Assembly (NCBI GenBank): GCA_030584085.1
Contig: CP129490.1
Location: forward strand, 2,947,511 to 3,011,510
DNA from: Melioribacteraceae bacterium
Lineage (GTDB): Bacteria; Bacteroidota; Ignavibacteria; Ignavibacteriales; Melioribacteraceae
Direction of reading: 5' to 3'
Length of the DNA: 64,000 nt
Every line of letters begins with the position of its first letter. Position 1 is the stretch's first letter. The notes beneath the pieces are model-generated. The model ran no database searches, was not told the DNA's origin, and saw only the letters and a list, made by a program, of their open reading frames with translations. A program made the position numbers and the translations under genes. Shown here in pieces: positions 1-64,000 of the stretch.

Positions 1-753
1 CGTATCAATTATGCCGAGTTCTATATCGGCATCAGGAGCAGAAGGATCGGCATTATATTTCCTAACTCCGAATTGTTCATCAGAATAATAGACATAACCT
101 AATTGGTCATCAACCGCAATAGCTTCAACTTCTTTTATTCCGCTGAAATTACCGAAACGTCTTACTTCCTCGCCAATTACACTTCCGTTTCCGTCATCTT
201 TAAGAAGAAACTGCCACAAATAGTTTTCAGAGGGACCTTCTTTGGGACTGACAATTGCAAATATGGCTCCGTCACCAGGTCTTTTATAGAGACTAATACC
301 CATGGGTGCAACTAGGCCTTCTGCTTTTATTCCTCCGTTGTCAATTGCTATCATATCAGGCAGACTGAAAACTCTAATTTTATTATCATATCTTTCAGAT
401 AGTACTGCTATATCAATCTCTTTACCGTCCAACATAAATCCGTATTCAACATCCACGTTATTAGGACGGTTTATATTTCTTACTGTTTTTTCTTCTATAA
501 CATTTCCATCCAAATCGAAGACATACAATGCTCCGTCCTCGTCCTTATCTGTTCCTAATATTAAGCTTTTAGAAAAATCATTCGGATTGATCCAAATAGC
601 CGGGTCATCGGTATCCCACTTAACAGTATCCGTAACTGCAACCGGCTCAATTACATCACTACATTCTTGAGGAGGGTTACTGCATCCTATTAGCAATAAC
701 AGAATTATACTTATCATAAATAAAACTAGTCTGTTGTTAGTAGATTTCATCAT
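1..753 (-). CDS. Beta-propeller phytase, lipoprotein (3' end outside window)
   Basis: Calcium-dependent beta-propeller phytases remove phosphates from phytate outside the cytoplasm. Seen: 251 codons open to the left window edge, so the C-terminus is missing. A hydrophobic N-terminus ends in a lipobox (LLIGC, Cys24), implying a membrane-anchored lipoprotein. The family motif DDPAIW lies at about residues 49-54, and a downstream blade reads VEAIAVDDQLGYVYYSDE, resembling the EG(x)ADDEYG region of Bacillus-type phytases. Start: tandem ATGs at 753 and 750; AGAGGA sits about 7 nt before the first. The gene is last in the minus-strand series after the TonB receptor and has its own promoter overlapped by a 20-bp operator. 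Family assignment is from motifs; metal ligands in the missing part cannot be checked. Confidence 0.85.
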   Translation of the reverse strand, partial: MMKSTNNRLVLFMISIILLLLIGCSNPPQECSDVIEPVAVTDTVKWDTDDPAIWINPNDFSKSLILGTDKDEDGALYVFDLDGNVIEEKTVRNINRPNNVDVEYGFMLDGKEIDIAVLSERYDNKIRVFSLPDMIAIDNGGIKAEGLVAPMGISLYKRPGDGAIFAIVSPKEGPSENYLWQFLLKDDGNGSVIGEEVRRFGNFSGIKEVEAIAVDDQLGYVYYSDEQFGVRKYNADPSAPDADIELGIIDT

Positions 754-834
754 ATTATTTCCTCTTTGATAGTTTATAGAATATCGCAAAACTGATGCTA
801 AATGACTTTTTTAGTAAATAACTTGAATTTTCTT

Positions 835-854
835 TTGTATAGACAAATATACAA
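835..854 (-). promoter_or_regulatory. Operator for GntR-LacI type regulator (phytase promoter)
   Basis: The 20-bp palindrome TTGTATAGACAAATATACAA differs at one position from the site in front of the regulator gene (20387-20406). It contains GTATAGAC, which fits the GTMTAKAC half-consensus reported for HutC-type GntR repressors. It overlaps the predicted -10 box of the phytase promoter, so repression is the likely effect. Binding is inferred. Confidence 0.7.
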
Positions 855-873
855 ATAAAATTTAATAAGTAAA
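846..873 (-). promoter_or_regulatory. Putative sigma70-like promoter of the phytase gene
   Basis: On the minus strand TTTACT (868-873) and TATATT (846-851) are separated by 16 bases, about 95 nt upstream of the phytase start. The -35 box is weak (4 of 6) and the -10 box is good (5 of 6). The overlap with the operator palindrome gives extra support. Confidence 0.4.
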
Positions 874-894
874 ATAGAAACTGTGTTTGATCCA

Positions 895-925
895 ACAAAA
901 ATACAGCGCTTCCGAGGAAACGCTG
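895..925 (-). terminator. Rho-independent terminator after TonB receptor
   Basis: In the minus-strand transcript a 9-10 bp stem (arms 916-925 and 904-913, core CAGCG...CGCTG with one G-U pair) is followed by TATTTTTG. It begins about 30 nt past the stop codon of the TonB receptor gene and separates that gene from the phytase gene, which has its own promoter. Confidence 0.65.
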
Positions 926-955
926 CATTAACCACACAAAGGAAGGGATGAAATT

Positions 956-3760
956 TTACATATTATATTTGAAACCGGCCTGCAGCCACCATGAATAATA
1001 TTCACGTTGAATTGGTCTGTTCTCATTGCCCAGATAAAAATTAAGGGGAGCATTATTAAGATTTACCAATTGTAAATAGGCATTAAAACCACTGAAAATT
1101 TCTTGGTTTGCAGAGAAGTCAAATTGGATATGATCTTTGTAATAAATATCATGTTCGGAATCTTCACCAACTTCAGAAATAAAACTGTCTTGATAGTTTA
1201 GACTGATTTGTGCCGTGAAACCAGATTTCTGATAACTTAAAGCTAAGTTGGCAGTACTTCCGGCCTGACCGGGTAATGTAGCGTTTTCTCTTCCTGGCAT
1301 ATCTGCTGTTGATTTAGTATATGTGTAGTTTGCATAGATTCCAAACCCATCAAGAAAACCCGGTAAGAAACTTAGTTGTTGTTGCCAATTAATTTCAAAT
1401 CCGAGGATTGTAGCCGGTTCTGCATCTTCAGGCTGCCAAGGCTGAATAATTTCATAACCGTCATAAATTCCACCTTCTTGTTCTATTACGGTTGGATATA
1501 TAGCATCTTCTAATATCTTATAAAAAACTCCACCGGATACAACACCGATACCTGAGAAGTAATGTTCTGCTAGTAAATCAAATCCGTATGCTGTAGTCGG
1601 TACTAGATCTGCATTACCTCTTTCAATTTCTTCATCTTCATGCAATACGATGCTGAAAGGAACCATATGTTCGTAATGCGGTCTAGCTAAACCACTTGTA
1701 AACGCAGCACGTAAATTAGTTCTATCCGAAATTGTATATTTTAGATGAACTGACGGTAGGATATGATTATGAGATTTGTCTGCAGATACTTTATTTGTTT
1801 CTACATAATCACCCTCATCATCAAAAATAACTTCATTGCCTGTGTAGGATGTTGTAGATATTTCATCTCTAATACCGGCAAGAATCATAAGATTATCAAA
1901 GTTTATTGTAGTCATCAAATAAAATGCATAGATATCTTCGGTGGCATCGTACGTAGCTGCATCGGAGTCTTCCCTGCTTAATTCTCCTACAAGATCCCCA
2001 TCCTTATTTTTATTGAAAAAACTCTCAACTTTATCGACATCAACAAGAGGACCGAAATTATAATTTCCATCAAGTAAATCCGATACATTGCCACTTGTAA
2101 ATTGGCTCTTTAATATATCATCGTCGCCATCCCATTCATAGACCCAAATATTCTCTTTACGATCTTTGTTCTTCATCGATACTTTACTTCCAAGCTTGAA
2201 TTCAGCTTGGTTGCCAAAGAAACTATATGGAACCTTGAAATTTACCGAACCGATAATATCAGTATTGGTCGAAAGGTTGTCGTGAAATTCCATTTCATCT
2301 AGAACAAAATTGGAAGCATCTAGGTAGTAATCTTTATCAAAATTAGTGAAGGTGAATTTAGGATTATCTACATCGGATAGATTCCATGTCAAATCCGGTG
2401 TTTCATCCATTTCAAACTTAGGCTCAAAATGACGATCTTCTTTTTCTTGAGCATAGTTATAAGACATAGAGTAATCAAGCGTTAAACCACCGAAATGATT
2501 TTCACCCCTAAACATGATGCTGTAAAGTGTTGCGTTTTGATCTCTTGCTTTCATTTCGTGAACTATCTCTGCTTCAGTTGCATCGGTTGCCGAAAGAAAA
2601 CCATCGGGCTCGACAATCAATTCATTTCTACTTTCTATATCCAAATAATCATTATAAATTGCTCTAAGTGAATATGAATTATTGTTGTCGGGTCTATAAT
2701 CTAAACTGGTTGAAAAACCCATTCTGTCACGTCTTAGATCATAATTCCTTAATGAAAGATTTTCTAATGCCCACGGGATTTCATTTTCATCAGGATCTTC
2801 AACATTTCCCCATTCCATTTCATTATTATGAGAACCGCGATCAGATCTTAAATAGCTTGCACCAACCATAATTCCGAAATCATTGTTTGCGCCAAATCTT
2901 GTTCCGTAATTAAAATTACCTTGATAAAGTCCTTTACCGGAAATGTCTGCATATCCACCACCTACGGTAGCATTTAGCACTGGTTTTTCATAATCGAGTG
3001 CACTTTTAGTAACTAAATTTACGGCTCCGCCAATAGCATTACCATCCATATCCGGTGTTAAAGCTTTCACTACTTCAATTGTAGCCAGTTGATTTGCGGG
3101 TATAATATCCATTTGAGTAGTTCGCTCACCGCCTTCAGGTGATGGGATATCTTCACCGTTGACTTTCATTGCATTCATTTGTGGTGATGTACCTCTAATT
3201 TGAACATATCGTCCTTCACCTTGATCACGTTGAACTGATACACCCGGCAATCTTTGCAAAGCTTCGGCAGCGTTGATATCCGGGAATTTCTCAATCCCTT
3301 CTTCGGAAATAACGTTCTTGATATTGTCGGCTGTTTTCTGAATACTAAGTGCTTTTGTTTGACCTTGGGCAAGACCAAAAATTGTGACTTCCTCCATTTT
3401 AACATCACTAGCTTTGATGCCCATATCTTGATTGAGTGTATGACCTTCAGGAACTGACACACTTGTTGTGTCATTATCATAACCTATATAACTCACAATC
3501 AATTTATAATCTCCTGGTGGGATATTAGCGATTCTGTAAATTCCGCTAATGTTTGTGGCAGCGCCGTATGTCGTTCCTTCCAAACGAACATTAGCACCGG
3601 GTAAATACTCTTTTGAAGCTAAATCAAAAACGCGTCCGGTAATTTGCCCTCTTTTCTGAGCCGAAGTTGTGTTTGGTAGAAATAACACGGCAGCTAACAC
3701 ACAGTAAATAAGGATTGAAAGGGTGCTTTTCCGAAATACCTTGGAAAAAATTTTTTCCAT
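956..3760 (-). CDS. TonB-dependent outer-membrane receptor
   Basis: Imports a bulky ligand across the outer membrane using TonB energy. The protein has 934 residues: signal peptide to about residue 35, a carboxypeptidase-regulatory-like domain (about 38-120, starting GRVFDLASKEYLPGANVRL), a plug (about 140-260, with QRLPGVSVQRD and a VVKALTPDMDGNAIGGAVN segment typical of the TonB-Xanth-Caul class), then the beta-barrel. There is no SusD partner next to it, so it is not a SusC/SusD pair. Start: an ATG at 3766 abuts AGGAG with no spacing, while the ATG at 3760 has it 6 nt upstream, so 3760 is preferred. The last residue is Met rather than the usual aromatic. Flanking phytase and phosphatase genes suggest inositol phosphates as ligand; this is inference. 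Confidence 0.9.
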   Translation of the reverse strand: MEKIFSKVFRKSTLSILIYCVLAAVLFLPNTTSAQKRGQITGRVFDLASKEYLPGANVRLEGTTYGAATNISGIYRIANIPPGDYKLIVSYIGYDNDTTSVSVPEGHTLNQDMGIKASDVKMEEVTIFGLAQGQTKALSIQKTADNIKNVISEEGIEKFPDINAAEALQRLPGVSVQRDQGEGRYVQIRGTSPQMNAMKVNGEDIPSPEGGERTTQMDIIPANQLATIEVVKALTPDMDGNAIGGAVNLVTKSALDYEKPVLNATVGGGYADISGKGLYQGNFNYGTRFGANNDFGIMVGASYLRSDRGSHNNEMEWGNVEDPDENEIPWALENLSLRNYDLRRDRMGFSTSLDYRPDNNNSYSLRAIYNDYLDIESRNELIVEPDGFLSATDATEAEIVHEMKARDQNATLYSIMFRGENHFGGLTLDYSMSYNYAQEKEDRHFEPKFEMDETPDLTWNLSDVDNPKFTFTNFDKDYYLDASNFVLDEMEFHDNLSTNTDIIGSVNFKVPYSFFGNQAEFKLGSKVSMKNKDRKENIWVYEWDGDDDILKSQFTSGNVSDLLDGNYNFGPLVDVDKVESFFNKNKDGDLVGELSREDSDAATYDATEDIYAFYLMTTINFDNLMILAGIRDEISTTSYTGNEVIFDDEGDYVETNKVSADKSHNHILPSVHLKYTISDRTNLRAAFTSGLARPHYEHMVPFSIVLHEDEEIERGNADLVPTTAYGFDLLAEHYFSGIGVVSGGVFYKILEDAIYPTVIEQEGGIYDGYEIIQPWQPEDAEPATILGFEINWQQQLSFLPGFLDGFGIYANYTYTKSTADMPGRENATLPGQAGSTANLALSYQKSGFTAQISLNYQDSFISEVGEDSEHDIYYKDHIQFDFSANQEIFSGFNAYLQLVNLNNAPLNFYLGNENRPIQREYYSWWLQAGFKYNM

Positions 3761-3779
3761 TTCCATCTCCTGTTAGTAA

Positions 3780-3799
3780 TTAATTAAGCAATTAATTAA
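3780..3799 (-). other. AT-only palindrome in 5' leader of TonB receptor
   Basis: TTAATTAA, a 4-nt spacer and TTAATTAA again lie just upstream of the AGGAG of the receptor gene. Each arm is itself a palindrome, so it can be read as a direct or inverted repeat. It could be a protein site or a weak hairpin. In A/T-rich DNA chance is a real alternative. Another AAGGAGG (3819-3825) upstream has no following reading frame. I saw no convincing promoter in this 230-base gap. Confidence 0.25.
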
Positions 3800-3998
3800 A
3801 ACTACTGTTACTTGTTTTCCTCCTTGTACTTACGCACATTAAAAAGTTTATAGATATTTATTAACAATGAATGAATATCTAATACTACTGCCGTAATTTT
3901 TTGTCATTGCAATTTTCTACTATTAGCAACCTATTTAGTGGGATTAATAGATTGGCTTACCTTTGAATCAATAACATCAACCATGGCAAATAACTAAT

Positions 3999-4988
3999 TT
4001 ATTTTTCCTTTGTATATTGATAAATGATTTCACCTTCCTTATTAACGAAAGAAATAATCAGTTCATTATCTTTAACTGTACACAACGAAAAACCGGAATC
4101 AGAGCTTGTGAATAATTGTCCTTCCGTAATATGTTTCTCGTCGATTTCTCGTGTTCGCGAAGCTGAAGTGTTTACAAAATAATCTACCTTAGAACCTTCT
4201 ACTTGAAGGTGTTGAAAATTGTGTATATGCCCGCTAACTGCAAAATCCACATTATATTTATCTAGCAGCGGTTGAAGACGTTTTTGCAGATCAGTACGTT
4301 CAACGTCATCTTTATAAGTGCCTGCATAAACAGGATGGTGCCCCATTGCAATTTTCCATTTGGCATCAGATTCACTTATAGTAGTCTCTAACCATTCTAA
4401 TTGTTCTTCAATTGAAATTTTTCCGCCGTCGGGATATTCTTCAGGATTATTTCTGTATTTGTCGATTAGTGATGGTGTATCAATCCAAAGTAGTAATACT
4501 TCGGTTTCATCCGTAGCTTTAAAAGTTTTAGAGTAATACTTTGCCGGCATTACCCAACGACGACTGACATTAGTATAATCAACTACAGCTTGTGTATTGC
4601 CTTCATATTCATGATTACCAAGTACTGGATACCAAGGAATCATTAATTCAGGATGCTTATAAATCCATTCATAATTTGTTTCCCATAAGGGGTCATCAAC
4701 AGATTTAACACCTAAAAAGTGATGCACATCTCCGATAGCTGCAACGAACTCGACATCTGAAACTTTCGTGACTATTCCCATCATTTCAGCCACAGGCTTT
4801 TGATCGTAATAACCGTTACGACCCAAATCACTAGTTATCATGAATGTAAAATGACCGTCTAAGTCGGCTAACTTTTCTGCATCTTTAGGAACAACGCTTT
4901 CACCTGGCAAACTAATAGTTTGGGATGAAACAGTTAATACGACAAGAAATAGTATGAGAAAAATGGATTTATATTTTTTGATCGGCAT
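3999..4988 (-). CDS. Secreted purple acid phosphatase-like metallophosphoesterase
   Basis: Hydrolyses phosphate monoesters at a dinuclear metal centre. Seen in 329 residues: a Sec-type signal peptide (about 1-23); SDLGRNG (53-59), GDVHH (86-90), GNHEYEG (124-130), GHHPVY (216-221) and GHIHNFQH (253-260), the order of ligand motifs in tartrate-resistant (type 5) acid phosphatases. The usual GDNFY box is GDVHH here, which may alter the site. AGGAG lies 5 nt before the ATG. It ends the dehydrogenase-transporter-kinase run and stands before the TonB receptor. It probably finishes dephosphorylation begun by the phytase in the periplasm or at the surface; substrate is inferred. Confidence 0.85.
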   Translation of the reverse strand: MPIKKYKSIFLILFLVVLTVSSQTISLPGESVVPKDAEKLADLDGHFTFMITSDLGRNGYYDQKPVAEMMGIVTKVSDVEFVAAIGDVHHFLGVKSVDDPLWETNYEWIYKHPELMIPWYPVLGNHEYEGNTQAVVDYTNVSRRWVMPAKYYSKTFKATDETEVLLLWIDTPSLIDKYRNNPEEYPDGGKISIEEQLEWLETTISESDAKWKIAMGHHPVYAGTYKDDVERTDLQKRLQPLLDKYNVDFAVSGHIHNFQHLQVEGSKVDYFVNTSASRTREIDEKHITEGQLFTSSDSGFSLCTVKDNELIISFVNKEGEIIYQYTKEK

Positions 4989-5020
4989 AAAATCTCCTAA
5001 TTAATTATTTATATATTCTC

Positions 5021-5911
5021 TTAACTATAATTTTCTGCAATTTTTTGTTTGATTTTCTCTAAACCTAAATTGAAAGGTCCTTCTGCTTCCAGTTTCAAAC
5101 TTGTAACTGCTGCAGACCATACAATTGCTTTGGCAGGTTCGTTTGTTAATCGAGATGCAACATAAGAAGCTATGCAAGTATCTCCTCTTCCGCTTCTTCC
5201 AATCAATTCTTTTGGGGTAAACGTTTGTTCATAAAAAATCCCATCGGCGTAAACAACAATTCCATCACGATGAGTAATTACTATCTCTTTTGGGCCCATC
5301 TCACGCAGTAGTTTCGCTGCTTTGTGAATATTCTTTTCTCCGGTCAAAGATTCTGCTTCAACTATGTCAGCTTTTAAAATATCTATTAAAGCAAGTACTT
5401 CTTTTTGTTCAGGCCAATCCGCATGAATAAGTGTATGATCGGGATGAATAATTCTAATGAATCCTTGCGAATCAGCAACTAAAAGTGAATCTCTTTTTCT
5501 TAATTCTCTTACTAGCTCTAACGGGGCCTCTTCTCTCACCGAACCGTTTATTAAAATTGCTTTCGCTGTCAATCCATTAAACTGATCCAGGGTATATGTT
5601 CCTGCGGTTGTGGTGCAAGTAAGGATTCTTTCATCCGGATTGTCGGTTGGATATTCTAATCTCATATGAGTAGAGGATGGAGTGAACGTAGGGTATACAT
5701 CCACTCCAATGGAATTTAGGGTTTCTACAACATGTCGATCTTCTTCTGCTAAACGAGTTACTGCCGCAACACTTTTTCCAGAATTAACGGCTGCGTGAGC
5801 ACCGTAATTGAATCCACCGCCGTCAACATAACGAGTTCCCCTTTTCGAAACGATTGTATCCTTGGTGTAATTCCCGAATATTAGTATATCATAAAATTTG
5901 TTCTCAGTCAT
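5021..5911 (-). CDS. PfkB-family carbohydrate kinase, TM0415-like
   Basis: ATP-dependent sugar kinase of the ribokinase/PfkB fold, 296 residues. Seen: the N-terminal substrate motif VDGGGFNYGA (29-38) and the C-terminal signature GRSGRGDT with catalytic Asp244. From memory it strongly resembles T. maritima TM0415, the kinase inside that organism's inositol cluster, sharing an ADxQGFxR segment (about 146-153), an EAESLTG segment and GR(S/T)GRGDTC. TM0415 was not among the enzymes characterised in that pathway as I recall it, so the substrate is open; a keto-sugar acid such as 5-keto-gluconate is plausible. GGAG lies 5 nt before the ATG. It follows the transporter gene by 11 nt. Confidence 0.8.
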   Translation of the reverse strand: MTENKFYDILIFGNYTKDTIVSKRGTRYVDGGGFNYGAHAAVNSGKSVAAVTRLAEEDRHVVETLNSIGVDVYPTFTPSSTHMRLEYPTDNPDERILTCTTTAGTYTLDQFNGLTAKAILINGSVREEAPLELVRELRKRDSLLVADSQGFIRIIHPDHTLIHADWPEQKEVLALIDILKADIVEAESLTGEKNIHKAAKLLREMGPKEIVITHRDGIVVYADGIFYEQTFTPKELIGRSGRGDTCIASYVASRLTNEPAKAIVWSAAVTSLKLEAEGPFNLGLEKIKQKIAENYS

Positions 5912-5922
5912 TTGTTCTCCGA

Positions 5923-7275
5923 TTAATTTCTCACTTTAGCTTTCCAAAGAGTTGCTGCAAGCAGCATAGATAATACTGAGCCACCAAGCCAAAACGTAAT
6001 GGCTCCGCTGAAATCATAATGACGAACACCGTCAATTATTGTTGTTCCGTTTTCAATTAAAACTCCGCTTACTTGGTCTTGAATACCAGCACCTATGTAA
6101 CTGAAAATTCCTATGAACCCCATCACTGCACCTGCTGCTCTTCGTGGAGCAATATCAATAGCAAATAAACCTCCCAGTGCCGCAAGCAATCCACTCAATG
6201 TAAATCCATATACAATAAATGCGATTGTTATTACAGTATGGCTTCCATCGGGGATAAAGAATATTATACCCAATGCAATTACTTCTATTATCCCAAAAAT
6301 TAAAGTAACGGGAGGACGTTTAGCGTTGAATAGTTTATCCGAAATAAATCCATAAGCAACGCATCCGGCCAAACCGGCAAATGTATTTAATCCAAGCAAA
6401 CTACCTGCTTCAACCAAAGTGTAACCTTTATCTTCTTGCAGATATAAAAATCCCCAGCTATTAATTGCATAACGGGTAACATACATTAGAGCACTAGACA
6501 AACCGAGCACCCAAATTGCAGGATTCTTAAATATCTTTAATTGATCTTTTCTTGTTGAAGTGGATTCCTCTTCTTCAGTGCTTTCTTTTGAGGGAAAATC
6601 ATTTTTCCATTTTGCAATTGTTGGAAGCCCTAGTGTTTCCGGTCTATCTTGTAACAAATAATAAATACCCATAGCCACGAGTATTCCGAATAAACCTGGT
6701 CCCCAAAATCCAGCTTGCCAACCGAAGAAAGACACAAGAGTTGCTGATACGATGAAAGTCAACCCTTCACCGATAGCGTGTCCCGTACTCCAGATTCCAT
6801 AAAATCTTCCTCTTTCTTTATTGCTGAACCAATTGGAAAGTGTTACCGCACCGGTTGGAGCGCCGAATCCTTGGAAATACCCGTTTAACCCCCAGAGAAC
6901 AACCCAAATCCATAAAGTGGTAGTACCGCTTATGATAATATTAATTGTTGCGGAAAGTATTACGCCAAGAGTAAAAAATCTTTTTACGTTTGCATGATCG
7001 GCGAGAATGCCGTTGAAGAATTTTCCGAAAGCATAAGAATAAAGAAGTGCAGAACCGACTGCTCCAAGTTCTACTGCGGAAAAAACATTACCATCTATTA
7101 AATCCTTTTTCATTGCGGATAAGGCAAGTCTCAGCGGATATGCTAATCCATAACCGACAGTAATTGCCATCATTACCCGCCATCTGTACTTTTTGTAGAG
7201 AGAGTTTATTTCTCCCTCATTTGTTAATTGAGGAGCTGCTTTGCCGGTTGCAAAAAAGTCAAGTATTGTTTTCAT
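5923..7275 (-). CDS. MFS organophosphate:phosphate antiporter-like (GlpT/UhpT group)
   Basis: Inner-membrane transporter of 450 residues with twelve predicted transmembrane helices split by a charged central loop (about residues 218-240, KESTEEEESTSTRK). The N-terminal half (YKKYRWRVMMAITVGYGLAYPLR) and the NGYFQGFGAPTGAVTLSNWF helix are characteristic of the OPA family, which exchanges phosphorylated organics for phosphate. It sits between the Zn-dehydrogenase and the PfkB kinase and just upstream of phosphatase genes, so an inositol monophosphate or sugar-acid phosphate is a reasonable cargo. The ATG lacks a clear Shine-Dalgarno. Family is well supported, cargo is inferred. Confidence 0.8.
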   Translation of the reverse strand: MKTILDFFATGKAAPQLTNEGEINSLYKKYRWRVMMAITVGYGLAYPLRLALSAMKKDLIDGNVFSAVELGAVGSALLYSYAFGKFFNGILADHANVKRFFTLGVILSATINIIISGTTTLWIWVVLWGLNGYFQGFGAPTGAVTLSNWFSNKERGRFYGIWSTGHAIGEGLTFIVSATLVSFFGWQAGFWGPGLFGILVAMGIYYLLQDRPETLGLPTIAKWKNDFPSKESTEEEESTSTRKDQLKIFKNPAIWVLGLSSALMYVTRYAINSWGFLYLQEDKGYTLVEAGSLLGLNTFAGLAGCVAYGFISDKLFNAKRPPVTLIFGIIEVIALGIIFFIPDGSHTVITIAFIVYGFTLSGLLAALGGLFAIDIAPRRAAGAVMGFIGIFSYIGAGIQDQVSGVLIENGTTIIDGVRHYDFSGAITFWLGGSVLSMLLAATLWKAKVRN

Positions 7276-7321
7276 TCATACCAAGTATTATTATGAAACT
7301 CTCACTTTGATTTTATACCTA

Positions 7322-8365
7322 TTACGGTTTCATTACAATTTTCATAGCTTGTTTTGGTATATGTTGCTGAGTATTTAGATCTAACCCAAGTTTACTGAAT
7401 GCTTTTAAGCCATCTTTTAGAGGTATCACTTCAGTAAAGAATGGTTTCATATTAATTTTGCCAGACATTAAAATTCGGATTGCATACAACATTGTGTTTT
7501 GTCCGATGTAAGTACCTATCAACTTAATCGCCTTACGTGTAATTGTATTCGGAACTACCGTTGCTTTTATACTGCTATCCATGCCAAACGCTAGAATTTT
7601 TCCTCCCGGAGTAACGTATTTAATAGCATTTTCCAATTGGCTGCCAACTGCATCAATAACAATATCCGCACCTTTACCATTTGTAAATTTCATCACTTCT
7701 TTTTCGATATCAACTTCATCAGGATTGAAAACAGGTACACCTAATTTTTTTGCTACTTCTATTCTGAAGGGATCAATTTCCGTGCACATAGTGTAGGCAG
7801 CAACATTTTTAGATAAAGCAGAGAAAAGATATCCTATTGGTCCAAAACCTAAAACTACAACAGTATCCCAGCATTGCATCTGAACCGCTTGCATTCCATT
7901 AAGAACTGTTGCTAAAGTTTCTACTTGTGTTGCAGTTATATCATCCATTTCATCGGGAATTTTATAACAAGCACTTTCGGGAACAACACAATATTCCGCA
8001 TAACCGCCATTTTGAAATATGCCTATGGATTTATCTTTCAACCAATGACATTGCGGACTGTTACCGGTTCTGCAATATTCACATAAACCGCATCTAAGAC
8101 TATTATCGATGGCAATTCGATCACCAATTTTTAAAGTGGAGACACTACTACCTATCTCTGTTACTACACCGCCAAATTCATGACCAAGGGCAATGTCTTC
8201 ACCAACAACATGTTTGCCTTCCATAATTTTCACATCAGTACCACAAATACCTACGGCAGCAACTTTTAATATTACATCGGTTGGTTCAACTATTTTAGGA
8301 AGTGGTCTTTCTTCGTAAACAATTTTCCCAACATCTTTGTAGGTTAAGGATTTCATCGTTTTCAT
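7322..8365 (-). CDS. Zinc-dependent medium-chain dehydrogenase
   Basis: NAD(P)-dependent polyol or sugar-alcohol dehydrogenase of 347 residues. Seen: catalytic-zinc residues Cys41 (GICGTD) and the GHEFGG motif, the four-cysteine structural zinc loop (CGLCEYC, then Cys eight residues on) and a Rossmann segment with GFGPIG. GGAG lies 5 nt before the start. It is first in the operon dehydrogenase, antiporter, kinase, phosphatase, behind a sigma70-like promoter with the shared operator. Because the IolM slot is filled by another gene (16866-18053), this one may act later, for example on tagaturonate or fructuronate; that is a guess. Confidence 0.8.
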   Translation of the reverse strand: MKTMKSLTYKDVGKIVYEERPLPKIVEPTDVILKVAAVGICGTDVKIMEGKHVVGEDIALGHEFGGVVTEIGSSVSTLKIGDRIAIDNSLRCGLCEYCRTGNSPQCHWLKDKSIGIFQNGGYAEYCVVPESACYKIPDEMDDITATQVETLATVLNGMQAVQMQCWDTVVVLGFGPIGYLFSALSKNVAAYTMCTEIDPFRIEVAKKLGVPVFNPDEVDIEKEVMKFTNGKGADIVIDAVGSQLENAIKYVTPGGKILAFGMDSSIKATVVPNTITRKAIKLIGTYIGQNTMLYAIRILMSGKINMKPFFTEVIPLKDGLKAFSKLGLDLNTQQHIPKQAMKIVMKP

Positions 8366-8428
8366 TTCTTCTCCGTTGTTTGAAATTAGAGCAGTAAAAA
8401 AGATATTGAGTATAGTATATTTGTATAT

Positions 8429-8448
8429 TCGTCTATTTGTCTAGACGA
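8429..8448 (-). promoter_or_regulatory. Operator for GntR-LacI type regulator (dehydrogenase operon)
   Basis: A perfect palindrome TCGTCTA-N6-TAGACGA. Read on the minus strand it matches the phytase site at 16 of 20 positions, and the four differences are at mirror positions 2/19 and 5/16, so the palindrome is kept. It contains GTCTAGAC (GTMTAKAC class). It starts 4 nt downstream of the predicted -10 box, covering the expected start of transcription. Confidence 0.7.
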
Positions 8449-8452
8449 TACT

Positions 8453-8481
8453 ATAATAAGAAGTAACTCCCACAATATCAA
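8453..8481 (-). promoter_or_regulatory. Sigma70-like promoter of dehydrogenase operon
   Basis: On the minus strand TTGATA (8476-8481), 17 bases, TATTAT (8453-8458); each box matches consensus at 5 of 6. The operator follows directly. The rest of this 253-base gap is A/T-rich and holds only an A8...T8 hairpin near 8567-8588, too weak to call a terminator. Confidence 0.5.
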
Positions 8482-8618
8482 GCTTTTTCCACTGCCCACT
8501 CTACTGTTAATTAATTATTAGATACTTATTTTCCCAAAAGGATATTTATCTATTTAATTTCTTTAAAAAAAACATTCATTTTTTTTAGATTCTTCACCGT
8601 CTATTTAAATATTTTTCA

Positions 8619-11492
8619 TTAATCTTTATTCGGAATAAAAGCTTCATTTACCAATCTCATCGGGTGCAGTACTTTTAATCCTGTACCTTGATTAATTTGG
8701 ATCTGACATGTTCCGCATCCCGAAACAGCATAATCAGCTTTAACTCTCTTTATCTCGTTAAAAAGTTTTGAACCTATTTGCATAGATAGATCAAAATTTT
8801 CTTTCTTCATTCCGAATGTTCCAGCAATACCGCAGCAGCTATCTTTTATATTCAGTAACTCTAATCCCGGAATTAACTTTAGCAAATCTTTAGGACCATA
8901 TTTATTTTTCTGAGATTTTAAATGACACGGATCGTGATAAGCAATTTTTATCGGATTTTTCTTAAAAGAATTTTTCCATTCCGGTTTGCTTAATATTTGT
9001 GCAAGGAAATCATGTATATCAATGCAAACTGCTGCTGTTTCCTTTATATCTTCCCTATCCGGAAAGAAATTCAAGTACTCATGCATAAATGCATAACCAC
9101 AAGATGCGCTTGTAAATATTATTGGAATTTTCTTTTCGACATACGGTTTTAATACTTTCATATTAAATTCAATATCCGGAAGCGCGGCATCCAAATTACC
9201 GTACGAAATTTTGGCAACATTGCAGCATTTCCACTCCGGCAGTACAATTTTATATCCCAACTTTTCTAAAATTTGTTTACTGCTTTCAATTTCTCCATAA
9301 GGATCATTAAATTGTGCTGCACACCCAGTCCAAAGCACAACAGTTTTTGAATCATCACTTCTCATGTTGTTCATGGTAATTTTATGATTCACAAACAGTG
9401 GAAATTTTCTTTCATTATGTATGCCAACCGTTGCTTCCATTACTTTGCGAATCACCGGAAATTTAAGAGTAGCATTACTTACAGTTGGAAGTTTTGAAGC
9501 TAACGAGCTTACTAACTTTCCGTTTTGTAGTAGTATCTCATTCATTTTAAATGGACGTTTTTCGTGCAGTTTTTCTTTAGCAAGAACGGCCATTCCGGGA
9601 ACATTGACGTTTGTCGGACAGTCGGTCAAACATTGCCCGCAGTTCAAACAGTAATTCATAATTTCGTAAAAATGATCCGTATCAAAAGTATCCGAAGAAA
9701 TTTTACCGGAAACAATTCCGCGTAAAAGATTTGCTTTTGCCCGTGCGGTCGCTTCTTCTTCTCCGGTTGCAACAAAAACCGGACAATATTCTCGGCATGT
9801 TCCGCAGCCATGACATTTTTCTATTTCGAGCTGCCAGTTTTCATTATCAAGTCTTGAACCGGTATCAACATAATTGTAACTTGGATTGTATCTTAAATTT
9901 TCATTCCACTTTTGCGGCTTGGTTTGAACCATAATTTCGGGATTCATTATTCCATAAGGATCGAAGAGATTTTTTATTTCTTTGAACAACGGAATCAGTT
10001 TCGGAAAAGTTTTTGGTAGGAAAGATGTTCGCAGTCTACCATCACCATGTTCAGCAGAAAGTGATCCTTTATATTTTGCAACAAGGTCGACAAATTTTGT
10101 CATCAAGTCATCCGCTTCGGCAAAAAGTTTGTCATCTTTAAAACTTATCAATGGTCTTAAGTGCAAATTACCATCACCGGCATGACCGAATACAACATAA
10201 TTAAAAGTATAGTTATCAAGTAAAGCAGATAAATCTTTTAAAAAATGAGGAAACACTTCGGGATGAATTGCCGCATCTTCAACAAAAGGTGCCGGTTTAT
10301 CTTTTCCTTGTATCTTGTTAAGTATTACGGTTGCGGCTTTTCTAACACGCATTATTGTATCAATTTCTTTTTCATCAGTTGAGTACGAACCTAACTCGGC
10401 GAGGTTCTCTTCTTTACAAATTATTCTTTCCGCATCACGGAAGAAATTAGTTATTTCATTTTCATCTTCACTTTCATATTCAACATATAGCAAGTACTTA
10501 ACATGATCCGGTAAGAATTTTTTTAATTCCGGTCGGTATGTCAGTGCAAGATTTATAAATGATTGATCAACGAATTCAATTGCAGAAGCATTCAAGTTGC
10601 GTAAGTGTTTTACAGCTACACCCATTTTTGAAATGTCGGTAAAGTAAAGCGAAATTATACCGCGATGAGAAACTAGCGGAATAAGTTTCAAAACAGAATC
10701 AGTAAATACCCCCAAAGTACCTTCGCTGCCAACCATAAGTGATGCCATATTCAGATGTGTATCGGTTAGAATATCCCACACTTGATAACCGGAAGCATTC
10801 TTTGATGTATAAGGTCTTTCCTCTCTTATTTTTTCGGAGTACTGCTCAAGTAATTCTTTTACTTTTATATAATACGGCTTGTGAAAATAATCGAGATTTT
10901 TTATTTCATTAAGCGAAATGTTTTTTGCATTAAAAATTTTCCCGTTTGATAAGACAACGTTTACTTCCTCAACATGCTTGTACATATTCCCGTGTTTTAG
11001 AGTATGAGGACCGCCGCTGTTGTTGCCGAGCATTCCACCTATAACACAAACATTACCGCTGCTTGGATCGGGAGCAAATTTTAATCCTCTTTTTTTCTCT
11101 TCATCTTTAAGATGATTTAGAATTACTCCCACATCAACCTTTGCGAGATTGTCATCCATATCAATAATTTTTTTGAAGTGTTGAGTTAGATCCAGTATAA
11201 CAGCTTCGCCGACAGAGTTGCCGGAAAGACTTGATCCGGCACCGCGTGGTAGTAAGGGAATACTGTATTCCGAACAGATATTTACTGTAGTAATTATATC
11301 ATCAATATTGTGCGGAATAACGACAGCCAAAGGAGTTACTTCATAAATGCATGCAGCAGTGCTGTACATCTGAAGAGTAACAACATCCCAAGAAATTTTA
11401 TTGCCGAGTTTATTCTCTAACGCAGCATGCCATTCGGATATATTTTTTGAACCAATATTAGAAATTTTATTTTTAGTAAGAGTACTTTGCAT
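8619..11492 (-). CDS. FAD-linked oxidase / Fe-S (GlcD-GlcF-like) fusion dehydrogenase
   Basis: Likely a membrane-associated D-2-hydroxyacid dehydrogenase. The 957 residues hold an FAD-binding type-4 domain (about 40-230, with LPRGAGSSLSGNSVG), an FAD-oxidase C-terminal domain (about 240-545, with GHAGDGNLHLRP and SAEHGDGR), two 4Fe-4S motifs (CHGCGTCREYCP and CLNCGQCLTDCP), and two cysteine-rich CCG domains (PEWKCC; DSCCGIAGTFG and SGCGTC). This fuses the functions of separate GlcD and GlcF, as in YdiJ-type enzymes. It begins 3 nt after the stop of the ABC binding protein gene, so it belongs to the inositol operon, though the characterised Thermotoga pathway has no step for it. Lactate, glycerate, 2-hydroxyglutarate or a sugar acid are all possible substrates. 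Confidence 0.85.
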   Translation of the reverse strand: MQSTLTKNKISNIGSKNISEWHAALENKLGNKISWDVVTLQMYSTAACIYEVTPLAVVIPHNIDDIITTVNICSEYSIPLLPRGAGSSLSGNSVGEAVILDLTQHFKKIIDMDDNLAKVDVGVILNHLKDEEKKRGLKFAPDPSSGNVCVIGGMLGNNSGGPHTLKHGNMYKHVEEVNVVLSNGKIFNAKNISLNEIKNLDYFHKPYYIKVKELLEQYSEKIREERPYTSKNASGYQVWDILTDTHLNMASLMVGSEGTLGVFTDSVLKLIPLVSHRGIISLYFTDISKMGVAVKHLRNLNASAIEFVDQSFINLALTYRPELKKFLPDHVKYLLYVEYESEDENEITNFFRDAERIICKEENLAELGSYSTDEKEIDTIMRVRKAATVILNKIQGKDKPAPFVEDAAIHPEVFPHFLKDLSALLDNYTFNYVVFGHAGDGNLHLRPLISFKDDKLFAEADDLMTKFVDLVAKYKGSLSAEHGDGRLRTSFLPKTFPKLIPLFKEIKNLFDPYGIMNPEIMVQTKPQKWNENLRYNPSYNYVDTGSRLDNENWQLEIEKCHGCGTCREYCPVFVATGEEEATARAKANLLRGIVSGKISSDTFDTDHFYEIMNYCLNCGQCLTDCPTNVNVPGMAVLAKEKLHEKRPFKMNEILLQNGKLVSSLASKLPTVSNATLKFPVIRKVMEATVGIHNERKFPLFVNHKITMNNMRSDDSKTVVLWTGCAAQFNDPYGEIESSKQILEKLGYKIVLPEWKCCNVAKISYGNLDAALPDIEFNMKVLKPYVEKKIPIIFTSASCGYAFMHEYLNFFPDREDIKETAAVCIDIHDFLAQILSKPEWKNSFKKNPIKIAYHDPCHLKSQKNKYGPKDLLKLIPGLELLNIKDSCCGIAGTFGMKKENFDLSMQIGSKLFNEIKRVKADYAVSGCGTCQIQINQGTGLKVLHPMRLVNEAFIPNKD

Positions 11493-11495
11493 GGA

Positions 11496-12452
11496 TTAAT
11501 TACTTTCCAATTTTTCTTTAGTTATCAACTCAATTTTAGTTGGGATTTCTTTTGGAATCGGCTCGCCGTTTATTGCTTTAACTGCATATTCAATAGCGGC
11601 TCTTCCCATTTCTTTTGGGTATTGAGCAATTGAACCTGCCATTGTTCCCGCTAAGATTGCTTTACGGCTGTCTTGAATTGCATCAAATCCAATAACTATA
11701 ATTTCGCCAGTTTTCCTTGCTGCTGAAATTGCTTCAATTGCGCCAAGAGCCATCATATCGTTGCAGGCAAAAACAGCTTCGATATTAGGATTAGCTTGAA
11801 GAATGTTTTGAAAAACATTGAAACCTTGGTCACGTTCAAAATTTGCAGTTTGAGAAGCAAGTACATTTATATCTTTGTACTTTTTAATTGCTGAATAAAA
11901 TCCGGTTAAACGTGCATCGCCTGTTTCGTGTCCCGGAACACCTTCAAGAATTGCTATACTACCGCCGCCGTTTAATTGTTCGGCAATAAACTCACCGGCT
12001 ATTCTTCCGCCTTCAAAGTTATCCGAACCTATAAACGCAGAAATTTTCCCGCCGGATTGTTTTAAGAATTCTTCATCTACTCTTGTATCAATTGCAATAA
12101 CAAAAATACCAGCTTCATTTGCTTTAACTATTGCCGGAATAATTTCTTTTGATCCGGCTGCGGCAAGACAAATTACATCAACTTTTCTCTGGATTAAGTT
12201 TTCGATTATCTGCATTTGTTTTTCAACATCTATTTCTCTTTCGGCCGCTTGAACAAGTAAATTTACATTATGTTTTTTTGCAGCTTCTTCTCCGCCGAGT
12301 TGAATATCAATAAAGAAGGGATTGTTCAATGTTTTTAAAACAATTGCAATGGTTGGTCTGCTTTCATCAATAACTTCGGATTCTTTACAACCTGAGAAAC
12401 TCATTAAACATACAATCAGGCAAACGCTTATTATTTGGATAATATTTCTCAA
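11496..12452 (-). CDS. CUT2 sugar ABC transporter substrate-binding lipoprotein
   Basis: Periplasmic-binding-protein-1 fold (RbsB type), 318 residues, with a lipobox ending at Cys22 (SFSGC). Conserved RbsB-like segments include IVLKTLNNPFF, the FIGSDNFEGGRIAGEF region and FACNDMMALGA. The start is a TTG: GGAGG lies 5 nt upstream, while the ATG overlapping that region runs into a stop after two codons. It is third in a complete ATPase-permease-binding protein transporter. Position directly after the inositol enzymes suggests myo-inositol or an inositol phosphate as ligand, as proposed for the transporter near the T. maritima cluster. Fold is secure; ligand is inferred. Confidence 0.88.
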   Translation of the reverse strand: MRNIIQIISVCLIVCLMSFSGCKESEVIDESRPTIAIVLKTLNNPFFIDIQLGGEEAAKKHNVNLLVQAAEREIDVEKQMQIIENLIQRKVDVICLAAAGSKEIIPAIVKANEAGIFVIAIDTRVDEEFLKQSGGKISAFIGSDNFEGGRIAGEFIAEQLNGGGSIAILEGVPGHETGDARLTGFYSAIKKYKDINVLASQTANFERDQGFNVFQNILQANPNIEAVFACNDMMALGAIEAISAARKTGEIIVIGFDAIQDSRKAILAGTMAGSIAQYPKEMGRAAIEYAVKAINGEPIPKEIPTKIELITKEKLESN

Positions 12453-12467
12453 AACATCCTCCGCTTG

Positions 12468-13415
12468 TTAAACTTTCTTTTTCTTTAATGCCATATCTAT
12501 CAATACTGCACAGATAATTACCGACCCAATTACAATTTGCTGAATGAATGAAGAGACATCGAGTAAATTCAATCCGTTGCGAAGAACTCCCATAATCAAT
12601 GCACCGATTAGTGTACCAGTCAATTTTCCTTCGCCGCCCATTAAGCTTGTGCCTCCGATTACTACTGCGGCAATTGCATCAAGTTCATACATTATTCCGG
12701 CAATCGGTTGAGCAGAATTCAATCTGGCTGTTAAGAGCACAGCGGCTGCTCCGCTTAATAATCCGCACAAACTGTAAACAACAATTTTTATCAATTTTAC
12801 GTTTACCCCTGAAAGAATTGCCGCTTGCTCATTTCCTCCGGTTGCGTATGTATATCGTCCTAACTTTGTTCGTGTTAAAACAAAATGTCCGATCAAATAA
12901 ATAATAATTATTACTATTATCGGGAAAGGTATGTGAAGAATTTCACCAGTTGCAATGAATCTAAAATTTTCATCGAAGCCTGAGATCGGACGACCGTCTG
13001 TGTAAAGTAATGCGGCACCGCGAGCAACACTCATTAAACCGAGGGTAGAAATAAAAGGCGGAAGTTTACCGTAACTTATCAACACACCATTTATAAATCC
13101 ACAAGCTGCGCCGACAAATAATCCTCCCAATATTGCAATAACTAAAGGTTGATCTGCATGCAGCAGACTTGCAAGCACAACACCTGAGAATGCCATAATT
13201 GAACCGACCGAAAGATCAATTCCTGCGGTAATAATTACATAAGTCATCCCAACCGCTATAACTGCATTAATTGTCGTTTGCTGAGCAACATTTAATAAAT
13301 TAGATACTGTAAGAAAATATGGCGTCCAAAATGAAAAGATTAATATGATCACAACCAACCCGATGAAGGTTCCGAATTGTCGTGCATTATGAATCCATAG
13401 ACTTTTAATTTGCAT
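12468..13415 (-). CDS. CUT2 sugar ABC transporter permease (RbsC-like)
   Basis: Inner-membrane permease of 315 residues with about ten hydrophobic segments and the family motif GMTYVIITAGIDLSVGSIMAFSGV region (about 57-79). AAVVIGGTSLMGGEGKLTGT near residue 250 matches the cytoplasmic loop that contacts the ATPase. Its start overlaps the end of the ATPase gene by 11 nt and has GGAG 6 nt upstream, indicating translational coupling. A single permease gene is normal for this class, which works as a homodimer. Confidence 0.9.
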   Translation of the reverse strand: MQIKSLWIHNARQFGTFIGLVVIILIFSFWTPYFLTVSNLLNVAQQTTINAVIAVGMTYVIITAGIDLSVGSIMAFSGVVLASLLHADQPLVIAILGGLFVGAACGFINGVLISYGKLPPFISTLGLMSVARGAALLYTDGRPISGFDENFRFIATGEILHIPFPIIVIIIIYLIGHFVLTRTKLGRYTYATGGNEQAAILSGVNVKLIKIVVYSLCGLLSGAAAVLLTARLNSAQPIAGIMYELDAIAAVVIGGTSLMGGEGKLTGTLIGALIMGVLRNGLNLLDVSSFIQQIVIGSVIICAVLIDMALKKKKV

Positions 13416-14907
13416 AAACTTCTCCGATAGCTGAATTTAGAATTACCTCTTGAGATAAATCTATGTTATCGAATTCTGCTGTTATTTTCCCGTTGTGCAT
13501 AACCAAAACTCTATCACTCATTCCTAGAATTTCCGGGAGTTCGGATGAAATCATAATAATCCCGCATCCGGTACGAGTAAGTTTATTCATCAACTCATAA
13601 ATTTCTTGTTTCGCCCCGACATCAATTCCGCGCGTCGGTTCATCAAAAATGAAAATATTAGTTTCGGTGTTTAACCATTTTGCGAATACAACTTTCTGTT
13701 GATTACCTCCGCTTAAACATCTAACATTTTGATTGCTGCCGGTAGTTTTTATTTTTAATTCGAATATGTAGTGGTCTGTTACTTGTAGTTCATCTTTTAT
13801 CTTGATTACACCGAAACTTGTAAGTTCATCCAATGATGTGATACTTATATTTTCTTTAACAGATAGGTCTAAAATTAATCCTTGCGTTTTTCTGTCTTCG
13901 GTTAAAAATCCGATTCCTTTTTTTATAGCTTTACCGGGGGAATTTATTTTTGTCGGTTTACCATTTATGAATATTTCTCCGCTTTCAAATTGATCAGCAC
14001 CAAAAATTGTACGTGCTAATTCTGTTCGACCGGAACCCAATAAGCCGTAAATACCAACAATCTCTCCCTCAAATAAACTAAATGAAATGTTTTGTAATAA
14101 ATTCTCCGTCGATAAATTTATTACTTTAAGCAGTTCACTTCCGATTTCCTTCTTTCTTTCAGGGTACTGGTCCTTTAAATCTCTGTTGACCATTAGTTTA
14201 ATTAATTCAGCACGATTCGTATCTGCAATTAGTTTTGTTTCGATCAAACTACCATCTCGCAATACTGTTACTCTATCACCAATTTCAAATAATTCTTCCA
14301 AGCGATGTGAGATATAAATTATTGCAACATCTTTTTGTTTTAGTTTTCTGATTGTTATAAATAATGTTTCAATTTCTTTCTTTGTTAAAGATGAAGTGGG
14401 TTCATCCATTATTAAGATTTTTGAATTGAGTGAAAGAGCTTTTGCAATTTCTACCATTTGCTGTTGTGCTGTACCCAACGATGATATTAATGCATTCAGG
14501 TTGATATTCACATTTAATTCATTAAGAAGTTTTTTTGTTTCTTCAATGATTCTTTTTGAATCGATTATGCCCACTGGATAAGAAAATTCTCTGCCGAGAA
14601 ATATGTTTTCCGCCACAGTTAAATGGGGAATGAGATTTAATTCTTGATAAATAACACCAATCCCCAATTCTTGTGCGTGTTTTGGATTTTTAATTTCAAC
14701 TTTCTCATTGCTTAAAAATATTTCGCCGGAATCTTTTGAATAGGCGCCGCTTAATATTTTTACGAGCGTTGATTTACCTGCACCGTTTTCACCAAGCAGA
14801 ATATGAACTTCACCGGGCTTCACCTCAAGCGATACTTTGTTGAGTGCAACCACACCGGGAAATTCTTTTGTTATATCATTTAGTTTTAGTATCGCATTGT
14901 TCTGCAT
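13405..14907 (-). CDS. CUT2 sugar ABC transporter ATPase, double nucleotide-binding domain (RbsA-like)
   Basis: Two fused ATPase domains in 500 residues. The first has Walker A GENGAGKST and Walker B LIMDEPTSSL; the second has GLLGSGRTE in place of a classic P-loop, then signature LSGGNQQK and DEPTRGIDVGAKQEIY. This asymmetry is typical of RbsA/MglA/XylG. Start: a TTG at 14919 would add four residues, but the ATG at 14907 gives the usual length; neither has a clear ribosome binding site. It follows the IolO gene by 30 nt and forms the importer with the two downstream genes. Confidence 0.9.
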   Translation of the reverse strand: MQNNAILKLNDITKEFPGVVALNKVSLEVKPGEVHILLGENGAGKSTLVKILSGAYSKDSGEIFLSNEKVEIKNPKHAQELGIGVIYQELNLIPHLTVAENIFLGREFSYPVGIIDSKRIIEETKKLLNELNVNINLNALISSLGTAQQQMVEIAKALSLNSKILIMDEPTSSLTKKEIETLFITIRKLKQKDVAIIYISHRLEELFEIGDRVTVLRDGSLIETKLIADTNRAELIKLMVNRDLKDQYPERKKEIGSELLKVINLSTENLLQNISFSLFEGEIVGIYGLLGSGRTELARTIFGADQFESGEIFINGKPTKINSPGKAIKKGIGFLTEDRKTQGLILDLSVKENISITSLDELTSFGVIKIKDELQVTDHYIFELKIKTTGSNQNVRCLSGGNQQKVVFAKWLNTETNIFIFDEPTRGIDVGAKQEIYELMNKLTRTGCGIIMISSELPEILGMSDRVLVMHNGKITAEFDNIDLSQEVILNSAIGEVYAN

Positions 14908-14937
14908 GGGTGCTATCAAATTAGTTTTAACTAACGA

Positions 14938-15744
14938 TTAAGATGCGAACACTTTTTTCAAATATTTTATGTTATTAGCCGCAGCAGCATCTGGATTTGG
15001 CATTGGTAAAATTTCTGCTGAAACAAACCCGTCATAATTGAATCGCTGAAGGGTTTCATAGATTTCATAAAAGTTTATATGTCCTGCCCCGGGATGCCAT
15101 CTGTTAGAGTCAGCTACGTGAAAATGGAAGATTTTCTCTTTAGCGACTCTCATACTTTCAATAATATTCGGCTCTTCAATATTCATATGAAATGTATCAA
15201 GCAGCAGTCCTACATTAGGTTTACCCAACTCATCAATAAACTGGAGTGTTTGTTCAACTGTATTAAGTAAATTTGTTTCATACCTGTTTATAGGTTCTAT
15301 TACAATTTTTACGTTTTCATCAAAGGATGCACACTCATCAAATGCGGTAAGCATATTTTTGTATGCTTGATTTCTATCTTCATCTTGACCGACAATCCCT
15401 CTGACCAATCCGATTATTACAACGGCATCAAAATTTTTAGAAAAAGTAATTTGGTCTTTAATTCTCTCAATTGCTTTTCGTCTTATCCTAGGATCACCGT
15501 GAGTAAACGACAAACCTTCCTCACCAAAAGCCTGACCGGTTCCAACTGCAGGAACCGGCAGGTTGTTCTCTTCTAATATTGATTTTACGTATTCGACATC
15601 TACTTCATTTGGATTGCGTACTGCCAATTCAACTCCATCGTAACCGAGTTTTTTAATTTGTTTAATATTCTCTTCAATATTACCTTTATATGCCAGGGCA
15701 GAAAAAGAAGCTGGCTGAGTTGAAAGGACAATACTTAATTTCAT
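14938..15744 (-). CDS. iolO: 5-keto-L-gluconate epimerase, IolO-like
   Basis: TIM-barrel sugar isomerase/epimerase of 268 residues. Likely metal ligands are Glu150 (VIEPINRYE), Asp183 (LLDTFHMNIEE), His209 (FHFHVADSNRW) and Glu244 (SAEILP). By recall it is a close relative of T. maritima TM0416 (IolO): both begin MKLS, share NLP followed by GTGQA, then AVVIIGLVRG-like and the HFHVADSNRW block. TM0416 was shown to epimerise 5-keto-L-gluconate to D-tagaturonate. It starts 1 nt after the IolN stop, and it is found with the other three enzymes of that pathway, which strengthens the functional call. Confidence 0.85.
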   Translation of the reverse strand: MKLSIVLSTQPASFSALAYKGNIEENIKQIKKLGYDGVELAVRNPNEVDVEYVKSILEENNLPVPAVGTGQAFGEEGLSFTHGDPRIRRKAIERIKDQITFSKNFDAVVIIGLVRGIVGQDEDRNQAYKNMLTAFDECASFDENVKIVIEPINRYETNLLNTVEQTLQFIDELGKPNVGLLLDTFHMNIEEPNIIESMRVAKEKIFHFHVADSNRWHPGAGHINFYEIYETLQRFNYDGFVSAEILPMPNPDAAAANNIKYLKKVFAS

Positions 15745-15745
15745 T

Positions 15746-16840
15746 TTACAATCCCATTTTATTAATTGAATAAATCGGTCGCCAACCTTCGGTAAACGGT
15801 TCTTTCATATAAGGTTCCATTTCTTTTGTTGTGCGCATTGTTGTGTTCTCGATTGGCGGAACCTTACCTGATGGGAATGCTTCATGTATTTCGTTGTGTA
15901 CTAATGTTAAGTAAGATAGAATTGCAGCAATGGTTCTTTTAGCTTTTTGCGCTGTGCCTATAGTTGGTCTGCCTACAACACCTTCCGGAATTGAACCTAG
16001 CTCTGTAGGGAAATGTCCTTGTCCTTCAGACCATCGTGACGGTCTTGCAAATGGGTCAACTGCTTTATCAAAGTGACCGTCAGGTAAATAAGCCGGTACT
16101 TCAGTTTCTTCGGCGTAATTCATTTCAACAAGTTCATTAGCTAATAACAGAAGTACAGATGTTTCAGCTTCGTCGGCATGAACAAAGTTATCATCCCAAT
16201 CTCCGCCTCTATCTTTTGTTCGGAAGAATTCTCTTACAGAACGGTGCCAATCGAGTGTTCTAAAAATTCCTGGTAGATTCCATGTTTTCTGCAATTCTTG
16301 AATTGCAGCTTCAAGCAGCCAAGAGTGACCGTGATTATTTACCAGAATAATTTTTCTGAATCCGTCGTTCCAGAAACCAACCATTACATCAATTAAAATT
16401 TTCTTTACAACTTCATCTTCAAGATGTATTGTTCCGGGCATTCCAACGTGATGATGGGGATGACCGCCGAAGTTGAGCGGAGTCCACGTTAAATTACAAG
16501 GTGAGCCTTTTTTCGCTGTGTATCGTCGAACGCCTTCTAATATTTGTGTTACCATTAACGTATCTAGAGCTGTTACAGTATGTAATCCGTGCAGCTCGGT
16601 ACAACCGATTGGAATAAATAGAACATCATTTTTCTTTCTGTTTTCAACAACGTCTTTACGAATTGTTGTTTGAATATAACTTCCTTTCTTAGCCAATTCG
16701 GATGGACTCGGGATTTCATAATCGGCAAGTATTTTGTCGATTTCTTCATCACTCGCATCCCATATTTTTTTCTTTAATCTACCAACACTGGTATCTTCGA
16801 AAAGGATATCTCCTCTATCGGCTTTAATCCATTTAGGCAT
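15746..16840 (-). CDS. iolN: Diketo-inositol hydrolase, IolN-like (creatininase family)
   Basis: Creatininase-fold metal-dependent hydrolase, 364 residues. Seen: IPIGCTELHGLHT near residues 78-89 (metal ligands Glu and His), a GMPGTIHLED segment, NNHGHSW, and FVHADEAETS, which is the usual order in the family. In T. maritima the family member IolN (TM0413) hydrolyses the oxidised inosose to 5-keto-L-gluconate. Start: GTG at 16843 is only 2 nt from AGGAGG, and the ATG at 16840 is 5 nt from it, so the latter is chosen. It sits between the IolM and IolO genes. Confidence 0.82.
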   Translation of the reverse strand: MPKWIKADRGDILFEDTSVGRLKKKIWDASDEEIDKILADYEIPSPSELAKKGSYIQTTIRKDVVENRKKNDVLFIPIGCTELHGLHTVTALDTLMVTQILEGVRRYTAKKGSPCNLTWTPLNFGGHPHHHVGMPGTIHLEDEVVKKILIDVMVGFWNDGFRKIILVNNHGHSWLLEAAIQELQKTWNLPGIFRTLDWHRSVREFFRTKDRGGDWDDNFVHADEAETSVLLLLANELVEMNYAEETEVPAYLPDGHFDKAVDPFARPSRWSEGQGHFPTELGSIPEGVVGRPTIGTAQKAKRTIAAILSYLTLVHNEIHEAFPSGKVPPIENTTMRTTKEMEPYMKEPFTEGWRPIYSINKMGL

Positions 16841-16865
16841 CACAGCCTCCTATATTTATTTTTGG

Positions 16866-18053
16866 TTAGTCAAAATTTGTTATAGTTATTTTAACATCGT
16901 CTCTATCGGTCTGTAATTTTTTCAAATTTTCTTCTACTTCATCCAAAGAAATTTGTTTTGTAATCATCGGTGAAACATCCATACCTGTAGAAATACAGCT
17001 AATTACATTTGGAAAAGTACCGTGACCTGAGTGTCCTTGAGCACCGATAACTTCTGCACGGCGAACTTGAAGTACTTCTCCGTTAAGAGGAATTCTATCA
17101 TCTGCTCGTGCAACTACAACGACTGTTGTATTGACTGCTCTGCCTTCCCAGATAATTCTTTCAACATCATTCCAGACAACACTTGGTAAACCGGTTGCTT
17201 CCAAAATCAAACCCACACCATGTCCTTCAGTGATCTCTAAAACTTTATCGGCAACATTTTCTTTTGATGGATCGATCACATGTGTGGCTCCCATTTCCAG
17301 GGCCATTTTTCTTCTTGCTGCTGAAGGTTCCGATAGTATGACAGCACTTCCGCCTGCTCTTCTTAAAATCGCGCAGGCTGCTGCACCAACAGGTCCGGCG
17401 CCGAGAATCAGAACATTTTCACCCGGACGAATTCCTCCGCCTCTTTCAATTACTGCATTATATGCAACCGATGTTGGTTCAACCAAACTTCCGAGCAGAT
17501 ACATTTTTTCTTCGCCAAATAATTTTCGGAAACCTTCTATACTCCATAGATATCTTGCATCAACAATAATATGTTTTGCATATGCGCCGTCGATTGAAAA
17601 TCCAATTTCCTGCAATCGTTCACAGTGATTAGGATATCCATCGGCACAAGGTCTACAGTTACCGCACCAAACCATTTCTTCGGAACAAACCGCTTCTCCA
17701 ATTTCATAAGGTTTATTTGTTCTCTTATTGATTGCATCTTTTCCGGCTTTAACTACCTTGCCTGAGAACTCATGTCCTAAAGTTGACGGAAAAGCTGTTA
17801 AACCCGGATAATAGATGTAGCCATCTTTATCGGTTTGATACATATGAACGTCGCTTCCACAGATACCACAGGCCATAACTTCAATTACAACTTCTGTAGG
17901 TCCGGGTTCACCTATTTTCTTATCAACGGTTCTGATTTGAGGATTACGCCAAACTTTACTTCCTAAGTAAGTCAACTTACCCTCGATATCTTTGTGACCT
18001 AAAACGAAATCCGGTTTCGGATCCCATTTGGCATATAATTCAACTGTTTTCAT
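16866..18053 (-). CDS. iolM: Inosose dehydrogenase, IolM-like (Zn-dependent MDR)
   Basis: NAD-dependent zinc dehydrogenase of 395 residues, the length I recall for T. maritima TM0412 (scyllo-inosose 3-dehydrogenase). Seen: a long N-terminal extension (about 50 residues before the GICGSD catalytic-zinc motif), GHEFSG, the structural-zinc loop CGNCRPC plus a later Cys, and the Rossmann motif GAGPVG. IolM oxidises 2-keto-myo-inositol a second time. AAAGGAG lies 5 nt before the ATG. The iolG gene is directly upstream and the iolN gene directly downstream, as expected for consecutive steps. Confidence 0.85.
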   Translation of the reverse strand: MKTVELYAKWDPKPDFVLGHKDIEGKLTYLGSKVWRNPQIRTVDKKIGEPGPTEVVIEVMACGICGSDVHMYQTDKDGYIYYPGLTAFPSTLGHEFSGKVVKAGKDAINKRTNKPYEIGEAVCSEEMVWCGNCRPCADGYPNHCERLQEIGFSIDGAYAKHIIVDARYLWSIEGFRKLFGEEKMYLLGSLVEPTSVAYNAVIERGGGIRPGENVLILGAGPVGAAACAILRRAGGSAVILSEPSAARRKMALEMGATHVIDPSKENVADKVLEITEGHGVGLILEATGLPSVVWNDVERIIWEGRAVNTTVVVVARADDRIPLNGEVLQVRRAEVIGAQGHSGHGTFPNVISCISTGMDVSPMITKQISLDEVEENLKKLQTDRDDVKITITNFD

Positions 18054-18085
18054 TGCTGCTCCTTTCTATTCATTAAAAACATATT

Positions 18086-19099
18086 TTAATAATCTTTTAC
18101 ATTTACGACGGTTCCTTTATGAAGGGAATCTGTTGCTGCAACAGCAACCTGTAAACCGGCAATACCGTCATCTATTGTAATCATCGGTGAAGTTCCTTTC
18201 TCTAGGTTATTTAGGAAGTCATTCAATTGTGCGACATACGCATCACAAAACCGTTCAGGGAAATACGGCACAACATCGTGTGTTACACCTTCTTTAGTCA
18301 ATACAAGTATTGGGGTATCTCGCAAGTAGCCAGCTTGTATAGTTCCCTTTGTACCTAATACTTCAGCTCGAATATCATATCCATAAACACCGTTTCTGCT
18401 AATATCAATTTCGCCCAGTGTTCCGTTATCAAATCTCATGGCCATTACAACATTATCCGTATCTCCGGTTGGTTCAACTTCTGGGAAGGCTAAAACCGCT
18501 CCGATAGAGTAAACAGTATTTACTTCACCCATGTACCATCTTGCAATGTCAAAATCGTGAATAGCCATATCTAAAATTTGTCCGCCACTGTTGTGTGGAT
18601 ATAAATATTCGAGAGCCGGTAAATATGGATCTCTTGAAGAACCTCTAAATACAACCGGTGTTCCTATAACACCTTCATCAATTTTTCTTTTAACAGCCGC
18701 AAATCCTTTATCAAATCTTCTCATATATCCTTGTTGATAAAAAACACCGTTTTTATCAATCGCAGCTTTCATTTGACGAGCATCTTCCAGACTTAATGTC
18801 ATCGGTTTTTCACAGAAGACGGTTCTTTTTTTTGAGGCTGCATCAAGCACAATTTCTTTATGATTACCTGTTGTTGCAGTGACTATCACCGCGTCCAAGC
18901 TTTTGTCATCGTTAATTTCCTGATGACTGAAGTAGGCTTTTTCAACATCAAATTTTTTTGCACACTTTGTTGCTCTTTCCGGAATAATATCTGCTACGGC
19001 AACTAAGTTTGCTTTCGAAACTCTTGTTGTAAGAAATTCAGCATACATATTCCCGAGTCTTCCGGTACCGATTAAACCAACGTTAATTTTTTTCTTCAT
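18086..19099 (-). CDS. iolG: myo-Inositol 2-dehydrogenase, IolG-like (Gfo/Idh/MocA)
   Basis: Gfo/Idh/MocA oxidoreductase of 337 residues. Rossmann motif GLIGTGRLG near the N-terminus, catalytic-region CEKPM (Lys of EKP), and DMAIHDFDIARW, the helix with Asp and His used by inositol dehydrogenases. By recall it matches T. maritima TM0414 in these blocks and in the RRFDK(G/N)F segment. First committed enzyme: myo-inositol to 2-keto-myo-inositol with NAD reduction. GAGGA lies 7 nt before the ATG. It heads the iolGMNO-transporter run and follows the regulator gene by 171 nt. Confidence 0.85.
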   Translation of the reverse strand: MKKKINVGLIGTGRLGNMYAEFLTTRVSKANLVAVADIIPERATKCAKKFDVEKAYFSHQEINDDKSLDAVIVTATTGNHKEIVLDAASKKRTVFCEKPMTLSLEDARQMKAAIDKNGVFYQQGYMRRFDKGFAAVKRKIDEGVIGTPVVFRGSSRDPYLPALEYLYPHNSGGQILDMAIHDFDIARWYMGEVNTVYSIGAVLAFPEVEPTGDTDNVVMAMRFDNGTLGEIDISRNGVYGYDIRAEVLGTKGTIQAGYLRDTPILVLTKEGVTHDVVPYFPERFCDAYVAQLNDFLNNLEKGTSPMITIDDGIAGLQVAVAATDSLHKGTVVNVKDY

Positions 19100-19185
19100 T
19101 TATTTTTCCTCAATTAGTAGATTTCTGCTTCAAGCGAAGATTAGCTTTGTAAGACTATTTTATCTTATTAAAAAACTTCCCACAT

Positions 19186-19213
19186 GTTATAAAAGAGCAT
19201 ACTTATCCCTCAA
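19186..19213 (-). promoter_or_regulatory. Possible promoter for the iolGMNO operon
   Basis: Minus-strand TTGAGG (19208-19213), 16 bases, TATAAC (19186-19191), about 87 nt before iolG. I found no copy of the 20-bp operator here, so iolG may instead be transcribed from the regulator promoter. No clear terminator separates the two genes. Confidence 0.3.
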
Positions 19214-19270
19214 AGTTTTTCAACAATTTTTAAAAACGAAAAAATGTAATCTATAGTGGAAGTATAATTT

Positions 19271-20365
19271 CTATTTATTTCTGTTAAACACAGATTCTCT
19301 TTCAATCAAATATGATTTGAGAACTTTAGATTTTCCTTTACCGGTCAATCCATTTATTCTCCGATTTATAAGCTTCATGCTTTCAACTCCCATTTCATAA
19401 ATAGGCTGATGCATTGTAGTAAGACTAACCTGATGCTGGCAATGCGGAAGAAGGTCATCGTAACCAACGATGGAAATATCTTCGGGAATTTTCATGCCCA
19501 TTTCCACAGCTACGGAACTAAGTAGATATGCAATTCTATCATGACCGGCAAACATTGCGGTCAATTTTTTTCTTTGCTTAAATATTTTTTTTGCAAACTC
19601 TATGTATGGTTTTTCGGAATACCTGCCATCGTGAGTGAGTATTATTGATTTATCAATTGGAAGATTATAATCTGAAAGAGCTTTTCTGTATCCTTCCAAA
19701 CGTTCTCGTTCAGAACTGAATAATGTACTTAAAGTTATGGCAATTTTTTCGTGCCCTTTTTTAATTAAGTACTCGGTTATTTTATATGCACCGTCAAAAT
19801 TATCGGTAGTGACATGATCAATATTCACACCGGGAATTATTCTATCGGCTAAAACAACAGGAATATTTCTGCTCGTGAATTTCTCTAGTACTTGTTTATT
19901 TTTTTCATCGGAAGCCGCCGTAGGAACGAAGATTACTCCTGCTACAGAATTCTCAATCAACCTCTCTGCATGATACTCTGCTTTTATAAATAAATCATCG
20001 GTATTGCATAGAATTAAACTTTGTTTGTTATTTGCCGCCTCATCTTCTGCGCCTCTGGCAAGCTCCGGAGCATAACCTACTCGAATATCGGGAACCAACA
20101 ACCCAATTATCTTTCTATTTCCGTTGTCTACAACTCGGCTCATAACAAATGTTCCAAGTTTTCTTTTTCTGGTTAAGTAGCCCAAGTTAACTAGATTTTG
20201 GATAGCTTGACGAATTGTTGCTCTTGCCAATCCAGCCATTTGTACTAATTCTGCTTCGGTAGGAATTTTATCACCCGGTTTGAACACACCTTGTTCTATT
20301 TGTTCAACTAACCATCGTTGGAGCTGAAAGTACTGCGGGACCGGACTATTTCTGTCAATTATCAT
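19271..20365 (-). CDS. GntR-LacI type transcriptional regulator (AraR-like architecture)
   Basis: Chimeric repressor of 364 residues. The N-terminal 75 residues are a GntR winged helix (PVPQYFQLQRWL, KIPTEAELVQMAGLARATIRQAI, GYLTRKRKLGTFV); from about residue 85 a LacI-type sugar-binding domain follows (IGLLVPDI, VPTAASD, ADRIIPGVNIDHVTTDN, VGYDDL, TMHQPIYEMG). A GntR head on a LacI body is the AraR arrangement. AGGA lies 5 nt before the ATG. A palindrome overlapping its own promoter predicts autoregulation, and similar palindromes precede the dehydrogenase operon and phytase gene. Likely inducer is inositol or a pathway intermediate (inference). Confidence 0.88.
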   Translation of the reverse strand: MIIDRNSPVPQYFQLQRWLVEQIEQGVFKPGDKIPTEAELVQMAGLARATIRQAIQNLVNLGYLTRKRKLGTFVMSRVVDNGNRKIIGLLVPDIRVGYAPELARGAEDEAANNKQSLILCNTDDLFIKAEYHAERLIENSVAGVIFVPTAASDEKNKQVLEKFTSRNIPVVLADRIIPGVNIDHVTTDNFDGAYKITEYLIKKGHEKIAITLSTLFSSERERLEGYRKALSDYNLPIDKSIILTHDGRYSEKPYIEFAKKIFKQRKKLTAMFAGHDRIAYLLSSVAVEMGMKIPEDISIVGYDDLLPHCQHQVSLTTMHQPIYEMGVESMKLINRRINGLTGKGKSKVLKSYLIERESVFNRNK

Positions 20366-20386
20366 AGTTTTCCTAATAATCTCCTA

Positions 20387-20406
20387 TTGTATAGACAATT
20401 ATACAA
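20387..20406 (-). promoter_or_regulatory. Autoregulatory operator of the GntR-LacI type regulator
   Basis: TTGTATAGACAATTATACAA, a palindrome with 7-bp outer arms, lies 22-41 nt upstream of the regulator start and covers the -10 box. One base differs from the phytase site. It contains the GTMTAKAC core of GntR-type operators. Confidence 0.75.
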
Positions 20407-20426
20407 AATAAGGATTTGTGTGTCAA
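20398..20426 (-). promoter_or_regulatory. Consensus sigma70 promoter of the regulator gene
   Basis: On the minus strand TTGACA (20421-20426), 17 bases, TATAAT (20398-20403): both boxes and the spacing equal the housekeeping consensus. The operator spans the -10 box. The remaining bases up to 20569 are A/T-rich and hold nothing else I can name. Confidence 0.75.
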
Positions 20427-20569
20427 GAATATTAATAATGTTATTTAGATAAAAATATTTCGTATTGAGAGTACAAATTTAAAATTGGTTTTTCAAGGAT
20501 GTATCATAAAGTAGATTTAATTTTGAAAACAATAAAAATTGATGGTAGCTTACCTTTACTCAGAATGTA

Positions 20570-21529
20570 CTAATTCAATAATACTCTATACAAATTACCG
20601 CCGGCAGTCACATATAATATTTCTTGCGATTCATCGGTAAAAATTAAATTGCTCGGGTCTTCAGGTAAAATAACTTTTTCGATCAATACACCTTCTGGTG
20701 AGTAAACATATATACCCGGTCGATAAGGATCACGTAAAGCCGCATAAATGAAACCGTCTTTACCGAGTTTGATACCATCGGGACCTGTGGGCAGTAAATA
20801 TTTTGCAACATATTTATTGAAGGTTACTCTACCTTCTTCATCAATCAAATATTCCGCAATAAAATTTGTACTCTCCTCATGAGCATTATCATCATTGCAG
20901 CCGACGTACAACTTTTTATTATCGGGTGTAACTGAAATACCATTCGGCATTGAAATATTATCAATTATTAGTTCACTCTGACCGAAAACATTTAAGCGAT
21001 AAACTCCGTTTACTGGTTGATCAATCAATTCATCCCCGGCGTACCGCGGATCGGTAAAATAAATTGTACCGTCATTGGCTATTGTTAAATCGTTAGGTGA
21101 ATTGTAAGGTTTGCCATTAAAGTTATCTGTTAATATAAAACTTTTACCGGTAGCTAAATCGGTTTTTATTAATCGTCTTCCACCAGTGTCCGCTCCTTCG
21201 CAAGTATAAAGTGTATCATTTTTTATAATCATTCCATTAGCCATGTTGCTTGGCGAACGGTAGATAGAAGTTCTATTTGTCGAAGGAGAATACTTCCATA
21301 TATGTCCCGGTTCGTTCCCGGTCTCGGAAGTGAATGTTAAATCGGTGAAGTAAACATTTCCCTTGGAATCAACAGCAGGACCTTCGGTGAAGAAACCACC
21401 GTCGAAAATTAATTCAATTCTATCGGAATATTTATGCGGATCGTTTTTCATGTCATCGATACAGCCGCACTGTGAATAAACTACATCGACAAATACCATT
21501 ACTATAACTATGTAAATTGTTTTTTTCAT
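20570..21529 (-). CDS. Secreted SMP-30/gluconolactonase-like beta-propeller
   Basis: Six-bladed propeller hydrolase of the SMP-30/lactonase group, 319 residues with a signal peptide (about 1-19). Seen: EGPAVDSKGNVYFTD (metal-ligand Glu), an NSPNDLTIANDGTIYFTDPRY block, ISMPNGISVTPDNKKLYV and DGIKLGKDGFIYAA, which hold the usual Glu, Asn, Asn and Asp ligands. It overlaps the binding-protein gene by ATGA, showing coupling. It would open a sugar lactone outside the cytoplasm; the sugar is unknown. Confidence 0.82.
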   Translation of the reverse strand: MKKTIYIVIVMVFVDVVYSQCGCIDDMKNDPHKYSDRIELIFDGGFFTEGPAVDSKGNVYFTDLTFTSETGNEPGHIWKYSPSTNRTSIYRSPSNMANGMIIKNDTLYTCEGADTGGRRLIKTDLATGKSFILTDNFNGKPYNSPNDLTIANDGTIYFTDPRYAGDELIDQPVNGVYRLNVFGQSELIIDNISMPNGISVTPDNKKLYVGCNDDNAHEESTNFIAEYLIDEEGRVTFNKYVAKYLLPTGPDGIKLGKDGFIYAALRDPYRPGIYVYSPEGVLIEKVILPEDPSNLIFTDESQEILYVTAGGNLYRVLLN

Positions 21530-22842
21530 CTTTTTACTCTGCTTAATATTTCGTTTACTTGCTCTGCGGCTTTATCAAGAGCTTCTTTTGGATCCATATC
21601 GCCAAGCAGTGTGCTTTCAATTGCCTCGGCAACTCGTTGATTTATTTCAACTCGATAGTATGTTATATTCTGTCTAGCATAACCGATTTCAAACTGTTCA
21701 ACAAATGCAGCAAGATACGGATCAGATTTTAAGTAATCTTTATATGATTGTAATTCCAAAGTCGATTTGCGAACAGGCATATAACCCGATTCAATCGAAA
21801 ACTTTGCTTGAATTTCCGGTGAAGTAAACCACTTAATAAATTTCCATGCTTCATCGGGATGCTTAGAATTTTTGAATATCGTTAAATGTTCACCGGCAAC
21901 ATAAGTAGCTCTTTTAACGGGACCTTCGGGAAGCGGGGCAACACCCCATTCAAAATTTTTAATTTTTCGAAGCGATGGTAAATCCCAGGGTCCATCCATT
22001 ATCATTGCACAAGCTTGAGCAATAAATCCCATATCGTGTGTCATCGAAAAAGAATCAAAACCAATTTGGTCATACAATTCCTTCCAAAGAGTTAAAGCCT
22101 GTACTCCGGCTTCGCTGTTAAAGAGTGCTTTGGTTTGTTCTTCATTTAAGAACTCGCCTCCGGCTTGCCAGAGATACGGTTCCCATTGAAGCAGCATCCA
22201 AATGCTGAGTGCACCCGATGCTGGAAGTGCCGGTACATAAAATCCATAATGATTCATCTTTCCATCACCGTCGGTATCAATTGTTAACTTCTTCGAATAC
22301 TTTTTCAACTCTTCCCAAGTCTGGGGCGGTTTATTAGGATCAAGTCCGACTCTCTTAAATAAATCTTTATTATAAAGCAAAGCTATAGTTGTTGCTTCCA
22401 TAGGAATTGCATAAAGTGTGTCGTTCCATTTTGCATTGCTTATTAATTGTGGAAAGAAATCATTGAACTCTTCAACAGTAAAACCGTTATCTCCTTTTAT
22501 GAAATGATCCATTTTATAAATTGCGTCGGCAAGCACAAGTTTATCGAGAAAGTCAGTGTGAACCCAAGCTAAATCGGGAGTCGTATTACTTTGAATTGCG
22601 GTGATCAGTTTCTGCACAAGTGGATCGCCGGATGGAACATACTGCTCGATTATTTTGACATCGGGATTTTCTTTTTCATATTGATCTAATAATTCTTTTA
22701 AGGCAGGATGAGTATTAGCAACAAAGCTGTGCCAAAATGTTAATTCAATTCTTAATGAAGCGGATTCGTTTTCGTTATTGCAAGAGAGAAAGGCAAGCAA
22801 AGAAATCAATAGAACTGCTATTAGAGCGCTCCATACTTTCAT
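21526..22842 (-). CDS. CUT1 sugar ABC transporter substrate-binding lipoprotein
   Basis: MalE/UgpB-type binding protein of 438 residues with a lipobox Cys21 (LAFLSC). Family blocks: LTFWHSF near residue 33, LAWVHTDFLDKLV, AIPMEATTIALLYNKDLF, MIMDGPWDL and DEAWKFIKWF. A MalK-type ATPase is encoded at 24725-25831, but no MalF/MalG permease pair lies anywhere in the window. The ribosome binding site is weak. The ligand may be an oligosaccharide released by the glycosidases further upstream (inference). Confidence 0.88.
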   Translation of the reverse strand: MKVWSALIAVLLISLLAFLSCNNENESASLRIELTFWHSFVANTHPALKELLDQYEKENPDVKIIEQYVPSGDPLVQKLITAIQSNTTPDLAWVHTDFLDKLVLADAIYKMDHFIKGDNGFTVEEFNDFFPQLISNAKWNDTLYAIPMEATTIALLYNKDLFKRVGLDPNKPPQTWEELKKYSKKLTIDTDGDGKMNHYGFYVPALPASGALSIWMLLQWEPYLWQAGGEFLNEEQTKALFNSEAGVQALTLWKELYDQIGFDSFSMTHDMGFIAQACAMIMDGPWDLPSLRKIKNFEWGVAPLPEGPVKRATYVAGEHLTIFKNSKHPDEAWKFIKWFTSPEIQAKFSIESGYMPVRKSTLELQSYKDYLKSDPYLAAFVEQFEIGYARQNITYYRVEINQRVAEAIESTLLGDMDPKEALDKAAEQVNEILSRVKR

Positions 22843-22862
22843 TTTATTTCCGGTGTATGTGA

Positions 22863-23747
22863 TTAGTCTTTAAATACAGAAAGATATTCTTCAAAGAATT
22901 TTTCTTTATTAACATCAAAAGCAACCAAATGATTGCCGCGTTCTTTTCTAGGATGCCAATGGGTTAATCCCATTTTATCTTTATTATCCAATTCAACAAC
23001 AACATGTCCTTTTTCAAACTTGCAAATTGAATCGTTAAAGATAGTCGCGGCAACTAAAGGATCGTGAAAGGTAACGGCATCCCATTCTTCAAACCAGACT
23101 TGTGAGAAATCTAAGACCGGTTTGAGTAAATCGTGTTTACATATTTCTGCGAATTCATCTGAGTCCATAGTAACTCTTGAAGTAATATCTATCCCGATTG
23201 AATGATGATTTTTTGCGTTAGCATAGTAAGTAATGTAAGAGGCGTGATAATCCCCTTCTGCATTCCATTCCACATCGCTGTAAGCAGGGGCTTCCAAATT
23301 ATAGTTGCCTGCCATTGTATATATTCCTTTAAGTAATGATGGAATCTCCGGGTCGATTGAAAAAAGTAATCCGATGTTTGTAAGCGGACCGATAGTAAGT
23401 AAAATTATTTCACCCGGGTTTTGTCTGATTGTTTTCTGTAAAAAATTAATTGCTTCACCTTTTGGGAAATCTGTATCGTGTTCCCATTTATCTAATGCTT
23501 TGGCTTGCTGCGCTTTGGTTTGAAGTTGTTCGCGAATAAGTGGTTTTTCAATACCTGGATAAATTGGTATATCTTTTCCTGCAATTTTGCACAAAGCACT
23601 TGCCATCATTGCCCGTTTTGTTGATTCACCTGTTACTGTTGTTATACCTACCAAATCACATTTTGGATTGGCGAGTAAATATGCTAGTGCTACTGCATCG
23701 TCTATGTCTGTACCAATGTCGGTATCTAGGAGAATTTTTTGTTTCAA
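22863..23747 (-). CDS. Nucleoside hydrolase (IunH family)
   Basis: N-ribohydrolase of 294 residues. The calcium/ribose motif DTDIGTDIDDA is at residues 8-18, followed by ITTVTGE and TIGPLTN (about 117-123); the MDSDEFAE segment and a C-terminal FHDPLVAAT also match. Start is a TTG: an in-frame stop lies four codons upstream and no ATG occurs nearby. RbsK/RbsD at 56-57 kb could use ribose it releases, but its neighbours are sugar genes, so it may act on another ribosyl-like compound. Confidence 0.8.
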   Translation of the reverse strand: MKQKILLDTDIGTDIDDAVALAYLLANPKCDLVGITTVTGESTKRAMMASALCKIAGKDIPIYPGIEKPLIREQLQTKAQQAKALDKWEHDTDFPKGEAINFLQKTIRQNPGEIILLTIGPLTNIGLLFSIDPEIPSLLKGIYTMAGNYNLEAPAYSDVEWNAEGDYHASYITYYANAKNHHSIGIDITSRVTMDSDEFAEICKHDLLKPVLDFSQVWFEEWDAVTFHDPLVAATIFNDSICKFEKGHVVVELDNKDKMGLTHWHPRKERGNHLVAFDVNKEKFFEEYLSVFKD

Positions 23748-23790
23748 GATTTTCTCAACTTATAATGGAGGTTATTTGCTAAGCAACAAT

Positions 23791-23893
23791 AGAACGCAGA
23801 TGACGCAGAAACTACAGATTAACGCAGTTTATAGATCAGTGACAATCAGTTTTTTCTGTGTATGCCCGTGTATTTAGCGAGCATCTGTGTTCC
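23791..23893. repeat. Dispersed hairpin repeat (ACGCAGAT type)
   Basis: The ends GAACGCAGATG and CATCTGTGTTC are near reverse complements, with further internal pieces (CGCAG, CAGATTAACGCAG, AGTGACAATCAG, CTGTGT). This resembles short intergenic palindromic elements common in several phyla, recalled rather than searched. It lies 55 nt past the stop of the PhyH gene and 43 nt before the nucleoside hydrolase start. Confidence 0.55.
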
Positions 23894-23948
23894 ATTCATT
23901 TATCTGGTAATTCTTTTCATCTAATTAGATTTGACAATCACTTAGAAT

Positions 23949-24707
23949 CTATCTAACTCTCTTTCCATTTTCTAAAAACTTTTCATCCAATCCCTTTAGC
24001 GAGCCATCCGGTTCATAAATAATTTCGGGTGAGTATTGTATAGCCCAAGCTCTTCGCATTTCATCCGTACTATTTGGTCCGGAGCGATGGAAACATGTAC
24101 TTGAAAAGACAGCGATCGAGCCTGCTTTAGCTACAACGGGAACTCCTTTTTCATCACCGAAATATCCAACTCTGTCTTTCGATCCTTCCATTACTTTATG
24201 TTCAATTTTATCTTTTGTGCCTGCTTTAGAATACGGCAGTAAATATATTGTACCGTTATCTTCATTTACATCAACCAAGGGTATCCAGCAATTGACGTAT
24301 GTCTTATGTTTATTATCAACATAGCCGGAATCTTGATGCCAAGTAAACTCCGCACCTTTTTTATCCAATCCTTTAACGACAAACTGTTCCCAGAAAAGAT
24401 AAGCATCATCACCGATTGTAGCTTTGCAGATATCAGCCATCAAGTCACTAAAAATAAATTCACCTAAGGCTTTGCGTTCTTTATACGCAAGAAATACAAA
24501 GTAACGGCTATTCTTTCTGCTTAAGTTTAATTCAGTAACACCCTGCTTTTCCATTTCCGCATCTTGTTCAGCTATTAAGGAATCGCACTCATTTCGTAAT
24601 ATTTCCAAAACATCATCTGGAATAACTTTATCAAGAATAAAAAATCCATCCTCTTGATATTGCCTCTTTTGTTCATCGGTTATATGTATTTTTTCAAGTG
24701 TTGTCAT
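23949..24707 (-). CDS. Phytanoyl-CoA dioxygenase (PhyH) family protein
   Basis: Fe(II)/2-oxoglutarate dioxygenase of 252 residues. The iron triad is visible as His124-x-Asp126 (TWHQDSG) and His207 (CFHRSGPN), with an Arg about 12 residues later for 2-oxoglutarate. Such bacterial proteins hydroxylate varied small molecules, and the name does not imply phytanoyl-CoA. AAGGAG lies 7 nt before the ATG and the MalK gene is 17 nt upstream. Its presence among sugar genes suggests an oxidative step on a sugar derivative or glycoside aglycone (inference). Confidence 0.8.
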   Translation of the reverse strand: MTTLEKIHITDEQKRQYQEDGFFILDKVIPDDVLEILRNECDSLIAEQDAEMEKQGVTELNLSRKNSRYFVFLAYKERKALGEFIFSDLMADICKATIGDDAYLFWEQFVVKGLDKKGAEFTWHQDSGYVDNKHKTYVNCWIPLVDVNEDNGTIYLLPYSKAGTKDKIEHKVMEGSKDRVGYFGDEKGVPVVAKAGSIAVFSSTCFHRSGPNSTDEMRRAWAIQYSPEIIYEPDGSLKGLDEKFLENGKRVR

Positions 24708-24724
24708 GCCCTCACTCCTTTAAG

Positions 24725-25831
24725 TTATTTTAGAATTGCCTCTTCTGTTTCTTTATTAAAGTAATGCATCTTTGCAGCATCGATGTAAAGCTGCATTTTC
24801 TGTCCCGGTTCAGGTTCTTCTATGGCTGCTATTCTTGCAATACAGTTAGAACCGGCAACTGTGAAATAGAGAAATATTTCATTACCCATGGGTTCAATTA
24901 CGTCAAGTAAAACTTCTATTTCATCCAAACTCTCTGCTTTAGCAGTGAGTGGATGATGAATATTCTCCGGTCTTACACCAGCAGTAATCTCATTATCAAT
25001 GTATGGGGTTAATGAACTTTCATGATCAGTAAAAATTTTTATCTTAATTGTATTAGCTTCATCAACAAAGTAAAGACCATTTTCTTTTATGATTTTTCCT
25101 TCGATAAAATTCATAGAAGGTGAACCGATAAATCCGGCAACAAATTTATTAGCAGGGTGATTATAGAGTTTAAGCGGTGTATCTATCTGATGAATATCAC
25201 CATCCTTCATAATTACAATTCTATCACCCATAGTCATCGCTTCAGTTTGATCGTGTGTTACGTAGATCATTGTTGCTTCAAGTTTTTGATGAAGCTTAGA
25301 AATTTCCGTACGCATTTGAACTCTCAACTTCGCATCAAGATTACTTAACGGTTCATCAAACAAAAACACTTTCGGGTGCCGGACAATTGCCCTCCCGACA
25401 GCAACTCTCTGCCGTTGTCCGCCTGACAATGCTTTAGGTTTTCTATCAAGTAAATCTGTAATCCCTAATATTTCAGCAGCTTCTTGCACTCTTTGCTTTA
25501 TTTCTTCTCTCTTGTACTTTCTAAGTTTTAAACCGAATCCCATATTTTCGGCAACGGTCATGTGAGGATAAAGAGCATAGTTTTGAAATACCATTGCAAT
25601 GTTCCGATTCTTTGGAGAAACATTGTTTACTAATTCGTTATCGATATAAAGTTCGCCTTCGGTTATTTCTTCAAGTCCGGCAATCATTCTAAGCGTTGTC
25701 GATTTTCCACAGCCCGAAGGACCTACCAGAACCATAAACTCTTTATCCTTTACTTCTATGTTTGCGCTTCGTACCGCAACCGTTCCGCCCTCGTAAACTT
25801 TAGTCACATTTTTAAGAACTACATCCGCCAT
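24725..25831 (-). CDS. MalK/UgpC-type sugar ABC transporter ATPase
   Basis: CUT1-class ATPase of 368 residues: Walker [10 protein letters not shown], signature [14 protein letters not shown], Walker [18 protein letters not shown]-loop TMIYVTHDQ, then a C-terminal regulatory OB-type domain (about 240-368). One such ATPase often serves several importers, which may explain why no permeases are nearby. AAGGTGA precedes the ATG. It lies between the xylulokinase and PhyH genes. Confidence 0.9.
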
Positions 25832-25873
25832 AAGTCACCTTTGTAATATTTTGATGATAATTTAATTGACATA

Positions 25874-27379
25874 TTAATTTGAATATTTCTCCACGGCATT
25901 ACTTATATTAACAAAAGTGCTCTTAAGCGTACCGTAAAGATTCTTATAAATATTGTAGAAATCTTCATATATATTGATATTTTCTTTATTCGGAGTTGTT
26001 GTCGTTTTTATTTTGATGATCGAAGCACATGCTTCATACACTGAGTTAAATTTTCCCGAAGCAACGGCAGCAAGAATTGCCGCTCCGTACGGCGCACCCT
26101 CGGTAGATGTTAAAGTTACAATCTCTTTTTTCAGCAAATCGGATAAAATTTGAATCCACATTTTACTTTTTGCACCACCGCCCGATATACGAACTTGTTC
26201 GGTTTTGACTCCGATATTTTCATTTAATTCAAAACAGTCTCGCAAACTGAAAGCAACCCCTTCCAAAACAGCTCTTGTAAAGTGTGCAGAGTTATGTCTG
26301 ACTGTTGCACCAATGAAAGTTCCCTTGGCATTTGCATCAGCATATGGAGTGCGTTCACCGCTTAAGTATGGTAAGAAGAATAGTCCTTCAGAACCGGGTT
26401 GAATTTCCTCTGCCGCTTTAGTCAACTCAGAATAATCAATTCTATTATGAAAAGAGTTTCTATACCATTGCAATGAACCTGCCGCAGAAAGCGTAACCCC
26501 CATTACATGCCAAGTGTTAGGGACAGCATGACAAAAGGAATGAACTTTTCCACTTGCTTCTATTCGCGGCTTATCACTGTGAGCAAATACGACTCCCGAA
26601 GTTCCGAGAACAAGCGAAGTTATTCCTTCACTTACCGTTCCGGTTCCAATTCCGCCTGCTGCTTGATCACCGCCACCGGCTGCAACTATTAAATTTTCCG
26701 GTAAGTTTAACTCTTCGCATAAACCTTTTTTAACTATACCGGATATTTCTGATGATTCATATAGTTGCGGCATCCACTGTTTTGGAATCTCTAATCCTGA
26801 TAGAATTTCATCAGACCATTTTCTTTCCGGAACATTTAGCAAAGATGTTCCCGAAGCATCCGAGACATCAGTCGCAAGCTCACCGGTTAACCTGAATCTT
26901 ATATAATCTTTAGGAAGAAGAATTTTTTTAATCTTATTATAGTTGTCCGGCTCGTTATTCTTTATCCACAAAATTTTGGGGGCGGTAAATCCTGTCAGAA
27001 CTTGATTGCCTGTAATTTTTATCAACTTATCAAAACCGATTTTGGTTGTAATCTCATCACATTCTTTTACGGTTCTTTGGTCATTCCACATAATGCATGG
27101 ACGAACAACATTTAAATTATCATCGAGAGTAACTAAACCGTGCATTTGTCCCGTTAAACCAATTCCTTCTATCTCATCTTTCTTAACTTTGGATGCAACT
27201 GATCGAATACTTTTCTTGCTTGCTTCCCACCAATCTTCGGGATTTTGTTCCGTCCAATTTGGTTTAGGCGTGAGCATTACATATTCATTAGTAGCAGAAG
27301 AAATCACTTCACCTTTTTCATTAATGAGTAAAGCTTTTACTCCGCTTGTGCCGACATCAAGTCCGATGAAATAACTCAT
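25874..27379 (-). CDS. xylB: Xylulokinase (FGGY family)
   Basis: FGGY carbohydrate kinase of 501 residues. Phosphate-binding GLDVGTSGVKALLI at the N-terminus, the xylulokinase-type GLTGQMHGLVTLD (about 74-86), GGDQAAGGIGTG, ADANAKGTFIGA and the SGGGAKSKMW adenosine motif. The TGQMHG box favours D-xylulose over glycerol or gluconate. It overlaps the upstream flavodoxin gene by ATGA. No xylose isomerase is present in the window, so xylulose may come from a dehydrogenase route or a remote gene. Confidence 0.88.
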   Translation of the reverse strand: MSYFIGLDVGTSGVKALLINEKGEVISSATNEYVMLTPKPNWTEQNPEDWWEASKKSIRSVASKVKKDEIEGIGLTGQMHGLVTLDDNLNVVRPCIMWNDQRTVKECDEITTKIGFDKLIKITGNQVLTGFTAPKILWIKNNEPDNYNKIKKILLPKDYIRFRLTGELATDVSDASGTSLLNVPERKWSDEILSGLEIPKQWMPQLYESSEISGIVKKGLCEELNLPENLIVAAGGGDQAAGGIGTGTVSEGITSLVLGTSGVVFAHSDKPRIEASGKVHSFCHAVPNTWHVMGVTLSAAGSLQWYRNSFHNRIDYSELTKAAEEIQPGSEGLFFLPYLSGERTPYADANAKGTFIGATVRHNSAHFTRAVLEGVAFSLRDCFELNENIGVKTEQVRISGGGAKSKMWIQILSDLLKKEIVTLTSTEGAPYGAAILAAVASGKFNSVYEACASIIKIKTTTTPNKENINIYEDFYNIYKNLYGTLKSTFVNISNAVEKYSN

Positions 27380-27900
27380 TTAACTTTTACCTCTTCTTTG
27401 TCAACATATTTTGAAACCCACTGCGATAATCGTTTACCTAATAGCTTGCATGCATCTATCTCTTTTTGTTCACGTGGCTCGCCGGCGCAAGTTGCACCGT
27501 AATGGAGAGTAAACTTATCGGCTACATAATCGGTTAATCCAAAGACAAGAAAACCAAAGTTCATTAAGATTGTCATAAGCGACATGTTAGTAATCTCTGC
27601 TCCGCCTCCCCATCCACCTTGAGATGCAAATGCACATCCAAATTTACCGTCTATTTTTCCCCAAACATTATCGCCTATTTCATCCCAAAACTTTTTCATC
27701 TTCCAAGAAACGATTCCCATGTTTGTCGGAGACCCGAGTGCAATACCATCACACCATTCGATATCTTTGTAAGTTGCCTCATCGACTTTTTTCAATTTAA
27801 CTTCGTGATCACCAAAGGAATCTGCACCTTCCTTAACATACTGCGCCATCTTTTCCGTGTTGCCGGTTGCGCTGTCGTATAGAACTAATATTTTACCCAT
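27376..27900 (-). CDS. Flavodoxin-like NAD(P)H:quinone oxidoreductase (WrbA type)
   Basis: FMN-binding flavodoxin fold of 174 residues. Phosphate loop YDSATGNTEKMA near residues 9-20, then GSPTNMGIVSWKMKKFWDE and FASQGGWGGGAE, the pattern of WrbA/flavodoxin proteins. It is coupled to xylulokinase by a 4-nt overlap. Its role in the sugar operon is unclear; it may supply or dispose of electrons for a dehydrogenation. No clear ribosome binding site is seen. Confidence 0.8.
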   Translation of the reverse strand: MGKILVLYDSATGNTEKMAQYVKEGADSFGDHEVKLKKVDEATYKDIEWCDGIALGSPTNMGIVSWKMKKFWDEIGDNVWGKIDGKFGCAFASQGGWGGGAEITNMSLMTILMNFGFLVFGLTDYVADKFTLHYGATCAGEPREQKEIDACKLLGKRLSQWVSKYVDKEEVKVK

Positions 27901-27914
27901 AACTAAATTTACTT

Positions 27915-28946
27915 TTATTTTGGCAGATAGTATTGTTTATAGTTTTCCGTCCAGAAATTTTGATAATACCAATGTGGATAATATTGGTATGGTTCGCTTA
28001 GCACATCTAATCTCTTCATCTCATCTTCCGTTAATTCCCAATCGCTTGCTTTTACGTTATCAAGTAATTGATCATTATTCCTAATGCCGACAACTACACT
28101 TGATACACCTTCTTTTCGAAGTAAGTAATTCAACGAAACTTGAGTTACGGTAACATTTCTTTTCTTTGCGATGTTTTCAAGTTCATCTAAAATCTTCTCA
28201 CCTTTTTCAACATTGTACGGATTGTGATCACCGGGATTTTTCATTCGTGTATCTTTAGGCCAATTGTTTTTGTCTCTATATTTTCCGGTTAGTATTCCAC
28301 CTTGAAGCGGACCCCAAACCATTGTTCCTATTCCATACTCGAGAGAAGCCGGAATAATATCAAGTTCGAGATCTCTTCTTAAAATATTATAGCTTGCTTG
28401 ATGAGCGATCAATTTTTGATAATTGTTTTTCTCGGCAAGGTAATATGATTTAGCAAGTACCCATGCCGGAAAGTTTGAACAACCGATGTATCTAACTTTT
28501 CCATCCACAACTAATTGAGTAAGTGCACTAAACGTTTCTTCTAAAGGTGTAACAAAATCCATGGCGTGAATTAAGTACAAATCAATGTAATCGGTTTGGA
28601 GTCTTTTTAAACTTGCTTCGCATGCATCAATTGTTCTTTTTCGTGATAGTCCCCTACCATGAGGTTCATCACTCATTTTAAAACCAAACTTAGTGCAGAT
28701 TATCGCATCCTTTCTTTTTCTACCCAATGCTTTACCAAGTATTTCTTCTGATGTACCGGAAGAATAAAAATCTGCAGTATCAAAAAAAGTAACTCCGTTT
28801 TCGAGCGCAGACTTTACAAGTTCATCAGCATCTTTCTGATGAAGTTCACCGAGATGAGTCCAGCCATCTGATCCGGTAAAAGTCATTGCGCCGAAGCAAA
28901 TTTCGGATACCATTAGATTTGAATTGCCCATTCTTCTGTAATTCAT
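27915..28946 (-). CDS. Aldo/keto reductase
   Basis: NADP-dependent TIM-barrel reductase of 343 residues. Tetrad region FFDTADFYSSGTSEE (Asp and Tyr), CTKFGFK (Lys) and DLYLIHAMD (His) are all present, with GCSNFPAW and a C-terminal VVVGIRN nucleotide loop. Its start overlaps the stop of the cupin gene by one base (TAATG). With xylulokinase downstream it may interconvert a keto sugar and an alditol; substrate inferred only. Confidence 0.85.
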   Translation of the reverse strand: MNYRRMGNSNLMVSEICFGAMTFTGSDGWTHLGELHQKDADELVKSALENGVTFFDTADFYSSGTSEEILGKALGRKRKDAIICTKFGFKMSDEPHGRGLSRKRTIDACEASLKRLQTDYIDLYLIHAMDFVTPLEETFSALTQLVVDGKVRYIGCSNFPAWVLAKSYYLAEKNNYQKLIAHQASYNILRRDLELDIIPASLEYGIGTMVWGPLQGGILTGKYRDKNNWPKDTRMKNPGDHNPYNVEKGEKILDELENIAKKRNVTVTQVSLNYLLRKEGVSSVVVGIRNNDQLLDNVKASDWELTEDEMKRLDVLSEPYQYYPHWYYQNFWTENYKQYYLPK

Positions 28947-29563
28947 TAAGCACTCTTATTATGTGTGTGATTCCAAAGATGACCTTCACGTTTTTGTCCA
29001 ACCAAAGAAGTCTCAAACCAAACTCCTTCAATTGTATTATGAACAATCGGAAAATCGTGATGATCACCGGCTTTTGTGAAAACACAGTCTCCTGCTCTTA
29101 CATTATATCTATTTCCTTCGGTAACAACTTCACCGCTTCCGCTGAATAGAATCCAAAATTCATCGCAGTCATGGAAGTGATTATCGAACTCTGTATTTCT
29201 TTCATAATCAACGGGATCTCCTACGTTCTTAGGTTTATCAGTTTCACTTAATTGAAAAACACCGCGAGTTCCAATTTTATTATTCCATTTGCCACCGATT
29301 CGAATAATCACGGAATTTTCAAACGCGATTATTTGTTTGAGTTCGTTTCTATCCCGCACATATTCTTCGACTTCATTTTTGTTAATATCTCTAATATGAT
29401 TCTCAGTTTTTACAAGTGCCTTACCTTTACCAACTAGCAGTGTCTCTTTCTCATGATGATTTTTTACATGATAAACTTCATTAATCCCGAGATGAATAAT
29501 ATCTATTACTTCGACTTCGCTTTCTTTTAACGCAGATTTATTTTTATAGTCAAAAACGGGCAT
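28946..29563 (-). CDS. Bicupin sugar-binding or isomerase-like protein
   Basis: Small protein of 205 residues with two cupin folds. The C-terminal one holds FDNHFHDCDEFWILFSG and GDCVFTKAGDHHDFP, giving the His, His, Glu and His metal set. The first half has HVKNHHEKETLLVGKGKAL. It could be a sugar isomerase, epimerase or sensor. It lies between the mannose-6-P-isomerase-like and aldo/keto reductase genes with 5-nt and overlapping junctions, so it belongs to their operon. Confidence 0.7.
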   Translation of the reverse strand: MPVFDYKNKSALKESEVEVIDIIHLGINEVYHVKNHHEKETLLVGKGKALVKTENHIRDINKNEVEEYVRDRNELKQIIAFENSVIIRIGGKWNNKIGTRGVFQLSETDKPKNVGDPVDYERNTEFDNHFHDCDEFWILFSGSGEVVTEGNRYNVRAGDCVFTKAGDHHDFPIVHNTIEGVWFETSLVGQKREGHLWNHTHNKSA

Positions 29564-29568
29564 ATTTA

Positions 29569-30762
29569 TTACCCTTCATATTTTGGAAGCATCGGTACGT
29601 TATTAATATCCGGACCGAAGAACTTATAAATTATTAAATCTCTATCACCTCTGTTTACCACTTCAATTTCTTTAACGGCTTTATCATGACAAATAATAAG
29701 TTCATCGTGCTCGAAATTTTGGCCTTCTATATCTAATCCGTCAAATGTACCATTACCTCGCCAGACCAAAATGTTATAAACCCCTTTATCTTTACTTATA
29801 AATTTACTGCCGGGTTTGACAATTAACTTTTTCCCGCTGAATTTATTTGTATTATAAAATATCCAAAACTCTTCTCCGCCTGCTTGCTTTGTTTCCTCGA
29901 TTAAGATCGGCGGTGTATGACGATTCTCATAAAAATACGGATCGCCGCTTATTTCCCAGTTGATCATTTCGAGAATTATCTTTTCACCTTTTTCTTTTCT
30001 ATCAGTTTCGGTAACGTCTTTCCACAGCAATTCTTTGTCGATTATCTTACCGCCTGTCTTAGGCTGCAGCATTGCGAAAACATCGGAGTCTTCCTGAAGT
30101 TCAATTGTTAGTGCGGAACCGGGTGCGTGAAGTGTACCGGAAGGAACATGGTAACCGTCGCCGGGAATTTGCATAAAAGCTCTTGCATGCTGAAGTATCG
30201 TATCATCTTTCCATTCGATCATATGAGGCAGAAGCAAGTCATACTTTTTCTGCTGAGCTATGTAAGGATGAACACCAAAATATGTTTCGGCTTCTTCGCC
30301 TAATGGAACGTCTTCCGGGAAATAATATGCTTCTTCTTTCGAGTTACAGCCGACAAGTTTTGCGTGATGTTCCATTTGATGTATGTGATAAGGCAATCGG
30401 TATTTGTAATCAAATATTTTGGGAAGACGTTTTAAACCATCATGATTTTTTGAATACTCTTCACCAAGAATTTCTTTTGGAAGTAATTCTACAGTTTCTT
30501 TTAATGTTATATTGTCATTACAATCGATATTCAGGATACTTAATCCTTCGTTCGGAACGGAAACTTTATTATCGGCTTTTGTTGTAGAGCCGACCCAGCG
30601 TTCGCATATTCCGCCGCGTTCACCAAGTTCATATTGATCATTAGGCAAACCTAGTCTTCTTCCTGGTGGTAGAAAATCTCTAGCAACCCAAGCGGGTTTT
30701 AATCTTATTATTCCATCGTTTTGCTTGATAGCATCAAGTATAGTTTTTTTCTTATCGCTCAT
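29569..30762 (-). CDS. Mannose-6-phosphate isomerase-like metal cupin
   Basis: A 397-residue protein resembling class I phosphomannose isomerases: HIHQMEHHA (metal His residues), then GDGYHVPSGTLHAPGSALTIELQEDSD in the position of the ManA substrate loop. The N-terminal segment with RLGLPNDQYELGERGGICERW is unlike standard ManA, so the substrate may be another keto sugar or uronic acid. It lies 1 nt after the GH2 stop side of the operon and 5 nt before the cupin gene. The family call is fairly secure and function is open. Confidence 0.72.
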   Translation of the reverse strand: MSDKKKTILDAIKQNDGIIRLKPAWVARDFLPPGRRLGLPNDQYELGERGGICERWVGSTTKADNKVSVPNEGLSILNIDCNDNITLKETVELLPKEILGEEYSKNHDGLKRLPKIFDYKYRLPYHIHQMEHHAKLVGCNSKEEAYYFPEDVPLGEEAETYFGVHPYIAQQKKYDLLLPHMIEWKDDTILQHARAFMQIPGDGYHVPSGTLHAPGSALTIELQEDSDVFAMLQPKTGGKIIDKELLWKDVTETDRKEKGEKIILEMINWEISGDPYFYENRHTPPILIEETKQAGGEEFWIFYNTNKFSGKKLIVKPGSKFISKDKGVYNILVWRGNGTFDGLDIEGQNFEHDELIICHDKAVKEIEVVNRGDRDLIIYKFFGPDINNVPMLPKYEG

Positions 30763-30763
30763 T

Positions 30764-33427
30764 TTATTTACCTGTACTTAATTTTAAATCAATCTTTGGT
30801 TTGAAGTCTTCACTTGATATATAATCTATTAAATTATTTCTCAGCGTTGCGACATATGGATCATTTTGATTTGACAAATCTAAAGTCGTCAAAAGTAATT
30901 TCCCTTTACCATAATTCATTTCAATAATGTAGCCGGAGTTTAGGTAAATCCAAGCAATAAAAATTCCGGCAGGAACCGATTCGAATTGCTCTTGTGGAAT
31001 TTCGCTTATGACATATTTAGGTAAAACCTCATAAGCTTCAAAACCAAATGACTTACCAAAATTTATATTTTGAAATACCGGATGATTGGGATCATACCAA
31101 TTTAATGCGGATGCCCAATTGCCGTCAAGCCAATCACTTTCACGTGATATAATTTTATAAGGGAATGTTTCGGGAAGAGCATCAGTGCTGTCGATGATAC
31201 ATAAAACCGTTTTACCGGATTTAACTTTTTCCAAAATATCTGAATCGACTTTGTTTGTAATAAGTAAATCTTCCGTTTCATTCTTTTCTATCATCGAATA
31301 AACAAAAACATCGACATAATTTTCTGCAATTGTTTTTTCGTCAGACATGAATTCTAAATCAACTCTTATTTTCCGTGACTTGTTCAATTCATTTATTGAA
31401 AATTTTATCTCAGCAATTTCTTGAACATCTGCTAGATTGATTTTTTTATCAATATTGACTTCACCATTAGAAAAGTTTTCAGCATTCCATCTAAGTGATA
31501 AGTTTGATAAATCATTACCGCTGTAATAAGAAAGAAAGGTTTTGATTGCTACTTCTTCACCGGTATAATAATTGTGTTTTTCCGCTCGAGGAATAATAAC
31601 ATCCTGCTGTTGAATCATCCGCAGCATATTTTTATTTAATTTAAAGTTACGCCACATATCCAGCAAACCGTTTACCTCCCAATTGATGTCGGTAAACTCT
31701 GTTACACAATAACCTTGAATTGCTTCTGCTAAGCGAATTTCTTCAATTTCATATTTGAGTGCTTTGGTTTGTGCAATTTGACTTTCTTCTGCGAGTTGAT
31801 CATAATTATCAAATATTCTATCGTACTTATAATCAGCAAAACGTTTTTGAACTCCGGCTGGGAGAGTAATCCACTCATCATAAAACACGCGATCAAACCA
31901 GAAAGGTAATTCATCCGGTAGATTGGGTAATCCCCAATTGCCGAATTCAGAAATCATCAATACTTCGTCTCCGGTTTCTTTTGAATTGCCGTGTTCACTG
32001 AAAAGCCATTTGGGACGAGTATTAATTTCTTTTACCTGTTCGGAAAATTTCTTGTGGTTTTCCGGCATCGCCCAGTAAATGTGGTAGTCATTTATATCCG
32101 TCTTGAGATGGAAGTTACCCCAGCAAGCACTGTTGTCAACTATTAATCTTCCGACTGCTTTTTCTTTTGTATAATCAAATTCATTCAGCAGCCATTCTCT
32201 TTGTTCTTCTTTTGAAAGATCAATTCCCCAGCTTTCGTTTATTATACTAATAACTACAAGCGAAGGATGATTCCAGTCGCGTTTTAACATTTGGTCTAAT
32301 GTATAGCGTGATCTTTCCTTAACGCTTTCATCAAACACATCCCAGTTTGGGATTTCATACCAAACTAATAAGCCAAGTTCATCGGCGATTTCCAAATACT
32401 CTTTTTCTGGAATTTTAATGTGACAGCGCATTGTGTTGATACCCAGTTCAATTGCTTTCCGCATTTCGTCTCGGATATAATCTTTGCTTGGACTTTTATA
32501 GATAGTTTCGGGATAAAAATTCTGGTCCAATGCAGAGATCATATAAAATGGTCTGCCGTTCAAGTAAAGCTTTCCGTTCTTTTTAATGAACTCACGGAAT
32601 CCGAATTTATCTTCATAAAGATAATTACCGATTTGCGCAATTACTTTATAAAGATTCGGTTTACCAATGTCCCATAATTTAGGGTTGTCTATTTTGCTTT
32701 CGATAGATAGTTCTTTTGAATTTATGGTAAGTGTTTTTTCATAAACTGTCTGCTCATCGGGTGAAATTATTTTTATTGTTAGATTTTCTTTGGGAGTAAG
32801 AGTAAGATTATGATTAAGAGTAAGATTAAGAACAAACTCACCGGAATTCTTTGGAGTTACATGAACAGTTTCGATAAATACTTTTTCTTTGATCAACAAT
32901 TCAACCGACTGCCAAATACCGCTTGTTTGAACATACCAACTTTGTTTCCCGTGAGGGATATGCCAGTAACTAATTCCTTCAGTTCCTTCTTCATCAGTTG
33001 CCGGATCATTTACACGTAATAATATTTCGTTGTTACCTTGATTAATAAATTCTGTTACATCAAAACTGAATGGTGTGTAACCACCCTCATGTTTTCCTAC
33101 TAAATTTTTGTTGATGTATAATTCTGATAAATAATCTACTGCATCAAAATTCAGCAAAAATCTCTTGCTATCAATCTTTTCATCTATAGTGAAGTTCTTC
33201 TTAAACCAACCGATGCCTTGATAATCTAACAATACATCTGAATATAAATGCCATGATCCGGGAACATCAACTTGTAACCACTCTTTGTGCTCATCAATAT
33301 TGTTGATGTTCAAATAGATTGTACTATCAGCGGTAAATTGCCATTGACCTTCGAGTGATATTTTTGATTGGGAGTTAATCAATGTTGTTGTAACAAAAAT
33401 TAAAATCATTAATAATCTTTTTTTCAC
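30764..33427 (-). CDS. Secreted GH2 glycoside hydrolase
   Basis: Beta-galactosidase/glucuronidase-type retaining enzyme, 887 residues, with a signal peptide (about 1-20). Order: jelly roll (about 25-180, LEGQWQF, IWQSVEL), immunoglobulin-like domain (185-280), TIM barrel with acid/base Glu398 (SIINESWG) and nucleophile Glu494 (MISEFGNWG), then extra C-terminal beta domains. The long C-terminal extension and the LNGRPFYMISALDQNFYP loop do not single out a substrate. It is an extracytoplasmic exo-enzyme that would feed the cytoplasmic kinase and isomerases encoded downstream. Confidence 0.88.
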   Translation of the reverse strand: MKKRLLMILIFVTTTLINSQSKISLEGQWQFTADSTIYLNINNIDEHKEWLQVDVPGSWHLYSDVLLDYQGIGWFKKNFTIDEKIDSKRFLLNFDAVDYLSELYINKNLVGKHEGGYTPFSFDVTEFINQGNNEILLRVNDPATDEEGTEGISYWHIPHGKQSWYVQTSGIWQSVELLIKEKVFIETVHVTPKNSGEFVLNLTLNHNLTLTPKENLTIKIISPDEQTVYEKTLTINSKELSIESKIDNPKLWDIGKPNLYKVIAQIGNYLYEDKFGFREFIKKNGKLYLNGRPFYMISALDQNFYPETIYKSPSKDYIRDEMRKAIELGINTMRCHIKIPEKEYLEIADELGLLVWYEIPNWDVFDESVKERSRYTLDQMLKRDWNHPSLVVISIINESWGIDLSKEEQREWLLNEFDYTKEKAVGRLIVDNSACWGNFHLKTDINDYHIYWAMPENHKKFSEQVKEINTRPKWLFSEHGNSKETGDEVLMISEFGNWGLPNLPDELPFWFDRVFYDEWITLPAGVQKRFADYKYDRIFDNYDQLAEESQIAQTKALKYEIEEIRLAEAIQGYCVTEFTDINWEVNGLLDMWRNFKLNKNMLRMIQQQDVIIPRAEKHNYYTGEEVAIKTFLSYYSGNDLSNLSLRWNAENFSNGEVNIDKKINLADVQEIAEIKFSINELNKSRKIRVDLEFMSDEKTIAENYVDVFVYSMIEKNETEDLLITNKVDSDILEKVKSGKTVLCIIDSTDALPETFPYKIISRESDWLDGNWASALNWYDPNHPVFQNINFGKSFGFEAYEVLPKYVISEIPQEQFESVPAGIFIAWIYLNSGYIIEMNYGKGKLLLTTLDLSNQNDPYVATLRNNLIDYISSEDFKPKIDLKLSTGK

Positions 33428-33457
33428 TTGTATTCCATATTAGTTAATTACCAAGTT

Positions 33458-33492
33458 GTTGTCATTCCGAAGGAATCGTTTCTGGATGACAA
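33458..33492. repeat. Short hairpin repeat (GTCATTCC type)
   Basis: TTGTCATTCC and GGATGACAA flank a 14-nt loop containing GGAATC. This resembles a widespread intergenic palindrome, by recall. It starts 16 nt past the stop of the SDR gene and could help end or protect that transcript. Confidence 0.45.
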
Positions 33493-33508
33493 TCCTATAC
33501 TTATCCTA

Positions 33509-34552
33509 TTAAGTTACTTTTGCAATCAATTCTCCTTTATACCTCTTCCACTTCTCAACAAACTCAACTTCTTTATCACGATTACCGTAACCAACCGAAT
33601 CTTTTTTGTATTCATTCAAATACCAATCGATTGTATCGGGCATCCATTTTTCGAATGGAGTTGATTGAAAATTCAAATCTCGTTTTGCTCTATCGATACT
33701 AAAAATTGCAGTTCGATAAGTATTGAACGGGAATGCATGACCTTCCGGACTGACACTGAACGGTAATTTTTCGAACACATCTAAGTCAACACTAACTCTT
33801 TCCGGTCTTTTATTCAGCAAATTGCAAAGTGCATCTAAGTAATCATTTAAGGAAAATATTTCCTCTGAAGCAATATTATATACTTTGCCTTTACTCTCAT
33901 CACTCTTAAGTAAGTCGACAAATGTTTTTGCCAAATCCTCAACAAAAACGTGCTGTGAGGCATAATCGCCGCTGCCCGGGATAAGCAAGGGCTTACCGTC
34001 CATTATTCTTTGAATCCAAAAGTAATCACGTTTCATCGGATCGTGCGGACCGCAAACGTATGGTGCTCTAATCATCGATACTTCAAACTTACCTTCGTTA
34101 TGTGCTTTCCATAAGACATCTTCACATTTTCGTTTGTCAATTCCGTATTGCATTCCGAAAGGATTCCTATCCCAAAATTTCATCAAGCGATGTTTATCAT
34201 CTTCTTCATTGATTGGATTTCTAATTACATCCGAAACCATATAGACCGAAATTGTACTAGTGTGAATTAATCGCGGAATTTTGCCAGTAAATACATCGAC
34301 GATCATTTGTGATTCATCCGGTGTGTAGGCAATCATATCGTAAAGCACATCATAACTATTTTCGTTTGCAAGTTTTGCGAGGAATTCTCTATCATGTCTT
34401 TCACCGTAATCGAATTGAACATTGCTTTTATCAAACAATTCAATATTTGATTCTCCACGGGTCACTAATGTAACATTGTGACCTTCTTCGATTAAAAGCT
34501 TTACAACGTTGCTGCTTATAAATCCTGTTCCGCCGATCATTAATATTTTCAT
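33509..34552 (-). CDS. NAD-dependent epimerase/dehydratase (extended SDR)
   Basis: Sugar-nucleotide-type extended SDR of 347 residues. Rossmann motif GGTGFIS at residues 7-13, the active-site YxxxK in QYGIDKRK, and STISVYMVSD in the Ser position. GSGDYASQHVFVEDLA and YNIASEE are typical of this group. AGGA precedes the ATG. It lies 8 nt after the GH13 stop. Whether it acts on a nucleotide sugar or a free sugar acid cannot be told. Confidence 0.8.
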   Translation of the reverse strand: MKILMIGGTGFISSNVVKLLIEEGHNVTLVTRGESNIELFDKSNVQFDYGERHDREFLAKLANENSYDVLYDMIAYTPDESQMIVDVFTGKIPRLIHTSTISVYMVSDVIRNPINEEDDKHRLMKFWDRNPFGMQYGIDKRKCEDVLWKAHNEGKFEVSMIRAPYVCGPHDPMKRDYFWIQRIMDGKPLLIPGSGDYASQHVFVEDLAKTFVDLLKSDESKGKVYNIASEEIFSLNDYLDALCNLLNKRPERVSVDLDVFEKLPFSVSPEGHAFPFNTYRTAIFSIDRAKRDLNFQSTPFEKWMPDTIDWYLNEYKKDSVGYGNRDKEVEFVEKWKRYKGELIAKVT

Positions 34553-34560
34553 CGTAATTC

Positions 34561-36903
34561 CTACTTAAGAAGAATCATCTTCTTTGTAACAAAATTGTTT
34601 TGAAATTCAACTCTATAAAAGTAAACACCTGATGATAAATTTCTTCCGTTAAATTCAATTGTATGTCTTCCGGCATTTTCAAATTTATCTATTAATAACT
34701 TTACTTCTCTCCCAAGTGCATCATATACACTTAATTTCACATTTCCAGCTTCAGGTAAACTATAAGTTATTCTTGTAGTTGGGTTAAACGGGTTTGGATA
34801 ATTTTGTGAAATTGAAAATTCGTTTGGAACAGTTTCATTTTCATTATCTTCAACAGAAACAACCAATGCAACTGTATCGGCAAGGCTTAATATTCTTGTT
34901 GTATATTCTGCTATAGGAATTGTAATATATTGCAATCCGGCAAAATCGGATTGGAAATACTCTCCGTTAATTAAGTCTGTTAAGTAATAAGTTTTGGATG
35001 AATCTAATTTCATTTCTTCAATGGGTAAATTAAGCGAAGCACCGACATTTCTATCACCCATGTTTATTAATCCGATTACGTTTTCAGATTGATGCCATCT
35101 TCTAAAAGCATATGTGAAATCGTTTGGATTGACATTTACTTCTTCAAAATTGTCACTGTAAAGCGATGGTGAATTAGTCCTAATTTCAGCCAATCTTTGG
35201 TATAGAGGATACAAACCATAAGCATCTTGTTCTTTAATTGTTTGTCCCGGATAAAATAATCTTTCGGTGCCATAAGGATGACCTTCAGCACCAATTTCTT
35301 GTCCGTTATAAACCATTGGAATTCCGTTCAATGCAAAAATTAATGTCGCCGCCATCTTTGTTCTTTCAATACCATGATGAGTTATAAAGTGAAAGATATC
35401 GTTATTGCCAATGAACCGAAGTATTTTTGCATTCGAAGCATAACCGTTTCCGTTATTTGTCAAAGCATTTCTTAAGAGATTTGATCTATTATTTTGATTA
35501 CTGTTATTGAAAATAGTCGGATTAGAATTTTCACTGTAAGATGTTTGAAAAGACCATTGAGAAACCCAATTTTCGTCGGGGAACCAGTCAAATCCTACAT
35601 CAAATCTTTCATCGAAAGTTTCCGGCCAAGTTGCTTTATCCTCAGCGAGCATTAGAATTTCCGGTTTCATACTTTTTAGTGCGAGACGCATTTCTCTTGC
35701 AAACTCCGGAGCTCTTGCATTCACGCCCCAAATTGCATCGTAACGGTAACCATCAATATCATACTTTTTAATCCAATGCCTAGCTGCTTCTATCATCCAT
35801 CTATGCACTTCCGGATTATCATAGTTATGGTTAACTAAATCATTCCAAAAGTAATAAATGAATCCACCTGATCTTGAGTTATAGTGTTGTGAGTATGGAG
35901 CATTATCATTTTCGCTTTGGTAAAAATCGTAGTAGTGGGAGAATTCTCCATTTTTAATTTTATCTTGAGCATAAGGATGATAAATTGAAGAATGATTTTG
36001 AACAATATCGAATAATACACGCATGCCAAGACTTTTAGCTGTTTGAATCAATTCCATCAATTCTTCTTCGGTGCCAAGATCATCACGCATCTCAAAATAA
36101 TTTGTAATGTCATATCCTTGTCCACCATACTCCGTTTTCATTATTGGTTGAATCCATAAAGTGTTGATGCCCATTTCACGTATTTCAGGAAGTTTATTCT
36201 TTATGTTTCGAAAATGATTATATAGAGTAAATATGTATGGAGTTACTTCATAAATTACCGCCGAGTCAATCCACGCGGCATAATCTGTTTTGATGTTGAA
36301 AGGTGTAATTGAATTTGAGTCGACAGTTACAAATGTGCCGAACAAAGCCGAATCATTTTCTGAAGTAGTAACTAGCAATCTGAAATAGTATTCACCTAAC
36401 GCAGCATCGTTGGGAATCATAACACTCGCAGATAAATCATTACCGGTTATCGATACATCGGATGGATTCGATTCATCCGCAAACCAATTATAGGTTAATG
36501 GAAGTTCTTTGGGATTTTCAACAACAGTCGCGTTTATAGTTACTTGATTCCCGGATACTCCAGGAGTCAATCTAACTTCAGGTAGTAAATCATAGCCGAG
36601 TATTAGATTTAATGTATCGGAGTATACAACACTACCTGAACTATCAATTCCTACAAAAATTGTATTTTCTTTCTCAAATAATTTTATATTGACTGAAAAC
36701 TCGTCGTCAATAATTTGAAAAGGAATTTCTTCTTCATTAAAATACAATGTGCCGCTTGATGAAAATTCACCGTTGACTTCACCATTAATAACCTGATCTT
36801 GTCCCCAAACTATTGCATCTTTTTTATGAAGCGAAATACCTTGTGAATAAGTTGAGCTGAATATAACCAACAGAATAAAAATGTTAAATAAAAACTTCAT
36901 CAT
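34561..36903 (-). CDS. GH13 alpha-amylase-family enzyme with T9SS sorting domain
   Basis: Exported starch- or glycan-active enzyme of 780 residues. Signal peptide (about 1-20), Ig-like N-terminal domains (to about 195), GH13 barrel with DIVQNHSS, nucleophile Asp389 (GYRYDAIW), acid Glu421 (MLAEDKA) and Asp502 (FIGNND), then a C-terminal type A sorting domain (NYPNPFNPTT to the KKMILLK end). The last part directs export by type IX secretion. Start: ATGs at 36903 and 36900 follow AAGGA; an upstream ATG at 36939 overlaps the neighbouring gene and adds 12 non-signal residues, so it was rejected. It is the only sorting-domain protein in the window. Confidence 0.9.
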   Translation of the reverse strand: MMKFLFNIFILLVIFSSTYSQGISLHKKDAIVWGQDQVINGEVNGEFSSSGTLYFNEEEIPFQIIDDEFSVNIKLFEKENTIFVGIDSSGSVVYSDTLNLILGYDLLPEVRLTPGVSGNQVTINATVVENPKELPLTYNWFADESNPSDVSITGNDLSASVMIPNDAALGEYYFRLLVTTSENDSALFGTFVTVDSNSITPFNIKTDYAAWIDSAVIYEVTPYIFTLYNHFRNIKNKLPEIREMGINTLWIQPIMKTEYGGQGYDITNYFEMRDDLGTEEELMELIQTAKSLGMRVLFDIVQNHSSIYHPYAQDKIKNGEFSHYYDFYQSENDNAPYSQHYNSRSGGFIYYFWNDLVNHNYDNPEVHRWMIEAARHWIKKYDIDGYRYDAIWGVNARAPEFAREMRLALKSMKPEILMLAEDKATWPETFDERFDVGFDWFPDENWVSQWSFQTSYSENSNPTIFNNSNQNNRSNLLRNALTNNGNGYASNAKILRFIGNNDIFHFITHHGIERTKMAATLIFALNGIPMVYNGQEIGAEGHPYGTERLFYPGQTIKEQDAYGLYPLYQRLAEIRTNSPSLYSDNFEEVNVNPNDFTYAFRRWHQSENVIGLINMGDRNVGASLNLPIEEMKLDSSKTYYLTDLINGEYFQSDFAGLQYITIPIAEYTTRILSLADTVALVVSVEDNENETVPNEFSISQNYPNPFNPTTRITYSLPEAGNVKLSVYDALGREVKLLIDKFENAGRHTIEFNGRNLSSGVYFYRVEFQNNFVTKKMILLK

Positions 36904-36914
36904 ACTTCCTTTCT

Positions 36915-38564
36915 TTATGATTTCGGTAATCTTCCCCATTTATCAAGGAGTTCTTTTAATCTATAAAATGATCGTTTCGGTGATGCGTCTTCGCGAACTA
37001 ATCCACCGTTTCTAATAAACGGTCTGAAGTCGGAGAAGTCATACCAATTTATTGCTTGAACATTTTTGCGTGCATAATAAAGTGTATATACTTCTTCCAG
37101 CCAATCAGCTTGAAGTTCTTCATCCCATCTTCGGTGCCATTGATAAGGTGCGTCTTCGATATCCATTTCATCCATCTTTATTGCTTGTTCATAATAACCA
37201 GCTGATGCGCCGATCTCAGTGATATAAATCGGTTTGTTGAATTTATCTAACCTTTCAAGTAAACGAACTATGTCGGACAAATCGCGTTGTGGGAAATAAA
37301 TTTGAATACCGAGTATGTCGAAATCGACACCGTCGTTAATTAAATCTTCCATAAATTTTCTTGGTGAACGTAACGGCCTATCTGCTGCTTCACTAGACCT
37401 TGCGTATCTCCCTCGTGCGGCATATTCGGCCCATGGACAGCAGTTATTGATTAATCGTTTGACATTTGGATTTACTTCCTTAACGGTATCACAAGCCAGT
37501 TTTGTTATCTCTGAAATTTGAGCCGGAGTGTGATGATGAATGTTAGCCCAATCATGATATTCGTTCACAACTTCCCAACTGGCAAGCTTATTACCGTAAT
37601 GTCCAACTACGGTTTCAGTATGACTTTTAACATAATCTTTTAAATGAGAGAAGTTTTTATTCTTAAGCCAATCTGGTGTTACGACAGGATGGAACCAAAA
37701 AAGCGGTCGTCCTTCAATTGTTATATTATGATCTTCAAGCCATCCAACAATGTCATCTTTAATTCCAAATTTATGATCGCCTTCTTTAGGTTCGAAGAGC
37801 GGATACCATGTATCCCATATATAGTGTGTCACAGTTGCAAAATTGAACAATTCAACAAATCTCTTTGTCATGTCTTCTGACTTAGCCCAAATGTATTGGC
37901 GCGACTCACAACCGAAATAAACTTTATCTGTTCGCTTTTGAATCTCAATTTGTTGACGGGCGTGCTCAAGTTCAATTTTTTCTCCAGCCCAAAGGATATA
38001 ATTCAATGCGCGGTTAGCAACTTCACCACTCTTCGGTCCATTATTTATTTTTTGTTTTGCATCGTTGCAAAGGTCTTCTCCTAAGTTAACTAAATGTTCA
38101 ACTTCGCTTGAGAATTTAGTACCCATTAACTCATAACGTTTTTTTACTTCTCTATTTCTAACGACACGCGAAAGAGCGAATTCATAATTTAGATTTGACT
38201 CGGATGGAAAATCATCAATACTGTATAGCTTACCGCCGTTAGTTGCATCTAGAACAACGTTTCCGAATCCTTCCACGAACCAAAGAGCATTAATTGAAAA
38301 TCGTTTTCCTTTCAACGAGTCTAGTTCATCAATAACAACCGACCCTTGATTGAAACGAACAGTTGATTTAAACGGATCAACATTTTCATCGGCTAGATAT
38401 ACCCAAGTTGTTTCACCCATCCATTCGTGCGGATATGATTTAATCGAAAGTTCTCTGTTGGTTTGTGCAAATATGTTTGATGATCTATCGATCAACGGAA
38501 GAGTTGTAAATGCAGCCGAAGCCATCAACCCTTTTTTAACAAAATTTCTTCTCGATTCGCGCAT
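36915..38564 (-). CDS. GH10-like glycoside hydrolase, Tat-exported (paralog 1)
   Basis: TIM-barrel enzyme distantly related to GH10 xylanases, 549 residues. N-terminus has SRRNFVKKG and a hydrophobic stretch, a twin-arginine signal. After an N-terminal beta domain (about 45-130) come FGCESRQ (218-224), RPLFWFH and TPDWL, acid/base Glu335 (WEVVNE), the paired cysteines NNCCPW, and nucleophile Glu450 (ITEIG). Spacing of the two Glu (115) fits GH10. AAAGGA lies 6 nt before the ATG. It is the last of five tandem paralogs, the most diverged (it lacks the VFKPxxVQ(N/S)G entry motif). Confidence 0.82.
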   Translation of the reverse strand: MRESRRNFVKKGLMASAAFTTLPLIDRSSNIFAQTNRELSIKSYPHEWMGETTWVYLADENVDPFKSTVRFNQGSVVIDELDSLKGKRFSINALWFVEGFGNVVLDATNGGKLYSIDDFPSESNLNYEFALSRVVRNREVKKRYELMGTKFSSEVEHLVNLGEDLCNDAKQKINNGPKSGEVANRALNYILWAGEKIELEHARQQIEIQKRTDKVYFGCESRQYIWAKSEDMTKRFVELFNFATVTHYIWDTWYPLFEPKEGDHKFGIKDDIVGWLEDHNITIEGRPLFWFHPVVTPDWLKNKNFSHLKDYVKSHTETVVGHYGNKLASWEVVNEYHDWANIHHHTPAQISEITKLACDTVKEVNPNVKRLINNCCPWAEYAARGRYARSSEAADRPLRSPRKFMEDLINDGVDFDILGIQIYFPQRDLSDIVRLLERLDKFNKPIYITEIGASAGYYEQAIKMDEMDIEDAPYQWHRRWDEELQADWLEEVYTLYYARKNVQAINWYDFSDFRPFIRNGGLVREDASPKRSFYRLKELLDKWGRLPKS

Positions 38565-38575
38565 TTATTTTCCTT

Positions 38576-40126
38576 TCATTTAAGAGATTTGAATTGTTTT
38601 TGCAGTTTTATCAACCGGTCAACTGCTGCTTTCTTTTCACCTTTTGGTGAACGAAGGATGCCGCCACTTTTCAAGAATCCGTACGGATCAACAAAATCAT
38701 ACCAGTTAGCTGCTTCAATAAATTTTTGTCCATATGCATAAGTGAAAGTATATTCTAGCCAATCACCTTGTAATTCCTCATCCCAATGACGATGCCATTC
38801 GTAAGGATATTGTGAAAAGCTTCCTTCTTCCTTATCAATAAACTCCTGTTTAATTCCGATAGAAGGAGAGCCGACTTCTGCGAGATGAACTATTTTATTA
38901 AATTCTTTATAGCGTTCAATCTGCAAAATTTGATCAGCTGCAGAACGATGAGTAAAATAAACTTGAACACCTACAACATCGAAATCGACACTGGCTTCGA
39001 TAAGCTGTTTAGTAAATTGATGCGGTGTTCGTTGCGGATATTTTGCTTCTATATCATGCCACTTACCTTTTTGAACATAATCACCAAATGGACAGCAGTT
39101 ATTTAACAATAATTGAATGTTTGGATTTGTTTTTCGTGCTGTATCAAAAGCAATTTTAGTAAGTTCTATTGTTTGTTCATGATTAAGCTGCAGTTCGTTT
39201 GCCCAATCATGCATTTCATTTACAACTTCCCATACTTTTATCTTATTACCGTAATGAGAAACTACAGTGTGAACATGGTCTTCAACATACTGTAATAAAT
39301 CCTTGTATGATTTTTTCTTTAGCCAATCAGGTGTAACCCAGGTGTGAACCCAGAAAAGCGGTCTGCCTTCAACAGTTATTCCTTTATCTAAAAGTTTATC
39401 GAGCAGTTCATCACGTTCTCTAAATTGTTTCTTTCCTTCTTGAGGTTCGAAATCAACCACATCACCTTTTAAGTAATGTGTTATGGTTGCGTAATTAAAG
39501 AGTTCGGTGAATCTATCTAAGAAAAGATTCTTATCCATTTGAAAATATCCGCGTGTATCACAGCCGAAGTAGAAATCTTTTCTATAACCAATATTTGCTA
39601 CATCAAATTTTGCTTTTTCTAATTCGAGTAAATCACTTACCCATAAAGCATGTTTTAGTGCTCTTTGTGATTTTACAGCAGTTATATTCCCGTTTGACTC
39701 TTTTGTTTTCTCTGCATCACTTAAATATTCTTGCGAAAGTTCGTGAAGTGTTTTCACTTCTCTCGATGGAATGAATCCTTCACTCAAAAATTTTTGCAGT
39801 CTTTTTTCGTTTCTTTTAACTCTAGTATTAGCTAACTCATAATTCAGATTCAACTCTTTTGATCTAGATTTTTCCAAAGAATAAAACTCACCACCGTTAT
39901 CAGCATTGATAAATAAATATCCATATCCTTCCACATTCCAGCGTAAGTTTATTCCAAACTTTTCAACTCCGGCTGAATCGGTTATTACAATTCCCTCTTT
40001 ATCTAATTTTATATCTGATTTGAAAACATCACCATATTGATCAGTAGCAAATACAAATTCCTCGATGTGCGGACCACGTCCGTTTTGTACAAAGTGTGGT
40101 TTGAATGTTAGCTTTGATTGTGGCAT
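38576..40126 (-). CDS. GH10-like glycoside hydrolase without signal peptide (paralog 2)
   Basis: Same architecture as its neighbours but 516 residues and starting directly at the mature part (MPQSKLTFKPHFVQNG). Acid/base Glu304 (WEVVNE), NNCCPF cysteines and nucleophile Glu417 (HLAEVG) are intact. A TTG start at 40168 would lie inside the four-hairpin repeat and would not provide a signal peptide, so the ATG at 40126 is preferred although it lacks a good ribosome binding site. The Tat signal present in all four sisters is missing; the repeat inserted just upstream may have replaced it. It may now be cytoplasmic or poorly expressed. Confidence 0.78.
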   Translation of the reverse strand: MPQSKLTFKPHFVQNGRGPHIEEFVFATDQYGDVFKSDIKLDKEGIVITDSAGVEKFGINLRWNVEGYGYLFINADNGGEFYSLEKSRSKELNLNYELANTRVKRNEKRLQKFLSEGFIPSREVKTLHELSQEYLSDAEKTKESNGNITAVKSQRALKHALWVSDLLELEKAKFDVANIGYRKDFYFGCDTRGYFQMDKNLFLDRFTELFNYATITHYLKGDVVDFEPQEGKKQFRERDELLDKLLDKGITVEGRPLFWVHTWVTPDWLKKKSYKDLLQYVEDHVHTVVSHYGNKIKVWEVVNEMHDWANELQLNHEQTIELTKIAFDTARKTNPNIQLLLNNCCPFGDYVQKGKWHDIEAKYPQRTPHQFTKQLIEASVDFDVVGVQVYFTHRSAADQILQIERYKEFNKIVHLAEVGSPSIGIKQEFIDKEEGSFSQYPYEWHRHWDEELQGDWLEYTFTYAYGQKFIEAANWYDFVDPYGFLKSGGILRSPKGEKKAAVDRLIKLQKQFKSLK

Positions 40127-40151
40127 AGTTATTAATCTTTTGTTAGTGAAT

Positions 40152-40289
40152 ATTGCCGTCGGTTTCAATCGACGGATTGAGTAATCATTTTAATGTTTGG
40201 CTTTAGCCGTATTGCAAAAACTCGATGGGGCTAAAGCCCATTAATTCTTTTTTTATTCTACTTTTCCGTTCGCTAAAGCGAACGGTAAT
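40152..40289 (+). repeat. Four-hairpin dispersed repeat, copy A
   Basis: A 138-bp element bounded by ATTGCC and GGTAAT with hairpins CCGTCGGTTTCAATCGACGG, GGCTTTAGCC, GGGGCTAAAGCCC and CCGTTCGCTAAAGCGAACGG. It begins 4 nt past the stop of paralog 3 and ends 25 nt before the start of paralog 2. Same orientation as copies B and D. Confidence 0.85.
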
Positions 40290-40293
40290 TTTT

Positions 40294-41997
40294 CTATAAA
40301 CTCTTCCAATACTTTTGCATATTTTTCAATCTATCATAAATTGGTCTAGCAGGGCCTTCGGGGGATTTTAAAAATCCACCGTTATCTATAAATGAATACG
40401 GATCAACAAAATCATACCAATTAATTGCTTCCACCCAATCTTTTGCATAAAAAATTGTATAAATCTGCTCCATCCAATCTGCTTGAAGTTCATCATCCCA
40501 ATGGCGATGCCAAGGATAAGGAAGCTCCGGTATTCCAACTTCACCGGACATGATTGATTCTTTTGTCGGTCCTGCAGTTGTACCAATCTCAGTAATCTGC
40601 ACAGGTCTTCCGTACTTTTTCAATCTTTCGGTCATTCTAATGTTATCGGCTAAGTCGCGATTAGTATATTGGAAATACAACTGCTGTCCGGTTATATCAA
40701 AATCAACTCCGGCTTCGTGACACATTTTTATAAATCTGTGCGGAGTAATTATATCATATCGTTCAGGAACAGTGCTCCAATCCATCAGCTGAACATAATC
40801 AGCTTGGATACAACAGTTGTTTATTAATCGATGAACTTTGGGATTTGTATCCTTTGCTACATCCGCGATAAGTTTTGCAATTTCTACCATTTGATCGGGA
40901 GTTAATTTTAATGGGTTGCCCGGATCATGTGCTTCGTTTATAATTTCCCAAGCGTACATTTCATCACCGTAATGACTTACAACTTCACGAGTGTGTCTTT
41001 CTAAATATTTTAATAGTTCTGGATAGCTTTTCTTCATTATCCAATCGGGCATACAACAATCCGCGGACCAAAATATTGGTCTTCCTTCAACAGTAACTCC
41101 TCGTTTTCTTAATTCTCGAAACTGTTCGTCTCTATCAAGATAAGTGTATTTACCTTCTTCTTTTTCGAATCGTGGTAAGTAGTGTGTTATTGTTGCATAG
41201 TTAAAAATATCACTGAACATATCGAGGAAGTAATCTTTATCCATATGCGGATAACCTTTTGTATCACATCCGATGAAAAAGTCGGAGCGATGTCCGCGAA
41301 GTACAATATCTTTTCTTGCTTTATCGAGTTCGAGCATTTCGCCTCCCCACATCGAATAGTAGAGAGATTTCTGTGATAGCTGTGCTCGTTTCCACTCATC
41401 GGCACTTACTCTTTGTGCATCATGAAAATATTCTTCGCTTAAATCGAGATATGCTTTTACGTCCTTTTCGGGGAAGTAACCTTCTTTCATAAATTGGTTG
41501 TAACGTTCACGGTTTTTAACCAGACGAGATTTTGCCAATTCGAAATTTAAATTATACTGCTTCTCGTTACCGATTGAAGGAAGTTCGTAAAACTCACCGC
41601 CGTTGTCTGCTGTCATATAAATGAAACCGAATCCCTCAACATTCCATCTTACATTGATTCCTATTTTATCTCGCCCTTCGGAGTTTGAAATTTTTACTCC
41701 GTCGGGATATGCAAAAATATTAGAATAGAAAGCATCCCAATTTTCATCACTTGCAAAAGCCCATTGAGGAAATGCCCAGTCTTTTTCACCTAAGGAGTCT
41801 AGCGAATTTACCATTCCATAATGCGGACCGCTTCCATTCTGCACTACGTATGGTTTGAAAACAAGTGTTCCCTGTTCGGTTGATTTTGGAACACGAGGTT
41901 TTGTTAAGATAGTCGGTGCACTAAATAATGAATTTGCTGCGACCAGCCCTCCGACTCCGGCTAACGTAGAATTTCTTATAAAATCTCTTCGCCTCAT
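40294..41997 (-). CDS. GH10-like glycoside hydrolase, Tat-exported (paralog 3)
   Basis: Longest paralog, 567 residues. Tat signal RRRDFIRNS followed by a hydrophobic stretch and SAP. Entry motif VFKPYVVQNG, N-terminal beta domain with NVEGFGFIYMTADNGGEF, GCDTKGY (about 243-249), acid/base Glu355 (WEIINE), LINNCC and nucleophile Glu470 (ITEIG). An extra DCC at about 313-315 is shared with paralog 5. AAGGA lies 5 nt before the ATG, 2 nt after the stop of paralog 4. About 20 extra residues in the N-terminal domain set it apart. Confidence 0.83.
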   Translation of the reverse strand: MRRRDFIRNSTLAGVGGLVAANSLFSAPTILTKPRVPKSTEQGTLVFKPYVVQNGSGPHYGMVNSLDSLGEKDWAFPQWAFASDENWDAFYSNIFAYPDGVKISNSEGRDKIGINVRWNVEGFGFIYMTADNGGEFYELPSIGNEKQYNLNFELAKSRLVKNRERYNQFMKEGYFPEKDVKAYLDLSEEYFHDAQRVSADEWKRAQLSQKSLYYSMWGGEMLELDKARKDIVLRGHRSDFFIGCDTKGYPHMDKDYFLDMFSDIFNYATITHYLPRFEKEEGKYTYLDRDEQFRELRKRGVTVEGRPIFWSADCCMPDWIMKKSYPELLKYLERHTREVVSHYGDEMYAWEIINEAHDPGNPLKLTPDQMVEIAKLIADVAKDTNPKVHRLINNCCIQADYVQLMDWSTVPERYDIITPHRFIKMCHEAGVDFDITGQQLYFQYTNRDLADNIRMTERLKKYGRPVQITEIGTTAGPTKESIMSGEVGIPELPYPWHRHWDDELQADWMEQIYTIFYAKDWVEAINWYDFVDPYSFIDNGGFLKSPEGPARPIYDRLKNMQKYWKSL

Positions 41998-41999
41998 TT

Positions 42000-43661
42000 T
42001 TATCCTTGTTTAGTTCCGAGTGATTTCCATCTTTTTTGCAACTCAATAATTCTGTTATATGATTCTTTCTTTTCTCCATTCGGTGATTCAAGTAAACCAC
42101 CTTCTTTTATCCATGAATAAGGATCAACAAAATCATACCAGTTAACTGCTTCAATCCAAGGTTTGCTGTAAGCTAAAGTATATAATCCTTCAAGCCATTC
42201 AGCTTGTAAATTTTGATCCCAGTGACGATGCCAGATGTATGGTTCATTCGATAATCCAAGTCTTCCATCATTTATTGAAGCTTTTGTTGGACCTGATGAA
42301 GCTCCGACTTCGGTTAATTGAACAGGTCTTCCGAATTGCTCATGTCTTTCAATTAAAATAATTGTGTCTTGAAGATCACGATACGGGAAATACATTTGTT
42401 GACCGGTTATAGTAAAATCAACTCCGGCATCTACTAAATCTTGCATAAATTTAACCGGTGTACGCTGTGGATATTTTGCATCTAGTTCACCCCATTTTTT
42501 AAGTTGAACATATTCCGCAAACGGACAGCAGTTGTTGATTAATCTATGAACATTTGGTGCTGTATCTTTAGCAACATCACAAGCGAGTTTTGTTACTTCA
42601 ACAATTTGATCAGGAGTTAATTGTAATTCATTTGCCCAATCGTGAGCTTCGTTCACAACTTCCCACGCGTACATACCATCACCATAATGTCCTACTACTT
42701 CTTTGGTATGAGATTCAACATATTTTAACAGTTGATCATATGATTTATTTCTTAACCAATCTGGTGTTACTGTGTTATAAAACCAGAAAAGGGGTCTTCC
42801 CTCAACTGTTATATCTTTCTTTCTTAATTCTTTATGAAGTGCCGTTCTTAAATTGAATTGCTTTTTACCTTCGTGTGTTTCGAAGTTCTGATATTTTTCA
42901 CTGATTAAATAATGTGTAATAGTTGCATAGTTGAAAGCTTCCGTAAATAATTCCATGAAAACATCGGGATCCATTTGCAAGTAACCGCGTGCATCACATC
43001 CAACAAAGAAATCGGGGCGATAACCGGTTTTAAGAATTGCAGAGTTTGCTTTTTCTAATTCAAGTTTTTCTCCGGCTACCATTGCATAGTAAAGGGAGTT
43101 TTGTGCTAGCTGCGAAAACTTATATTCGTTGCCAATTGATTTTTTTGAATCCTCTAAAAGCTCTTCTGATAAATCAAGCAGTGATGCAACTTCTCTTGAG
43201 GGTTCAAAATTTCCTTTTCGTTTTCTGTTTCTATAAACTCTGCTCTTTGCCAATTCGTAGTTGAGATTGAGTTCTTTGGTTTTTCCTTTTTCGGGAAGTG
43301 TATAAAACTCTCCTCCGTTATCAGCGGTAATAAATATGTATCCAAAATTTTCTACGTGCCAGCGTACATCGATACCGAATTTTTCTGTTCCTTCAGTATC
43401 ACTTATTACAACACCTTTGTTATCAGAAGTTATATTTGAATGGAAAGCATCCCAGTTATGATCGGAAGCATAAGCCCAATCGAGTAGATGCGGACCTTTG
43501 CCGCTTTGTACAAACACAGGTTTAAAAACCAGTCTTCCTTTCTCTGTGTTGTAATTGGTGCGTTTTGGTGTAAGGACAGTTGGTGCTCCTAGTATAGTTG
43601 AACCGACAGACAAACCGACACCGGTTAACATTGTATTGCGCAGAAAATCTCGTCTTCTCAT
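42000..43661 (-). CDS. GH10-like glycoside hydrolase, Tat-exported (paralog 4)
   Basis: A 553-residue member with Tat signal RRRDFLRNT. VFKPVFVQSG entry motif, GCDARGY (221-227), RPLFWFY, TPDWL, acid/base Glu338 (WEVVNE), NNCCPF and nucleophile Glu451 (LTEVG). It most resembles paralog 2 in these blocks (AEYVQ/GDYVQ and KYPQRTP), suggesting a recent duplication. AAGGA lies 8 nt before the ATG. Copy B of the repeat lies upstream. Confidence 0.83.
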   Translation of the reverse strand: MRRRDFLRNTMLTGVGLSVGSTILGAPTVLTPKRTNYNTEKGRLVFKPVFVQSGKGPHLLDWAYASDHNWDAFHSNITSDNKGVVISDTEGTEKFGIDVRWHVENFGYIFITADNGGEFYTLPEKGKTKELNLNYELAKSRVYRNRKRKGNFEPSREVASLLDLSEELLEDSKKSIGNEYKFSQLAQNSLYYAMVAGEKLELEKANSAILKTGYRPDFFVGCDARGYLQMDPDVFMELFTEAFNYATITHYLISEKYQNFETHEGKKQFNLRTALHKELRKKDITVEGRPLFWFYNTVTPDWLRNKSYDQLLKYVESHTKEVVGHYGDGMYAWEVVNEAHDWANELQLTPDQIVEVTKLACDVAKDTAPNVHRLINNCCPFAEYVQLKKWGELDAKYPQRTPVKFMQDLVDAGVDFTITGQQMYFPYRDLQDTIILIERHEQFGRPVQLTEVGASSGPTKASINDGRLGLSNEPYIWHRHWDQNLQAEWLEGLYTLAYSKPWIEAVNWYDFVDPYSWIKEGGLLESPNGEKKESYNRIIELQKRWKSLGTKQG

Positions 43662-43692
43662 TTTATTTTTCCTTAATGTGTTGTTTGCAGTT

Positions 43693-43829
43693 ATTGCCGT
43701 CGGTTTTAACCGACGGATGCTAATAATTCAAATCACATTTGGCTTTAGCCACATTCTAATTAAGAACTATGGGGCTGAAGCCCATCTACTTTCTCTTTAC
43801 TTTATCCGTCTGCTAAAGCAGACGGCAAT
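43693..43829 (+). repeat. Four-hairpin dispersed repeat, copy B
   Basis: A 137-bp element bounded by ATTGCC and GGCAAT. Hairpins: CCGTCGGTTTTAACCGACGG, GGCTTTAGCC, GGGGCTGAAGCCC and CCGTCTGCTAAAGCAGACGG. It begins 18 nt past the stop of paralog 5 and lies 31 nt before the start of paralog 4. Confidence 0.85.
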
Positions 43830-43847
43830 TCATCAGAAGAATTAATT

Positions 43848-45515
43848 TTATATAAACCTATCAACCACTTTTTTGAATCTATGATACGAGGCTTTCTTTT
43901 CCCCCCTTATATTTTTTAATAGAGCACCGTTCTGCATATAAGAATGCGGCTCAACAAAATCGAACCAGTTGCCGGCTTTTATGTACGGCTTACTGTAGAT
44001 CAATGTATAGATCTGTTCAATCCAATCACCTTGTGTTTCTTCATCCCAATGATGATGCCATAAATATGGTTCTTCAGACGGGAAAGGTTGGTTAGTCATT
44101 TTAACCGAGTACTCAGTTGGTCCGCCCGGGCAACCGATTTCAGAAATGTGCATAGGTTTGCCAAATTCTTCATATCGTTCAATAAGCATAATTGTATCTT
44201 GTAAATCTCTGTACGGGAAATACATTTGCTGTTCGATAATATCTATGTCGATTCCGGCATCTAAAATATCTCTCGTAAACTGCACCGGTGTTCTTTGTGG
44301 ATGTGATGCAGGAGAACCGGAATAACTTTTCATTCCGACATATTCCGCAAAAGGACAGCAGCTATTAATTGTCCTTTTAACCTTAGGAACGGTTTCTTTT
44401 GCAGCGTCTGTTATAATTCCAGTTAGTTCGTTAATCTGTTCATGATCAAGATGAAATTCATTAGCCCAGTCGTGAAGTTCGTTAACCATTTCCCAAGCAT
44501 ACATTTTTTCGCCGTAATGCTTGGTAACTTTTCTTGTGTTTTCATCTACATATTTTAGAAGTTCATCATATTTCATTCCTTGCATCCAATCGGGCATACA
44601 GCAATCATGAAACCAATACATTAATCTTCCCTGTGATTTAATTCCGTGTTCGGCAAGAGTATCAATTAAATGTTCACGGATTGTAAAATTGTGTTTACCC
44701 CGCTGTGGTTCGAAGTCTCTATTTATAGCATTATTACTTTGCGGGACAAAAGTTATGTTGGCATAATTGAACAGCGGAACAAAGTTTTCCAAAAATATAT
44801 CTTGATCCATTTGATAAAATGCTCTTGCATCACAGCCGATAAAGAAATCATTCCTTTTACCCATTCTTGCGATTTCATAATTGGCTTTATCAAGTTCAAT
44901 TTTTTCGGAAGCCCATAATGCATACATCAAACTTTTTTGTGAGAGCTCCGCACATTTTTCTTTATCGTTTTTATACTTTGTTGCATCTTCAAACAGTGTT
45001 TGGGAGAATGCATGTAATCCGGCAGATTCTGTTGATGGCTGCCATCCATTTATCGAGTGAAGTTTTATTCTTCTTTTGTTTCTTGCAACACGACTCTTTG
45101 CAAATTCATATTGCAAAATAAACTCTTGTGATTTCCCTTCCGGTGGAAGTTCATAAAATTCGCCACCATTATCTGCCGTTATGTTTGTATAACCGAATCC
45201 TTCTACATTCCATCTTGCGTTGATTCCGAATTTTTGTTTTCCTTTAGAATCAGAGATTTTAATTCCATCCGGAGCAAGTTCAATATTTGAATAAAACGTA
45301 TCCCAATCTTTATCGGTTGCCCAAACTAAATCGTATAGATGCGGACCCATTCCTTTTTGAACAAACATTGGTTTAAAAATTAATTCACCTCCGAGTGTGC
45401 TTTTCGAAACTCGCGATGAAGTTAAAATAGAAGGGGCAGATAAAATTGAATTTGCTGCAGCGATTGTCCCAATACTTCCGATCAAAGTATTTTTAATGAA
45501 TTTTCTTCTATCCAT
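43848..45515 (-). CDS. GH10-like glycoside hydrolase, Tat-exported (paralog 5)
   Basis: A 555-residue member with Tat-like signal DRRKFIKNT. IFKPMFVQKG entry motif, GCDARAF (227-233), WFHDCCMPDW, acid/base Glu345 (WEMVNE), SCCPF and nucleophile Glu459 (ISEIG). The usual RPLFW is RLMYW here. The start overlaps the stop of the MFS gene by one base (TAATG), so paralog 5 is translationally linked to the transporter and is first of the five to be transcribed. Confidence 0.82.
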   Translation of the reverse strand: MDRRKFIKNTLIGSIGTIAAANSILSAPSILTSSRVSKSTLGGELIFKPMFVQKGMGPHLYDLVWATDKDWDTFYSNIELAPDGIKISDSKGKQKFGINARWNVEGFGYTNITADNGGEFYELPPEGKSQEFILQYEFAKSRVARNKRRIKLHSINGWQPSTESAGLHAFSQTLFEDATKYKNDKEKCAELSQKSLMYALWASEKIELDKANYEIARMGKRNDFFIGCDARAFYQMDQDIFLENFVPLFNYANITFVPQSNNAINRDFEPQRGKHNFTIREHLIDTLAEHGIKSQGRLMYWFHDCCMPDWMQGMKYDELLKYVDENTRKVTKHYGEKMYAWEMVNELHDWANEFHLDHEQINELTGIITDAAKETVPKVKRTINSCCPFAEYVGMKSYSGSPASHPQRTPVQFTRDILDAGIDIDIIEQQMYFPYRDLQDTIMLIERYEEFGKPMHISEIGCPGGPTEYSVKMTNQPFPSEEPYLWHHHWDEETQGDWIEQIYTLIYSKPYIKAGNWFDFVEPHSYMQNGALLKNIRGEKKASYHRFKKVVDRFI

Positions 45516-46792
45516 TATTGACTCAAATTAGTTGTTTGATGAAATCGTGGTTCCTTCATTATGAACAAAAACCAATAAGCAGAAAGAACTGCAAAAAATC
45601 CTGCTAAAACGAAGACCGGAATGTAACCAAACAAATCGGCTAGCCATCCGGCTAAAATTCCGGACAACACGAACGGAACGGTAATTACATTGGTTAATGA
45701 AACATATGTCGATGTTTCTTCTTGAGGTGAAAGTTCTGCGATTATTGTTATTCGCGATACTTGAATTAGTGCAATCGTCATCGCAGAGAAAACAAACACT
45801 GAGTAATAAAGAAATAGCGTCTGACTAATTATTGCGAGCAAACAAGCAATTGCGGTAAACAATGCACCGAAGAAAAGATTAATTCGATGTCCGTACTTAT
45901 CCGCTAAGAACCCGAACAATAGACTAGCAAACACCGTTGCAGTCATCATCACAATTGTAAAATCACCCGCGTAGCCGGAAGTAAGATTAAACTTTTCAAA
46001 CGCGTAAACTGTGTAAAACGCATTTGCCATTCCTGCGAGAATCATCAGAACATCTGCAATCAAATAATTTCGATAGTTTCTTTCATTTTTTAAAATTTGA
46101 GGAAGCCCTTTTAAAAAATCTTTCCAATGAATTGCTTTAGCAACAGTATTGATTTTTTCCTCTTTAATTGATGCTAGAAAGACATAAGAAATCATCATTA
46201 CGACAAAGGCGATTCCAAACAAAAGCGAAAAATTAGCCGGGTACTGCACATTATCGAGAACTTGTTTTGAAGCGTACCCGGCGAAGATACCCATCACAGC
46301 ACCAAGAGTAACTCTGAAAGCAAACAACCTACCACGTATATGAGTCGGAGTAATTTTTGTAAGTAAATCAAACCAAGCGGGCAGATTCATTCCACCACCT
46401 AAAGAAGCAAGTAAAAATCCTATAAAAAAAATGAGCAGCCCTAATTGCGTATCTACTTTATAGATAACAAAAAAACTTAACAATGAAAGAATCAGCCACG
46501 GTATTCTTTGCATAAATGCGGTGAACATTACAATTCTCTTTTTCTCGGAATGTCTTCTCACATAATTTGCTGTAAAAATCTGCGGAAGATGAAAACCGAT
46601 TATCCAGATAACTGGAATTAAACCGACTGCCAAATTTGTACCGCCGATTTTTTTAATGTACACAGGTATTACAGTATTTAAAGCAGCAAAGTTCATAGCA
46701 AATGCAAAAATTGCTCCATCAAAAACGTTTAAAATAAAGTTTCGCTTAACGTTGCCCGACCAATTATAAGAAGGAAGAGAGAATTTACCCAC
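45515..46792 (-). CDS. MFS transporter
   Basis: Inner-membrane permease of 425 residues with about twelve hydrophobic helices and the MFS loop motif GFLADKYGHR between helices. Start is a GTG that overlaps the end of the GH42 gene by 8 nt, with AAGGAGG 12 nt upstream inside that gene. It lies between GH42 and the tandem GH10-like genes, so it probably imports their oligosaccharide products (inference). Confidence 0.83.
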   Translation of the reverse strand: MGKFSLPSYNWSGNVKRNFILNVFDGAIFAFAMNFAALNTVIPVYIKKIGGTNLAVGLIPVIWIIGFHLPQIFTANYVRRHSEKKRIVMFTAFMQRIPWLILSLLSFFVIYKVDTQLGLLIFFIGFLLASLGGGMNLPAWFDLLTKITPTHIRGRLFAFRVTLGAVMGIFAGYASKQVLDNVQYPANFSLLFGIAFVVMMISYVFLASIKEEKINTVAKAIHWKDFLKGLPQILKNERNYRNYLIADVLMILAGMANAFYTVYAFEKFNLTSGYAGDFTIVMMTATVFASLLFGFLADKYGHRINLFFGALFTAIACLLAIISQTLFLYYSVFVFSAMTIALIQVSRITIIAELSPQEETSTYVSLTNVITVPFVLSGILAGWLADLFGYIPVFVLAGFFAVLSAYWFLFIMKEPRFHQTTNLSQ

Positions 46793-48920
46793 AGTAAACC
46801 TTTACCTCCTTAGCTCTCAAACCGAATGAACATGAAACACCGTTATTTGTTTTTGTGAGTTTTAACTTTTCACCGGTAAACTGCTCTGTCAACTCAATTT
46901 CTTTATCATAATTAAAAACAACTTCAGAACTCACTTCTTTCACTTCTTTATTTTGAAGAATGAGCATCAAACTCTTTACGTCTTTCAATGTATCAACTCT
47001 TACCTTAACATCATCTTTTACTTTTGGTTTATTGAGGTCAATTGCATATTCGATTAATGATGGGAAGAGTCTTCCGATTTCATCAATGCCTTTTCTGTGA
47101 TAATTCATTCCGGCATATGAACCGATTTGAATTGCCTTACCTTTACCGTAATTTGAAATAGTGATCGCTGCTTTACCATCTTTAAATTTTGCCAAAGCCT
47201 TTGCACCATTGATTTCAAAAGTTTCTTTAACAAAACTTCCGATTACTTTTGCACCTTTTTTGAGTAACGGTAAATCAGCTGTTAGTTCTATTTCTACATC
47301 GTTGTTATCATCAGCTGGTTCAACATCACGCTGTTTGATTCCAAAAACTTCGTGAAGTCCGTAACCTGGAACTGTTTTTTCGTGATGTCCACCTTCTTTA
47401 TTCCATCCGGCAGTGTAACTTTCGCTTAAAATTACTCCGCCTTTTTCAACCCAAGTTTTAATTTGTTCAGCAATCTTTTTGTTAATTAAATAAGGGAAAG
47501 GAAGAACAAGAACTTTATAGTTATCGAGTTCACCATTTTCAAAGTCTTTCGGATGTAAAAAGTCACTTGTAATGTTTCTTTCATAGAGTGCTTTGTGTAT
47601 TCCTAAAATGGAATCGGTTGCACTTCCTTCTCTGCCGGTTGAAGCCCAAGCAAATACTTGGTTTTCGGGATTATACATAATCGCCACTTCAGCTTTTTCC
47701 GGTTCGCCGTCCATCACTAAATCAACATTTTTATTTAAGACTTTTCCGACTTCGGCATAAGCTTTTAAGTTTGAAGTTTCGTCTCCATCGAGATAAGAAA
47801 GTCCCCATGTTGGGGCTTCTCTTCCGAGAATTTCGGGGCGATACTGCCAAAAGATGAATCCTTTTTGATTACCGGCAACACCGCTGAAAATGAATTTCTT
47901 AATATCATCTGCATCAATTATATCCGGCAAATTAAGTGTGTAGCCGGGAAGCATTAACATTTCAGCGGAGATAACAGGTTTGCCTCTCGCACACGAACGA
48001 AGAATATCAATCATCGCAGCATCATCCATTTGAGTAAAACCGTGCAAGTCGCCGTATTGTCCGACATTCCAAGGATCGCTTGCTGTTGAAGTAACGGGAA
48101 ATCCTTGAATGAAAACGTGATGACACATTAAAGGATGTTTTCCTTTGTCAATCTCTTTTGCTACTTCAAATCTTTTCTTAACATTTTCACCGAGAGTGTA
48201 AACGAAAAACATTCTCCAATCAATCATATCATTGAATGTATTTCTTGTTAACGGAATTTCAGCTTGCTCAAATGATGTATAATTTCTATTCCAGCTTATG
48301 TTTAATTGTTCGATTGAATTATACTTTGTGCTTAACCATTTTTTGAATTTAGTTTTGCAGTTATCACAGAAGCAGAGCATATCGCCCATTTTGTTTAAGT
48401 CGTTTGCATAATCCCGCATCTCTGCCATGCTGCTTGTCAATTCCGGTTCGCTGCCTACATTCCAAATTTCAAGAGCTGGATGATCTTTATATCTTTCTAC
48501 TGATGCTGCCAAGAAATCGAAAAAGTGTTTGCTTACACCATCGTGATTAAAACAGTAACCAAGTCCGCCAATTTGACGATGCGGCTGAGTCTGCGGACCG
48601 ATTTTTCTTCCGCTTAAAGTTACCATCGACGCATCTTCATATTTTTCATAAATCCAAGCCGGAGCAACATCAAAAATTGTATTAAGCATAACCTTTAAGT
48701 TATACTTCCGTGCTAAGTCCATTAACTCATCAATGTCGTCAAAATAATATTCACCTTCAGCTGGATTATTCCATCGCCACTGAATCCAATATTTTATCGT
48801 ATTAAAACCGAGTTCAGACATTCGATTTAAGTCACGATCCCAATCCTCACGATGCGGTGAGGGAGCTCTATAATATTGAGAACCGAATGGAACGTAATTT
48901 CCTTTTATAAGATTTATCAT
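46785..48920 (-). CDS. GH42 beta-galactosidase-like enzyme, cytoplasmic
   Basis: A 711-residue retaining hydrolase without a signal peptide. Catalytic barrel with YWIQWRWNNPAEGEYYFDD (about 44-62), acid/base region EIWNVGSEPE (Glu158 likely), cysteines CFCDNC (183-188) in the place of the GH42 metal cluster, and nucleophile Glu320 (VISAEML). A glutamine-amidotransferase-like trimerisation domain follows (about 410-630, YKVLVLPFPYLINKK). GGAG lies 6 nt before the ATG. It likely splits imported oligosaccharides inside the cell. Confidence 0.85.
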   Translation of the reverse strand: MINLIKGNYVPFGSQYYRAPSPHREDWDRDLNRMSELGFNTIKYWIQWRWNNPAEGEYYFDDIDELMDLARKYNLKVMLNTIFDVAPAWIYEKYEDASMVTLSGRKIGPQTQPHRQIGGLGYCFNHDGVSKHFFDFLAASVERYKDHPALEIWNVGSEPELTSSMAEMRDYANDLNKMGDMLCFCDNCKTKFKKWLSTKYNSIEQLNISWNRNYTSFEQAEIPLTRNTFNDMIDWRMFFVYTLGENVKKRFEVAKEIDKGKHPLMCHHVFIQGFPVTSTASDPWNVGQYGDLHGFTQMDDAAMIDILRSCARGKPVISAEMLMLPGYTLNLPDIIDADDIKKFIFSGVAGNQKGFIFWQYRPEILGREAPTWGLSYLDGDETSNLKAYAEVGKVLNKNVDLVMDGEPEKAEVAIMYNPENQVFAWASTGREGSATDSILGIHKALYERNITSDFLHPKDFENGELDNYKVLVLPFPYLINKKIAEQIKTWVEKGGVILSESYTAGWNKEGGHHEKTVPGYGLHEVFGIKQRDVEPADDNNDVEIELTADLPLLKKGAKVIGSFVKETFEINGAKALAKFKDGKAAITISNYGKGKAIQIGSYAGMNYHRKGIDEIGRLFPSLIEYAIDLNKPKVKDDVKVRVDTLKDVKSLMLILQNKEVKEVSSEVVFNYDKEIELTEQFTGEKLKLTKTNNGVSCSFGLRAKEVKVYCG

Positions 48921-48938
48921 TAATAACTCCGTAAATTT

Positions 48939-49865
48939 TTATATCACAAATTGAGATAAATGTTTGAGTCCTAGCTGCAAACCTTTCTTTGTTTTCTCAA
49001 CCGAACCTTCCCAAACCGGGTCTTCATGCTCGATTGAAAGAACATTATCATATCCTTCTTCTTGTAAAGCTGAGATAAATTTCTGCCAATCTATTTCTCC
49101 CCAGCCTGGCATTCTGTAACGCCACCAGCCGGATTTCCAAGGTGTCGGATCTATTTGTTTTCCGAAGAGACCGTAACTGTAAACTCCGTCATCTAAGATT
49201 TCTGTATCCTTTGCGTGAGCGTGAAATATTTTTGATTTGAATTCTCTTAATGCTGCAATGTGGTCAATGCCGAGCCAGTATAGATGTGAGGGATCAAAGT
49301 TCAATCCGAAATTATCACTCGGTACTTCATTGAATAATGCTTCCCAAAGTTCAGGCGAATATGCATAGTTGCCCGGAAGTCCGAATTGAACCCAGTTTTC
49401 CATCGGACAGTTTTCAATCATTATTTTTCTGCCTTTATCTTCAGCATACTTTAATATGTCACGAAAAACTTCACCGATTTCTTTCATATTTTCCGTCGGT
49501 GTCTTATCGGGTCTGCTTCCGACAAATGTACCGACTAACTCAACATCCAACATTTCTGCAGTATCAATAACTTTTTTAAGATGATTGATGTAGTATTCTC
49601 TTTTCTTTAAATCTGGATGCATGTTATTATCATAATAAGCCATTGCAGAAATTTCCATATTGTTTTCTGTAAATAAATCCTTTACTCTTTTTGCGTCGTC
49701 TTTCGTAAAGTTTGCTGCATCAATTTGTCTAGCTTGATAATCTCTATCACTTTCAACCGGCCAAGCTGCAAGTTCTAGTGTTTGGAATCCGGCATCAGCC
49801 GACCACTTTACCATTTCTTCCAAACTCAAACTCGGGAAACAAGCTGTGATGTAACCTAATTTCAT
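48939..49865 (-). CDS. Sugar phosphate isomerase/epimerase (xylose isomerase-like TIM barrel)
   Basis: A 308-residue AP-endonuclease-2-type barrel. Metal residues are visible in IMIENCPMENW (Glu), NFDPSHLYW (Asp and His), FHAHAKDTE (His) and SIEHED (Glu). GGAG lies 6 nt before the ATG at 49865; a TTG at 49889 was rejected. It follows the Gfo/Idh gene across repeat copy C. Such pairs often epimerise or isomerise keto sugars made by the dehydrogenase. No similarity to IolO beyond the fold is evident. Confidence 0.82.
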   Translation of the reverse strand: MKLGYITACFPSLSLEEMVKWSADAGFQTLELAAWPVESDRDYQARQIDAANFTKDDAKRVKDLFTENNMEISAMAYYDNNMHPDLKKREYYINHLKKVIDTAEMLDVELVGTFVGSRPDKTPTENMKEIGEVFRDILKYAEDKGRKIMIENCPMENWVQFGLPGNYAYSPELWEALFNEVPSDNFGLNFDPSHLYWLGIDHIAALREFKSKIFHAHAKDTEILDDGVYSYGLFGKQIDPTPWKSGWWRYRMPGWGEIDWQKFISALQEEGYDNVLSIEHEDPVWEGSVEKTKKGLQLGLKHLSQFVI

Positions 49866-49906
49866 TTTATACTCCGTTTTATTTTTCAATTCAAGTATTT
49901 CAATTT

Positions 49907-50046
49907 ATTGCCGTCTGCTTCAGCAGACGGTATCAGTGATAACTGTAAACTTTCAGGGCTTCAGACCCATATACTTTTAAACAATGTGGCTAAAGCCAAA
50001 ACCAAGGATAATTCTTTGTAACCCGTCGGTTAAAACCGACGGCAAT
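49907..50046 (-). repeat. Four-hairpin dispersed repeat, copy C
   Basis: A 140-bp element in the opposite orientation to the other three. Read on the minus strand: CCGTCGGTTTTAACCGACGG, GGCTTTAGCC, GGGTCTGAAGCCC and CCGTCTGCTGAAGCAGACGG, bounded by ATTGCC and GGCAAT. It begins 3 nt past the stop of the Gfo/Idh gene. Confidence 0.85.
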
Positions 50047-50049
50047 TTT

Positions 50050-51207
50050 TTAGACTTCAATCCACATTTGTTCTTTATTACTTTTTAGAATTGCTTCTAC
50101 AATTTTGTTTTCAATGTGTCCGTCCGCGAATGTGGGGAAATCCGATTTTTCTTTTTGCGGATCTTTTCCCTCGCGAATGAATTGATAGAAGTTTGCAAAT
50201 AAATTTTTTGGTCCATCAGGATAACCTTCAGGATGTCCGCCGGGATAACTCGCATACTTTCTTACACTCTCGTCAATCAACGCAGGGTCTTTAATAAGTA
50301 TTTCATTTGGTTTCTCTCGATAACCAACCCACATTTCATTCGGTCTTTCTTGATTCCAAGAGATTGCTTTTTTACTTCCGTCAATATCAAAACTAAAATG
50401 ATTTTTTCTTCCCGCACTAACTTGCGAAACAGTGAAAACTCCTTGAGTTCCGTTTTCAAATTGGATTAAAACGGAACCGGCATCTTCCGTATTGATTTCA
50501 ATTTCTTGATACTCGGTTGAACCGAGTTCTTCCTTCCCCTTAAATGTTGCTACTTGTTTTGTAGGTTTTTTTCGTTTCTTGTGAATCGTTACCAAATTTG
50601 CGAAGACACGTGTAATTTTTTGTCCAGTTACAAATTGAACAGTATCACACCAATGCGAACCAACATCAGCAATTGCGCGTGAAGTACCACTCAACTCGGT
50701 CTCCAATCTCCAATTGTAATCGGTATCGTAGTAAAGCCAATCCTGTAAATAATTTCCGTGAACTAAATAAATATCGCCGAGATTTCCTTTTTCAATCTCA
50801 ACTCGTGCGTTCTGCACCAACGGATAAAATCTATAATTGAAGTTGATTCCGTTGACTACATTTTTCCTTTTCAATAGTGCTAAAAGTTGATCAGATTCAT
50901 TTGCAGTAAGAGTTAACGGTTTTTCAGAAAGAATATGTTTGCCTGCTTCGATTGCAGCTTTATTTATTTCAAAGTGAAGAAAGTTAGGAGTACAGTTATG
51001 TATTACTTCAACTTCATCATCATTCATTAATTCTTGCCAATCTTTATAATACTTTGGAATATCATATTTTGATTGTAATTCACTTGCACCGGTTTTATCA
51101 TCGGAAGCAATTGCAACAACATCAACTCCACCGATTCTCTGCAGTGCTTCGATGTGCGCACCGCCCATAAATCCCGAACCGATAACCGCTGTTTTAATAC
51201 GTTTCAT
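50050..51207 (-). CDS. Gfo/Idh/MocA family oxidoreductase
   Basis: NAD(P)-dependent sugar oxidoreductase of 385 residues. Rossmann GSGFMGGAH at the N-terminus, SEKPLTL with the catalytic-region Lys, and ADVGSHWCDTVQF with the expected His. The C-terminal part carries a long GGHPEGYPDGPKNLFANFYQ stretch seen in larger members of this family. AAGGAG lies 5 nt before the ATG. It lies 2 nt from the unassigned glycosidase-like gene upstream. Substrate not assignable. Confidence 0.85.
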   Translation of the reverse strand: MKRIKTAVIGSGFMGGAHIEALQRIGGVDVVAIASDDKTGASELQSKYDIPKYYKDWQELMNDDEVEVIHNCTPNFLHFEINKAAIEAGKHILSEKPLTLTANESDQLLALLKRKNVVNGINFNYRFYPLVQNARVEIEKGNLGDIYLVHGNYLQDWLYYDTDYNWRLETELSGTSRAIADVGSHWCDTVQFVTGQKITRVFANLVTIHKKRKKPTKQVATFKGKEELGSTEYQEIEINTEDAGSVLIQFENGTQGVFTVSQVSAGRKNHFSFDIDGSKKAISWNQERPNEMWVGYREKPNEILIKDPALIDESVRKYASYPGGHPEGYPDGPKNLFANFYQFIREGKDPQKEKSDFPTFADGHIENKIVEAILKSNKEQMWIEV

Positions 51208-51209
51208 AA

Positions 51210-52874
51210 TTACTCCTTGTTTAATCTTTTTGCTCTTTCAATCATCTTGCGAGTTTCAGGTGTATCCATTTCTTGTTCATAGCTATAGAGACTTAATGAC
51301 GGAATGACATTCAACTTTGCATATGATTCCTCCTGCAGTTTGAACATCGGATCGGATGTGTGTTTGGTTAAAAGATGCGCCATAAACTTTGTGTAATCAC
51401 CAAACAAATAAGATGAAATTGGATGAACGTTTCGCCATTGAACTCTGTCATCCATTCCATGAACTTCGGCAATACTGTCAATGCCATGAATTTGAACAAC
51501 CGGCAGTCTCGGCAGAACTCTTTCGTTAATACCTTCTCCAGCAAAAAGTACCCTTGGGAATTCTTCTTGCAATCGTTTAATATGATCGTGCATTCCTTGA
51601 ATAAAATTCGGTCCTCGATTATTGTTAAATGCAAGCAGTGTTTGATCGACAAATACTGCATCGAGTTTATACTTGTTAATTAAATCTCCGAGAACTTTAG
51701 TCATCAAATCTCCCCATTCATTGTAACCTGGATTCATATAAGCAAAGAAAGGTTCGGGCAGCCAATCACCATCGATATCTAATCCCCAAGTAAGTTCTCG
51801 TCCCCATGGATCGGTTGTTGTAAACTTTTTGTATTCTTCATACAAAGGATGAACAAAAGTCATTGCCAAAATATTTGTGTGAATCATTACTTTATAGCCG
51901 AGTCTATGTGCAGTATCTACAAGAACTTTGAATTTTTCAGGTCCACCACATTGTTCACTTGGATCATAGTTTGGAGCATTTGAATCAACTCCGTTCTGAG
52001 CATAGCCGGGCAAGTATAGCAAAGTTTGATTTGGATCGTGTAGTTTTTTCCAATCATGAAGTCGGTCAACTATTTGATCAAATGTATGATGAGCTTTAGT
52101 TCCTTTTCTTGCTCCCCAAGGTTCAAGAATAAAATTTATATTTTCCATCCACTCGGGATAATGTGGATGTTTTTTGTAATCAACCAAGTTGAAATTTTCC
52201 TTCATCCATTTCTTGTGAATATTAACACCACATTTCCAATCACCTTCAAATACTTCTATAAAAAATTCATATTCAAGATGATTGGAATTAAGGGGAGCTG
52301 CGGCTTCGTGTCCGAATGTAATTTCAAAATTATTTTTAGTTTTACTTACTCTTAACAATTTTAATTCGTTTGATTTATCTTCAGACCGGAAAATTAATCC
52401 ACCATTTATAGTTTTGCCGATTACAAACTGTGAATTCCACCAGAAAGGATATTTGTATGAAAGAGTTTTCCCTTTCGGCATATCCTTGCTGATTGATTGA
52501 CCGCCCAAAGCAGGAACCAATACTTCGTCAAAATCAAATCCATTTAACTTCCACTCCACTAACCAAATCGGGCGTGGTGCCTCGACTTTAACTTTAACCA
52601 ACACACCTTTGTTTGATTTAAAAAATTCCACGATCGCTGAATATTCTTTGCCTTCATCCGCAAAATAGAACTGAATTGAATTTTCGTTTTTCTCAATTGA
52701 CTTAACTTTTTGAAGCACTGCCGGATCTGAAACTGCATTGTGAGTTCTAATGATAATAGATTGCTCACCATTGGCACAAACCTTTGTGCTTTCTTTTAAA
52801 ATAAAAAGACCATCAATTGAAAAGTCTTCTGCAAAATCGATTCGCAATGAATCTGACTGAATGTTTGTCCTCAT
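51210..52874 (-). CDS. Glycosidase-like TIM-barrel protein of uncertain family
   Basis: A 554-residue cytoplasmic protein I cannot place in a numbered family. The N-terminal 210 residues look like a beta-sandwich (repeated strands, VEWKLNGFDFDEVLVPALGG). From about 215 a barrel follows: LYLPGYAQNGVDSNAPNYDP, GYKVMIHTN, FAYMNPGYNEWGD, LDAVFVDQT (candidate catalytic Asp) and RVLFAGEGINE (candidate Glu). The layout recalls GH36/GH31-clan or DUF6259-type proteins. It lies between the Gfo/Idh and ureidoglycolate lyase-like genes. Start ATG has only a weak ribosome binding site. Confidence 0.6.
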   Translation of the reverse strand: MRTNIQSDSLRIDFAEDFSIDGLFILKESTKVCANGEQSIIIRTHNAVSDPAVLQKVKSIEKNENSIQFYFADEGKEYSAIVEFFKSNKGVLVKVKVEAPRPIWLVEWKLNGFDFDEVLVPALGGQSISKDMPKGKTLSYKYPFWWNSQFVIGKTINGGLIFRSEDKSNELKLLRVSKTKNNFEITFGHEAAAPLNSNHLEYEFFIEVFEGDWKCGVNIHKKWMKENFNLVDYKKHPHYPEWMENINFILEPWGARKGTKAHHTFDQIVDRLHDWKKLHDPNQTLLYLPGYAQNGVDSNAPNYDPSEQCGGPEKFKVLVDTAHRLGYKVMIHTNILAMTFVHPLYEEYKKFTTTDPWGRELTWGLDIDGDWLPEPFFAYMNPGYNEWGDLMTKVLGDLINKYKLDAVFVDQTLLAFNNNRGPNFIQGMHDHIKRLQEEFPRVLFAGEGINERVLPRLPVVQIHGIDSIAEVHGMDDRVQWRNVHPISSYLFGDYTKFMAHLLTKHTSDPMFKLQEESYAKLNVIPSLSLYSYEQEMDTPETRKMIERAKRLNKE

Positions 52875-52892
52875 ATTAACCGTAATTGTTTT

Positions 52893-53363
52893 TCAAAATT
52901 GAAGTTCGATTTCTTTTATATCTTTTTTGTAAACGTCTTCGTTAGGTGTTCCTTTTTTAAATATCACAAAGTAAGATGATTCTTCTTTTCCAACTGGCAG
53001 ACATGCTCCGTGCCAAACTGCTTTATCGATTACTACAGCTTCACCGATATCAACTTGAAATGCCTCAGATTGTTCTTCGGCTTCGCCTTCTTTTAATAAC
53101 GGAAGAACAAACGGCGCATCAATCGGAATTAAAATTTCGGGAGTGTCAAGATGCCGCTCCATTCCGTTTATAATACTTTTCGGTTGTTTGTAAACCGTAC
53201 ATATCCCGATTTCTGTTGCTCCATCAATTTCATAATTTGCAATATCCGACCAAAATTTGAAATCCGTGGCCTGTGCTGTCGGTTCACCTTTGGGTGACTT
53301 AACTACCTTACCGAATTTTATGAAGTTGTCTTCGGTTATTGGTTTTGAGTTTATTGTAATCAT
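52893..53363 (-). CDS. Ureidoglycolate lyase-like cupin
   Basis: A 156-residue protein with the AllA-type opening ITEDNFIKFGKVV, a MERH motif, and VVIDKAVWHGACLPVG near the C-terminus. AllA proteins release glyoxylate from ureidoglycolate, but many homologs sit in sugar-acid clusters with unknown substrates, and no allantoin genes are near. An ATG at 53402 would add 13 residues but is part of the adjacent hairpin repeat (GGGGGATGAG), so the ATG at 53363 is preferred. Confidence 0.65.
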   Translation of the reverse strand: MITINSKPITEDNFIKFGKVVKSPKGEPTAQATDFKFWSDIANYEIDGATEIGICTVYKQPKSIINGMERHLDTPEILIPIDAPFVLPLLKEGEAEEQSEAFQVDIGEAVVIDKAVWHGACLPVGKEESSYFVIFKKGTPNEDVYKKDIKEIELQF

Positions 53364-53397
53364 AATTCTTTGTAATCTATTTAACTTATTAAAATAA

Positions 53398-53456
53398 CTC
53401 ATCCCCCTTTCATTCCCCCTTCTCTTACAAAGAGAAGGAGGACACAGGGGGTTGAG
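53398..53456. repeat. Two-tier hairpin repeat (CTCA-CCCCC type)
   Basis: Outer arms CTCATCCCCCT and AGGGGGTTGAG pair at 10 of 11 positions; the inner arms CCTTCTCTT and AGAGAAGG enclose ACAA. It lies 8 nt past the stop of the GH-A lipoprotein gene and supplies a false upstream ATG for the next gene. Confidence 0.65.
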
Positions 53457-53464
53457 TTTAACAA

Positions 53465-54922
53465 TTATTTCTTAATTTCCATCACTGCTATTTTTCCGCC
53501 TTCAAGAGTTACATTTTTTACAACAGTTTGATTATCGGATTTTTCGATAGATGTAAATTCACTGCCTTCACCAAGTTCGTTGTAAAGTGTCCCTGTTCCC
53601 GTTAAAGCTGACGGGATTGTGTAACTAACTGTTTCTACGCGGGTATCTTTAACCATTCCGGTTTTGTCGTCCGTTCTCTTATCATATTGAACAGTTTGCA
53701 GCCAAGCAAATAAAATCACATCACCGTTTTCTCTTTCGAATGCAACGTAACGACTGTCACTTTTTTCATCTGCACTTGATACCACACTTTCACCGATACT
53801 CTTTATAGGATCAGCGAACAATTCATTTACAAAGATCAATGCTTGGTTTGCCGGTTTGGGTGAATGATCTGCCCAGGCAATACCAAGGTGTTTGTTATTA
53901 TAAATATCACCAATTACTTCATCACTCGGTGGTAAGTCCTTTATTTCATACCAAGCCATTGCATCTATTTGTCCGGTCGAGCGAACAAGAGCAATTCTTT
54001 TAACAATATCAACAGCTTGATAATTTGGGGTGTGTTCATATTCATAATATGCTGTATAGGAATCTGACACCATAGATCCTTGACGGAAAGTACTGTAACC
54101 GACTTCAGCCATCCAAATTGGTTGGTTGTTGCCATATTTGGCAACTACATTATATACATCGTTTACATAGCTTGTAATTTCTTCAACAGGATTTTTATGC
54201 CAGGTCTCAAAATAGTTATGGCAATTTACTATATCGACATAAGGACTTAATCCATGATCTTCAAAAAGTGATTGAATCCATTCGGGTCTATAAGCAATTC
54301 CACCCAAAACAATTTTAGCTTCGGGGTCAGCTTTTCTAACAGCATCGGCTCCAATTTTATGAAACTCTGCAAATTGTCCGACATCTTGAGTTCTCCAGTA
54401 AATCCATATATCGGGTTCGTTCCAAAGCTCCCAAGTTTTGATCCATTTTTTATAACGTGTAGTAAGGTCGAACATGAACTCTCCCCATTCTTCCATATCA
54501 ACCGGCGGGATATTCCAATATAATGCTGAGTCAACTGGTTCGGTTGAATTCCAGGCGGGAGTATAGCAAACATAAGGTATCATTGTAATACCGTATTCTT
54601 CAACACCGGTTTTTACGAAGTCATCCCAAAAGAGCCAATCGTATTTATCTTTTTCATATTCGATTGCATCCCATCCGAATGATATTCGCAAATATTTTAT
54701 GCCGGATCTTTTCAACAATTCAAAATCATTTACATAAATATCTCGAGTAGTTGTTTCTTCAGGCCAGTCTTCACATAGTCCAAGCGGCATTGTGTAATAA
54801 GCTGTGTTGTTCTTTACGGTTAATTCACCGTACATCAACTTATCTTGAATTGCTTTTTCTTCGTCGGGCGCGCATGCGAAGAGAAGCATTCCGGTTAAAA
54901 TGATTAATAATATTTTTTTCAT
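53465..54922 (-). CDS. Clan GH-A glycoside hydrolase lipoprotein (GH39-like)
   Basis: A 485-residue lipoprotein (lipobox LLFAC, Cys17). Retaining clan GH-A barrel with acid/base Glu169 (WELWNEPD) and nucleophile Glu273 (IWMAEVGYS), joined by an IVLGGIAY segment typical of GH39/GH5-like enzymes, and a C-terminal beta domain (about 380-485). GGAG lies 6 nt before the ATG. Surface anchoring suggests it works on chains held near the cell. The exact family number is uncertain. Confidence 0.78.
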   Translation of the reverse strand: MKKILLIILTGMLLFACAPDEEKAIQDKLMYGELTVKNNTAYYTMPLGLCEDWPEETTTRDIYVNDFELLKRSGIKYLRISFGWDAIEYEKDKYDWLFWDDFVKTGVEEYGITMIPYVCYTPAWNSTEPVDSALYWNIPPVDMEEWGEFMFDLTTRYKKWIKTWELWNEPDIWIYWRTQDVGQFAEFHKIGADAVRKADPEAKIVLGGIAYRPEWIQSLFEDHGLSPYVDIVNCHNYFETWHKNPVEEITSYVNDVYNVVAKYGNNQPIWMAEVGYSTFRQGSMVSDSYTAYYEYEHTPNYQAVDIVKRIALVRSTGQIDAMAWYEIKDLPPSDEVIGDIYNNKHLGIAWADHSPKPANQALIFVNELFADPIKSIGESVVSSADEKSDSRYVAFERENGDVILFAWLQTVQYDKRTDDKTGMVKDTRVETVSYTIPSALTGTGTLYNELGEGSEFTSIEKSDNQTVVKNVTLEGGKIAVMEIKK

Positions 54923-55005
54923 TGTTTTCTCCGTTTTGTATTTGATTGAAACTTTTGTGATTTCTTAATATTTGTGTCCACTTCTATGTGTGTTGCATAC
55001 TTTTT

Positions 55006-55140
55006 TTTGCCCCGACTTTTAAGTCGGAGATTAAGATTGCCAACTTATCTCTGGGCTTTAGCCCCATCCTTGGCATTTAATGGGACTAAAGTCCGTATAG
55101 TTTGTTGCTATTTCCCCCGTTCACTAAATTGAACGGCAAT
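55006..55140 (+). repeat. Four-hairpin dispersed repeat, copy D
   Basis: The most diverged copy, about 135 bp, ending GGCAAT. Hairpins: CCGACTTTTAAGTCGG, GGGCTTTAGCCC, GGGACTAAAGTCC and CCGTTCACTAAATTGAACGG. Stem changes are matched on both sides relative to other copies. It begins 26 nt past the stop of the aldo/keto reductase gene. Between it and the lipoprotein start (54923-55005) I saw only A/T-rich leader. Confidence 0.75.
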
Positions 55141-55166
55141 TATTTCTTTCAACGAACAAATCCTTA

Positions 55167-56150
55167 TTAGCTTACTTCCTCATTCCAAAAATCTTTTCGC
55201 CAAGCGAATTGTTCCAACTCTTTGATTTCATCTTTTGGAAAATAATTTCCGTTACTAACCGCGCTGTTCATTTCCGCCTGCTTGATATTTCTAATCCCCG
55301 GGATTACAGTAGACACTGAATCATTGCTTAAACAGAATTTTAATGCAAAGTCAGCCATTGATAAGTTAGGATGTTTTTCATCTTTATATTTTTTTATCTC
55401 GCTAACTTTATCAACAACCGCTTTCAAATTATTTCCGCGGAAGTAATGCTGTCTTACATCACCTTCGGGAAAAGTTGTAGCCAAATTATACTTACCCGTT
55501 AAAGCACCTTCATCAAAGGGAACACGAACAATTACTCCGATGTTATTCGCTTTACAAACTTTTAATGTATTCCAAGCCGGAAACTGTTCGAATAAATTAT
55601 AGATTAGTTGAATCGAATCGATTTTTCCTTCTACCACAGCTCCATCGATAAAGTAAGGATCGATATCGGGAACCGAAGCTCCGGATGCTCTTATTTTGCC
55701 ATCCTTCTTTAATTTCTCAAATGCTTCAAACCATTCAAGTTGGTCATTAAAGCGCATTGACCAAGTATGAAATTGATAAACATCAATATAATCGCGCTGT
55801 AGTCTCTTTAATGATTTTTCACATTCTTCAATTATAAATTCTTTCGGGAAAGCTTTACGTGCATCGTAATCAATTTTTGCCGGCCAATCGAATTCTTTGG
55901 GAGGAACTTTTGTGGCAACAAATATTTCTTCCGTTCTTTCCTTCAATACTTTACCGATTATCTCTTCGCTTTTACCCTCACCGTAACCTTGAGCCGTATC
56001 GATAAAATTCACACCGAGATCAAGCGCACGGTGAAGAGCTTTGATTGACTCGTCATCACTCTGCGGTCCCCATCCGCCGCCGATAGCCCAAGCTCCGAAA
56101 CCGATTTCTGAAATTTCCCAATTCATATTTCCGAATTTTCTGTATTTCAT
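55167..56150 (-). CDS. Aldo/keto reductase (second in window)
   Basis: TIM-barrel NADP reductase of 327 residues from the chosen ATG. FIDTAQGYGEGKSEE (Asp, Tyr), VATKVPP (Lys) and DVYQFHTWS (His) give the catalytic tetrad; VIPGIRNIKQAEMN is the C-terminal nucleotide loop. An ATG at 56186 lies inside the rbsD gene and adds 12 poor residues, so 56150 (MKYRKFGNMNW) was taken. It follows rbsD and rbsK in the same direction. Confidence 0.84.
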   Translation of the reverse strand: MKYRKFGNMNWEISEIGFGAWAIGGGWGPQSDDESIKALHRALDLGVNFIDTAQGYGEGKSEEIIGKVLKERTEEIFVATKVPPKEFDWPAKIDYDARKAFPKEFIIEECEKSLKRLQRDYIDVYQFHTWSMRFNDQLEWFEAFEKLKKDGKIRASGASVPDIDPYFIDGAVVEGKIDSIQLIYNLFEQFPAWNTLKVCKANNIGVIVRVPFDEGALTGKYNLATTFPEGDVRQHYFRGNNLKAVVDKVSEIKKYKDEKHPNLSMADFALKFCLSNDSVSTVIPGIRNIKQAEMNSAVSNGNYFPKDEIKELEQFAWRKDFWNEEVS

Positions 56151-56167
56151 AAATTCAATGCACTCAC

Positions 56168-56569
56168 TTAAAAAGTTACTCCACATTCAAGTATGATATT
56201 GGCATAAGGCGTAATGTCACCGGTTCTCACAAAGTAAACATTATTTCCGCTGCGTGTTATGTTTTTAAATTCTTCATGATCAACATGCTCAAGTAAAATA
56301 CCGTCTGTTATTTTTTTGATATCTTCTAAAACACCATTTCCACTCGTAAATAGTTGATCAGCGATAATAATTTTTTCTACCGCTAATTCTTGCATAACAA
56401 CATTTAATACTTCGATAAATCTAGGTACATTGTTTGTAACAGCAAGATCAATAACGAATGCATTTTGTGGAATCGGTAATCCACTATCACATATAACAAG
56501 TTTATCTGTATGACCAAGTCTTGCTACAATCTCTGAAAGTGGTGCATTAAGAATTCCGGATTTTTTCAT
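56168..56569 (-). CDS. rbsD: D-ribose pyranase RbsD-like
   Basis: Mutarotase of about 133 residues that interconverts pyranose and furanose ribose. Opening MKKSGILNAPLSEIVARLGHTD with catalytic-region His, then CDSGLPIP, is diagnostic of RbsD. GGGAG lies 5 nt before the ATG at 56569; a GTG at 56581 gives an untypical start. It lies 24 nt after rbsK and so supplies furanose sugar for that kinase. Confidence 0.88.
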   Translation of the reverse strand: MKKSGILNAPLSEIVARLGHTDKLVICDSGLPIPQNAFVIDLAVTNNVPRFIEVLNVVMQELAVEKIIIADQLFTSGNGVLEDIKKITDGILLEHVDHEEFKNITRSGNNVYFVRTGDITPYANIILECGVTF

Positions 56570-56593
56570 TTTTTCTCCCACTATTTTCTAAAG

Positions 56594-57508
56594 TTAGAGT
56601 AAACTTTCTACTTCTCTCAAAGTCGGCATTGATGTTTGAGCACCCATTCTAGTAACCGAAATAGCAGCTGCATAACTTGCAAAATGAATCGCCTCTTCGA
56701 TTGATTTTCCTATTGATAACGAGTAAGCAAGTGCTCCGTTAAAACTATCACCTGCCGCAGTTGTATCCACTGCCTTAACTTTGTAAGTCTCAAAATGTTT
56801 TACAGAGTTATTGTTCACTAATAAAGAACCTTTCTCTCCAAGAGTCACTAAAACATTTTTTAGTCCCTTTTGCAAAAGAACTCTTGAAGCCTTTTCAGCT
56901 GAACTCTTATCGACAATGTTTATACCTGAAAGAATTTCAAGTTCGGATTCATTAGGTGTGAGGTAATCAATAAATGAAAACAATTCATCACTCAATGGAG
57001 CAGCCGGTGCGGGATTTAATATAAAAATTGCACCGTTTTGCTTAGCCAATTGTGCCGCTAATGTAACAGTCTGAATAGGAATTTCAAGCTGGGAAAGAAC
57101 TACTTTTACTTTAGAAAAGTATTCTTGTTTTTTAAGCAAATCATTTGTCGTGAAACGCATATTCGTTCCGGATATAACAATTATTTCATTTTCACCCGAT
57201 CCATCTACACTGATAAGTGCAACTCCGGTTTGTGCACCATTTTCAATTAAAACATCGGATATATTCACTCCGCTTTCATTTAATGATCTTATTAAAGACG
57301 ATTGAAAATCATCGTTACCCATCTTACCTAAGAAATATGTTAGACCGCCTAGTTTAGCACAACTTACAGCTTGGTTAGCACCCTTCCCGCCCGGAAACAT
57401 TGCAAAATTCTTTCCAAAAACTGTTTCACCCGGATTAGGAAATCTTTCACTTGTAACGACAAGATCCATATTTGCACTGCCGACAACTAATACACCTTCC
57501 TTCTTCAT
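56594..57508 (-). CDS. rbsK: Ribokinase
   Basis: PfkB-family kinase of 304 residues. GSANMDLVVTSERFPNPGETVFG and the PGGKGANQAV motif at the N-terminus, and VDTTAAGDSFNGALAY with the catalytic Asp near residue 250. These are textbook ribokinase blocks, unlike the TM0415-like kinase elsewhere in the window. GGAG lies 6 nt before the ATG. It pairs with rbsD. No ribose importer lies next to it. Confidence 0.9.
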   Translation of the reverse strand: MKKEGVLVVGSANMDLVVTSERFPNPGETVFGKNFAMFPGGKGANQAVSCAKLGGLTYFLGKMGNDDFQSSLIRSLNESGVNISDVLIENGAQTGVALISVDGSGENEIIVISGTNMRFTTNDLLKKQEYFSKVKVVLSQLEIPIQTVTLAAQLAKQNGAIFILNPAPAAPLSDELFSFIDYLTPNESELEILSGINIVDKSSAEKASRVLLQKGLKNVLVTLGEKGSLLVNNNSVKHFETYKVKAVDTTAAGDSFNGALAYSLSIGKSIEEAIHFASYAAAISVTRMGAQTSMPTLREVESLL

Positions 57509-57524
57509 TAATTACTCCGCAATA

Positions 57525-60500
57525 CTAAATTTTTATTTCATATACCGGTGCATGAATAATAACCGGGGGCTCGAAAATGCCGGATTTGTGTTCGACGGCT
57601 TCGAGCATATTTATTAAAGTATTTGTTACACTTAATTCAATTTTGTTTTTACCTTCTTTCACCAAGCCGGTGATGTCAATTTGATACGGATTCCATAAAG
57701 CAATTTTTGATTCACCATCATTGATTTTTACTTCGAGTACATCTTCACCGCAGTTTACGTTTAGGAATAAATTTCCATTTAAGTATTCTCTCGGTAAATC
57801 GAATTCGGTTGTGTAAACACCGGTTCCAGAATAATGAGGATAACCCTGTTTAGTCCAATCACCTAATACAATTGTGTTTACTTTTTCACCGATTGAGTAT
57901 GTATTCTCTTTTTTATTGAGTGTAAAGTCACCAACAACTTTAAGTAGATCAAGCATTCCATCTGTTCTTCTTACTACTACTAATTTTATTGCCACAATAT
58001 TCTTCCCTTCTTTGACAAAAGCTTTAACATCGACTTCCTTTATCTCCGCATCTATTCTGCTTCTTCTGCCTTTATCTTTTACTTCTTTTCCATTGATGAA
58101 CATGGTGTATTCTTTTCCGCTGAATCCATCAATTAATATTCTTGGATTTGCCGGCACTTTTTCCATTTCAAAGGAAGTCCGGTACCAAAGTGTAACGGGA
58201 TAAGTAGAATCGTCTCTTTCTTGTGGAAGCTGCATTTCCCATGCACCCATTGTAACATCAAGCCAATTACTGTCATCGTAATTTTCGTTCATGACTTCAT
58301 CAATATTAGATAAATCATTTTCCATCATCATTTTGTATTTGCCGATGCATAAAACATTATCCTCGGTAATTTCGAATGAAAAACTTTTGTCTAATTTTAT
58401 GTCGTCAAGTTTTTTAATCGCATCATTAGTGATTTTCTTCTCGCCATCCTTAGTAATTACTTTTGCTTCCGCTTTGTTAATCATTTCTTTTGAATAGCCA
58501 ATGAGTTTTTCGTTTGTTAAGTCAGTAACTGTAAGATTACTTGATGGAACAAATGGTTTTTCAAGTTCATCTTTAATAATTACAAAGTGTGATTGAGTTG
58601 AATCGAATGGTAGAAATATTTTAAGTCTATTATTGTCTACTGAATATTGATGTATCTTATTAATTTCACCGGTTTCAGGATTCCACAATTCAGGAGTGCC
58701 GACTTTTTCAAATGTAATTTCAACATTGCCAAGGTTTTTCTGTTGTGTGTTTGTTAGGAAGAACAAATCATAATCATCTTTTACTCTGTGTAAATAAAAT
58801 ACTTCTTCTTCGCTTATGGTAATATCAGGGGTGACTATTTCATTAAGTAATTTCTTAATATCGCCTTCTTTATCTTCAACGGATAAACCTTTCCCTTCAA
58901 ATAAATAGACGGAACCTTTTCCTATGCTGCTTACTTTATTTACCGCGAATGATGAACCATTGTTTAAGTGTTTCAATAGTTCAGCAGGATCCTTGCCAAA
59001 TAACTTTTTAATATTTATTAATGAATTGTCATCTTTAGCATCAAGTAAAGTACTTGGAATAACTGTATCGGCTATAACCGTTCCGCCTTGTGATACAAAC
59101 TCGTAAAGTTTATCGAATGCATTTTGTTGAAGCGCTGTGATAGGTGGTAAAAATATTACCGAAAATTCTTCTTGATTGATCTTAATTTTTCCATTAATAA
59201 CTTCTGCTTCCGCGAGAATATCTTCGTCGGTGTAATCAAAATCATAATGTAATCTAAGAAGCAAATCAGTCAAGTAATCAAAATCTGACTGCATTAAGTT
59301 GAAAAATTGATCGGGGCCGCTTGGTTTATAATTTGCCCAAGCACTGTTGATCGGATACAACATTAATACTTTTGCGATGTGCTTACCTGCCGAAAGCATG
59401 TGTCCAAGACGAGACATATACTTTACGAAATTATCATAGAACTTCCACCAAGTATGATGATAGAATTGTGATGGCGGCCAATCGCGTTTACGTTCACCTT
59501 CAATTGAGTAATGATAACCATGATTGTTAAAAATTGTTACGCCTAAAACATATTCCCAGTTTGCAATCCACTTCATTCTTTCGAGTGTGCAATCCCAATA
59601 AGTTCCGCCCATTGATTCGCATAGTAATTGATTACTTCCATAATGATGTGCTGCAGAACTTGCAATCTTTAACGCAACATGTTGACTTGCAGCTTCTTTT
59701 GTTCCGACAATTGGGTAAAGATGATCAACGCCGGTTATATGCATATGTTTTAAGTGTTTGAAAATATTTCCTTCGCATCTTGCATGCATCCAAATCCATT
59801 CTTCACCGAGTAAATGTCCGGTGAACAACACATTGTTTGCTTCGCACCATTCTCTAATCTGTTGATAGTAGGATTCAGAATATTGTTCGGTTAAAGTCTT
59901 CCAAAAATCATAACGGATTTGAGCTGTCCTTTCACCCATATCCAAAAAGAGAGCGCCCAAATATGGCTTTAAATCGTAACCTCTTCTTTCACGGAAAATC
60001 TTAAATATCTGTGTAGTCCATGGTATAACTTGATTCTGCATACCAACATGGTAATAATGCATAGCCGGTTCGTCTGTGTAAAATCCCGGCATAACTTTTC
60101 CAAATTCTTCTCCAACTGCAGCTTTATATTTTTCGTGAGTTTCGTCAAGAAACTTTCTGGTTGATTCGGGATTTAAAGCATCTATATAGTAATCAATTTC
60201 TTTTTCCAAGAAATAAAGTAATCTCCAATTTCCTTTTGGTGCTTCCCATGGAATTACTGCATTGAAAGATAGATTAGGTGTTAGATCGATTATTGTATCA
60301 GGATTAAGATTAGTTTGAAACTCTTCTTCGGAACATGCATAAGCAACTATAGGTTTTGAGTTACCAGTATTTACATATCTATCATCTGTTGCCTCTAAAA
60401 ATGTAAATAAAGGACCAGGAACAGGAAGTGCAACCATTTCCAAATATTTTTGTCTGAGTTTTGGATTTTCTTGAGATACTTTTCGATAAGCAGTTCCACT

Positions 60501-60803
60501 CGGCCAATTCATTTCATCGTAAACCCAAACATCAATACCGATTTCTTTGGCGACTTTAACTGCGTGTTTAGTTCTTTCAAACCATGTATCGGATAAATAA
60601 CCGATTGATTCACCGAAGCGTCCATGAATAAATAATCCCGAGATTCCTTTCGCATGGTATTCTTTCATCTGCCAGATCATTTCTTCTTCATTCATTTCAC
60701 CGTTCCAAAACCAGAACGGTAAAACTCCCATAGCTTTCGGTGGATTAGCAAAATTATCCTTCGTTAATTTCTCACCTTCAACCAATAGTTTAGCAAAGTT
60801 CAT
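57525..60803 (-). CDS. GH106-like large glycoside hydrolase, cytoplasmic
   Basis: A 1092-residue protein resembling alpha-L-rhamnosidases of family GH106: PFWFWNG (29-35), GLFIHGRFG, VYDEMNWPSG (94-103), a long barrel with PGFYTDEPAM and MGGTYWDC, an unclear middle domain, then jelly-roll modules near the C-terminus (MELPQERDDSTYPVTLWYR-like region; a final FDLPREYLNGNLFLNVN). No signal peptide, so the substrate must enter first. AGGAG lies 10 nt before the ATG. It lies 20 nt from the GH92 gene and 16 nt from rbsK, suggesting one transcript. Family is by recall. Confidence 0.75.
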   Translation of the reverse strand: MNFAKLLVEGEKLTKDNFANPPKAMGVLPFWFWNGEMNEEEMIWQMKEYHAKGISGLFIHGRFGESIGYLSDTWFERTKHAVKVAKEIGIDVWVYDEMNWPSGTAYRKVSQENPKLRQKYLEMVALPVPGPLFTFLEATDDRYVNTGNSKPIVAYACSEEEFQTNLNPDTIIDLTPNLSFNAVIPWEAPKGNWRLLYFLEKEIDYYIDALNPESTRKFLDETHEKYKAAVGEEFGKVMPGFYTDEPAMHYYHVGMQNQVIPWTTQIFKIFRERRGYDLKPYLGALFLDMGERTAQIRYDFWKTLTEQYSESYYQQIREWCEANNVLFTGHLLGEEWIWMHARCEGNIFKHLKHMHITGVDHLYPIVGTKEAASQHVALKIASSAAHHYGSNQLLCESMGGTYWDCTLERMKWIANWEYVLGVTIFNNHGYHYSIEGERKRDWPPSQFYHHTWWKFYDNFVKYMSRLGHMLSAGKHIAKVLMLYPINSAWANYKPSGPDQFFNLMQSDFDYLTDLLLRLHYDFDYTDEDILAEAEVINGKIKINQEEFSVIFLPPITALQQNAFDKLYEFVSQGGTVIADTVIPSTLLDAKDDNSLINIKKLFGKDPAELLKHLNNGSSFAVNKVSSIGKGSVYLFEGKGLSVEDKEGDIKKLLNEIVTPDITISEEEVFYLHRVKDDYDLFFLTNTQQKNLGNVEITFEKVGTPELWNPETGEINKIHQYSVDNNRLKIFLPFDSTQSHFVIIKDELEKPFVPSSNLTVTDLTNEKLIGYSKEMINKAEAKVITKDGEKKITNDAIKKLDDIKLDKSFSFEITEDNVLCIGKYKMMMENDLSNIDEVMNENYDDSNWLDVTMGAWEMQLPQERDDSTYPVTLWYRTSFEMEKVPANPRILIDGFSGKEYTMFINGKEVKDKGRRSRIDAEIKEVDVKAFVKEGKNIVAIKLVVVRRTDGMLDLLKVVGDFTLNKKENTYSIGEKVNTIVLGDWTKQGYPHYSGTGVYTTEFDLPREYLNGNLFLNVNCGEDVLEVKINDGESKIALWNPYQIDITGLVKEGKNKIELSVTNTLINMLEAVEHKSGIFEPPVIIHAPVYEIKI

Positions 60804-60823
60804 ATTATAACTTCTCCTGTCTT

Positions 60824-63013
60824 CTATATTTTATTCAATATCTCTGAAGCTGATGTGGGAACATACGCACTTCCCCATCCACTAGATTTGTTTGTCATAA
60901 TTAATTTTAATTCATCGTTGTTAAGTAAATCATCGTGAGTGAACCAAGCATTATTAAATTCACTCCCGTTCAAGGTTGCTTCTTGTATATAGATATTATC
61001 TTGTGATAAATTTTCTGCTGTGATTTTGAATTTTTTACCGTTCCCTATATCGATTTTAATTTCATTAAAAATCGGAGAGCTCATTAAGTATAAATTTTGT
61101 CCCGCGTTTGGATAAAATCCCATTGCGCTGAAAACATACCATGCAGACATACATCCTGCATCGTCTTGTCCGGGCAAACCACTTGTTGTGGTTTTGTATT
61201 CCCTGTCCAAAATTTCTCTAACTCGTTCGACAGTTTTATCGTGTCTTCCGGCATAAACATATAAGTAAGGTGTAAGTATATCGGGTTGGTTGTGCTGAAT
61301 GTAATGCCCTTCATGGAACATTCTGTCTAAAAACTTTACGAAATTATCTTTGCCACCGTGATGTTCAATTAATCCCCCAATATCGTGAGGGATAAAAGTT
61401 GAATAATGCCAAGGAATACCTTCGTAGAAATATGGACCTTCCCACCATTCTTCAATTCTGAATTCGGGATCAAATCCTTCAACCCAACTGCCGTCGGGAT
61501 TTTTAACCCAGAAGAATTTTTCATCTTCTCTGAAGATGTTGTAAGAATTAAGTGAACGTTTGAGATATTTTTCTCTGTCTGTTTCTTTGTTTAATATATC
61601 TGCAGCTTGGGAGACACAAAAATCATTAAATGCATATTCGAGAGTTCTTGAAGAACCGCACCATTTGTTTGATGATGAGTAACCGAGTTTCAAATACTCG
61701 TCGGAATCTTTTCCGTATTCGTAAGGTGAGTCGGATGGAGTTTCAGCGTGTTTGATCATCGATTCGTAAGCGAGTTCATAATCGAAGCCCTTTAATCCTT
61801 TTACCATTGCATCAGCAAAGAGTACATCGCTGTTTGTTCCGCCCTGCATAAATGCGAATGAGCCGGATGACCAATTATCGGGTATCCAACCTGTGTGTGA
61901 GTAAATATCTAACAAACTATTTAATATTCTTATTTGTTTTTCGGAATCAATAATTGTGTAAAGCGGATTAACATTTCTGTAAGTATCCCACAAAGCAATA
62001 AAATCCCAGAATGCTGGTTGATCTGAATTCCAACGGGGGTTTTCTCCCGTAACATCGGTCGGCATTAGCATTGTGTTATATAGACAAGAATAAAAAAGAG
62101 TTTTCTGTTCCTCTGTTCCCCCGGTTACTTGAATTTTATTTAATTCTTTAAGCCAAATTGATTGGGCTTTAGCTTTGGCTTCATCAAATGATAAATCAAT
62201 TACCTCATTCAAATTTTTCTTTGCTTGTTCAAGACTTAAAAATGAAATTGCAACTTTTAACTCTATCTCATTGATGCTAAATTTTATAAATGCACCGATA
62301 CTGTCACCGTAACTTACATTCACGTTTTCATAAATTGTCTCGTCACGCCATACACCAAACTGTTTAATTGATTTTGAGGTTTGTGCTGCGAAATAAACTG
62401 TGTAAGGCACCGTCGGTCCTATTCCACCTTTGTATGTTCCGTAACCTTCAATATTATTTTTGTCGATTATTTTAATGTAAGAGTGAATGTTTTCACCCGG
62501 GCTGAATTCAACAACATTTACTACTCGAGAAAGGTCAAATAGAAGTGTAAGTGAATTTTCATCTAACGAAGTGTATCTGTGAAATCCAACTTTATGTAAA
62601 GCAGTTAATTCCGATTTAATATTCCATCTATTCAATTCAACTGTATAATATCCAGCAGTTCCAAATTCTTTAGCTTTTTTGGAAGAATAATTTTTTATAA
62701 CAGGATCACCAGTTTGGGGAATGACCATAATGTTTCCGTATTTTCCAGCACCGCCTGTGCCACTAACGTGTGTATGACTAAATCCTAATATCGGTGCATC
62801 AGGAACATAACCTGATGTATTTTGAGGTAACGGTGTATCGGGACCCAGTTTAACCATTCCATGCGGAGTACAGGCACCAATAAAAGTAGCGCCTCCACCA
62901 TCTTCTGTCCCGATAGTTGTATCTACATATTTTAGAACGTCAATTTCTTCACTAACAAACCCAGGGGCAGTTATAAAAAGTATAAGTAGATATTGGAATA
63001 AATTCTTTCTCAA
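60824..63013 (-). CDS. Secreted GH92 alpha-mannosidase
   Basis: Calcium-dependent exo-alpha-mannosidase family, 729 residues with a signal peptide (about 1-21). The opening VDTTIGTEDGGGATFIGACTP and HGMVKLGPDT, the middle LWDTYRNVNPLY, and the C-terminal QHNQPDILTPYLY and GLPGQDDAGCMSAWYVFSAMG blocks are family hallmarks. Start is TTG: an in-frame stop lies just upstream and no ATG follows before the signal peptide. It points to N-glycan or mannan side-chain trimming outside the cytoplasm. Confidence 0.9.
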   Translation of the reverse strand: MRKNLFQYLLILFITAPGFVSEEIDVLKYVDTTIGTEDGGGATFIGACTPHGMVKLGPDTPLPQNTSGYVPDAPILGFSHTHVSGTGGAGKYGNIMVIPQTGDPVIKNYSSKKAKEFGTAGYYTVELNRWNIKSELTALHKVGFHRYTSLDENSLTLLFDLSRVVNVVEFSPGENIHSYIKIIDKNNIEGYGTYKGGIGPTVPYTVYFAAQTSKSIKQFGVWRDETIYENVNVSYGDSIGAFIKFSINEIELKVAISFLSLEQAKKNLNEVIDLSFDEAKAKAQSIWLKELNKIQVTGGTEEQKTLFYSCLYNTMLMPTDVTGENPRWNSDQPAFWDFIALWDTYRNVNPLYTIIDSEKQIRILNSLLDIYSHTGWIPDNWSSGSFAFMQGGTNSDVLFADAMVKGLKGFDYELAYESMIKHAETPSDSPYEYGKDSDEYLKLGYSSSNKWCGSSRTLEYAFNDFCVSQAADILNKETDREKYLKRSLNSYNIFREDEKFFWVKNPDGSWVEGFDPEFRIEEWWEGPYFYEGIPWHYSTFIPHDIGGLIEHHGGKDNFVKFLDRMFHEGHYIQHNQPDILTPYLYVYAGRHDKTVERVREILDREYKTTTSGLPGQDDAGCMSAWYVFSAMGFYPNAGQNLYLMSSPIFNEIKIDIGNGKKFKITAENLSQDNIYIQEATLNGSEFNNAWFTHDDLLNNDELKLIMTNKSSGWGSAYVPTSASEILNKI

Positions 63014-63036
63014 GTTTTATGATTAATTTTTTGATT

Positions 63037-64000
63037 TTAGAATTCCATTGATACTGTTACTCTATGTGGTGATTCCAAATAATCATATTGCACATAGGCG
63101 TAATCAATGTTTAGTTTTGCAAATCCCGCATCATAATTAAACCCTACACCTAAACTTAAATTTCCTTCTTCATAATTAAGTCTATAACCAGTTCTTAGTG
63201 CAATCATATTAAAAGCAGTATACTCTAACCCAAGATGTAATCTTTCCGCATAATCATTTGTGTGTATCGCATCCATGTTGAGTGTAATTTTATGTTCATC
63301 AAAATTTCCTCCAAGGAATAAATCTTCACCACCCATCAAATCAATTGCTAAACCGATTCTATAGACGATGGGTAATTCATATGATTGTTGTTCTTCTTCT
63401 TTTGTTTCCAACCATCTAGCCTGGCTTGAAAAATTTTGAGCACTCATTGCAAGCCTAATTCCTTTCCAACCGGTATCATAAAAACTGCCTACATCAAAAG
63501 CCCAGAGATCACTATAATAGGTATGGAGATCTTCACGAACATATTTTAAGTTAACACCAATTGAGAGACGGTCGGTAAATTTTCTGGCAAAACCCACTCC
63601 GAAGAGGAGATCACTTCCGGTAAAAAAGTTTCCCGTTCTTGTATCGATATTACCGGATTGACTGGTAGTGTAGGCCATTGGAATATCTCCGTAATCCATG
63701 GTAATATAACTTGCCGTAAGTGTTCCGATATCGCCAAGAGTAATACCCACAGCGCCACTCATAATGTTAAGATCTGCAATCCATGTTGTATATGTGAAAG
63801 AAGCTTGAACACCATTTATCCCAGTTACAGCTGCTGGGTTCCAGAAGATGGAGTTAACATCTTGCACACTCGCAATGCTAGCCTCTCCCATTCCGGCTTG
63901 ACGAGCACCGATACCAATTTTTAAGAATTGCATAGCTGTTCTGCCGGCTTTATTAAATTCAGCATTAATACTGAGCGATGCCGACAATAAAATGATTATG
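63037..64000 (-). CDS. PorV/PorQ-like outer-membrane beta-barrel (5' end outside window)
   Basis: Open to the right edge; the first visible residues (IIILLSASLSINAEF) are the tail of a signal peptide, so only the start is missing. A TTG inside this stretch is not a real start. About 320 residues are visible: FLKIGIGARQAGMGEASIA and FWNPAAV are hallmarks of the PorV/PorQ group linked to type IX secretion, followed by regular amphipathic strands to a terminal Phe. It lies 24 nt before the GH92 gene. Confidence 0.85.
   Translation of the reverse strand, partial: IIILLSASLSINAEFNKAGRTAMQFLKIGIGARQAGMGEASIASVQDVNSIFWNPAAVTGINGVQASFTYTTWIADLNIMSGAVGITLGDIGTLTASYITMDYGDIPMAYTTSQSGNIDTRTGNFFTGSDLLFGVGFARKFTDRLSIGVNLKYVREDLHTYYSDLWAFDVGSFYDTGWKGIRLAMSAQNFSSQARWLETKEEEQQSYELPIVYRIGLAIDLMGGEDLFLGGNFDEHKITLNMDAIHTNDYAERLHLGLEYTAFNMIALRTGYRLNYEEGNLSLGVGFNYDAGFAKLNIDYAYVQYDYLESPHRVTVSMEF

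Follow-up and report, generated by a model that had tools for sequence, protein, structure and literature searches.

Short palindromic units that border a low-copy Y1 gene, and that also occur elsewhere in the genome without the gene and often as inverted intergenic pairs, are known from the REP, REPIN and BIME sequences of E. coli and Pseudomonas, with their RAYT (TnpA_REP) transposases and their GTAG foot. IS200/IS605 elements, such as IS608 and ISDra2, combine an HUH/Y1 enzyme with hairpin ends and use a TTAC-type target, and PATEs are palindrome-associated, MITE-like derivatives of IS200/IS605 from archaea. Y1 transposases of TnpA_Y1 subclass 1.2, with a median length of 148, have been described as being without REPs, generally without terminal structures and without IS properties (Quentin et al. 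2018, PMC6006769). TIRYT and TIRtrons are described as Y1 genes with non-GTAG inverted repeats, some of them doubly palindromic (Di Nocera et al. 2013, PMC3733652).

In this work, we analysed a window of 64,000 nucleotides (the whole stretch of DNA under study) from a Melioribacteraceae genome, for which the original prediction proposed a family of four repeats of about 138 bp with complementary ends, four hairpins and matched stem changes. All four copies are present where it had placed them; their bit scores are self-matches, as model R1 was built from these same copies.

40152..40289, plus strand: copy c1, A-B-B'-A', 136 bits with model R1; hairpin A 40156-40175, B 40199-40208, B' 40229-40238, A' 40266-40285
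43693..43829, plus strand: copy c2, A-B-B'-A', 144 bits with model R1; A 43697-43716, B 43741-43750, B' 43773-43782, A' 43806-43825
49907..50046, minus strand: copy c3, A-B-B'-A', 135 bits with model R1; outer hairpins 49911-49930 and 50023-50042, inner palindromes 49957-49966 and 49988-49997
55006..55140, plus strand: copy c4, A-B-B'-A', 130 bits with model R1; A 55010-55029, B 55054-55063, B' 55084-55093, A' 55117-55136

Copy c3 has to be read on the minus strand to align with the others, as had been proposed for one copy. The complementary ends ATTGCC/GGCAAT are exact in c2 and c3, but the right end of c1 reads GGTAAT and the left end of c4 TTTGCC. Likewise, the four proposed hairpins stand only in part: the outer two, A and A', form separate 8-bp stems, whereas folding pairs the inner palindromes B and B' into one longer stem in all four copies. 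In place of four independent hairpins, each copy of about 138 bp is better described as a pair of 62-nt units in inverted orientation, each unit being composed of the foot ATTG, hairpin A (a variable 8-bp stem with the loop TTTA or TTCA), a stretch of about 26 nt and palindrome B. Chance repeats as the origin of the copies were ruled out by model searches and controls.

The genome-wide search suggested as a check found 22 units in the source genome, arranged in 11 inverted pairs. Four of these pairs lie inside 15 kb, a clustering reached in 15 of 200,000 simulations. Recent local hopping was rejected as its cause (c2 and c3 are 73% alike, no closer than c2 and a copy in genome G001, at 78%). 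Carriage of the repeats by tandem gene duplication was rejected: two of the copies, c3 and c4, are located beyond the GH10 paralogs, and the paralog–paralog junction at 41997/42000 has no repeat. The A-in orientation is found in 6 of the 11 pairs, which would not be expected from a simple A-B-B'-A' element unless such pairs are fragments of arrays.

In relatives, the units border a Y1/HUH transposase gene, usually in the order A-B-tnpA-B'-A'. A tree of 58 Y1 transposases contains one clade of nine (support 100/96) that is identical to the set with strong flanking units: eight members are flanked on either side by units no more than 700 bp away (L120 with only 21.9 bits on one side) and a single one, L067, has a unit on one side. 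For the other 49 transposases, no unit within 700 bp exceeds 22.1 bits, and four of them have one weak unit of 17.8–22.1 bits. The nearest units are on the plus strand upstream and on the minus strand downstream in six of the nine clade loci; the flanking units of L063 are in the opposite orientation, and those nearest to L118 are 246 and 478 bp away. In 71 of 80 loci collected as homologues of the clade, a unit lies no more than 150 bp away, and in nine none does; 45 are two-sided, 35 of them in the (+,−) order. Upstream units in these 80 loci number 50 on the plus versus nine on the minus strand, and downstream units 53 on the minus versus four on the plus strand. A strong unit pair was also observed 1.7 kb from L124, a gene that does not belong to the clade.

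The units are a repeat class present in many Bacteroidota, and each of 10 genomes reached through transposase loci has between 13 and 81 unit matches. Across 364 units analysed, the A stem takes 146 different 8-mers, the loop is TTTA or TTCA in 346, and the foot is ATTG in 211, ATAG in 51 and TTTG in 19, with GTAG absent from the 12 commonest feet. The letters of the B palindrome also lie within a REP from H. influenzae that is tagged with GTAG (PMC2817692), the only REP paper among the matches listed for this palindrome in open-access text. CGTC-tagged REPs, which are described as carrying an unpaired motif as tag and as having no dedicated transposase, were rejected as the identity of the unit, since the similar letters lie inside a stem here.

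All nine cognate proteins (141–163 aa) have invariant HUH and Y residues; DH[IV]H is found in five (EHIH, EHVH or DHLH in the remainder) and WQ in six (WA in the remainder). The Y---Q--HH motif is present in nine of nine cognate proteins, six of six sister proteins and 48 of the 58 proteins in the tree. Two cognate proteins compared with family models pass that of IS200/IS605 (66.8 and 73.4 bits, cut-off 55) and fail the NCBIfam model for REP-associated tyrosine transposases (41.2 and 29.4 bits versus 80); one matches PF01797 with 96 bits. Among solved structures, the best relatives by sequence are transposases of the IS200 type, including the one from ISHp608. The REP-associated transposase that the original prediction advised looking for is thus found in a loose sense, in that repeats flank a Y1 gene, but the two cognate enzymes compared fail the REP model and the commonest foot is ATTG, not GTAG.

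As in REP/RAYT systems, the units are short, palindromic, often paired in inverted orientation between genes, and found both beside a Y1 gene and away from it; unlike there, ATTG is the commonest foot, each unit has two hairpins and stem letters vary widely inside one genome. The enzyme type, the hairpin ends and the closest solved structures by sequence are shared with IS200/IS605, but the ends here are symmetric inverted two-hairpin units. By text description rather than sequence, scattered copies and Y1-flanking inverted repeats also liken them to TIRYT/TIRtrons (PMC3733652). The Y---Q--HH motif, a similar protein length and the occurrence in Bacteroidetes and relatives are those of subclass 1.2 (PMC6006769). 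Contrary to the description of that subclass, two clades with its signature bear two-hairpin flanks, as the sister clade has them too; such flanks would contradict the description more than the kinship. Near some Y1 genes without Y---Q--HH, the loops TTTA or TTCA are also found, in 7 of 13 hairpins (counting the hairpins listed or counted near these genes) and in three of five loci.

On balance, we lean towards the view that subclass 1.2 enzymes, in at least two clades, are widespread single-strand transposases of Bacteroidota, with inverted two-hairpin ends whose recognition depends on shape, foot and loop rather than on the letters of the stem, paired stem drift within a genome and gene-less copies that fill intergenic gaps. 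The proposed ends would be testable substrates for HUH transposases that a large survey called end-less. Shape-based recognition with free stem letters, if true, differs from sequence-tagged REP systems, and matched stem changes in bacterial repeats would then not need to imply an RNA function.

In the collinear outgroup G005, the junctions that correspond to c4, c3, c2 and c1 measure 37, 14, 4 and −25 bp (an overlap), compared to 244, 184, 186 and 167 bp in the source genome. A non-autonomous element mobilised in trans, as originally suggested, fits well because the same ends flank the Y1 clade in relatives and these outgroup junctions are nearly gapless. We consider it likely, from sequence comparison, that the window copies are gene-less derivatives of a small single-strand transposable element, which in full reads A-B-tnpA-B'-A', and we infer that this element transposes. 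Like PATEs, likened here by description only, such copies would retain the ends of an IS200-type element. The Y1 enzyme would bind the folded unit on single-stranded DNA and cut near the ATTG foot, and the DNA between two outward units would move with or without the gene; the stem would be free to drift while both arms match, because shape, foot and loop would matter more than stem letters. In genome G015 the whole element is found twice, 90% identical over 667 bp and with one gene broken. The DNA left of the ATTG foot is unrelated between the two, which places the left boundary at the foot; on the right, similarity continues past the end, and a clear boundary is thus seen on the left alone. 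A blastn search for plasmid copies of one complete locus, in G019, found none.

The matched stem changes TTCG/CGAA, TCTG/CAGA and TTCA/TGAA are all in the sequence, and the stems of the source-genome units covary far above controls. In 20 of the 22 units (the two omitted have a long insert in the loop and no stem A, respectively), standard pairs fill 92.5% of 240 pair cells versus 76.5% in shuffles, and the covariation score is 0.457 versus 0.155, with none of 500 shuffles reaching it. With slid partners the score is at most 0.093, and this control weighs more than the shuffles because kinship alone can beat shuffles without structure. Further pair types number 16, which is unexceptional (reached by 120 of 500 shuffles). 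In alignments that were fitted to the model and hence are biased towards it, 108 distinct units of other genomes are 95.7% paired (covariation 0.630 versus 0.171) and 147 further units, from the best 150 of 264, 96.7% (0.679 versus 0.159).

Templated repair of imperfect palindromes, with one arm copied from the other in replication, could have made these matched changes in place of selection, and would account for the covariation, not for the origin of the element. Stems that are almost wholly Watson–Crick, rare mismatched intermediates and adjacent pairs that change jointly agree with such repair, which we hold as a tentative, minority possibility: recognition by a hairpin-binding transposase predicts an identical pattern, and the letters of the stem drift whereas foot, loop and B show stronger conservation.

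Alternatively, the hairpins could act in operon mRNA as a stabiliser, an attenuator or a control of the next gene, and be kept by selection on RNA structure. All four copies lie between same-strand genes, 3–26 bp past one stop codon and 25–83 bp ahead of the next ATG (gene starts left of c1 and c3 were taken by eye as the ATG at 40126 and 49865), and the c2 ortholog in G001 differs at only 3 of 137 positions between coding stretches that are 87–88% identical (binomial P about 3 × 10−5 at 12%), as this reading would expect. Selection as RNA, which the original prediction had also offered, is nevertheless disfavoured, and we find an RNA role very improbable: G-U makes up only 16 of 786 and 17 of 1,146 paired stem cells (about 1.5–2%), and A-C mismatches (45) are about as frequent as G-T (63) among 2,912 pairs, a contrast that mixed unit orientations blur. 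Furthermore, three of the four sites are occupied by other repeats in the congener G002, and the window has zero Rfam matches at the gathering score.

A different carrier is suggested by the terminal repeat GAGTCTGTTGCA, which lies beside 10 of the 39 A-out pairs read in relatives (at least 10 of 12 letters on at least one side; pairs drawn solely from loci retrieved in this analysis), so some copies appear to have been spread by another enzyme. It is two-sided in five pairs, four of which have a matching 4-bp duplication (TTCG, TTAA, TTCA and CGAA). Over about 120 bp, c4 shares 91–95% identity with four such copies from G007, which belongs to another genus, and four G019 copies are embedded in a different, longer repeat. 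The copies in the source genus could thus have spread as passengers of a GAGTCTGTTGCA-ended MITE moved by another, probably DDE, transposase. We regard this as unlikely, given that 29 of the 39 pairs are without GAGTCTGTTGCA, that it is absent from c1–c3 and the 650-kb copy and reaches 9 of 12 letters on one side only at c4, and that MITE carriage leaves the transposase-bordering position of the units unexplained. Two possible relics lie next to c4:

54986..54997, plus strand: possible relic of the MITE terminal repeat, 9 of 12 letters with GAGTCTGTTGCA, adjoining c4
54976..54990, plus strand: possible remnant of an older hairpin A, external to c4, seen by eye in an alignment with G002 only

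As 48 of 3,000 random 45-mers match GAGTCTGTTGCA at 9 or more of 12 letters, the c4-side relic is weak. Target duplications, also put forward as a check, occur in some copies of relatives, inside MITEs only, but at none of the window copies.

Returning to the gene-less derivatives of a single-strand element, no cognate transposase was found in the source genome. The copies there are therefore probably orphans that owe their movement to an enzyme since lost or to one acting in trans, such as the product of the Y1 gene at 1267302–1267718. All five Y1 genes of this genome were rejected as the cognate, none being near a strong unit (best 21.1 and 17.8 bits). Genomes G007 (81% complete) and G008 (99%) have nine and eight units, respectively, and no Y1 match at the thresholds used. 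The gene at 1267302–1267718 is the nearest kin of the cognate clade, at 40% identity, and is flanked by two-hairpin structures of its own.

Re-reading the sequence, we found all four ~138-bp copies that the original prediction had placed in the window (c1–c4), but the repeating unit, as defined from related places genome-wide, is shorter than the element predicted. It comprises a foot (ATTG), hairpin A (an 8-bp stem with a loop that is usually TTTA or TTCA), roughly 26 nt of spacer and palindrome B, with the core GGCTTTAGCC. This two-hairpin unit occurs in inverted pairs: the genome holding the window (G000; one contig of 3,742,376 bp) has 22 units in 11 pairs, five with hairpin A outermost (A-out) and six with it innermost (A-in).

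Inverted pairs of the two-hairpin unit in G000
Window 40152-40289: c1, A-out (A-B-B'-A')
Window 43693-43829: c2, A-out (A-B-B'-A')
Window 49907-50046, minus strand: c3, A-out (A-B-B'-A')
Window 55006-55140: c4, A-out (A-B-B'-A')
Genome 650398-650557: A-out (A-B-B'-A')
Genome near 108, 647, 942, 1196, 2127 and 3167 kb: six A-in pairs (B'-A'-A-B)

A model trained on 20 of these units gave 22 matches in G000 at E ≤ 0.01, 21 of them among the matches listed. Four A-out copies clustered in one operon are unlikely to have arisen by chance under uniform placement; the same gene cluster holds tandem glycoside hydrolase 10 (GH10) paralogs (window 38576-45515), four of which were tested and match PF00331. 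The A-in pairs possibly represent joints within arrays, because one locus of a related genome, G001, reads A-B, B'-A' (a partial match), A-B, tnpA, B'-A', A-B, where tnpA is a Y1/HUH transposase gene. In both G001 and G002, the flanks of the 647-kb A-in pair (L073 near 1856-2002) find their matches on different contigs, possibly reflecting a rearrangement point or contig breaks. Some A hairpins in G000 and G007 carry a ~20-nt insert in the loop (L073:4899-4981; L175-L178), itself built of small palindromes (CCC..GGG and GGC..GCC).

The predicted co-variation of the stems was borne out, as pairing and covariation in 20 of the 22 G000 units (omitting one whose loop A has a long insert and another that lacks stem A) exceeded every shuffled and every slid version; the number of pair types in these 20 was not above the shuffles. 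Pairing and covariation also surpassed the controls in two sets from other genomes, of 108 and 147 distinct units, in alignments fitted to the model and, for the larger set, drawn from the best 150 of 264, with helix A 97–98% paired and G-U making up 16 of 786 and 17 of 1,146 paired cells, respectively. The 364 A stems that a simple stem parser could use (of 443 rows, 79 being unfit and some loci entered twice) comprise 146 different 8-mers, and their 2,912 pairs include 63 G-T, 45 A-C and 60 other mismatches. RNA stems are expected to show more G-U steps; the stems are maintained nearly perfect, with few G-U steps relative to that expectation. The unit may be recognised by its shape.

Searching 20 related genomes with PF01797 gave 80 Y1 matches in 15 of them. 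The analysis drew on the loci of 63, setting aside 17 that were for the most part the weakest, and the tree was built from 58 proteins after five broken or short ones had been dropped. The unit is associated with one transposase clade: the genes with strong units next to them encode a single supported clade of nine, here called cognate. Among the other 49 proteins, four have a single weak unit (17.8–22.1 bits) no more than 700 bp away, and a strong unit pair stands 1.7 kb from the gene of L124. Read in the direction of the gene, six of the nine have a plus unit nearest upstream and a minus unit nearest downstream, giving A-B-tnpA-B'-A', an order also found at a broken copy in G015 (L140); the exceptions are L063 (reversed), L067 (units downstream only) and L118 (units more distant). 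Complete and gene-less forms share their ends, at which the foot would be the point of single-strand cleavage.

We sampled a further 80 loci encoding relatives of the clade, the best 80 of 560 and hence biased towards it, at least three of which (L255, L283 and L294) are, judging by their length, contigs already in use. Units occur at 73, within 150 bp of the gene at 71 and on both sides at 45 (35 of these in plus–minus order), in records of Melioribacteraceae, Pedobacter, Mucilaginibacter, Flavobacterium, Salinimicrobium and Maribellus. In ten genomes reached via such loci, the unit matches number 13 to 81 per genome, with at most 150 candidates scored in each.

Cognate proteins are 141–163 aa long, and all nine have the two HUH histidines, the tyrosine and the Q--HH after it. 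The two tested scored above the cut-off of the IS200/IS605 model and below that of the REP-transposase model. Among solved structures, sequence comparison places them nearest the ISHp608 transposase and similar enzymes; the structure 2xm3 comes from ISDra2. Y---Q--HH is the signature that Quentin et al. (PMC6006769) give for subclass 1.2; their other motifs are retained in part, DH[IV]H in five and WQ in six of the nine. That paper's REP column reads 'no' for subclass 1.2 (Table 1), and its text describes the subclass as generally lacking typical terminal structures and as not having insertion sequence properties in common.

A sister clade of six, to which the G000 gene at 1267302-1267718 belongs, likewise has two-hairpin flanks, with TTTA/TTCA as loops, and the architecture is therefore broader than one clade. 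The remaining 33 tree proteins with the signature are mostly without such hairpins: these occur at 12 of the 33 loci, and just 2 of the 26 hairpins carry TTTA/TTCA loops. Among Y1 genes that lack the signature, one group of five has 13 hairpins in three loci, seven of them with TTTA/TTCA loops, so that the loop by itself lacks specificity; another five have none. Two G000 Y1 genes (L069 and L071, at 348612 and 3728963) have repeated palindromes of their own nearby, CCCGAAGGGG-like and CAACCGC..GCGGTTG. When G000 was searched with one cognate protein, nothing closer than the sister enzyme (40% identical) came up; the cognate enzyme may have been lost there, and would act on the gene-less pairs in trans.

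Relative to the outgroup, G000 carries extra DNA at the junctions. In G005 (same family, another genus), where the compared genes keep the G000 order, the junctions are nearly gapless, measuring 37, 14, 4 and −25 bp for c4, c3, c2 and c1 against 244, 184, 186 and 167 bp in G000. In G017 the GH10 genes stand in another order, which leaves two junctions for comparison: c4, at 39 bp, and c3, at 101 bp and containing its own palindrome. In G002 (locus L160; same genus, 84–91% alike), the junctions measure 212, 171, 176 and 138 bp; the c4 site holds the same repeat family with different stems, and the c3, c2 and c1 sites hold three other kinds of repeat. The same intergenic slots are thus filled by different repeats, pointing to either a scarcity of tolerated slots or a common preference. 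Between G000 and G001, c2 differs at 3 of 137 positions and the adjoining coding sequence is 87–88% identical, a conservation that could stem from function or from recent exchange.

Two complete elements in G015 are 90% alike over 667 bp; the DNA left of the foot is unrelated, and on the right the similarity continues past A'. Over ~120 bp, c4 shares 91–95% identity with four copies in G007, which belongs to another genus; like six further pairs, from G001 and G017, these four adjoin the terminal repeat GAGTCTGTTGCA. Matching 4-bp duplications accompany four of these ten pairs, and part of the spread is therefore hitchhiking. A second kind of packaging is seen in G019, where four A-out copies (L191-L194) lie inside a longer shared repeat starting near TTACGCAAAATATTA. 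The G002 site of the 650-kb copy (L304:3800-4261) is occupied by an insert that carries a PDDEXK_3 gene (PF13366, 146.7 bits). It is bordered by ATCTGTG-type repeats that by eye resemble the ones G002 has at c3; this is perhaps a further pair of gene-bearing and gene-less elements.
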